Shown one piece after another: positions 1-24,548 of a stretch of DNA of 24,548 bases (the first letter of the stretch is position 1; the number at the start of each line of letters is the position of its first letter). This stretch comes from a virus. Location of the stretch: IMG/VR virus record IMGVR_UViG_3300031974_000276, positions 1 to 24,548 of that record; one strand, given 5' to 3'. The notes under the pieces were generated by a model, which saw nothing but the letters and a program-made list of their open reading frames with translations, had not been told where the DNA came from and made no database searches. A program made the translations under genes and the position numbers.

Positions 1-91
1 CTAAATCACCGTGCCCTTTTTGGCCATCATAAAGGTATTCTTTCTTGACATAAACATCTATATGTGGTGTATTAACACATAAGAACGCCAT
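1..91 (-). CDS. Small hypothetical protein, N-terminal 30 residues only
   Basis: The ATG lies at 91-89 and the frame stays open to the window edge, so only the first 30 residues are visible, beginning MAFLCVNTPHIDVYVKKEYL. A strong ribosome-binding site (AGGAG, five bases before the ATG) supports this start. It begins nine bases after the nrdA stop, so it is probably co-transcribed with nrdA. The N-terminus, with a hydrophobic stretch followed by a V-x-V-K-K-E-Y-L-Y-D motif, resembles from memory small uncharacterised proteins of marine T4-like phages. It could be coupled to nucleotide metabolism by position, but nothing visible gives a function. Confidence 0.7.
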   Translation of the reverse strand, partial: MAFLCVNTPHIDVYVKKEYLYDGQKGHGDL

Positions 92-100
92 ATTACTCCT

Positions 101-2422
101 TTATATTGTACAACTATCGCAATTTTCTTCTTCTTGAGCCTGCAACGTTGCTGGTTCTGTTTCTTCTACCTTGTCTTTCCAACCAAGTGGATGACTAGGT
201 TCGTCTTCATCTTTCTTACTATCATATGTATTTTGATAATAAGATGTTTTCCAACCAAGTTTATATGTAGTCAACAAGTCTTGAGCCATAACTGATATTG
301 GCACTTGACCCTCTTCAAAGTGTTCTGGATTATATGACCAGTTACCAGAAATTGCTTGGTCAAAATATTTCTGCATAACTGCAACGATATTTATATATCC
401 TGTGTTCCCTTTCATATCCCATAATAGAGTATAAAAGTTCTTTAATCTTTGATAATCTGGTACAATTTGTTTCAGCGTACCCTTTTTAGACTTCTTAACT
501 GACAAATAGTCTCTAGGTGGTTCTATGCCATTTGTCGCATTAGAAACCACACTAGAAGATTCAGACGGCATTTGAGCAGATAAGGTGCTATGTCTTAGCC
601 CAAACTCTTTGATGTCTTTTCTTAATTGTTCCCACTTCATAGATAGTTTACGATTTACAATCTCATCTACCTCTTTTTTGTAGGTATCAATTGGTAAGAT
701 ACCGTCTGAATATTTTGTTTTATGAAAGTAATCACATTGACCTTTTTCTTTTGCAAGATTATTACTTGCCTTTAATAGATAATATTGGAAAGCTTCTGTT
801 AATTCATCAACTTCTTTCCACGCTTGTTTATCTTCATATGATAATTTTAGTTTTGCTAGATAGTGTGCAAGACCAATATAACCTATTCCTAAACTTCTTC
901 TTGCCTTTGTAGATACTTCGGCAGCCTTAACTGGATATTGTTGATGGTCTATGATTTCATCTAAAGCTCTTACTGCTAAATCACAAAGACTATCTAAATC
1001 TTCAATATAACTAATTTTACCTACATTGATTGCACTTAAAATACACAATGCAATTTCACCACCACCATCAATGTGTTGAATAGGGTCTGTTGGTAATGTA
1101 ATCTCTTGACATAAGTTAGACATATAAATTCTGTCTTTAAAGCTAGAGTGTGTATTACAATGGTCAATATTCATAATGTAAATACGACCTGTCTCTGCTC
1201 TTTCTTTTAACATATTTGTAAATAATTCTTGAGCACCTATTTTTTTCTTTTTAACACTTGTTTTTCTTTCTGCTTTAAGGTAAATGTCATCAAACGTCTC
1301 TGTACCCCACGCTTCATAGAGTTCAGGTACTTCGTGTGGTGAGAATAAGGTAATTTCTTCGTCATTAATAAATCTTTCATAGAATAATTTTGAAATCTGA
1401 ATAGAATAATCTAATTTTCTAACTCTATTATCCTCTGTACCTTTATTATTTTTTAAAACAATAATGTCTTCTATTTCTTGGTGCCAAATAGGGAAGTGAA
1501 CCGTTGCACTCCCACCTCTAACACCGTTTTGAGTACAACACTTAACCGTTGCTTCAAACTTTTTGAGGAACGGTATAACTCCTGTGTGTTGGACTTCACC
1601 GCCTCTAATTCTGGCGTTAATACCTCTAATTCTCCCAGCGTTAATACCAATACCAGCCCTTTGTGCAACGTAATTGCCAATAGCCATATCACTAGAGAAA
1701 ATACTAGGCAAAGTATCATCAACATCAACCAACACACAACTAGCATACTGGCGAATAGGTGTCCTAACACCGGCCATAACTGGTGTAGGAATATTGATTT
1801 TAAATTTTGAAATAGCGTCATAATATTTTTTAACATAACTCATCCTCTTTTGTTTTGGGTACTTTGCAAATAGTGTGGCACTAATCATCATATACATAAA
1901 TTGAGGCGTTTCAAACAACTCGCCTGTACTTCTATCTTGTACCAGATATTTGTCAATTACCTGTCGTAGACCTGCATATGTAAAATCGTAATCTCTTTCG
2001 TGAGTAACCCAATTTTCCATTCGGTCAAAATCTTTTTTATCGTACCAATTTAATATTTCTGAATCATACACGTTAATGTCAACACCTTTTTTAACGTGGT
2101 CATAAAAATGTGGGTGGTCCCAAAGTTTTCTGAAAATTTGTTTTCTTAATGAGAACAATAATAGTCTTGAAGCGACAAATTGATAATTAGGATTATCTAA
2201 AGAAATTAAATCTGAAGCTGACTTGATTAATATTTTTTGAATTTCGTCTGTTGTAATACCATCATAAAATTGTAAACCACTATTCATTTCAACCTGTGAT
2301 GAAGAAACACCTGATATATCTTCACAAGCATACTCAACCATTTCGTGTATCTTATCAATGTTAAGAGGTTCATATCCTCTGCCATTTCTTTTCTTCACTT
2401 TCAATACATTATTTTCTACCAT
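101..2422 (-). CDS. nrdA: Ribonucleoside-diphosphate reductase class Ia, alpha subunit
   Basis: Reduces ribonucleoside diphosphates to deoxyribonucleotides for phage DNA synthesis, with an NrdB radical subunit not in this window. At 773 aa it has normal family length. The N-terminal 90 residues form an ATP-cone (K-K-R-N-G-R start). Catalytic features are present: Cys229 in QYASCVLVD, Asn436/Cys438/Glu440 in NLCQEITLP, Cys460 in ALCILSAINVGK, the radical-transfer Tyr728-Tyr729, and a C-terminal redox pair Cys768/Cys771 (CDSC). The last pair is spaced CxxC, tighter than the CxxxxC of the E. coli enzyme. It follows the primase gene by nine bases and is probably in the same transcript, linking dNTP supply to replication. 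Intact and apparently functional. Confidence 0.97.
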   Translation of the reverse strand: MVENNVLKVKKRNGRGYEPLNIDKIHEMVEYACEDISGVSSSQVEMNSGLQFYDGITTDEIQKILIKSASDLISLDNPNYQFVASRLLLFSLRKQIFRKLWDHPHFYDHVKKGVDINVYDSEILNWYDKKDFDRMENWVTHERDYDFTYAGLRQVIDKYLVQDRSTGELFETPQFMYMMISATLFAKYPKQKRMSYVKKYYDAISKFKINIPTPVMAGVRTPIRQYASCVLVDVDDTLPSIFSSDMAIGNYVAQRAGIGINAGRIRGINARIRGGEVQHTGVIPFLKKFEATVKCCTQNGVRGGSATVHFPIWHQEIEDIIVLKNNKGTEDNRVRKLDYSIQISKLFYERFINDEEITLFSPHEVPELYEAWGTETFDDIYLKAERKTSVKKKKIGAQELFTNMLKERAETGRIYIMNIDHCNTHSSFKDRIYMSNLCQEITLPTDPIQHIDGGGEIALCILSAINVGKISYIEDLDSLCDLAVRALDEIIDHQQYPVKAAEVSTKARRSLGIGYIGLAHYLAKLKLSYEDKQAWKEVDELTEAFQYYLLKASNNLAKEKGQCDYFHKTKYSDGILPIDTYKKEVDEIVNRKLSMKWEQLRKDIKEFGLRHSTLSAQMPSESSSVVSNATNGIEPPRDYLSVKKSKKGTLKQIVPDYQRLKNFYTLLWDMKGNTGYINIVAVMQKYFDQAISGNWSYNPEHFEEGQVPISVMAQDLLTTYKLGWKTSYYQNTYDSKKDEDEPSHPLGWKDKVEETEPATLQAQEEENCDSCTI

Positions 2423-2431
2423 ACTTCTCTC

Positions 2432-3430
2432 CTAACATTTCTTATAATCGGTTAATTTCGTCAAGGCACTTAATTTAGAATACGTGTTATTACTTATAAT
2501 ATCTTTTATTTCACTTTTAGAAGTTCCTGACATAATTAAATCATTTACATCTTTAGATTGTATGTGTTGTGGCCAAATAAAAATCTTATAATTTTTTTCA
2601 ACAACATCATACATTCTTTTTATTATTTCTTTATTTCTTGGTTCATTATCAAATATATAAGTTACCTGTTCAGGTGGCACACGTAAAGTTAAGTCGGCGC
2701 CGCCAGCAGCCAAACAATTATCAATAAACATACTATCAATTGGTCCTTCAACAATAAAAATATCATTCTGTAAATTTACTTTATCAAGACCAAAAACTTT
2801 TTGTTTATTCTCATCAAGTTTTATTGTGAGATATTTTGGTTGTTCTTTACCAAAGGCACGACCTTGAAAAGCAAATGGTTTGCCATCAACACCGTAAAAA
2901 GGTATTAACAACCTAGGGTGTTCGCCTTTTGTGTGAGGAAAAGTATTTGGTTTAACCTCATTTACAAATGACATAAATTTATCACAAAAATACAATTTGT
3001 CAAAGTATTCAATTGGTATTTGTCTTTTTATAATATATTGTCTCGCTGGGTGTTCATCATCTAATTCACTTATCTTCTTAAATTTACTAAAATGGTCTAT
3101 GTCATTAAACTTTGTAGGTTTAAAGTCAAATTTAGGTGCTGGCGTGGAGGGTGCCGAACCTTTATATCGTTCTAGTAAATATTGTTCATATTTTTTAGGG
3201 TCTATGAATTTTAAAAAATTAGCAAGATTTTGGCCTTCGCCACAATTATGGCATTTAAAGAACATATCATTTTTAACTTGATAAAAATACGCTCTCGCTT
3301 TTGTTTTACTCTTTTTAGAATCACCACAATGAGGACACCTGAAGTTGAAAAGGTAGTCACCTTTTTTCTTGAATTGTCCTAATCTGGAAGATAATTCGTT
3401 AATAAATTTTAAATCAATATAACTAGACAT
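2432..3430 (-). CDS. 61: DNA primase, T4 gp61-like
   Basis: Synthesises RNA primers at the fork and would partner the gp41 helicase encoded at the other end of this window. From the chosen start (MSSYIDLKF) it has 332 aa. A zinc ribbon is formed by Cys32/Cys35 and Cys60/Cys63 (CPHC and CHNC). The TOPRIM domain shows the acidic motif IFIVEGPIDS around Glu228 and a second acidic patch FDNEPRN near 260. An upstream in-frame GTG at 3457 would add nine residues but has no ribosome-binding site and lies inside the promoter spacer; the ATG at 3430 fits the conserved N-terminus of the family better. Neither start has a clear Shine-Dalgarno, and a near-consensus promoter ends just upstream, so a leaderless mRNA is possible. 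Confidence 0.93.
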   Translation of the reverse strand: MSSYIDLKFINELSSRLGQFKKKGDYLFNFRCPHCGDSKKSKTKARAYFYQVKNDMFFKCHNCGEGQNLANFLKFIDPKKYEQYLLERYKGSAPSTPAPKFDFKPTKFNDIDHFSKFKKISELDDEHPARQYIIKRQIPIEYFDKLYFCDKFMSFVNEVKPNTFPHTKGEHPRLLIPFYGVDGKPFAFQGRAFGKEQPKYLTIKLDENKQKVFGLDKVNLQNDIFIVEGPIDSMFIDNCLAAGGADLTLRVPPEQVTYIFDNEPRNKEIIKRMYDVVEKNYKIFIWPQHIQSKDVNDLIMSGTSKSEIKDIISNNTYSKLSALTKLTDYKKC

Positions 3431-3439
3431 AGCAAATAC

Positions 3440-3468
3440 AATATACAATAATCTCACTCAATTGTCAA
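3440..3468 (-). promoter_or_regulatory. Near-consensus sigma70 promoter for primase-nrdA
   Basis: Read on the minus strand, TTGACA (3468-3463) is separated by exactly 17 bases from TATATT (3445-3440): 6/6 and 5/6 matches to the bacterial housekeeping consensus. The expected transcription start, about seven bases downstream, falls only a few bases before the primase ATG at 3430. This suggests early transcription by unmodified host polymerase, unlike the late-type sites elsewhere in the window. Confidence 0.65.
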
Positions 3469-3537
3469 TGGTGGAAAAACTTCCTAATCAAAAAAATACC
3501 AGAGAATTTTCAGCGCTGTTTTTCTAACAAAACCGCT

Positions 3538-3963
3538 TTAGTTTATCATAGCTAGAATAGTTTTGAAATTTGATGATAATATCCAACCTATTACGATAGC
3601 ACCACCTAATACCAACCATTTATATTTCTCTAGTATACCAACTCTTCCACCAATGTCAAGCTTCAATTGCTTGATTTCTATTAATAGTCTTTTTTCTACT
3701 TGTTGGATTTCTTTTGATAATTCTTTGTGAACATTATTAATCTCTCCAGCTCTTTCTCTTAATTTTTCAAAGATAACTTCGTCTGTTTGTTCTTGTCTGG
3801 AGATTTTCTCTTCGTGTACGGCTAACATCTGTTTAATACAAGTAGATACATCTGTTAGTTTGTCTATTGCTGTGTCAAGTCTACCGTGGATTGTTTGTAC
3901 GTTCTCCACGTCTTTTTTTAGACCAGCTATATCAACGATTACTTGTTTTTCTATGTCAGCCAT
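3538..3963 (-). CDS. Coiled-coil protein with C-terminal membrane anchor
   Basis: 141 aa. Residues 1-110 are a charged, heptad-like helical region. A single membrane segment follows at about 115-131 (WLVLGGAIVIGWIL) with a short tail, so the protein is tail-anchored. The overall shape (coiled coil then one C-terminal membrane helix) resembles phage haemolysin XhlA-type and related lysis- or envelope-associated proteins, but I see no family signature. It is the last gene of the late unit beginning at 6987 and follows another one-helix coiled-coil protein after 11 bases; the pair may interact. The start is set by MADIEKQV; the ribosome-binding site is weak. Confidence 0.75.
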   Translation of the reverse strand: MADIEKQVIVDIAGLKKDVENVQTIHGRLDTAIDKLTDVSTCIKQMLAVHEEKISRQEQTDEVIFEKLRERAGEINNVHKELSKEIQQVEKRLLIEIKQLKLDIGGRVGILEKYKWLVLGGAIVIGWILSSNFKTILAMIN

Positions 3964-3974
3964 TGATACACTTT

Positions 3975-4316
3975 CTAATTAGCTAATGGGTTTTGTGCTT
4001 TTAGTTTTAATTCTTGTATTTGTAATTTTAAAACTTCTACTTCTTTTTCTAATACAGCTACATTAGTTTCATTCTTTTTGATACCTGATACATCTGGTGC
4101 TTCTGCTTCAGATTTTTCAAGTAAAGAAATTCTTTCATTTGATTTAGCAATTTCAGCCGTATTTTTTGTGATACCTGATACGTCTATGCTAGAACCCTCT
4201 ATTGCTGATAGTCTTGTATTAAATTCGCCCCAAGCATAAAAACCACCACCAATGGTAGCAATCACACCTATAAGAGCTGCATATGTAGAAAGTTTATCTA
4301 CTATTCCATTTTTCAT
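3975..4316 (-). CDS. Small protein, N-terminal membrane helix plus coiled coil
   Basis: 113 aa, function unknown. A membrane helix at about 11-29 (YAALIGVIATIGGGFYAWG) is followed by a coiled-coil domain, so the bulk is expected in the periplasm or on the inner face of the membrane. A short motif, D-V-S-G-I-x-K-N, occurs twice (around residues 45 and 75), pointing to an internal duplication. A good ribosome-binding site (AAGGA, six bases before ATG) supports the start. It is the mirror image in topology of the next gene (C-terminal anchor), which suggests a membrane complex, by inference only. Confidence 0.75.
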   Translation of the reverse strand: MKNGIVDKLSTYAALIGVIATIGGGFYAWGEFNTRLSAIEGSSIDVSGITKNTAEIAKSNERISLLEKSEAEAPDVSGIKKNETNVAVLEKEVEVLKLQIQELKLKAQNPLAN

Positions 4317-4327
4317 TTTTAGTCCTT

Positions 4328-6151
4328 TTATTTTAATGATTTCAAAGCAGATATTTCTGCCTGTAAAGTATTTATTCGTGTTGACACCCTAGCTAGAGCA
4401 TTCATTTGAGCAGCAATTGGGTCATTACTTATATAGACATTTAAGGATGCCTCTTTATATATTTGTTGCTGTTCTAATATATTTAGTTTTTCAAATAACT
4501 CTAGGTTACCATCAGGAATTGTTCCACCGTTTAATCTTTTGTTCTTATATGCCGTTAAATCTGGTGCATTTGAAGATAACCCTGCTGATATTACTAAAGA
4601 AGTTGCTTGTAGTTTTTGGTCAACTCTTTTTAATTTAGAATTTATTTTTGCAATAATTCTTTCTACTTTTTTACCTATGCTGTCAATGTCGGTAGAGGCA
4701 ATCTTCCTGTCCGAGACAGATACATTTGTCTCATCTTCCACAACTTCGCCATCACTCGCCGTCTCCTTTTGTCCTTCTGTTTCCTTATCTTCAACCACCT
4801 CTGGTTCATTAGATACAACATCACTCTCTTGTCCTTCCGGCTTTGTTGTTTTTTCATCTGTTGATAAAGTTTCCTCTGTCTTAACGGTTTCTGTTGTAAG
4901 CTCTTCATTAGTAGCATTTGGTTCTTCCTTTATGTTAGATTCTTCGGTTGTTTTTGACTCTATCATATCGTTATTTTCTACTTCAAAATTACTCGTCATT
5001 GTCTCTTCATCCTTAAATTCTTCCATACTCGGCTCTTCCATCATAATTTCTGGTTCATTTAAACTAGCAATTTCATTCATCATATCGCCACCTAATTCTT
5101 CCATCATACTATCGCCTAACTCCTCAAAAAATTGTTGTTCAGTAATACCTTCAACTTTTAATTCTTGTTTAAAATCTTCTACTAGATTATTGGTTTCTAT
5201 AAAATCTGTAAATTGCATTTCTACAAATTCTTCAAACTTTACTTCTTCTATTTGACCAAGGTCATCTTCTATAAGCATTGTAGTATCAATAGATACAACT
5301 TCAATCTGTTCAAAATTTTTAATTGCGTCATCAACTTTAGTATCTAAATCTTGGAATAAATCTACACCATCATCTGTTGTTAAATCAACTGCGTTTGCAA
5401 TATCATTACCTGCGTCTGTACAAGTTCCTAATTCTGAGCAAGGTGTAATTGTTGTTGATTGAACACCAGCAGTCGTAATAGATAACTCTATATTATCTAC
5501 ATCTGGTCCATAATGAGCACCGTCATAACTTGTACCTGCTGTATCATTATAAACTTCGGCTCTTATTGTAAAATCTGTTTGTGTATTTGCATTGTGAGTA
5601 TAACTATCAGTTTGATTATTCCATACACCACCATTCATTGCCCTATTAGGGTCGTGGTCATTTATATTTCTTGTTTGTGTAGTTACCGTACCATCACCGG
5701 CTGTGATAGTTTGTTTAAGAGTAAATGTATTTTCTTGATTATTCCAAAACCAAATGTCTGCTGACATTGTTGAAGTAAAGCCTTCATTGATTTGTGCTTG
5801 TGTTAATTTACCATCGCCAACTAAATCTACATCTTGGTAAATTTTACCAGTAGGGTCGCCTTCAAATGCTAAAACACCACCTGAAGTATTTTGTCCTGAT
5901 TGAGCTGAACCTGGTGTGCCATTGTGGCCGTGACCGACATCACCTGAAATTGTCCAACCGTTTGTGCTGTAAGTGCTACCTGTTCCAAATGTTGAGTTTG
6001 TTAAGACGTTGCCTGTGGTTGTTCCTGCTGTAGATGTAGTACAGGTACGGTCACCAAGGTCGTTGGTTGTACAGGTCTCTGCCTTACTTACGTTTAGAAA
6101 AGTCGTAAGGGTTAAGGCTATGACCAAACTTATAAACTTTATAACTTGCAT
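4328..6151 (-). CDS. Secreted protein: jelly-roll-like domain, acidic linker, coiled coil
   Basis: 607 aa, no family recognised. Residues 1-24 form a textbook Sec signal peptide (cleavage after V-S-K-A). Residues 47-226 resemble a carbohydrate-binding jelly roll: they open with N-V-L-T-N-S-T-F and W-T-I-S-G and close with D-V-D-N-I-E-L-S-I. Residues 295-475 are strongly acidic and rich in Glu, Thr and Ser, with no predicted fold. The C-terminal 120 residues are helical or coiled coil. It lies behind a secreted neighbour, and an AATAAATA late-type site sits 54 bases before the ATG. A GGAG stands about 15 bases before the ATG, which is long. A secreted or envelope-located phage protein is unusual; cell-surface modification, adhesion or a role in lysis are all possible. 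Confidence 0.8.
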   Translation of the reverse strand: MQVIKFISLVIALTLTTFLNVSKAETCTTNDLGDRTCTTSTAGTTTGNVLTNSTFGTGSTYSTNGWTISGDVGHGHNGTPGSAQSGQNTSGGVLAFEGDPTGKIYQDVDLVGDGKLTQAQINEGFTSTMSADIWFWNNQENTFTLKQTITAGDGTVTTQTRNINDHDPNRAMNGGVWNNQTDSYTHNANTQTDFTIRAEVYNDTAGTSYDGAHYGPDVDNIELSITTAGVQSTTITPCSELGTCTDAGNDIANAVDLTTDDGVDLFQDLDTKVDDAIKNFEQIEVVSIDTTMLIEDDLGQIEEVKFEEFVEMQFTDFIETNNLVEDFKQELKVEGITEQQFFEELGDSMMEELGGDMMNEIASLNEPEIMMEEPSMEEFKDEETMTSNFEVENNDMIESKTTEESNIKEEPNATNEELTTETVKTEETLSTDEKTTKPEGQESDVVSNEPEVVEDKETEGQKETASDGEVVEDETNVSVSDRKIASTDIDSIGKKVERIIAKINSKLKRVDQKLQATSLVISAGLSSNAPDLTAYKNKRLNGGTIPDGNLELFEKLNILEQQQIYKEASLNVYISNDPIAAQMNALARVSTRINTLQAEISALKSLK

Positions 6152-6204
6152 ATGCTACAAGGCAACTCCAAATAAGCCAATTAATAGTACCGTAATCCAT
6201 AAAT

Positions 6205-6212
6205 TATTTATT
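6205..6212 (-). promoter_or_regulatory. Possible late promoter (AATAAATA)
   Basis: AATAAATA on the minus strand fits the looser NATAAATA late motif described for marine T4-like phages and lies 54 bases before the ATG of the 607-aa secreted protein, a distance like that of the TATAAATA sites in this window. It sits in AT-rich DNA at the stop of the preceding gene, so chance is a real alternative. Confidence 0.35.
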
Positions 6213-6213
6213 C

Positions 6214-6987
6214 CTACTTCGGTGGATTTTTTTTCATCTCCAGGCTTTTTTTTTTCAATTCTATATCAGCAGCCTTATCTACTTCTTTCCACTCTTTATT
6301 AGATTTTTCTTCTTCTATTTTTTTTAATTTTTCTTGTACTTTTTTTAATTCTTCTTGTCTAGCAATCTCATCTTTCTTTGCTTGAATTTTGTCTGCTTTC
6401 TGTACAACTTTTAATCTCTTTGTATAGATTTCATAATCAGGTCTTAACTTATTGTATTTTGACCATTGTTCAGTTGCAGCCTTACCAATTTTACCTTCAA
6501 ACGGACAAGGTGTACCTGATTGTTCCATTGCAAAGAAAACTCTAGGATCCTGACATAAAATTGACACAGCAGCCACTTTCATACCAAGGTCATTTAATAC
6601 TTTTGATAATTTTATACGTTCACAATTTTCGTCTGTTCTATATGTACCAGCAGATATACCTAAACCAAATGAAGACATACCACCTGACATACCAACCACA
6701 CATAAATCCTGTGACATTGCTGACATACTAGGTGCTGAAGATGAATTTACAACTCTTTGGTCACCTGTATAGGCGTTTGTTGTAGTAGTAGATGTGGTAT
6801 TGGAAGACGAACCACTAGCGTAAGTAGTAGTTGATTCTTGGCTATATCCACCAGAAATTGTGGTGTTAGAACCCGAAGTTGTTGTTTGTGTGTTGGTCGT
6901 GGCACCATTTGAAGTGGTGTCCGCAAGTGTCAATTGTGTTAGTCCCATAACGAAACATAGTATAAGACCGATTAGAGTCTTGTTCAT
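6214..6987 (-). CDS. Secreted Ser/Thr-rich protein with Cys-containing domain and charged helix
   Basis: 257 aa, function unknown. A Sec signal peptide spans residues 1-22 (hydrophobic core, then L-T-L-A before D). Residues 23-85 are a Ser/Thr/Gly-rich low-complexity stretch. A compact domain at 90-165 holds four cysteines (96, 122, 145, 161), suitable for two disulphides in the periplasm. Residues 190-250 are a Lys/Glu-rich single helix. An AAGGA ribosome-binding site four bases before the ATG fixes the start. It is the first gene after a duplicated late promoter, so probably strongly expressed late. It leads a unit of secreted and membrane proteins; a role in the envelope during virion release is inferred. 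Confidence 0.8.
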   Translation of the reverse strand: MNKTLIGLILCFVMGLTQLTLADTTSNGATTNTQTTTSGSNTTISGGYSQESTTTYASGSSSNTTSTTTTNAYTGDQRVVNSSSAPSMSAMSQDLCVVGMSGGMSSFGLGISAGTYRTDENCERIKLSKVLNDLGMKVAAVSILCQDPRVFFAMEQSGTPCPFEGKIGKAATEQWSKYNKLRPDYEIYTKRLKVVQKADKIQAKKDEIARQEELKKVQEKLKKIEEEKSNKEWKEVDKAADIELKKKSLEMKKNPPK

Positions 6988-7057
6988 AGTTTCCTTTGCC
7001 TCTGCTAGTTTACCTAGTCCTTATGCAATTTTCGTGCAAGTGAGGTCGTTATACCTT

Positions 7058-7084
7058 TATTTATAAAAGATATTTATAAAAGAT
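7058..7084 (-). promoter_or_regulatory. Duplicated T4-type late promoter in a 13-bp tandem repeat
   Basis: Two exact TATAAATA late promoter motifs occur at 7078-7071 and 7065-7058, each inside one copy of a perfect 13-bp tandem repeat (7059-7071 and 7072-7084). They lie 71 and 84 bases before the ATG of the 257-aa secreted protein, in the only sizeable gap (about 96 bases) of this area. The sites overlap the very end of the 72-aa gene. Confidence 0.75.
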
Positions 7085-7302
7085 TATTCCAGAATAAGTG
7101 CTTTTATTCCTTTAGAGCCGTCTATATTAGTTTCCAGCTCTGCCTTTGACTTAATACAGCTATACTGGACACTATTTCCCTTAACCTGCCTCTCAGCTGT
7201 CCTCTTTCCTTTGAGACAATCTGACATACTGGATTGGATACGGTGCTCCTTAATCTCATTATTTACTATCATCAATAATGCTATTACTGATTCTACTATC
7301 AT
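7084..7302 (-). CDS. Small hypothetical protein
   Basis: 72 aa, unknown function. The N-terminus (MIVESVIALLMIVN) is a short hydrophobic helix, possibly a weak membrane anchor or signal-like segment. The rest is polar and contains two cysteines (about 29 and 49), followed by a strongly conserved-looking C-terminus (D-G-S-K-G-I-K-A-L-I). From memory, similar small proteins occur in other marine T4-like phages in the same place. It starts one base after the stop of the 161-aa membrane coiled-coil gene; the ribosome-binding site is weak, suggesting translational coupling. It is the last gene of the unit beginning at 12214. Confidence 0.7.
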   Translation of the reverse strand: MIVESVIALLMIVNNEIKEHRIQSSMSDCLKGKRTAERQVKGNSVQYSCIKSKAELETNIDGSKGIKALILE

Positions 7303-7303
7303 T

Positions 7304-7789
7304 TTAGTTTCCGTTTCCGTTCTTGTAAATTATATCTCTATCTGAATCCTTCAGTTTTTCAATATCTTCTTTTGCTTTTTTCATTTGTTCTTGTAAGAAT
7401 TGAATATTGATTTTATTGTTCATCATATTTTCAATATTTTCTTCTAACTTCTCCACGGTTTTATATAAATCCTCAATCAACATAAATTGCTCCGAATCGG
7501 CAGGTAAACTACCCATTTCACCACGAGGCCACTTTATTCTAAATTCTGTATTCTTATCTAAATCAGCAGTAAGTCTTTCTTCTACCGTGTTAACGGTTTG
7601 CTTATGCTGTTCATCCATTTGTGTAATATCTTTTTCTAATAATGTATGATTGGTTTCTAATTTGTTTATCCTCTCTACAATACCGAAATAGCTCCACACA
7701 CCTACTGCCACGGCGGCAATTATAGCGAGCATATTACGGATTGGCATAGCGACGGCCGTGTTATCGTCAACCGATACTGGTTTAGTCAT
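7304..7789 (-). CDS. Membrane-anchored coiled-coil protein
   Basis: 161 aa from the chosen ATG at 7789, which has a perfect AGGAG ribosome-binding site; an in-frame GTG 12 bases upstream lacks one. A membrane helix spans about 19-36 (NMLAIIAAVAVGVWSYFG). The remainder is a long coiled coil broken near residues 90-110 by a segment F-R-I-K-W-P-R-G-E-M-G-S-L-P. The gene overlaps the end of the lipoprotein gene by eight bases and is probably in the same lysis/envelope group. It could be an extra spanin-like or holin-regulating factor; no family signature allows a choice. Confidence 0.75.
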   Translation of the reverse strand: MTKPVSVDDNTAVAMPIRNMLAIIAAVAVGVWSYFGIVERINKLETNHTLLEKDITQMDEQHKQTVNTVEERLTADLDKNTEFRIKWPRGEMGSLPADSEQFMLIEDLYKTVEKLEENIENMMNNKINIQFLQEQMKKAKEDIEKLKDSDRDIIYKNGNGN

Positions 7790-8168
7790 TCTTCTCCTCA
7801 CTTTCGTAATATTCTTTGTATTTGTCTAACAAAGCATTTGTTTCTACTAGTTTGTTTCTAATCTGAGCAAAGTTCTTTGCTAATAATTCAAAGTCTTTAT
7901 CAGTTAATCCCCATAATACGGGGTCAATACCATCAGCCTCTAATTTTGCAAATACCTCAGCTGCATTTTCACTTGTAATAATATGCCATTGTATTTTTTC
8001 CATCTGTAATGGAGTTGGCTTTTCTAAATTTAATTGAGCTCTAGGTACTTCTTGTTTAAATATCTCTAGTTGTTTTACACTACCACAACCTGATAATAAT
8101 AAACACAGCATTAATGGTACTGCAATAATCCAAGCTAATCTATAAGTTCTATCTTTAGTATGGTACAT
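7782..8168 (-). CDS. Lipoprotein, probable outer-membrane spanin subunit (Rz1-like)
   Basis: 128 aa. A signal sequence with lipobox L-S-G-C (Cys28) predicts a lipoprotein of the outer membrane. The mature part is helical and ends in a charged stretch with K-Y-K-E-Y-Y. It overlaps the end of an inner-membrane coiled-coil gene by 14 bases, the classic arrangement of Rz/Rz1 spanin pairs that fuse the two membranes at lysis. At about 100 mature residues it is longer and less proline-rich than lambda Rz1, so the assignment rests mainly on topology and context. There is no Shine-Dalgarno, consistent with coupling to the upstream gene. A general phage lipoprotein is the alternative. Confidence 0.7.
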   Translation of the reverse strand: MYHTKDRTYRLAWIIAVPLMLCLLLSGCGSVKQLEIFKQEVPRAQLNLEKPTPLQMEKIQWHIITSENAAEVFAKLEADGIDPVLWGLTDKDFELLAKNFAQIRNKLVETNALLDKYKEYYESEEKND

Positions 8169-8625
8169 AATTAGGGTTTGCTATTGAAGGACACTCTGTA
8201 TTAATTTCAGATTTCTTCGTAGCATTAATCTCTTTCTCTGTCAATGGTGAACCACTAGCAATTTCAATACATCTGTTTGCTTTATCACTAGCAGAGTTGG
8301 TAATTCTTTCAATTGATTTAGTTCTTTCAATCGCAAGTAAACCAACGTCTCTGTTCTTTTTATTAAATCTTTTATCTAAATCGGCAAAATCTGTTTTTAA
8401 TTTACCAATTAATTCGTTCATTTCTTTGTTTGCCGTTAGTATGGCTTCAAAATCTTTTTTTTGGTTTTCTATGAGTTCTTTCTGCTCTGTGACGGCAGAT
8501 TCTAACTTGATTTGATTTGCTTTTAATGTAGCATTATCAGACCTTAATTTCATAACGTAGGCGCCGGCGCCGGCAAGGCCAGCAACCATTACACCTATCA
8601 TTATCATTCTCATAGAACCAAACAT
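8155..8625 (-). CDS. Probable inner-membrane spanin subunit (Rz-like)
   Basis: 156 aa. One N-terminal membrane helix (about 7-26) is followed by a long periplasmic coiled coil (30-110) and a Cys-containing C-terminal tail (Cys118, Cys149), the typical i-spanin shape. The motif R-C-I-E-I-A-S-G-S-P-L-T after the coil resembles what I recall from Rz-like proteins of other phages. The downstream gene overlaps it out of frame and encodes a lipoprotein, completing the pair. Upstream is a 34-aa one-helix membrane peptide. Expected to act last in lysis by bridging the inner and outer membranes, confirming a Gram-negative host. Confidence 0.7.
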   Translation of the reverse strand: MFGSMRMIMIGVMVAGLAGAGAYVMKLRSDNATLKANQIKLESAVTEQKELIENQKKDFEAILTANKEMNELIGKLKTDFADLDKRFNKKNRDVGLLAIERTKSIERITNSASDKANRCIEIASGSPLTEKEINATKKSEINTECPSIANPNYVPY

Positions 8626-8626
8626 A

Positions 8627-8731
8627 TTATTTCTTTCTTAATTTTTTTATAGCATTTAAGATGTCTTCAAACTTTTCGTTGACATACCAACCTGCTACAA
8701 AACCGATTACAAATGCAATTGTTGTAAACAT
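8627..8731 (-). CDS. 34-aa single-helix membrane peptide
   Basis: A short ORF fits exactly between two genes: it starts one base after the DUF1353 gene and ends one base before the Rz-like gene. It has a strong AGGAG ribosome-binding site. The product, MFTTIAFVIGFVAGWYVNEK followed by a basic amphipathic tail ending K-K-L-R-K-K, has one membrane helix (about 3-16). Its position directly before the spanin pair suggests a lysis role (small holin-like or regulator), but with one helix only this is a guess. Confidence 0.6.
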   Translation of the reverse strand: MFTTIAFVIGFVAGWYVNEKFEDILNAIKKLRKK

Positions 8732-8732
8732 A

Positions 8733-9317
8733 TTAATCTCCTATTTTAGCGTTTCTTTTTCTGTGACCATTCCAAGCAACGAAACCACCCAATCTTAATG
8801 AGTAGTATGCCAGATAGTTCATAAGATAGAAACCATTTACATTAATGTTAATATCTCTAAAGATTTCATCTGCTCTCTTTTGTGATATAGTTCCTAATGT
8901 ATCTTTTTTATTAGCATTTAACAAGGTCTGGTACTTATAACCATAATCGTGTACTAAACCACCTACTAATAAAACACCAACTGGTGAGAAAAATGTTCTC
9001 AAAAATTTAGGTATACTTGCACCATCAAATTGAAAACCTTTTGGTATCACATACTTCTTATCATTTAAATTGTAATAAAAGTCTGCTGTAAGTTCCCAAT
9101 TTCTCGTTGCTAATAACCACATAGCTATAGCTTTAAAAAAACCTTTACCTTTTGTTTTAATCGGTAGAGGTTTCAGTTGAGGCATTTCATTGTATTTAAA
9201 TGTATAACATTTAGGTTTCTTTCTATCAAATAAGTTGATAGCAAAACCTATAATTACGAAAGCAATTAGTAATGACCATTGCCAAAACTTCATTGCTAAA
9301 CCAATTAATAATTCCAT
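8733..9317 (-). CDS. DUF1353 family protein with N-terminal membrane helix
   Basis: 194 aa. A membrane helix lies at about 11-29. The DUF1353 core is recognised by the motif F-D-G-A-S-I-P (97-103), the following F-F-S-P-V-G, and H-D-Y-G-Y (123-127). DUF1353 proteins are common in phages, often near lysis or tail genes; their biochemical role is not established. The conserved Asp and His residues hint at an enzymatic or metal site. It begins one base after the DUF6321-like gene and has an AAGGA ribosome-binding site, and it precedes a membrane peptide and the spanin pair. Confidence 0.8.
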   Translation of the reverse strand: MELLIGLAMKFWQWSLLIAFVIIGFAINLFDRKKPKCYTFKYNEMPQLKPLPIKTKGKGFFKAIAMWLLATRNWELTADFYYNLNDKKYVIPKGFQFDGASIPKFLRTFFSPVGVLLVGGLVHDYGYKYQTLLNANKKDTLGTISQKRADEIFRDININVNGFYLMNYLAYYSLRLGGFVAWNGHRKRNAKIGD

Positions 9318-9318
9318 A

Positions 9319-9765
9319 TTAATCCTTACTTTTTTTATTTGTATCTATATATGTCTGGTAAATCTTATGAGCCTGACCTAGATTTTTTTTCTTTTCAGGA
9401 TCCTTTGCTCTTTCACTTGCAACCTTGGCTCTTTGCGACATTGCAATTGCAGCCTGCATTTTGTGAGCGTGTGTTTTACCAGAATTCTTAATCTTACTTA
9501 CAGATTTTCTAGCAGTTTCGCCATCTGTAAAACCTAAACCGTGTATTGTACCTTTAGGATTTTCGTCTGTATATAAATCAGAGTGTTTATCTGAACCTGC
9601 TTTTTGACCAGGTTTTCTAGGTATTCTTTTACTTGCATTAATACCTACACTCCTTTTTGTTTTATATTGAGCGCCTTTAGGTGGCGTATCACCTAAACTA
9701 GCAATGGGAGCTAAACTATTAACACCATTACTAAAGCCTGTTATATATTCTTTTAGAGTCTTCAT
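9319..9765 (-). CDS. Basic protein with DUF6321/DUF5872-like domain and capsid-targeting-like N-terminus
   Basis: 148 aa, very Lys/Arg-rich, no catalytic motif. The segment G-T-I-H-G-L-G-F-T-D-G-E-T-A followed by H-A-H-K-M-Q-A-A-I-A-M-S-Q-R-A matches my memory of a small domain (DUF6321 or DUF5872) common in large phages and viruses. The N-terminus MKTLKEYITGF resembles the T4 capsid-targeting sequence MKTYQEFIAEA. It overlaps the upstream gene by ATGA. A basic, possibly DNA-binding, internal head protein is the inferred role. Confidence 0.75.
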   Translation of the reverse strand: MKTLKEYITGFSNGVNSLAPIASLGDTPPKGAQYKTKRSVGINASKRIPRKPGQKAGSDKHSDLYTDENPKGTIHGLGFTDGETARKSVSKIKNSGKTHAHKMQAAIAMSQRAKVASERAKDPEKKKNLGQAHKIYQTYIDTNKKSKD

Positions 9766-10100
9766 ACTTTAGATTTTTCTCTAATCGTTTCTTTTACTTC
9801 AGGTTCTTCTATTCTTATTTCTTCTTTAACAATACCTGATAGTTCATCAACTTTTTCATCTAATTTATCTAGTGTATTTAAAACACCTTTTAAAACTACA
9901 TTATTGTTATCGTTATTTTCTTTTATCTTTGCACCAAACTTTTTCATAATAGTTCTTCGCAACACATCTTCAGCGTCATCTTTTTTCTTCTTCGCATTAG
10001 GGGCCATATCTACACCACCGTGTGCTACTGCGTTTGTTGGTGCCTCTTCATCCATCTTATTGATGATTTCATCCATCATTTCTTTATAGTGTTTGGGCAT
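9762..10100 (-). CDS. Small charged virion-type protein
   Basis: 112 aa, highly charged and helical. The ATG at 10100 has a clear GGAG ribosome-binding site seven bases away and overlaps the preceding gene by 17 bases. The segment E-E-A-P-T-N-A-V-A-H-G-G-V followed by a Lys run recalls a recurring element (A-P-T-N-x-V, then Lys) in head-associated proteins of marine T4-like phages. The C-terminal half (K-x-L-D-K-L-D-E-K-V-D-E-L) is a coiled coil. A scaffold or virion-internal role is possible; no enzyme motif is visible. Confidence 0.75.
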   Translation of the reverse strand: MPKHYKEMMDEIINKMDEEAPTNAVAHGGVDMAPNAKKKKDDAEDVLRRTIMKKFGAKIKENNDNNNVVLKGVLNTLDKLDEKVDELSGIVKEEIRIEEPEVKETIREKSKV

Positions 10101-10563
10101 ATTCTTTCTCCGATATTAGTTCGTCACCTCTTTCATAAACATCAATACCAAAACAAGTCATATACGGCTCTTGTTCTATATCCAATTCAGGTATTTCTCC
10201 TTCTTCGGATAACATTTCATCATATAAATTTTGTTCTTTTAAATATGTTATTATTGTTGATTCAAGAGTGTCTTTATATTGAGCATAACTCTTATCTTCT
10301 TTAATTAATAAAGCTAATGCAACTGCAAAAGAACCTAGTTTAGAACCTAGACCAACTCTTTTAAGTATTTTTTTGATATTAAATACAAATCTATGTAATA
10401 AAGTGTAGTGTCTTTTCTTACTACCTAATACATTTTTATATTTAATTAAAACCTTACCATCTTTGTCAATAATACCATTCTTAAATGCACCTGTTTTTTC
10501 AAACGGTGTAATAAGCATTTTGACAACACGATAAGTTATTAAAAAATCAATACCTCTAGCCAT
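10084..10563 (-). CDS. Conserved T4-like phage protein, unknown function
   Basis: 159 aa. The N-terminal half (start MARGIDFLITYRVVKMLITP, then E-K-T-G-A-F-K-N-G-I-I-D-K-D-G-K-V) resembles, from memory, a protein conserved across many T4-like marine phages and thought to be virion-associated. A helical middle (L-L-H-R-F-V-F-N-I-K-K-I-L) and an acidic C-terminus follow. It is coupled to the upstream gene by TAATG. No catalytic motif seen. Confidence 0.8.
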   Translation of the reverse strand: MARGIDFLITYRVVKMLITPFEKTGAFKNGIIDKDGKVLIKYKNVLGSKKRHYTLLHRFVFNIKKILKRVGLGSKLGSFAVALALLIKEDKSYAQYKDTLESTIITYLKEQNLYDEMLSEEGEIPELDIEQEPYMTCFGIDVYERGDELISEKEYAQTL

Positions 10564-10925
10564 TATAGTTCCTCTAACATCTTCTTAATGTTTTGGTCTT
10601 CTTTCTCCTCAACTAATTCGTGAGGGTAAAGGTAACCTAGATAACCACAAATAGTCTTTAGTATTGGCCAATAAACTTTATCTATTTTAAATAACAATAA
10701 AGTCATACAGGCGTCAGCACCAAAAACATTATGTAATAATATAATATGGTTTAATACTAATCTTATCTTTAAATCACCAGACGTTTCATATTTACGAAAC
10801 AATCTTTTAAGATATTTAAACCTTTTTACATCATCATCAAACTCTTGTTGTACTTCAAGAGTAGGGTTGTCATAATTATGCATAGCATATAACAACCAGT
10901 TTTGTTTGGTTATCGTATCAAACAT
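10563..10925 (-). CDS. DUF7207-like conserved phage protein
   Basis: 120 aa, all-helical, no enzyme motif. The central L-V-L-N-H-I-I-L-L-H-N-V-F-G-A-D-A and following L-L-L-F-K-I are the features I associate with a small family (DUF7207) found in many large tailed phages next to virion genes; the family number is from memory. The gene starts three bases after the stop of the 145-aa protein with only a poor ribosome-binding site, so translation may be coupled, and it ends in a TAATG overlap. Confidence 0.75.
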   Translation of the reverse strand: MFDTITKQNWLLYAMHNYDNPTLEVQQEFDDDVKRFKYLKRLFRKYETSGDLKIRLVLNHIILLHNVFGADACMTLLLFKIDKVYWPILKTICGYLGYLYPHELVEEKEDQNIKKMLEEL

Positions 10926-10928
10926 TAT

Positions 10929-11366
10929 TTACACTAATTTAGCGTAAACTTTAGACATTCCTGTTTTTAACGTTTCGTACTCTACTTGAAGTTTCAAACC
11001 ACCTTCTTTTTTATGAGAAATACCATCATCATTAATATCAGAACCATCTACGTCCTTACCAAATCTTCCTCCACCAAATTTTACTTCGGTTGTAAAGTTA
11101 CCTTTTTCACCAGTAGTTTCTTGAACAGGTACAAATAGACCTATTCTAGCTAAATTATTTCTTATTTCTTCAACAGCTGTTTGAGCAGACATATATTCTT
11201 TGCTCGCTGTTCCACCAAGAAATGCATTAACTCTTTTTAAAACTTCCGGGTCGTGTATGTTGTGAACACCAACAGAACCATCTTCAAAAGAAGCTGCGTC
11301 AGCTGTACCAACGTGGCCACCATCAAGACTTTCTTTGATGTTTATGTGTTGTTTAAAAGTTTTCAT
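10929..11366 (-). CDS. Candidate internal head protein with capsid-targeting-like N-terminus
   Basis: 145 aa, not assigned to a family. The N-terminus MKTFKQHINIKESLDGG matches the T4 capsid-targeting pattern (M-K-T-aromatic-x-x-x-I), and I-K-E before Ser13 would suit a gp21-type prohead protease, which cuts after [IL]-x-E. The rest is a compact mixed domain with a Gly-rich loop (F-G-G-G-R-F-G) and Asp-rich turn D-G-S-D-I-N-D-D-G. It overlaps the small gene upstream by one base (TAATG). A virion-internal or minor structural role is inferred. Confidence 0.75.
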   Translation of the reverse strand: MKTFKQHINIKESLDGGHVGTADAASFEDGSVGVHNIHDPEVLKRVNAFLGGTASKEYMSAQTAVEEIRNNLARIGLFVPVQETTGEKGNFTTEVKFGGGRFGKDVDGSDINDDGISHKKEGGLKLQVEYETLKTGMSKVYAKLV

Positions 11367-11521
11367 TACTCTTCTTCCTTGTTTTTTTCTTCTTTGTCTT
11401 CAGATTTTTTTTTAGTTTTCATACTAGCCATAGGTTTATTAGTACCAAGACCAGGACCTAAAATATCTTCCTCAAAGTCTTTCAAATTTTCATCTTCTAT
11501 AAAAGATTTAAATTTTTTCAT
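11366..11521 (-). CDS. 51-aa charged peptide with capsid-targeting-like N-terminus
   Basis: A short ORF of 51 codons overlaps its upstream neighbour by 14 bases and its downstream neighbour by one base (TAATG), leaving no gap. The product begins MKKFKSFIEDENLKDFEEDI, again M-K-x-aromatic-K-x-F-I-x-[ED], and ends in a highly charged tail of Lys and Glu. The N-terminus alone is nearly the complete T4-type capsid-targeting pattern. The tail resembles T4 small acidic/basic core proteins in composition only. The ribosome-binding site is weak (AAGAAG). Confidence 0.65.
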   Translation of the reverse strand: MKKFKSFIEDENLKDFEEDILGPGLGTNKPMASMKTKKKSEDKEEKNKEEE

Positions 11522-11735
11522 TTTTATTCTTCTTTACTTTTTTTAATACGACTTCTTTATTAGTTGCCATATTGATTAAGTTAGTAGAAAATTGTATTGC
11601 ACCATTTAAAGCATTTAAATTACTTTTCATAGTACCAACATCAATTTCTACTTTTTGAATCTTATCTTTCAACTCATTAAAGTCTTTAGTAAGTCGCTGT
11701 CTTTCATCTTGCAATTCTGCTAATGTTATATTCAT
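11508..11735 (-). CDS. Short coiled-coil protein
   Basis: 75 aa from the ATG at 11735, chosen because a GGAG ribosome-binding site lies seven bases upstream; a TTG four codons earlier is part of that site. The protein starts MNITLAELQDERQRLTKDFN, and is a continuous coiled coil for about 45 residues with a Lys-rich tail. It lies between the tail-fibre-like gene and the 51-aa gene in the late unit. No family recognised; chaperone or scaffold-like function is conceivable. Confidence 0.7.
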   Translation of the reverse strand: MNITLAELQDERQRLTKDFNELKDKIQKVEIDVGTMKSNLNALNGAIQFSTNLINMATNKEVVLKKVKKNKNEKI

Positions 11736-11755
11736 AATATTCTCCAATTAATAAA

Positions 11756-12214
11756 TTACGCTGTCGTACCAGTATTAGCTAAAATGTTCCAAGAACCGTT
11801 TTTAAAAAAACATACGGCAGTTTTACCTGCACCAGATAATACTATACTAGTATGACCTCGTAAGTTTGCCGGTGTAATTGTAGCATTGTTAGAACCAGTT
11901 GATGATGTATTCATAAAAATTTTGATTTGACCATCTGCACCATTAGCTAATGTAATAGTACCTGCTTGGTTTGTTGCGTTGATTTCAGTAACCGCCGAGG
12001 TAACATCAGCCGCTAAAACTGAAGAACCATCTAACGATAGTTGTTGTGAAGCTTGCTTCAATCCTAACCAAGTTGGTATGTTATTGAATATAGAAGCTGC
12101 ACTTACTTTTTTATTGATTGGTGTTCCAGTCGGGTCATCCACAATGTGGAATAAATCTACTGAAGCTAATGCGTTACCTAAATCGGTAAGCTGTGTGATT
12201 TTCTTATCTGCCAT
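11756..12214 (-). CDS. Virion/tail-fibre-like structural protein
   Basis: 152 aa from the ATG at 12214, which has an excellent AAAGGAG site; an in-frame ATG at 12265 would lie only about eight bases after the expected late transcription start. The N-terminus M-A-D-K-K-I-T-Q-L-T-D-L, then D-L-F-H-I-V-D-D-P-T-G-T-P-x-N-K-K-V, is the opening typical of fibre or structural proteins of marine T4-like phages. The remaining 100 residues are beta-rich with many Thr, Ser, Gly and Ala. First gene after the late promoter at 12280-12287. Could be a short fibre, decoration or tail adhesin component. Confidence 0.75.
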   Translation of the reverse strand: MADKKITQLTDLGNALASVDLFHIVDDPTGTPINKKVSAASIFNNIPTWLGLKQASQQLSLDGSSVLAADVTSAVTEINATNQAGTITLANGADGQIKIFMNTSSTGSNNATITPANLRGHTSIVLSGAGKTAVCFFKNGSWNILANTGTTA

Positions 12215-12279
12215 TTTTTCTCCTTTAAACCCTTTCGGGAATTCTACTTGCGCCAGTTGACGCAATCACTTTATTAATA

Positions 12280-12287
12280 TATTTATA
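12280..12287 (-). promoter_or_regulatory. T4-type late promoter (TATAAATA)
   Basis: Exact TATAAATA on the minus strand, 66 bases before the ATG at 12214 and only one base after the outer pair (12289) of the preceding terminator-like hairpin. It would drive the unit 12214-7084. Confidence 0.75.
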
Positions 12288-12288
12288 A

Positions 12289-12306
12289 AGGGGGCCGAAG
12301 CCCCCT
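12289..12306 (-). terminator. UUCG-loop hairpin after the 93-aa gene
   Basis: Read on the minus strand: A-GGGGGC-TTCG-GCCCCC-T, a perfect seven-pair stem with the very stable UUCG loop, 15 bases after the stop of the 93-aa gene. The T-run after it is short (TTTAT), because the next late promoter begins there, so termination may be partial; it could also act as an RNA 3'-end stabiliser, as in T4. Confidence 0.75.
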
Positions 12307-12320
12307 CTAATTAGTTATTA

Positions 12321-12602
12321 TTAAGCGGCGTTAGTTAAAACTGATAAAGTCTCGTATTGTACTCTACCATTTCTACCACCTGAACCAGTAATTTTTAAGT
12401 TCCAACCTGCGTGGCCAGCACCTGCTGGTACTTCGCCATCTGCATAGTTAAATAAACCCAATGTGACACCTGTAATAAAGTTGTCAGCAGTTGCGTCTTC
12501 AAATAAGTTAGTTCTATTTGCACTTGTTGGTGCTAGTTTAGCAGCGGCACAAGCCCATAAAGGTGCTCCTGCAGCTGAATCTGCGCTAGTTTGCATAGAC
12601 AT
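12321..12602 (-). CDS. Small virion protein, probably abundant (decoration-like)
   Basis: 93 aa. The sequence A-A-G-A-P-L-W-A followed by N-F-I-T-G-V-T-L-G-L-F and G-H-A-G-W-N-L-K-I-T-G-S-G-G-R-N-G-R-V-Q-Y-E resembles a small structural protein found in many marine T4-like phages; the family is known to me only as uncharacterised virion-type. It stands alone between its own late promoter (12655-12662) and a UUCG hairpin, the layout of a protein needed in large amounts. GGGAG lies eight bases before the ATG. A capsid decoration or tail-surface protein is inferred; it is not related visibly to T4 Hoc or Soc. Confidence 0.8.
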   Translation of the reverse strand: MSMQTSADSAAGAPLWACAAAKLAPTSANRTNLFEDATADNFITGVTLGLFNYADGEVPAGAGHAGWNLKITGSGGRNGRVQYETLSVLTNAA

Positions 12603-12654
12603 AGTATTCTCTCCCTTTGTTAAATTTAGGTACTCAATTCTTAATATGTACCAC

Positions 12655-12662
12655 TATTTATA
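12655..12662 (-). promoter_or_regulatory. T4-type late promoter (TATAAATA)
   Basis: Exact TATAAATA on the minus strand, 53 bases before the ATG of the 93-aa virion protein, in the short gap after the deoxyribonucleotidase gene. Confidence 0.75.
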
Positions 12663-12668
12663 AGGGAT

Positions 12669-13151
12669 TTAATCTTCTAGGAGTTTTTTGAGAAGTCTGA
12701 TAGTTCTTGAAGTATCACCATTATGGACAACACCTTGTCCACCTTTAGCTCTAAATTCATTAACGTTTTTAGGATAATCGTCTATCAGTATTGAATTCTT
12801 ATCTGCGTATTGTTGTTTTTGTACACGCTTAACAAGATTAATTCTATTAGAGGCAATGCCAAGATTTTTGGTTGCCCAATATTTTTTACCAGGTACACAA
12901 TTCTTATCGTAAGTATCCTCTACGTAAGCTGATAAAATTTCTGTATTATATTTTTTTAGGAAGTTCCAGAGTTGTTTGCCGCCTTTATGCCAAGGTAATG
13001 TAGACCAAAAATCTGGTTTACTTTTGATAGCACCCCATTTTTCAGACTTACTGCCTTGAGCCCAAACGTCAATCTTCTTGCCGGTAAGTGTTTCAGCACC
13101 TTTTACAAAGTCGCATAGTACACCATCCATATCGCAATAGATTTTTTTCAT
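12669..13151 (-). CDS. HAD-type 5'(3')-deoxyribonucleotidase
   Basis: 160 aa, the usual length of the NT5C family. The nucleophile motif D-x-D-G-V-L-x-D-F is at residues 7-15 (Asp7, Asp9), motif II Ser74 in E-I-L-S-A, and the metal-binding pair Asp124-Asp125 in S-I-L-I-D-D-Y-P. Such enzymes dephosphorylate deoxyribonucleoside monophosphates and in phages are thought to balance nucleotide pools. It is separated by about 60 bases from the gene upstream, without a late-type motif, and has an AAAGGA ribosome-binding site, so it may have its own earlier promoter; none is convincing. It splits two late units, and fits functionally with nrdA and the adenylate kinase. Confidence 0.85.
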   Translation of the reverse strand: MKKIYCDMDGVLCDFVKGAETLTGKKIDVWAQGSKSEKWGAIKSKPDFWSTLPWHKGGKQLWNFLKKYNTEILSAYVEDTYDKNCVPGKKYWATKNLGIASNRINLVKRVQKQQYADKNSILIDDYPKNVNEFRAKGGQGVVHNGDTSRTIRLLKKLLED

Positions 13152-13211
13152 AGTGTTTGTCCTTTCATACTAGTATAATAACACATCCAATATAAAAGGC
13201 AAGCGTTAATT

Positions 13212-13484
13212 TTACTTATTATACGTGATTTTTGGCTCGGTATCAACTTTAGTTTTAGTTTCACCAGACATTGTTTTGCCTTTGCCCTCTGATTCTTTTT
13301 TATACTTTGAGTCCATCTTATTGAAAAAATCTTTTTTCTCTTGGTCAGACATTGAAGCCAGACCTTTACCAGTTTTTTCTAATTCTTTTTTGAACATTTG
13401 TTGGTAAGCAGAATCATTAATATATTTTGTAAGGTCTTTAGTTGCTTCCTCTAAACTACCTGATTTTGAATTAAAATATCCCAT
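13212..13484 (-). CDS. Small Lys-rich module protein
   Basis: 90 aa, about a quarter Lys plus Glu. The segment A-Y-Q-Q-M-F-K-K-E-L followed by S-M-S-D-Q-E-K-K-D-F-F-N-K-M-D matches a small helical module that, from memory, recurs as a free protein or as part of larger head-associated proteins in marine T4-like phages. Tail is low-complexity. It is coupled by TAATG to the 587-aa gene, has an AAAAGGA site, and ends the unit that starts at 20536. No enzyme function is visible. Confidence 0.75.
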   Translation of the reverse strand: MGYFNSKSGSLEEATKDLTKYINDSAYQQMFKKELEKTGKGLASMSDQEKKDFFNKMDSKYKKESEGKGKTMSGETKTKVDTEPKITYNK

Positions 13485-15247
13485 TATTTTCCTTTTACTT
13501 GTTTTGCTAAATCTTTATCTGCACCACCCCAAGTACCACTTGATTTGGTTACAAAAGAATTAACTCTTGCGAAAGCCCATTGTTGTTGAGTAGCACCTGG
13601 TCTGTGGCCACCTCGCCAAGCTGCCATACCTCTATCGTAAACTTTTTTAAGAATACCATAAGGCATTCCTGATTTCTCAGCCTTATTTTTTAAACCTGCA
13701 ATTTGTTCAAAGACTGCCCTAGCTGGGTGTTCTTCGTTCTTCATTTTAGGTTTCATACCTTGTTTTTTTAATCTGTCTATATCTGCAACAGCAGGAGCAT
13801 TTTCAGCTTTTACGGTTGCACCATAATAGTTTTTAAGGTCAATAGCATACTTGTTTAAGTCTGCACCTTTACCATCAATTTTCATTACAAGACCTTTAGC
13901 GTCAATTGTAAAACCGTGTTTTGCTAAATCAGTTGAAGCCTTTGCCATCTTATCGTGTGTTTTAAAAGTAGCTGTCATCTTCTTCATTTCTTCTAATGAT
14001 TCAGGTACACAATTAGGTACTTTCTTACCACCCTTATCTTTTAAACCGACTTGTTTGTATCCTGTCCAACAAGCTTCAAACATTTCTTCATCCATTTCTT
14101 CACCGAATTGAATATTTTTTACCGTAAATTTCATATTTCTTACTGCAAGTTTACTTCTTGAACCACTTGAAATAAAAGGTATGTTTTCTTTACCTAATTT
14201 TTGTAGGTCTGCTTCTTTAAATTTATCAAGAATATTCATAAGTTGTTTTGCTCTAGCAGCTGTAATCTTTTTATTTCTAAAAGGTTCGTATTCTTTTTTA
14301 AGAGTTGCAATCATTTGAGGTGTAATACCTGCTTCTTGTAAATCAACTTCTTCTTTCATTTTAGAAAGTTTATCACCAATTTCGTGGCCTTTTTTGATAG
14401 TTTTCTTATCTAAAGGTGGCTCATCATTGTATTTCTTTTTTGCAACTGACATACCAATAGCATATGCTTTACCATTTGGCATTTCAACTTTTAAACTTTC
14501 TTCAACTTTATTTTCTGATTTTTCTTTTTCTCTTTTCATCTTATCTTTAAGATGTTTATATGCAATACCAACTTGTAATAATGGTTCACCTGTTTCTGGA
14601 TTTACCATTTTCTGTGTATCTTTTTGAACAGCTTTACTTTTTTCTAAATCAATTTTTTGTTTTAGAACATTAATTTGGTCATCTTTCTTTTCAACATCAG
14701 CTTTTAATTTTTCTGTATCGTCTGACTTTTCTTTTTTATCTTCTTTTTTATCTGTTTCAACAGGCACATCATTGTCAGGTGCTACATCTGTTTTTTCTTT
14801 TTTCTTTACAGCTTCTTCCCAAGTCTCAACGGTTTCTTTAATCTTATCTGTCTTAGCTTTTGCTTGAGCGTCTTGCATATCTTGAGCAGAATCACCATCT
14901 GATTCACCTAGAATTGCTTTTACCGTTTTTACATCTATGCCTAATTCTTTTGCAATCTTAGCCGCTGACGCACCTTGTTTTCTCATTGCGTCTATATCTG
15001 ACATTCTACCTTCAACTAAATCTGATAGTTGATTAATACCTGCGTGTTTGATTGCTAGTTGTGTAGGGACATCCATATTTGCAATCATTTTTTTGACTGC
15101 TGGTGTCACATCTGATTTTGTTTTATGTTTCCATAAATTTTTAATGTTCTTAATTTGTGTATCATTCAGTCTTGATTGTAAGTAACCAACTTCATTTAAG
15201 TTTACTTCAGCCATTGCTTCTGATATTGTTTTTCTATATCTACTCAT
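13484..15247 (-). CDS. Large Lys-rich mosaic protein, probable head-internal/scaffold-like
   Basis: 587 aa, no catalytic motif. Apparent modules: N-terminal helical domain with a helix-turn-helix-like stretch (about 86-112); charged coiled coil (130-250); an A-G-I-T-P-Q-M-I-A-T-L module (306-365); C-W-T-G-Y-K-Q-V-G-L ... P-N-C-V-P-E (393-416); a helical part with K-H-G-F-T-I-D-A-K-G-L (443-453); and a C-terminal domain (S-G-M-P-Y-G-I-L-K-K-V-Y-D-R-G, R-V-N-S-F, T-W-G-G-A-D-K-D-L) recalling the DUF5824 type. Several [IL]-x-E sites lie near module borders: ISE/A (10), LNE/V (19), LGE/S (115), LQE/A (305), as a prohead protease would need. Coupled by TAATG on both sides. Packaged core protein is inferred. 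Confidence 0.8.
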   Translation of the reverse strand: MSRYRKTISEAMAEVNLNEVGYLQSRLNDTQIKNIKNLWKHKTKSDVTPAVKKMIANMDVPTQLAIKHAGINQLSDLVEGRMSDIDAMRKQGASAAKIAKELGIDVKTVKAILGESDGDSAQDMQDAQAKAKTDKIKETVETWEEAVKKKEKTDVAPDNDVPVETDKKEDKKEKSDDTEKLKADVEKKDDQINVLKQKIDLEKSKAVQKDTQKMVNPETGEPLLQVGIAYKHLKDKMKREKEKSENKVEESLKVEMPNGKAYAIGMSVAKKKYNDEPPLDKKTIKKGHEIGDKLSKMKEEVDLQEAGITPQMIATLKKEYEPFRNKKITAARAKQLMNILDKFKEADLQKLGKENIPFISSGSRSKLAVRNMKFTVKNIQFGEEMDEEMFEACWTGYKQVGLKDKGGKKVPNCVPESLEEMKKMTATFKTHDKMAKASTDLAKHGFTIDAKGLVMKIDGKGADLNKYAIDLKNYYGATVKAENAPAVADIDRLKKQGMKPKMKNEEHPARAVFEQIAGLKNKAEKSGMPYGILKKVYDRGMAAWRGGHRPGATQQQWAFARVNSFVTKSSGTWGGADKDLAKQVKGK

Positions 15248-15597
15248 TAGTTATTTACCTTTGCTCCTGCTCTCCATTGATAACAAGACCAATATCGTGC
15301 TTTCCATTTAGGACCTGGATTATCACAATTGTGCCTTGCTCTAAACGATTTACGTCTAGCTGGGTCGTCTCTTTTAATACTTAAACCTGTTGTGTCACCA
15401 AACGATACTTTAACTACATTACCTTTTTCGTTCTTAACATAAACATAAAACTTCTTACTACCACCACGAATTGGGTCATTAAGTTTGACCTTTTTGCCTT
15501 GATATTCAGACTCTTGTAAAGGTTCGTGTTCGTGTTCAAAAATACACTCATCACATTCTTTATCGTAGTTTTCAAATTCTTTTAATGTTTTTACCAT
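15247..15597 (-). CDS. Cys-containing conserved domain protein
   Basis: 116 aa. The N-terminal 35 residues are acidic with C-D-E-C and H-E-H-E-P, possibly metal-binding. The C-terminal 75 residues are a basic domain with K-K-F-Y-V-Y-V-K, V-K-V-S-F-G-D, D-D-P-A-R-R-K-S-F-R-A-R-H-N-C-D-N-P-G-P and W-S-C-Y-Q-W. I recognise this as a domain widespread in marine T4-like phage genomes beside or fused to head maturation genes, without a known activity. N-terminus M-V-K-T-L-K-E-F-E-N loosely fits the capsid-targeting pattern. TAATG overlaps at both ends. Confidence 0.8.
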   Translation of the reverse strand: MVKTLKEFENYDKECDECIFEHEHEPLQESEYQGKKVKLNDPIRGGSKKFYVYVKNEKGNVVKVSFGDTTGLSIKRDDPARRKSFRARHNCDNPGPKWKARYWSCYQWRAGAKVNN

Positions 15598-17894
15598 TAG
15601 ACTTTCTCTATCATTTTAGCAACAGCCTCTTTTAGCTTTGCTTCCCATTGTTCTTTATAACGTTCCCTATATTTATTCATTGTGGACTCTGTAGCTGCCC
15701 ATTCTTTTATGTCTTTTTCAGTAGGGCTATCTGTTTCTCTTTCTAGGAAACCTTTGATTTTCTTCTTAACTGCCATATCACCACTACCTGGTTGTGACGG
15801 TTTGTATGTGGGATTTTCATATCCTGCATAGTCTGGTTCACCTGGTGTTATGGTTGATGTATGTTTAGCGTAGTCGTTACCAATGTCTGTCGCCTCTTTA
15901 ATCTTTGAAACGAGGTCTTTTCGTAATTCTCCAAACATTTTTTTATATTTCTGCGTGTGTTTAGATGGTTTAGTTTTAGCTGTCTTATCTCCAGGTGCTG
16001 GAGTGTTGTCATTCTTGGTTGTGTCTTTGCCTTTAAAATGGCCAGCTCGTTTATCTTTAACATCTTTTTTTAGTCCACTATAATACTTTTTAGGTTGTGT
16101 TCCTTCTTTATCTTTCACGTCTTTATCTTGAGCCAATCTATCAGTATGTGCTTTAGAAGCCTCTGATACTGCCTCAAATCCATAGTCAACGTCTAGGTTA
16201 TATTCCCTCACGTCTACCTCTCTATCTGCCGATACAGGTACACAATCCCATATCCAAGCTTTATGTAAATTATTTTTATCGTCTTCTAATACGACATAAT
16301 TAGTACCTTTTCTTTTTACGATACCTTGTATATCTTCTTTGACATAATCAACTTTGTCGCCAATGTTAAATATCATTTCTCTAATATATAAATCTCTAAT
16401 TTGTTGGTGTTCAAAGTCTTTAAATGGTACAACTTCTTTAGTCTCGCCTGTGTATTGAGCGGCTAAATTCATACCTTGTCTTACTTGTTTCATTATAGCA
16501 TTTGCGTCAACACCTCTTGGTAGTCCTCTTTTAAAACTAGCAATATCGTTGCTTGAAGCAGCTGCTCTCATTTTACTTGCTGACATACCTGATACGTTAT
16601 CGGCATCGGGGTCTCTTTCGCCAGCAGATACAACATCAATATTATCAAAGTTATAATAACCGTGTCTTGATTTTACATCATTATACTTTTTAATTATTGT
16701 ATCAAATTCTCTAACTCTATCACTACCTACAACCATAGTTATATCACTATAACCTTTTTTGTAAAGTAATGTACAAATATCTAATATCATATTTGTATTG
16801 TTAACTTCTATATTTCTTGCGTGTCTAGGAAACATCTTTTTCATTATGTCTAGTTTTTGTCTAGGCGATAATGGATTCTTTTTAGGGTCCTGACTTCTAC
16901 TTAAATAAATTCTGTAATCGTTTGACCTAATACTTGCCACTTTATTAATTAACTTTTCGTGGCCAGTTGTAGGTGGATTAAATCTACCAAAACTAAATGC
17001 GATTGACTTGCCTTTAGCTTCGTGCATTTCTAAATCATCTATCTCTTTATCGGTAACTTTACCGTCATCTAAAATCTTTTTACATTTTTTATAGAAGTTT
17101 AAATAGTGATACTTTTCTAACATTTTATAGATAACATTTTTAGGCAATCTATTCTTAATACCAAACTTTTGTATTTGGTCTGGTGTCATATCTGAATCAA
17201 AAGCAGCTCTTCTATCTGCGTCAACACCATCACCTACTTTAATAATGGCTTTGATACTATCTTCTATTTCTTCTAATTTATCGTTAATTCTATCTTGTAA
17301 ATTTAAAATATCATTAGGTTCTAATTCTTCTAATTCTCTGTAATCAATAATGTCTCTTTTTAATTCACCTTTGATAACATCTAACTCTTGTACTTTTTTC
17401 TCAAAATCTTTTAAGTATAAACTAGGGTCAAATGTAAAATCGTCAGGTCTTTTTATAAACTTATTACCCTCAATATCAAATACAGCGTCAGCCTTTTTGT
17501 TTTGGTCTTCGTATGTTTCTTTATCTGTAATAAAATAATAATTAATTGGGTGTTCAGAACCAGGTATTAATTTACCTTGAATATTATCTGGATTACTAGC
17601 AGACAAATACTTTTTAGATAATCTTGTTCTTTCTTCTTCTTGTTTATCAGCAGGCACATCAAACAATACATTAAGGTCTAGGTCTGCGTCATTTCTATAT
17701 CTCTTTGTAAGAATAGAACCGATAAGAGAAACTTTTAAAACAGGATACTCACTTTCAAATTCTTCTAGTTGTTTATTGATTAATACAACAACACTAGGTT
17801 TGATTTTAGGATTAGGAGTATCAGCGTCATCAAACACAGCCTTAGCATATGTTCTTCTTGGTATATCTATGATACTTTCTTTAAACGTTTTCAT
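15597..17894 (-). CDS. Double nucleotidyltransferase: pol-beta type plus HIGH-superfamily domains
   Basis: 765 aa from the ATG at 17894, which overlaps the kinase stop as ATGA; a longer frame starting 33 bases earlier is less likely. N-terminal region 30-130 resembles a pol-beta-type nucleotidyltransferase (L-I-G-S at 57-60; D-A-D-L-D-L-N-V with Asp71/Asp73). Residues 295-470 form a HIGH-superfamily cytidylyl/NMN-adenylyl-type domain: G-R-F-N-P-P-T-T-G-H (TTGH instead of HxGH, ending His312), V-V-G-S-D-R, and S-G-M-S-A-S-K-M-R (435-443). An SH3/KOW-like segment follows (509-552), then a basic low-complexity tail (P-A-P-G-D-K-T-A-K-T-K-P-S-K-H-T). N-terminus MKTFKESIIDI is capsid-targeting-like. 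Substrates cannot be told; NAD precursors, tRNA ends or proteins are options. Confidence 0.8.
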   Translation of the reverse strand: MKTFKESIIDIPRRTYAKAVFDDADTPNPKIKPSVVVLINKQLEEFESEYPVLKVSLIGSILTKRYRNDADLDLNVLFDVPADKQEEERTRLSKKYLSASNPDNIQGKLIPGSEHPINYYFITDKETYEDQNKKADAVFDIEGNKFIKRPDDFTFDPSLYLKDFEKKVQELDVIKGELKRDIIDYRELEELEPNDILNLQDRINDKLEEIEDSIKAIIKVGDGVDADRRAAFDSDMTPDQIQKFGIKNRLPKNVIYKMLEKYHYLNFYKKCKKILDDGKVTDKEIDDLEMHEAKGKSIAFSFGRFNPPTTGHEKLINKVASIRSNDYRIYLSRSQDPKKNPLSPRQKLDIMKKMFPRHARNIEVNNTNMILDICTLLYKKGYSDITMVVGSDRVREFDTIIKKYNDVKSRHGYYNFDNIDVVSAGERDPDADNVSGMSASKMRAAASSNDIASFKRGLPRGVDANAIMKQVRQGMNLAAQYTGETKEVVPFKDFEHQQIRDLYIREMIFNIGDKVDYVKEDIQGIVKRKGTNYVVLEDDKNNLHKAWIWDCVPVSADREVDVREYNLDVDYGFEAVSEASKAHTDRLAQDKDVKDKEGTQPKKYYSGLKKDVKDKRAGHFKGKDTTKNDNTPAPGDKTAKTKPSKHTQKYKKMFGELRKDLVSKIKEATDIGNDYAKHTSTITPGEPDYAGYENPTYKPSQPGSGDMAVKKKIKGFLERETDSPTEKDIKEWAATESTMNKYRERYKEQWEAKLKEAVAKMIEKV

Positions 17895-18583
17895 CTTCTT
17901 CTTAATTTTCTTTCCGTAGCCATCCATCTTTTTGCTGTGTATGACTTAATTTTATTTGACAATAAACTTCTTACGGCTTTACCTACTTTATTCATTACAA
18001 CGGTTGTAAGTTCTTTATCATCTTTACTATTATCTACAATCACCATATTACCCATACCAAATAAATTTTGAAATCTACCAATATTAGCTTGTACGCCTTC
18101 CCAAGATTTTCTTGTAATATATTCTGGTACACTTCTTTCTCTTTTAGAGTTTCTTTCTAATGCCACATCTAAACTAGTATTAACAAATATCATATAACAA
18201 TCATAACCTAATTGTCTCAATTGTGCTGTTTGACTTTTAATCTTATCATAATCTCTACCAGTACCATCAACAACCATACCTAATCTGCCTTTGATAGATA
18301 AGTCCATTATATTACCTGTTGTTGCCTTTGCTCTGGCTCTTACTATATCTCTTGCCTCTGCCTCATCTTCAGGCATTTTTAGTGAAAGATTATTTTTCTT
18401 TAATGCAACTTCAAAAGCATTATCAGAGTTAATCATTCTTAAACCTGTGCCACCAAATGCACTTCTGGTTACAAATGTTTTACCAGAACCTGGACCACCT
18501 GCAAGAAAAAATGCCTTAAAAATATTAGGGTCATATAAACCCTCATTTAATTCTGTATATTTTATGTCGTTAAATGTTTTCAT
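17891..18583 (-). CDS. P-loop kinase, zeta-toxin/polynucleotide-kinase-like
   Basis: 230 aa. Walker A is A-G-G-P-G-S-G-K-T (28-36). A catalytic Asp54 sits in I-N-S-D, Walker B-like Asp106 in V-V-D-G-T-G-R-D, and an Arg-rich lid in E-R-N-S-K-R-E-R-S-V-P (143-153). This order fits the zeta-toxin/T4 Pnk branch that phosphorylates nucleic acid ends or small sugars and nucleotides; which one is not visible. N-terminus MKTFNDIKYTELNEG is capsid-targeting-like with L-N-E before Gly15 as a possible protease site. ATGA overlaps link it to the adenylate kinase upstream and the double nucleotidyltransferase downstream, so the three are made together. Confidence 0.85.
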   Translation of the reverse strand: MKTFNDIKYTELNEGLYDPNIFKAFFLAGGPGSGKTFVTRSAFGGTGLRMINSDNAFEVALKKNNLSLKMPEDEAEARDIVRARAKATTGNIMDLSIKGRLGMVVDGTGRDYDKIKSQTAQLRQLGYDCYMIFVNTSLDVALERNSKRERSVPEYITRKSWEGVQANIGRFQNLFGMGNMVIVDNSKDDKELTTVVMNKVGKAVRSLLSNKIKSYTAKRWMATERKLRRR

Positions 18584-19161
18584 CTTTCTATTCTTTTTAT
18601 AATTTTATTTGCAATAACTTCAGGCTCTGCACCCTCAGCCTTTATATTTATTAATTGTTCATCAAAATGTTTAATAACTGGACCAACTTGTTTTTCGTGT
18701 TCTCGTAATCTTTGTTTAATAACCTCTGGTTTATCATCTGCTCTACCTCTGGCCGTCAATCTTTTAATTACTTCTTGTTCAGATACTTGTAAGTTAATAA
18801 TAAAATTATGTTCTATATTATTTTTATCCATTGCTCTTACTTGTTCCATACTTCTAGGAAAACCATCAAATACATATCCGTTTCTTGCGTCTGGTTTTTT
18901 AAGTCTGTCCATAACTTCTCTCATAACAATCTCTGTCGGAGCAAACTTACCATTCGCTAATAATTCTTTTACTCTTTTACCATCTGGCGTATCTTTCTTT
19001 GCCAAGTCTCTCATCATATCACCAGTATAAATGTGTGGTATATCAAAATGCTTTGTAATATATTTTGAGTAAGTTGATTTACCCGAACCTGGTCCACCTA
19101 TCATTATAATCTGCCAAGGTCCACCTTTTATTTCTCTTAAAAATCTTTCTACAAATTTCAC
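18580..19161 (-). CDS. adk: Adenylate kinase (NMP kinase) with extended N-terminus
   Basis: 193 aa, typical of the short-lid adenylate kinases. P-loop G-G-P-G-S-G-K-S (22-29), NMP-binding T-G-D-M-M-R-D (46-52), signature V-F-D-G-F-P-R (97-103) and short lid G-R-A-D-D-K-P-E (139-146). It interconverts AMP and ATP to ADP; other NMPs may be substrates. The start is a GTG at 19161 within a GTGA overlap with the 53-aa gene. The catalytic fold normally begins close to the P-loop strand, but here about 16 residues precede it, MKFVERFLREIKGG, resembling M-K-T-Y-Q-E-F-I-A-E of T4 internal proteins, with L-R-E before Ile11. This is a rare phage-encoded adk, presumably maintaining nucleotide pools. Confidence 0.88.
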   Translation of the reverse strand: MKFVERFLREIKGGPWQIIMIGGPGSGKSTYSKYITKHFDIPHIYTGDMMRDLAKKDTPDGKRVKELLANGKFAPTEIVMREVMDRLKKPDARNGYVFDGFPRSMEQVRAMDKNNIEHNFIINLQVSEQEVIKRLTARGRADDKPEVIKQRLREHEKQVGPVIKHFDEQLINIKAEGAEPEVIANKIIKRIER

Positions 19162-19319
19162 TTTCTATATCCTGTGCCTTTATCTCTGTTGCCCCATCTT
19201 TTTTGCCAAGCCCAAACACTCATTCTACCACCTATGCTTTCACATATTGAATAGTATTTGTCTAAAACACCAATCATTTTACTTTTAATTAAATCAATTG
19301 TATCTGGTATTGTTCTCAT
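19158..19319 (-). CDS. 53-aa hypothetical protein
   Basis: A complete short frame fills the gap between two genes: ATG at 19319 in a TAATG overlap with the ligase-like gene, TGA at 19160-19158 overlapping the GTG of the adenylate kinase. The product starts M-R-T-I-P-D-T-I-D-L-I and ends in a Trp-rich, basic segment S-V-W-A-W-Q-K-R-W-G-N-R-D-K-G. The Trp/Arg-rich end could bind nucleic acid or a protein partner. No homologue recognised with confidence. Confidence 0.6.
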   Translation of the reverse strand: MRTIPDTIDLIKSKMIGVLDKYYSICESIGGRMSVWAWQKRWGNRDKGTGYRK

Positions 19320-20536
19320 TAATTCCATCCTTTTGGCATTGTAAAGTTTTGCCTGCTAAATTCTAATCTATCTACAAGTTTAACTGCACCTGCAACTCTA
19401 TCAACGGCCACATATCCTTCAGGAGCGGTTACTCTATAACCACTTGAAGTTCTAACAAAGTGACCTATACTTTGAATTTGATTCATCTTTCTTAATAAAG
19501 TATTTTTAGCATTTGCTAAAGTAATATGACTTGCAATCGCAAAGTATAATGCTGTTCTATTTCTTTTAATAAAATCCATACCTTCTTTTTTTGCTTTTTG
19601 GTATGGTGCTTTACCTCTATCAGTTTTCTTACTATCAATTTCTTTATCTAATACGTTTTCGTAATATGTTTCAAATCTTTTTTGCATATCTCTTACACCA
19701 CCCATATTACCTTGCGTTGTTTTGATAAAGTGATTAAAGAAAGTTTTTAATCTAAAGCCAACCGTGTTAGTGTCTTGACTTGTTTTAGACATTTCATTTA
19801 ACATAGGAGCTGCTTTAGATAAAGAGCCTTCAGCCATTCTTATTTGTGCGTCAAAAGCTTTTAGTTCATTAGCATTAAACATAACTGAACCTGACTTATC
19901 TGTATATTGAGCAGACGCTAAAAATATATTTGAACCACCATTACCTCTAACGGTACCAAAACCTGCTGATAAACTTTTCATATTTTTACCAGTATAAGAT
20001 GTATGAAATACAATACCCATTTTGGCTCTAGCAATTTGTCTACCTATGCTACTATTTACCGGTACTGCATATGTAATTGTATTAGGTGTAAATGAAAGCA
20101 TTTTTTCGCCATCAATATTTACTACTTTTAAATCGTCTGTAAATAATAGGTCACCTTGCAAGATACCTTTGATTGGTAATTTTTTAAGATAATTAAAACA
20201 ATATGAAAGTTTTTGAGCTGCACCACCTGTGCCGTGATTTTTTTTAATATCTGATATTGAATAATTGATTTTAGGTGTGACGTTGAATACTGATTTAGTA
20301 CCAACAAAGAATTTTCCGTTTTCTGGATTTTGACCACATATAATAGCAGGCGCACCGTCCCATTTAACGGTCATATTAACTGCACCTTTGGCATTACCAG
20401 CCAACATATTTCTAACTGATTTTAGAAAGCTTATTGCATTATCACCACCTTTGGCACCGTTATTGATAATATCATCTTCTAGGTGTTCAAGGTGTGTGTT
20501 TTTGTCCTGTGTAAAGAAACCTTTAAAACTAAACAT
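19319..20536 (-). CDS. Ligase-like covalent nucleotidyltransferase (DUF6267-like)
   Basis: 405 aa. V-K-W-D-G-A-P-A-I (57-65) matches motif I (KxDGxP) of the DNA/RNA ligase and mRNA-capping superfamily, with Lys58 as the would-be AMP/GMP-accepting residue. Then come F-F-V-G-T-K (77-82), G-I-L-Q-G-D-L-L-F-T (124-133, motif III-like) and K-M-G-I-V-F-H (172-178, motif IV-like but lacking the usual acidic residue). The second half is helical and unassigned. From memory such proteins are called DUF6267 in cyanophages, with H-L-E-H-L-E-D as an N-terminal hallmark, present here (15-21). GGAG ribosome-binding site; exact late promoter 60 bases upstream. Could seal RNA or DNA, or attach a nucleotide to protein. 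Confidence 0.75.
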   Translation of the reverse strand: MFSFKGFFTQDKNTHLEHLEDDIINNGAKGGDNAISFLKSVRNMLAGNAKGAVNMTVKWDGAPAIICGQNPENGKFFVGTKSVFNVTPKINYSISDIKKNHGTGGAAQKLSYCFNYLKKLPIKGILQGDLLFTDDLKVVNIDGEKMLSFTPNTITYAVPVNSSIGRQIARAKMGIVFHTSYTGKNMKSLSAGFGTVRGNGGSNIFLASAQYTDKSGSVMFNANELKAFDAQIRMAEGSLSKAAPMLNEMSKTSQDTNTVGFRLKTFFNHFIKTTQGNMGGVRDMQKRFETYYENVLDKEIDSKKTDRGKAPYQKAKKEGMDFIKRNRTALYFAIASHITLANAKNTLLRKMNQIQSIGHFVRTSSGYRVTAPEGYVAVDRVAGAVKLVDRLEFSRQNFTMPKGWN

Positions 20537-20595
20537 TTGTTCTCCAATTTATCCATTTATATAATAATCACTAACCCATTAACAAATCATACTAC

Positions 20596-20603
20596 TATTT
20601 ATA
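20596..20603 (-). promoter_or_regulatory. T4-type late promoter (TATAAATA)
   Basis: Exact TATAAATA on the minus strand, 60 bases before the ATG of the ligase-like gene, in the 67-base gap after the 491-aa gene. It would drive the entire coupled unit down to 13212. Confidence 0.75.
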
Positions 20604-22079
20604 CTATGAAACCTTTAGAAAAAAGGTAGAAATATCCGTATTTGACATAGCATATCTAACAATCTGTCTTGAAAATTCATCAAGTTTTTTACCTTTTCTA
20701 TCGGCTTCAACTGCCTCTAAAAAAAGTAAACCCATATACTTACCAAAATAAAAAGCTTTACTTTTGTTTTGGCCTCTTTGTGTATATTCATCTGCGTTCT
20801 TTTTAAATATGTCTTTAGCTACCACGTCTTGTTTATTAGTACCAGGTTTTTGTTTGTTTATAAATCTGATATATAAATTGTAAAAGTTATCAAGGTTAAT
20901 TTCCTTATAGTAAGTCTCTCTATAAGTTGATTGATTACTTCTATGACCAATGGTTCTGTTAAAATTCTTTTCTACATAATGATTGACAACACCACCACCT
21001 ATTTTACCAGCAGCTGCATATTTGCCTTTCATTTCACCTTGCCAAGATTTAATTGTTTCCATAGCTCTTAATTGCATTTGACCACCATCACTAAAATGTA
21101 GGTAAACATCTGCTGAATTAAAAAAATCTCCTGTCTGACCAAAAGTAAAACCAGCAAATTTTGTATCGGCATTATGAGTTCTTTTCCTAGTATTAAATGG
21201 TGTTACCGTTGCTTGTGAACCACCGACTTTTTTTAAAGATATGCCTAAAGTATGTTCATCAACTTTATCTCTAACTGCTTCTCTTAATTCTGTCCATTCT
21301 ACTGGTAAAGTTTTTTCATCTTTAGAAAATGGTAATTTACTAGTAGGTTGTTTTGTACTCATCCATATATCTCCTGGATTCCACTTATCATCATTAAAAG
21401 AACCAGGTGCTATAGGTGGATTATTAACTTTCTTATCGTAATCTTGAGCTTTCTTTTTATTATCATAAACAGCTTTCATAAAAGGAGACCCTCTATGAAA
21501 ATAAACTTTTTTATTTTTAAAAACTTTTACATACTGCGAATTATAAATTGCATTGGCAGACTTTATAAAAACATCTGTTTTAAACCAATCTTCAGGACAT
21601 TTTTCGTATAAATCTTCAATTTTGTTTCTTTGAGATTTATCATAAGTAAAACAATAATCGTGTTGTTTTTTTAGTGCTTTTATATCTGTATTTTGATTAG
21701 TTAATTTAGTAGCACCAGTATTAAAAAGTATAGATAGAAAATAACATTGTAATGATTCAGTTATAGCCGTGTCGCTTGCACCACCACCTGAACCTTTACC
21801 ACCACCAAAATCGGGGTCTTTGAAAAATTTAGAAACTAAATCTCTACCTGTTTCAGTTCTTCCTGATTTACTATTAGAATATACAATAGTGTATTTGCCT
21901 TTATCGTCTTTGAGTAATTTTAAACCATAGACTTTTCTACCATTAGCATTTTGACCTAGTATAAATTCTTTTTTATCTCTGACTTTACATTCAAAAATGC
22001 TTACATAATCCTTACCTTTATAAGGACCACCGCTGGCTGTGTACTTGTCTTTAAATCTACTAGCTGATAATTGACCCAT
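20604..22079 (-). CDS. Conserved hypothetical protein, 491 aa
   Basis: No family recognised with confidence. A N-terminal domain (1-90) is followed by a Gly-rich linker (92-101) and a helical stretch with T-E-S-L-Q-C-Y-F-L (107-115). Later come W-N-P-G-D-I-W-M (233-240) and G-I-S-L-K-K-V-G-G-S (279-288). The spaced E108, D237 and S-L-K (281-283) with Lys283 resemble the layout of PD-(D/E)XK nucleases, but Glu of the ExK pair is Ser here, so this is only a suggestion. Ribosome-binding site GGGAG, spacing seven. A GATAAATA late-type site lies 19 bases upstream of the ATG. Similar size and style as the next gene, which suggests a partner role. Confidence 0.75.
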   Translation of the reverse strand: MGQLSASRFKDKYTASGGPYKGKDYVSIFECKVRDKKEFILGQNANGRKVYGLKLLKDDKGKYTIVYSNSKSGRTETGRDLVSKFFKDPDFGGGKGSGGGASDTAITESLQCYFLSILFNTGATKLTNQNTDIKALKKQHDYCFTYDKSQRNKIEDLYEKCPEDWFKTDVFIKSANAIYNSQYVKVFKNKKVYFHRGSPFMKAVYDNKKKAQDYDKKVNNPPIAPGSFNDDKWNPGDIWMSTKQPTSKLPFSKDEKTLPVEWTELREAVRDKVDEHTLGISLKKVGGSQATVTPFNTRKRTHNADTKFAGFTFGQTGDFFNSADVYLHFSDGGQMQLRAMETIKSWQGEMKGKYAAAGKIGGGVVNHYVEKNFNRTIGHRSNQSTYRETYYKEINLDNFYNLYIRFINKQKPGTNKQDVVAKDIFKKNADEYTQRGQNKSKAFYFGKYMGLLFLEAVEADRKGKKLDEFSRQIVRYAMSNTDISTFFLKVS

Positions 22080-22097
22080 ATGTCTCTCCCTACATAC

Positions 22098-22105
22098 TAT
22101 TTATC
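22098..22105 (-). promoter_or_regulatory. Possible late promoter (GATAAATA)
   Basis: GATAAATA on the minus strand fits NATAAATA and ends 19 bases before the ATG of the 491-aa gene, leaving a leader of about 12 bases with a GGGAG ribosome-binding site. The first position differs from TATAAATA and the site overlaps the end of the upstream gene. Confidence 0.45.
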
Positions 22106-22376
22106 TTTTTGACATATAGTTTAAACATAGAAAAGGTGGTACGCCACCATTTACTTGCCAAACTTTATGTTTATTTTGAAAATCTACAATCTTCTTTGCG
22201 TCTTCTTCAAAAAAATATTCATTAATCACAGAGTTGGTTGGCTGTTCAATAACTTGCCAGACCATTTTTCTACCACGTTTTACTAGTTTTGTATTGTAAG
22301 ACAATTTACCCTTTTGACCTCCTGGTCTCTTATCACCTTTATGAAATCTAACTTTTTGTTTTTTAGTTTTTGGCAT
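22101..22376 (-). CDS. Small basic hypothetical protein
   Basis: 91 aa, rich in Lys and Arg in the first 40 residues, with K-V-R-F-H-K-G-D-K-R-P-G-G-Q-K-G-K and V-W-Q-V-I-E. The C-terminal half is mixed with a Cys. Coupled to the helicase gene by TAATG. Basic charge and position after gp41 make a nucleic-acid-binding replication accessory possible, but no known family (including gp59 or gp32) is recognisable. Confidence 0.7.
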   Translation of the reverse strand: MPKTKKQKVRFHKGDKRPGGQKGKLSYNTKLVKRGRKMVWQVIEQPTNSVINEYFFEEDAKKIVDFQNKHKVWQVNGGVPPFLCLNYMSKR

Positions 22377-23746
22377 TATAATTTGAAGTCACTAAACTTA
22401 TCGTAAGCGACCTCTTTTTGATTTACTTCTTTTTGATTGCTGTCAACAATATTTTGTGCTGATTGACCAACATCATATAGTCTCATCTTGGCTCTATCTA
22501 CACCTATGATAAATGACCTGTTGACGCTTGGGTCATTGTATCTATTTTTAAGTTGTTTAACTTTCATTTGACCTAGTTGTTCTAGTTCTTCATTACTAAT
22601 TAAAGCAAACATAAAATCTGCTGTTGCTGGTAAACCAAATGATTCAGACGTATCTTCTAATCCAATATCACTTGAAGTAAAACCAGTTCTTGTTGTTTGT
22701 GTGGCACTAAAGATTGGTACATTAAATTCTACTGCAAGACCTCTTAACTCTTCAGCAATAGCCTTAATATAGAAATAAGAACCAATATTACCACCTTTAA
22801 ATCTACTTGAAGCACATATATTTAAATAATCAATAAAGATAATATCTGGTCTAAATGATTTCTTTAATGCTAGTTCATCTATTAATGCTTTAAAATGTCC
22901 ACTATGAGCAGACGCTGTTGGATATTCTTTAATAATAAGTTTACCATAAGTCTTGTCTGATATTTTTTTCATCTTATTTTCATACAAGTCTTTAGGCATT
23001 ACGTGTAGGTCATCCATAGAAACGTCTAATAAGTTAGCGTCTATTCTTTCTGCAATTCTTTCCTCTGCCATTTCTAAAGTAATATATAAAACATTTTGAC
23101 CCTCTGTTAAGAAGTTAGAAGCCATATGACACATAAACAAAGATTTACCAACACCGGTACCTGCTAATGCAATATTCAATGTCTTAGCTGGAACACCACC
23201 TTTGGTAATTCTATTCATATATTCTAAATCAAATTTATATCTTTTCTCTTTAGTATGGTACCAATCATATCTTTTTTCTGCGTCATCAATATAATCGTGA
23301 CCAACTGACTTGTCAAACGATACTGCTAATGCGTCTGATAATATATGTGGTATTGCCTCTGCTGATTGTTTCTTATCTTTGCCATCTAATATTTTGATAC
23401 CACTTAATACTGCATTGTGAACAGCACGGTCTTTACACCACTTTTCAGTAGTATCTAAAAGCCATTGTTCATCTGTCTCCAGATTTTTAATTGCATTTAC
23501 ATAGTCTTTTATATTATTGTGTTCAGTATCATTAATATCTTTTCTACTATTAACTTCAATTAGTATAGCGTCTCTTGTAGGTACATTATTATACTTTGTA
23601 ATAAAATCAAATATGGTAGTAAATAATACCTGTTCAGTTCTTTCAACAAAGTAATCTTCTTTTAGAAAAGGTAAAACTTTTCTAGCATACTCTTCTTTGT
23701 GAAATAAATTACTTAATATGGTATATTCTATTCTATCACTTATCAT
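22376..23746 (-). CDS. 41: Replicative DNA helicase, T4 gp41 / DnaB-type
   Basis: 456 aa, close to T4 gp41 length. Hexameric 5'-to-3' helicase of the replication fork, working with the primase encoded at 2432-3430. The N-terminal helical domain (1-150) precedes a RecA-type core: Walker A A-G-T-G-V-G-K-S (195-202), catalytic Glu225 in L-E-M-A-E-E-R, Walker B I-I-F-I-D-Y-L-N-I (302-310), and sensor Gln350 in S-A-T-Q-T. Intact. Its start overlaps the previous gene by 11 bases, with AGGTG upstream. Confidence 0.95.
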   Translation of the reverse strand: MISDRIEYTILSNLFHKEEYARKVLPFLKEDYFVERTEQVLFTTIFDFITKYNNVPTRDAILIEVNSRKDINDTEHNNIKDYVNAIKNLETDEQWLLDTTEKWCKDRAVHNAVLSGIKILDGKDKKQSAEAIPHILSDALAVSFDKSVGHDYIDDAEKRYDWYHTKEKRYKFDLEYMNRITKGGVPAKTLNIALAGTGVGKSLFMCHMASNFLTEGQNVLYITLEMAEERIAERIDANLLDVSMDDLHVMPKDLYENKMKKISDKTYGKLIIKEYPTASAHSGHFKALIDELALKKSFRPDIIFIDYLNICASSRFKGGNIGSYFYIKAIAEELRGLAVEFNVPIFSATQTTRTGFTSSDIGLEDTSESFGLPATADFMFALISNEELEQLGQMKVKQLKNRYNDPSVNRSFIIGVDRAKMRLYDVGQSAQNIVDSNQKEVNQKEVAYDKFSDFKL

Positions 23747-24071
23747 TTATTATATCACCTCTCTCTAATTGGTCTTCTAATAGTTCTAATAGTATATCAC
23801 CAATATAATCTATAAATTCTTTATTGTCAAGCAGTATTAGATTTTTGGGATTTTTTTTAACGGTGTAATCAAACTTCATAGGAAGTTTACCGTCTTTTTC
23901 AACTTCACTCTCTGGAGCAAATGCAACTCTACCATAGTGGTAAATTACATCTTTGAATTTACCCTCTGTAATCTTAACGCAAGAAAAGTCTTCGCCTTCT
24001 TTTTGTGCAAAGACGTACCTTTTAGGCTTCGTCTTCTTGTCCGTATGTAAATTTTCGTTTTGTGTGTTCAT
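23736..24071 (-). CDS. Small hypothetical protein between uvsX and gp41
   Basis: 111 aa from the ATG at 24071 ([10 protein letters not shown]). A longer frame up to 24188 exists but would lie inside uvsX coding sequence, so the shorter start with 50 bases overlap is preferred; a GGATAAG lies just upstream. A small beta-rich N-terminal part and an acidic C-terminus are seen ([11 protein letters not shown]). No family recognised. Position between recombinase and helicase suggests a replication accessory role. Confidence 0.65.
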
Positions 24072-24548
24072 CAATCTTATCCAATACCTCTTTTGTAAAA
24101 TACTTTTCAGGCTCTGTATTGATAGACTTACCAAATACTTTTGTACCATCAGGCATTTCATATCTAGTAGATACTTTCTTAAACACACCGGCTTCTTCGC
24201 CTAGTTCTAACAGACCATAATGTCTATCTAAACCTTGTTTATATGAAAGTCTTACATCTATTTGAGCATTCTCTTTTGTTATTCTTGACTTATAATTTTT
24301 ACAATGAATAATATTACCAACTACCTCTGTGCCATCTTTTTCTTTTCTTTTGCCTAGGTAGATGATTGATGAAGCAGCGTATTTCAAACCTGAACCGCCA
24401 CCCATTTCTTTTTGTGGAAACATAGAACCAATAACATCATAAGTATGATTGGTCATTATCATAGGAACACCTGCTTGACCTAGTTTTAAAGTCAATACTC
24501 TGAAAGTAGATTTGACAATTTGTGACCTTGTCATATCTCTAGTTTCTT
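24022..24548 (-). CDS. uvsX: UvsX recombinase (RecA family), C-terminal part
   Basis: Frame open to the right edge, so the start is outside; about 174 residues remain. Conserved elements of the phage RecA core are seen: [10 protein letters not shown] (L2-side strand with the N-H-T-Y-D motif), [16 protein letters not shown] (L2 loop region) and a terminal acidic tail. UvsX drives strand invasion in T4-type recombination-dependent replication. The Walker A motif lies outside the window. Followed by the small gene and gp41, an arrangement seen in other T4-like phages. Confidence 0.92.

Follow-up and report, generated by a model that had tools for sequence, protein, structure and literature searches.

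A recurrent N-terminal peptide resembling the T4 capsid-targeting sequence on proteins of the gp41-gp61 interval in a pelagimyophage-like genome

Why should a series of otherwise unrelated phage proteins begin with variants of one short peptide? The question is raised by a DNA stretch of 24,548 nt (the window, positions 1 to 24,548 of IMG/VR record IMGVR_UViG_3300031974_000276), a fragment which lacks head genes. The block concerned (9319-20536) corresponds to the gp41-gp61 interval in a phage of Kyanoviridae type (pelagimyophage-like), an ocean relative of T4. The order of genes, uvsX - gp41 helicase - late block - gp61 primase - nrdA, is the same in HTVC008M, Melnitz, S-SZBM1, S-CRM01 and S-SCSM1, where the genes of the block have orthologs. 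The window genome is AT-rich.

The first-pass annotation had pointed out nine such peptides, all of which are present at their gene starts on the minus strand; a further leader, at 10100, was absent from its list. In all, 10 window genes were counted with a short N-terminal leader common to otherwise unrelated proteins and similar to the capsid-targeting sequence (CTS) of T4 internal proteins. Along the minus strand, the CTS-like leader is MFSFKGFFTQD (20504..20536) in the DUF6267 protein (19319-20536), MKFVERFLRE-I (19129..19161) in the adenylate kinase (18580-19161, GTG start), MKTFNDIKYTELNE-G (18542..18583) in a zeta-toxin/AAA_33-like kinase (17891-18583) and MKTFKE-SIIDI (17862..17894) in a nucleotidyltransferase and NMNAT/cytidylyltransferase protein (15597-17894). 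The start of the latter is an internal ATG within a longer open reading frame that opens at 17927; the stop codon of the gene lying upstream, which ends at 17891, overlaps with it, and most orthologs have MKTFKE at this place. A 116-aa protein (15247-15597) follows with (M)VKTLKEFEN (15568..15597; orthologs MKTFKEYEN, MKTFKEFEN), and a 587-aa DUF5824 protein (13484-15247) with MSRYRKTISE-A (15215..15247; orthologs TMSE-A, TFRE-A, TMAE-A). Four small products complete the set: a 51-aa lysine/glutamate-rich product (11366-11521) with MKKFKSFIEDE (11489..11521), a 145-aa protein (10929-11366) with MKTFKQHINIKE (11331..11366), a 112-aa protein (9762-10100) with MPKHYKEMMDEI (10065..10100; some orthologs MKSFKEIAQDI, MKTFKEVAEDI) and a 148-aa phrog_727-like protein (9319-9765) with MKTLKEYITGF (9733..9765; orthologs MKSLKEYITGF, MTKTFKEYLGGF). 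In the 145-aa protein the leader precedes a hypervariable linker and then a conserved domain; AF2 pLDDT is below 50 at residues 8-32, and the whole model (pLDDT 64) is too weak for a fold call. Residues 1-12 of the DUF6267 protein are likewise disordered in its AF2 model (pLDDT 80), for which Foldseek against the PDB found no significant match, only ligase adenylation domains at E about 1.

The likeness noticed by the first-pass annotation among these otherwise unrelated proteins is real and far beyond chance. When gene starts were scored with BLOSUM62 against T4 internal-protein peptides, 8 of 34 window genes scored at least 16, against 0.24 expected, and none of 300 permutations of residues 2-16 reached eight; all eight genes fall inside 9319-20536. 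A per-gene test used a profile trained on IMG/VR orthologs with each gene's own family left out: the genes starting at 9765, 11366, 11521, 15597 and 17894 each reach significance (P 0.0005-0.0045), those at 20536 and 10100 marginal (P 0.03), and those at 18583 and 19161, taken singly, not significant (P 0.17). The window's own leaders are degenerate. Residue 4 is F, L or Y in most of them; residue 7 is F or Y, followed by an aliphatic residue or F at position 8, in 9765, 11521 and 20536, and H, S or another residue elsewhere. In several, position 10 is D or G, or the glutamate is displaced; no leader combines F or Y at residue 7 with E10 in the T4 register, and a strict rule (residues 4, 7, 8 and E10) has zero matches in the window or in HTVC008M.

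Across hundreds of IMG/VR orthologs, the peptide has the properties of a removable leader: it is optional, varies in length and is closed by a hydrophobic-x-E end. Almost every ortholog retains this site, whereas the remainder of the leader varies. In the zeta-toxin-like kinase, [LI]xE immediately precedes G[LV]YD in 116/116 orthologs, with leader lengths of 7-32; in the NMNAT protein, hydrophobic-x-E immediately precedes [SA]IIDIPR in 128/131; and in the 11366 family, 117/140 combine I, L, V or M at position 8 with E at position 10. Most adenylate kinase orthologs begin MKSFKQYFFEA-, while 8 of 77 have no extension and start near MNIILIGGPGSGK; a search for this kinase in isolate phages returned no T4-like marine relatives. 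The cyanophage orthologs of the DUF6267 protein begin M(A/S)KNTHLEH and have no leader. The peptide is also concentrated at gene starts: the scan of related phages that had been suggested for this DNA found the peptide at 12.9% of gene starts in related loci versus 0.30% of internal methionines (43-fold).

The annotation had further placed all these genes in units with late promoters. Five of the six exact copies of the late-promoter-like TATAAATA are intergenic and on the coding strand (7058, 7071, 12280, 12655 and 20596), intergenic DNA being 3.1% of bases, but the total count is no higher than chance (6 vs 4.9 expected), so only the placement is informative. Of these minus-strand sites, 20596..20603 lies upstream of the unit DUF6267-adk-kinase-NMNAT-DUF5824, 12655..12662 upstream of gene 12602, and 12280..12287 upstream of the unit with 11521, 11366, 10100 and 9765. 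In HTVC008M the peptide, far from being equally common in early genes, has 5 of its 6 best matches in this late block (P=6e-5), and genes 131-126 of S-CRM01, in the same interval, carry a series of such leaders.

T4 itself supplies the reference for this signal. The CTS of T4 internal proteins was described by Mullaney and Black (1996), as summarised in PMC9026906, where, according to T4 genetics, residues 4 and 7 serve targeting and residues 8 and 10 processing. The first-pass statement that T4 internal head proteins share MKTYQEFIAEA holds for IPII and IPIII, but IPI begins MKTFKEFTSTTT and Alt MELITELFDED; the window leaders are no less similar to IPI than to IPII or IPIII. The targeting pattern at residues 4 and 7 occurs in proteins of S-CREM2, S-SCSM1, S-CRM01 and Melnitz. 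By annotation and sequence, a T4-type prohead protease is encoded in HTVC008M, S-SZBM1, S-CREM2 and S-SCSM1, and the capsid proteins of these related phages carry matching FLAEA, LLTEA or ILTEA, where T4 has FLTEA.

Published mass spectrometry of virions from relatives allowed us to compare leaders with detection, using for the scans a rule built from T4 genetics (residues 4, 7, 8 and E10). S-CREM2 has 6 rule matches against 0.08 expected, and 5 of the 6 were detected in virions (P=0.003); with three phages pooled, 8/14 rule matches were detected versus 122/703 other proteins (P=0.001). The motif itself was counted 14 times in residues 2-32 and once in residues 33-63. The tagged and detected proteins of S-CREM2 include a SAM lyase (MKDFDSFLEE), an APH-like kinase (MKRFDAFLTEE) and an NMNAT (MKNFSSFLTEA), and the detected NMNATs of S-SCSM1 (MKSFLQFLKEA) and S-SZBM1 (MRFRQFIIEA) are tagged as well, all three NMNATs being orthologs of 17894. 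For S-CRM01, a kinase from the leader run is reported in virions. It is S-CREM2 and the pooled test that make the association significant: in S-SCSM1 alone 1 of 2 rule matches was detected and the association is not significant, and a profile from the window families showed no link to virion detection in S-SZBM1, where the NMNAT was the only leader-bearing protein detected. SSZBM1_191, SSZBM1_192 and SSCSM1_30 have textbook leaders yet went undetected in virions, being small proteins in shallow data, and the proteomes compared here cover no orthologs of 9765, 11366, 11521, 15597, 18583 or 19161. Conversely, SSCSM1_90 and SSZBM1_139 are virion proteins of the interval without a leader, so the leader is not the sole route into the virion. 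SSCSM1_90, which is labelled a virion protein, has a distant ortholog (28% identity, E 4e-18) in the same block of the window, a 491-aa protein without leader (20604..22079, minus strand, phrog_1462).

Could the virion detections be carry-over of abundant late proteins, and the likeness of leaders a separate coincidence? The authors of the S-CREM2 and S-SCSM1 proteomes themselves allow for carry-over, and sensitivity is uneven, but detection correlates with the leader in one phage and in the pooled data, and the same orthologs recur in independently purified phages; we therefore hold this explanation to be very improbable. The likeness might also reflect a translation-start or codon effect (ATG AAA ACN TTT AAA) with no function at the protein level, AAA being common as second codon in AT-rich genomes such as this one. 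This is the least probable explanation of all and is already contradicted by the leader codons, where heterozygosity is 0.32-0.35 at third positions versus 0.06-0.07 at second (about five times). Since third positions vary and second positions hardly do, selection acts on the leader at the amino-acid level. Moreover, four neighbouring families in the same operons have no leader, and peptides of this kind are also present in S-CREM2, whose genome is richer in GC (47.9% G+C, PMC10665884).

Two further explanations grant the peptide a function. As an amphipathic leader it could dock proteins, or localise them to membranes, inside the infected cell (for example at a replication or membrane complex), unrelated to virions; its short F-x-x-F pattern and the several nucleotide enzymes encoded beside replication genes would suit such a role. 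We consider this unlikely, because no such leader is found on the window's genes for replication and nucleotide reductase, tagged relatives are present in virions, and the conserved hydrophobic-x-E end agrees with the rule for the prohead protease and with the sites in capsid proteins. The least unlikely of these alternatives, itself improbable, is that the leader serves head assembly alone and that its carriers are scaffold or core parts in morphogenesis and not injected effectors. T4 IPIII affects head morphogenesis (PMC9026906), and in S-SCSM1 tagged genes adjoin virion structural protein genes; among the cargo, however, are enzymes (adenylate kinase, NMNAT, SAM lyase, kinases) whose families vary from phage to phage, unlike essential core proteins, and the adenylate kinase is also found without the leader.

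In our view the recurrent peptide is most probably a T4-type CTS that directs enzymes made late in infection to the prohead, from which they would be injected. The capsid-targeting reading of the first-pass annotation is supported by the optional nature of the leader, its location at gene starts, selection, the hydrophobic-x-E end and virion mass spectrometry of relatives, and by analogy packaging and cleavage would occur in the window phage as well. The tagged proteins (adenylate kinase, nucleotidyltransferase-NMNAT, zeta-toxin-like kinase, DUF6267, DUF5824 and several small proteins) would be made late in infection and would dock on the prohead scaffold core by the hydrophobic or aromatic residues at about positions 4 and 7. 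Once the shell is closed, a T4-type prohead protease would cut after the glutamate of hydrophobic-x-E, and the mature protein, released into the head, would be injected with the DNA. Given what T4 Alt and internal proteins do, such cargo might provide a head start in holding NAD+ and nucleotide pools or in blocking host defence.

Because the T4 tag loads and injects proteins, genes usually called metabolic helpers may arrive at the first moment of infection. Cyanophage proteomics papers repeatedly report NMNAT and kinases in virions and leave cargo versus contamination open; the T4-type leader with its protease site offers a mechanism and a sequence test for these detections. From it follow predictions of the proteins to be packaged, of their cleavage sites and of those 'auxiliary metabolic genes' that would act at time zero and not only once expressed, and genomes of uncultured viruses could be searched with it for injected effectors. 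A broader proposal, on which we regard the case as evenly balanced, is that abundant ocean T4-like phages use the gp41-gp61 interval as a general cassette for protein injection, with a swappable CTS before enzymes, the set comprising NMNAT, adenylate kinase, 5'-nucleotidase, zeta-like kinase, SAM lyase, protein kinase and nuclease. If so, auxiliary metabolic genes such as the pelagimyophage adk would be virion-borne first-strike effectors, plausibly countering NAD+- or nucleotide-depleting and restriction defences.

Among known systems, T4 Alt, a head-packaged and injected ADP-ribosyltransferase, offers a parallel for an enzyme with a short N-terminal propeptide, although its leader family and the enzyme activities are different. 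An Alt-type leader (M[EK]LITE) was considered as part of the same signal and rejected, Alt scoring below background with the leader profile. Leaders or domains on proteins co-ejected with DNA are also found in the ejection proteins of the giant phage SPN3US and in polyvalent injected proteins. Those of SPN3US are protease-processed, and its propeptides, unlike T4 CTSs, are mostly much longer (more than 100 residues in several cases; PMC5694885). Closer are the virion-associated NMNAT and kinases of the cyanophages S-SM1, S-SCSM1, S-SZBM1, S-CREM2 and S-CRM01, whose NMNAT is orthologous to the domain in 17894 and several of which have tagged genes at the same locus; in contrast to the window phage these infect cyanobacteria and carry SAM lyase, Cas9-like and APH-like cargo instead of adenylate kinase. 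The available text of their virion-proteome papers does not mention these T4-like leaders. Compared with the T4 CTS itself, the leaders of the window differ in belonging to Kyanoviridae/pelagimyophage-type phages and to the gp41-gp61 interval, not to T-even ip loci, in preceding metabolic enzymes as well as small proteins, and in the frequent Y or H at residue 7 and F or M ahead of x-E, with a glutamate whose position can shift (E6-E14). They share with it 10-20 N-terminal residues common to unrelated proteins, and tagged relatives in virions; hydrophobic residues at 4, 7 and 8 and a glutamate at about 10 followed by A, S or G are features of related leaders that the window's degenerate ones show in part, and a prohead protease of the same type is encoded in related phages. 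A signal described, in the literature searched, for T-even coliphages would thus be extended to abundant marine phages.

Peptides resembling the capsid-targeting sequence of the T4 internal proteins recur at gene starts in the window, and each of those listed in the first-pass annotation was found where it had been placed. The description of MKTYQEFIAEA as common to the T4 internal proteins holds for IPII and IPIII but not for IPI, which reads MKTFKEFTSTTT (T4 AF158101). When window N-termini were scored by BLOSUM62 against the T4 peptides, with residues 2-16 permuted as the null, 8 of 34 genes scored at least 16, against 0.24 expected and a result reached in none of 300 permutations; all eight lie inside 9319-20536. 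In HTVC008M, a relative checked for the commonness of the peptide elsewhere, five of the six best among 198 genes fall in the gp41-gp61 block (P=6e-5). A leave-one-family-out profile, used to score single leaders, gave individual support to the genes starting at 9765, 11366 (a 145-aa protein), 11521, 15597 and 17894; 20536 and 10100 were marginal, and 18583 and 19161 received no support when taken alone. Enrichment at gene starts in related phages was borne out by a profile scan of 399 loci, in which a score of 8 was exceeded at 12.9% of 4,971 gene starts versus 0.30% of 20,288 internal methionines; the loci were chosen by homology to the tagged genes and also served to train the profile, which inflates the rate at starts, but the concentration there is not explained by either.

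The window is the whole of one IMG/VR virus fragment (24.5 kb). It shares with Pelagibacter phage HTVC008M the order uvsX, gp41 helicase, late block, gp61 primase, nrdA, and the gp41-gp61 interval can also be made out in cyanophages S-SZBM1, S-CRM01 and S-SCSM1 and in Methylophilales phage Melnitz; all are Kyanoviridae, in which orthologs of most block genes are present. The tagged genes form the middle of this block. Recognisable products, all on the minus strand, are DUF6267 (19319-20536), an adenylate kinase (18580-19161), a zeta-toxin/AAA_33-like kinase (17891-18583), a protein that combines nucleotidyltransferase and NMNAT/cytidylyltransferase domains (15597-17894) and a DUF5824 protein (13484-15247). 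The adk of pelagimyophages is treated in the literature as an auxiliary metabolic gene (PMC7029224). The late promoters proposed for the tagged units agree with the placement of TATAAATA sites, as expected of T4-type late promoters: five of six lie in intergenic bases (3.1% of the window), upstream of units holding tagged genes and of the genes starting at 6987 and 12602.

Several side observations concern neighbouring or constituent proteins. Pieces of 13484-15247, 15247-15597 and 15597-17894 are fused into one protein, Melnitz_18, and partly fused in HTVC008M 107221, and a single family, phrog_455, is matched in adjacent parts by both DUF6267 and NMNAT. Among 45 diverse DUF6267 orthologs, KWDG (residues 58-61), QGD (127-129), EG-V-A (373-377) and K-V (386-388) are invariant and recall ATP/NAD-dependent ligase motifs I, III, IV and V; a Foldseek search with the DUF6267 model returned ligase adenylation domains at non-significant E-values only. 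The adjacent genes 4328-6151 and 6214-6987 encode S/T/N-rich products that appear to bear secretion signal peptides; lysis-like membrane/coiled-coil and lipoprotein genes (7304-8625) lie immediately upstream of the pair.

Ortholog comparisons, drawn from loci L006-L416, show that the peptide has the anatomy of a removable leader. Adenylate kinase orthologs begin in the form MKSFKQYFFEA-INGPKIIMIGGPGSGK or with bare MNIILIGGPGSGK, the leader being absent in 8 of 77, and DUF6267 begins with MFSFKGFFTQDKNTHLEH in window-type phages versus M(A/S)KNTHLEH in cyanophage-like contigs; by these two families the leader is optional. The 5'-nucleotidase of NT5C type (12669-13151) begins at the domain itself, and its orthologs in HTVC008M (111128-111718) and Melnitz (Melnitz_22) carry N-terminal extensions (MKYSAFKAETLNLHLVQE... 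and MKSIVEVTSINEEE..., respectively), another such case. Leader length varies while its end is constant. In the kinase family (18583), [LI]-x-E immediately precedes G[LV]YD in 116/116 orthologs, ending a stretch of 7 to 32 residues with Q, K, R, E, N, T, A or M as x; in the NMNAT family (17894), E stands before [SA]IIDIPR in 128/131, nearly always as hydrophobic-x-E; and in the 11366 family 117/140 combine I/L/V/M at position 8 with E at position 10, a hypervariable linker separating the leader from a conserved domain. Variation at third codon positions of the leader is about fivefold that at second positions, so selection acts on its amino acids. Disorder outside the fold is predicted for DUF6267 residues 1-12 and residues 8-32 of the 11366 protein. 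The leader is absent from the same-operon families 9317, 10563, 10925 and 13484 and from the helicase and primase families.

The [IL]-x-E-type sites noted in the first-pass annotation are conserved in ortholog families, but the window copies are degenerate: none has both an aromatic residue 7 and E10 in T4 register. For T4 IPIII the first ten residues are enough; targeting depends on residues 4 and 7 and processing on residues 8 and 10, and D10 stops cutting but not targeting (PMC9026906). Leaders 17894 and 11521 have D10, with E elsewhere; in T4, such a leader would target but escape cutting.

A rule derived from T4 (hydrophobic 4, aromatic 7, aliphatic/F 8, E10) was tried on three cyanophages for which virion proteomes exist. 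In S-CREM2 it finds six matches versus 0.08 expected by permutation, five of them among the 52 virion-detected proteins (P=0.003, to be read knowing that the rule, with positions from T4, was written after these N-termini had been seen): SAM lyase gp6 (MKDFDSFLEE), gp13 (MKDLHSFLTE), APH-like kinase gp14 (MKRFDAFLTE), gp136 (MQTFSMFFSE) and cytidylyltransferase gp154 (MKNFSSFLTEA). The S-CREM2 virion protein gp12 (7704-10313 of its locus, annotated Cas9-like) carries CTS-like LRFASFMAEAA at about residues 17-27; S-CRM01 gene 128 (14422-14973) has LSLDSFIKEAA at a similar position, and Pfam gave no known domain in either. Virion-detected proteins also include the S-SCSM1 NMNAT (MKSFLQFLKEA) and S-SZBM1 cytidylyltransferase (MRFRQFIIEA). 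S-CRM01 genes 131-126 form a run of leaders, including MISFDQFLSE on the kinase reported in its virions; published reports of NMNAT-like proteins in virions of S-SM1 and S-CBWM1 are consistent. When the three proteomes were pooled and the core motif was accepted at any position up to residue 32, 8/14 motif proteins were virion-detected versus 122/703 others (P=0.001); residues 33-63 contain the motif only once.

Neither S-SZBM1 nor S-SCSM1 alone gave a significant association, and small proteins with textbook leaders (S-SZBM1 191 and 192, S-SCSM1 30) were undetected in virion proteomes. S-SZBM1_191 and SSCSM1_30 are related (MKSFKSFLSESVNISGDFNGNL / MKTFKQFMSESVNISGDFNGNL), with perfect leaders, and adjoin virion genes. 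Seven interval genes of S-SCSM1 (89-93, 95, 97) are labelled virion proteins in its record, and the interval also encodes virion proteins that lack the leader. The leaderless 20604-22079 protein has a distant ortholog, SSCSM1_90, with that label, and may mark a second route into the particle within the same block.

A T4-type prohead protease is annotated in HTVC008M, S-SZBM1, S-CREM2 and S-SCSM1. The N-terminal region of the major capsid protein contains ILTEA (S-SZBM1), LLTEA (S-CREM2), FLAEA (S-SCSM1) or AFLGEIA (HTVC008M), corresponding to FLTEA in T4 gp23, and the leaders end similarly, as with FLTEA in the S-CREM2 NMNAT; we infer that one protease may cut both. The gp21 products of these four phages begin MKLI[TR]E, like T4 Alt (MELITELFDED), which suggests that the protease may itself use an Alt-type targeting leader.

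The leader most likely serves T4-type packaging, cutting and injection of putative cargo enzymes. The tagged proteins would be synthesised late, dock by their leader on the scaffold core and be cut by the prohead protease after hydrophobic-x-E, and the mature enzymes would be kept in the head and injected along with the DNA. It is no more than a reasonable guess that the NMNAT, adenylate kinase and nucleotidase set counters depletion of NAD+ or nucleotides; for phage enzymes of NAD+ salvage, a role against NADase effectors has been proposed (PMC9503650). T4 offers precedents for action on entry: Alt modifies RNA polymerase and IPI-IPIII inhibit type IV restriction (PMC12373910). The signal itself is of a known kind, described in open-access papers for T-even coliphages and by analogy for giant phages; the portions of the open-access literature searched held no mention of it in cyanophages or pelagiphages. 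What this analysis adds is the phage group, the locus, the enzyme cargo and the tie of the leader to virion proteomes, for which the authors had not decided between packaging and contamination.

Follow-up and report, generated by a model that had tools for sequence, protein, structure and literature searches.

The window is a stretch of 24,548 nucleotides (positions 1 to 24,548 of the IMG/VR virus record IMGVR_UViG_3300031974_000276); the source phage is marine and T4-like, with SAR11 bacteria as its apparent host. On the minus strand, positions 15597-20536 contain a translationally coupled unit composed, in sequential order, of DUF6267, a 53-aa ORF, an adenylate kinase (Adk), a P-loop kinase and a nucleotidyltransferase that combines a pol-beta-type and a HIGH-type domain. 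Successive genes overlap by 1 base (DUF6267/53-aa ORF), by 4 bases (53-aa ORF/Adk, Adk/kinase and kinase/nucleotidyltransferase) and again by 1 base (nucleotidyltransferase/phrog_7595 gene), and gene-to-gene gaps are similarly small in relatives. The genes and features are:

20604..22079, minus strand: phrog_1462 protein of 491 aa, neighbouring the unit on its upstream side; its homologue in S-SCSM1, ORF90, carries a virion-protein annotation; no leader here
20596..20603, minus strand: TATAAATA, T4-late-type box before the DUF6267 gene, conserved in relatives
19319..20536, minus strand: DUF6267 (Pfam E 4e-119), 405 aa, probably a covalent nucleotidyltransferase of the ligase type
20354..20365, minus strand: candidate motif I (nucleotidyl-lysine) within DUF6267, reading K58-W-D-G, with K58, D60 and G61 invariant
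19158..19319, minus strand: conserved 53-aa ORF that overlaps the DUF6267 gene at one end and the Adk gene at the other
18580..19161, minus strand: adenylate kinase (193 aa, GTG start; Pfam ADK, PF00406, E 1.5e-40)
17891..18583, minus strand: zeta/PNK-like P-loop kinase (230 aa; Pfam AAA_33 and Zeta_toxin, E about 1e-11)
15597..17894, minus strand: double nucleotidyltransferase (765 aa, starting MKTFKESIIDIPRR; NTP_transf_2 E 1e-5, CTP_transf_like E 8e-5)
17613..17780, minus strand: its pol-beta-type domain (NTP_transf_2, Pfam), with a GS...DLDL motif read from the sequence
16458..17009, minus strand: its adenylyltransferase domain of the HIGH type, with a fold like that of PPAT and NMNAT (Z 13-14)
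15247..15597, minus strand: the following gene, also coupled, for the 116-aa phrog_7595 protein (PHROG match)
13484..15247, minus strand: DUF5824 protein (587 aa), leader-like start MSRYRKTISEA, ISE read from the sequence
12669..13151, minus strand: NT5C-like HAD phosphatase (weak Pfam match); leader-like start in the HTVC008M copy, not here
10929..11366, minus strand: protein with leader-like start MKTFKQHINIKES (leader score)
9319..9765, minus strand: protein with leader-like start MKTLKEYITG (leader score)

The ORFs and Pfam matches place the four predicted enzymes where a preliminary description of this DNA had put them, and the coupling which it proposed for a late unit is borne out by the 1- to 4-base overlaps and by the small gaps in relatives. 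That description had overlooked the conserved 53-aa ORF at 19158-19319; its nucleotidyltransferase is present as described, except that the start most likely lies at 17894 rather than 17927. Motifs GGPGxGKST (Walker A) and FDGFPR are invariant in Adk, whose N-terminus carries a 15-aa extension that is unaligned with solved Adk. The kinase has a Zeta_toxin/AAA_33 profile and a Walker A motif and matches zeta toxin 1gvn (E 3e-4); its profile matches are kinase only, the 3'-phosphatase half of T4 Pnkp being absent from its 230 residues. Leader-type genes extend past the enzyme unit, downstream to about 9319. Scans of the window for tRNA and Rfam families gave no matches, and anti-phage defence models gave only weak matches to its proteins.

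N-terminal leaders and evidence from virions

Several of these proteins open with a short leader resembling those of T4 head proteins:

20507..20536, minus strand: MFSFKGFFTQ, with which DUF6267 opens; leader-like, residues 4 and 7 being aromatic, but L/I-x-E missing
19132..19161, minus strand: Adk leader MKFVERFLRE (MKSFKQYFFEA and similar in relatives)
18542..18583, minus strand: kinase leader MKTFNDIKYTELNE, ending in prohead-protease-type LNE, then GLYDP
15511..15597, minus strand: phrog_7595 leader MVKTLKEFENY...EPLQE, with LQE at its end

In the window, leader scores are 23 for phrog_7595, 22 for the nucleotidyltransferase, 20 for the kinase, 16 for both Adk and DUF5824, and a low 11 for DUF6267. 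Family-wide scoring used T4 IPI and IPIII only as reference, with a cut-off of at least 18, which is reached by 82% of phrog_7595, 66% of Adk and 39% of nucleotidyltransferase proteins versus 0% of gp41, 0% of gp43, 1% of UvsX and at most 2% of shuffles. The L/I-x-E motif, named as the gp21 cleavage motif (PMC9026906), stands immediately ahead of the domain in all distinct N-termini compared (47/47 for the kinase, 42/42 for phrog_7595), and it is kept while its middle residue is free to vary; relatives encode a T4-like prohead protease. In Adk the motif reads LRE (from the sequence), and in the window copy of the nucleotidyltransferase it is weak, with FKE in its place. UvsX starts fit the loose leader pattern in 19/86 cases, and the strict pattern was dropped as a sole criterion because UvsX starts match it too.

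Leaders also correlate with published virion content. In S-CREM2, a score of at least 14 is found in 7 of the 17 non-structural virion proteins versus 5 of 116 others (Fisher p 9e-5), and in HTVC008M a leader occurs in 5/19 of the matching block versus 1/125 elsewhere. Many S-CREM2 virion proteins are leaderless, so the idea that every packaged protein has a leader was rejected. Published mass spectrometry detected homologues of the nucleotidyltransferase in virions of S-SM1, S-SZBM1, S-SCSM1 and S-CREM2, which contradicts the absence from virions that had been named as a possible refutation; these detections concern nucleotidyltransferase homologues, none of them in a close relative, and there is no published virion report for DUF6267, Adk or this kinase.

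Most enzymes of the unit thus open with a T4-type head-loading tag and are therefore probably injected along with the phage DNA. The earlier suggestion that they are packaged and could be injected has good support for most of these enzymes, from the homologue virion data together with the T4-type leaders and protease motif. Packaging-type leaders on marine phage enzymes are a new observation here, as is the reading of Adk as probable head cargo, which we draw from the conservation of its leader.

We favour, with some confidence, the reading that the unit encodes head-cargo enzymes which are docked by their leaders, partly trimmed, injected, and act on nucleic-acid ends or nucleotides. Cargo proteins would be made late, at least in part; leaders (hydrophobic or aromatic residues near positions 4 and 7, in many cases with L/I-x-E after them) would let them dock in the core of the prohead; the prohead protease would cut the leaders off some of them; and the enzymes would exit the head with the DNA on infection. 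In the host, DUF6267, the kinase and the nucleotidyltransferase would most likely process nucleic-acid ends or nucleotides scarce at the start of infection, while Adk could recycle AMP freed by ligation. RNA end repair by this enzyme set is possible, though the kinase has no Pnkp-type phosphatase half. Points against the head-cargo reading are the DUF6267 start, which scores 11 and has no L/I-x-E, the many leaderless virion proteins, the UvsX starts that fit the loose pattern, the co-purification caveat of the virion studies and, for the ligase assignment, Z values under 8 with a non-significant Foldseek result.

DUF6267, its start and its promoters

K58, D60 and G61 of DUF6267 (KxDG) are invariant in 38 sequences, and further invariant positions follow a ligase-like order. 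For the predicted fold, each of the 50 top VIA-align rows is an ATP-dependent RNA or DNA ligase, the highest Z being 7.6; plain Foldseek of the model returned nothing significant, the ligases surfacing only on structural realignment. Comparison with Pfam, NCBIfam and PDB sequences gave no match to any known ligase family, and no credible relative emerged from sequence searches, either among proteins of solved structure or among the ligases of Pfam. The preliminary description had called the protein ligase-like: invariant residues and predicted fold agree, the sequence libraries add no confirmation and, since every top structural match is to an ATP-dependent ligase, if only with a modest Z (at most 7.6), we consider this call probably right. 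A long PHROG profile hinted that DUF6267 and the cytidyltransferase might be directly fused; this was discarded, since in S-SM1 and Syn19 the two have separate, overlapping genes.

The DUF6267 gene adjoins gp41 and was found in 9/9 reference relatives tested, 8 of which, DLP_6 being the exception, are without a recognisable ligase. DUF6267 is proposed here for the first time as a candidate ligase for phages that mostly have no recognisable one. At its N-terminus, copies from pelagiphages and DLP_6-like viruses have a cassette of some ten residues that can be removed; cyanophage copies lack it and are missing from three virion lists, which favours a packaging role for the cassette.

Within the window, the TATAAATA box is found 6 times versus 4.9 expected, so that the late promoter described at 20596 is at chance level when the window is taken alone; it gains weight from conservation, since a late box precedes DUF6267 in 53/67 distinct relatives versus 4% in shuffles. 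In 51/67 distinct relatives this position also holds a strong sigma-70 promoter, in 40 of them along with the late box; the window itself has only a weak sigma-70 pair there. Expression that is late only is thus unsupported, because both promoter types are found before the operon in relatives, and so is the statement that such enzymes come too late to help replication. Early expression, earlier named as a refutation, is raised in part by these sigma-70 promoters, and for the operon head only. The sigma-70 promoters of relatives also count against a purely late, packaging-only role.

It is quite possible, if not what we expect, that DUF6267 is mainly an intracellular ligase that takes the place of T4 gp30 or of an RNA ligase in replication or repair, the cargo being limited to the kinase, nucleotidyltransferase, Adk and phrog_7595. 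Its place beside gp41 and its presence in all reference relatives, eight of them without recognisable ligase, fit this view, as do sigma-70 promoters like those of replication genes and the cyanophage copies, which are leaderless and not in three virion lists. Against it stand the constant length of the starts in pelagiphage and DLP_6-like copies, 42/45 of the latter fitting the strict leader pattern, the late box conserved in pelagiphage relatives, and the fact that these viruses can carry ordinary ligases as well. More tentatively, both roles could apply: DUF6267 may be the unrecognised ligase of marine T4-like phages (Kyanoviridae), most of which are without a known DNA or RNA ligase, and, in pelagiphage and DLP_6-like lineages, head cargo delivered at the instant of infection; in pelagiphages the kinase, the nucleotidyltransferase and an AMP-recycling adenylate kinase would travel with it as a nucleic-acid repair kit.

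Other readings, significance and comparison with known systems

An NAD or dinucleotide cofactor chemistry, with NAD-type molecules produced by the HIGH domain soon after infection begins, was proposed by cyanophage authors; it is in our opinion rather unlikely to be what the set serves. The domain is indeed PPAT/NMNAT-like in fold and motifs and the NMNAT reading of cyanophage homologues is already published, but PPAT and NMNAT folds tie, its nadR and coaD NCBIfam matches fall far under the cut-offs, and the pol-beta domain, kinase and DUF6267 are left unexplained. A profile search with the nucleotidyltransferase gave no match in the PDB. Structural or core head components whose enzyme activity was lost or never used would be compatible with a block shared with many virion proteins and with the long, low-confidence, helical tails of the nucleotidyltransferase model; we find this improbable given the conserved catalytic motifs (Adk Walker A, HIGH-domain positions, DUF6267 KxDG). 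Finally, co-purified abundant proteins with chance amphipathic starts are very improbable: virion-study authors could not exclude co-purification on CsCl, and UvsX starts also fit the loose pattern, but four phages, each studied separately, yielded homologues, detection in S-CREM2 is predicted by the leaders and L/I-x-E is retained though its middle residue varies freely.

If the head-cargo reading is true, widespread marine phages inject working enzymes besides DNA, and a short leader marks which of many uncharacterised phage genes encode injected proteins. A sequence test could then sort many genes labelled "auxiliary metabolic" or hypothetical, those for adenylate kinase and NMNAT-like proteins would be recast as likely head cargo, and the ligase seemingly missing from these phages would have a candidate.

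Among known systems, DUF6267 resembles ATP-dependent RNA/DNA ligases of the kind of T4 Rnl1 and Rnl2 in KxDG, in the ligase-like order of invariant positions and in its best structural matches, and differs from Rnl1 and Rnl2 by having no sequence-level match and a helical insertion of about 130 residues. The leaders are like those of T4 IPI, IPII and IPIII (a length of about 10 residues, 4 and 7 as the key positions, and L/I-x-E preceding the mature chain); IPI-IPIII are small restriction inhibitors, whereas the cargo here, whose packaging we infer, consists of enzymes with nucleotide and ligase folds. T4 Alt (PMC9503650) is alike in concept, being an enzyme that travels in the head and is injected, but its ADP-ribosyltransferase domain was not found in these proteins by Pfam or NCBIfam. 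The adk gene of related pelagimyophages, classed as auxiliary metabolic (PMC7029224), is the same kind of gene, seen differently here as probable head cargo. The T4-GC190 "cytidyltransferase" or NMNAT-like virion proteins of cyanophages S-SM1, S-SZBM1, S-SCSM1 and S-CREM2, for which we found no leader described in the earlier publications, share a homologous HIGH-type domain, the same genome position and a virion location; the protein encoded in the window differs in having a pol-beta domain at its N-terminus and in neighbouring Adk and the kinase.

Genome setting and gene organisation

The window, a 24.5-kb virus record with a GC content of 32.7%, has the gene order of the Pelagibacter phage HTVC008M (T4-like, Kyanoviridae). 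Downstream of the gp41 helicase, its minus strand carries phrog_1462, DUF6267, a 53-aa gene, adenylate kinase (Adk), a zeta/PNK-like kinase, a pol-beta + HIGH nucleotidyltransferase, phrog_7595 and DUF5824. Neighbouring genes overlap by 1 or 4 bases all along from DUF6267 to the DUF5824 gene, and the order DUF6267-Adk-kinase-nucleotidyltransferase-phrog_7595 was found again in relatives with equally small gaps, Adk being restricted to some lineages.

Features of the window
15597-20536, minus strand: operon from DUF6267 to the nucleotidyltransferase
19158-19319, minus strand: conserved 53-aa ORF (MRTIPDTIDLIKSKMIGVLDKYYSICESIGGRMSVWAWQKRWGNRDKGTGYRK), wedged between DUF6267 and Adk
12669-13151: gene for an NT5C/HAD-like phosphatase, located in one stretch with the operon genes

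The four enzyme genes of the preliminary description are present; the 53-aa gene, which retains MSVWAWQKRW...GTGYRK in relatives, had been overlooked, and the nucleotidyltransferase start should be moved to 17894, since the predicted protein then has the common beginning of its family (MKTFKESIIDIPRRTY) and the usual 4-base overlap. In Melnitz-3 (L003 / L010), a kinase homologue lies outside the operon, next to baseplate and tail genes (65855-66523 of the record), which indicates that cargo genes move about.

Leaders and virion proteins

In T4, the first ten residues of the internal-protein leader suffice for targeting, residues 4 and 7 being the most important, and the prohead protease gp21 cuts after L/I-x-E (PMC9026906). 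Leaders were scored by their likeness to T4 internal-protein starts only (IPI, MKTFKEF; IPIII, MKTYQEFIAE), and the scores of the operon families are set apart from those of helicase, polymerase and shuffled controls. In the Adk family, a start such as MKSFKQYFFEAINGP precedes the first residues of ordinary Adk. L/I-x-E stands immediately before the domain in 47/47 distinct kinase N-termini and in 42/42 of phrog_7595, counts that concern related sequences and not independent events; its middle residue varies freely in both. The NT5C-like homologue of HTVC008M has a leader-like start, MKYSAFKAE.

In S-CREM2, 133 proteins from two genome stretches were checked against the published virion list: 7 of the 17 non-structural virion proteins scored at least 14, vs 5 of the 116 undetected ones (Fisher p 9e-5; 6e-4 at threshold 12 and 2e-3 at 18). 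The leader-scoring virion proteins include a SAM hydrolase, an APH-like kinase and a "cytidylyltransferase", in databases a mere family name for the HIGH-domain protein. In HTVC008M, the same score was reached by 5/19 genes in the operon's block vs 1/125 elsewhere. The published S-CREM2 virion proteins (L325, 7704-10313 and 3837-5081) also comprise a Cas9-like nuclease, in which a leader-like stretch (FASFMAEA) lies internally; the SAM hydrolase begins with MKDFDSFLEEF.

According to published work, homologues of the HIGH-domain protein are contained in virions of S-SM1 (PMC3037559), S-SZBM1 (PMC9146016), S-SCSM1 (PMC9602691) and S-CREM2 (PMC10665884), S-CBWM1 being cited alongside (in PMC9602691); one group of authors cautions about possible co-purification. 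The five adjacent genes ORF89-93 of S-SCSM1, among them a phrog_1462 homologue, are annotated as virion proteins. The accessible parts of the literature searched gave no description of a targeting leader on cyanophage virion proteins, only a T4 review surfacing. The earlier proposal of a packaged set is well supported, for most of its members, by these virion homologues, the leaders and L/I-x-E, and most of the enzymes are very likely packaged in the head.

The DUF6267 leader behaves like a detachable module, roughly ten residues long, which precedes the conserved core in pelagiphage and DLP_6-like copies and is missing from cyanophage ones; the leaderless DUF6267 proteins of S-SZBM1, S-SCSM1 and S-CREM2 are not among the listed or annotated virion proteins. 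Positions 4 and 7 are still aromatic in the window's DUF6267 leader, but because it lacks the cleavage motif, DUF6267 is the least certain cargo.

Enzymatic identities

Adk is clearly an adenylate kinase. The kinase falls in the AAA_33/zeta group, its closest relative of solved structure being zeta toxin (E 3e-4). The HIGH-type domain, whose motifs are conserved, resembles phosphopantetheine and NMN adenylyltransferases in its fold (Z 13-14). The pol-beta domain is putative, from a Pfam match near 1e-5 and a GS...DLDL motif.

DUF6267 had been called ligase-like. No sequence method returned a ligase identity, and Foldseek with the predicted model (pLDDT 75.6) gave nothing significant. Across 38 diverse members, K58, D60, G61, G128-D129, H178, E373-G374 and K386 are invariant, an arrangement that we take to follow ligase motifs I, III, IIIa, IV and V; between IIIa and IV, roughly 130 residues (222-354) are helical. 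Realignment of the model with VIA-align placed RNA/DNA ligases in all 50 best rows, led by trypanosome RNA editing ligase (Z 7.6; every single Z falls under the caution line) and followed by DNA ligases, Naegleria ligase, T4 Rnl1, T4 Rnl2 and others. Given this uniform list and the motifs, DUF6267 is likely a ligase-type enzyme.

Expression, possible role and ligases of relatives

A T4-late box precedes DUF6267 in 53 of 67 distinct upstream regions of relatives vs 4% in shuffles, and is absent ahead of gp41. A strong sigma-70 promoter occurs in 51/67 (uvsX, 24/26; gp41, 22/50), so that in most relatives the operon is probably transcribed in the late phase and already ahead of it: the box of the late promoter proposed earlier is conserved, late-only expression is not upheld. 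The window has the late box with a merely weak sigma-70 pair. In pelagiphage loci L012-L091, the box overlaps a consensus TTGACA-17-TATAAT promoter, and some close relatives retain the sigma-70 promoter alone. The window gene 6214-6987 is preceded by a pair of TATAAATA late-type boxes (7058-7078) with a spacing of 13 bases.

Leaders would dock late-made proteins in the prohead core, some would be trimmed, and the cargo would exit with the DNA. The HIGH domain would suit chemistry of the NAD or CoA type, and NAD effects were proposed by cyanophage authors for this virion protein. End repair of nucleic acids fits ligase, kinase, nucleotidyltransferase and Adk together; Adk could recycle AMP, and the NT5C-like protein could provide a phosphatase. 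Nucleic-acid end processing is tentatively suggested as the role of the set.

DUF6267 is absent from T4 and present in 9/9 tested reference phages of the group, of which 8 (all except DLP_6) gave no match to DNA-ligase, NAD-ligase and two RNA-ligase families. The genomes that carry it and have no recognisable DNA or RNA ligase are HTVC008M, Melnitz, S-PM2, S-SCSM1, S-SZBM1, S-CREM2, S-SM1 and C48C1. S-SM2 and Syn19 gave no match to the three ligase families searched in them; a DNA-ligase match was found in S-CRM01 and DLP_6, and within the DLP_6-like set three long contigs carry recognised ligases. From this distribution, DUF6267 is not a simple ligase replacement in the DLP_6-like group, yet in most Kyanoviridae it may take the place of the ligase that is missing there.
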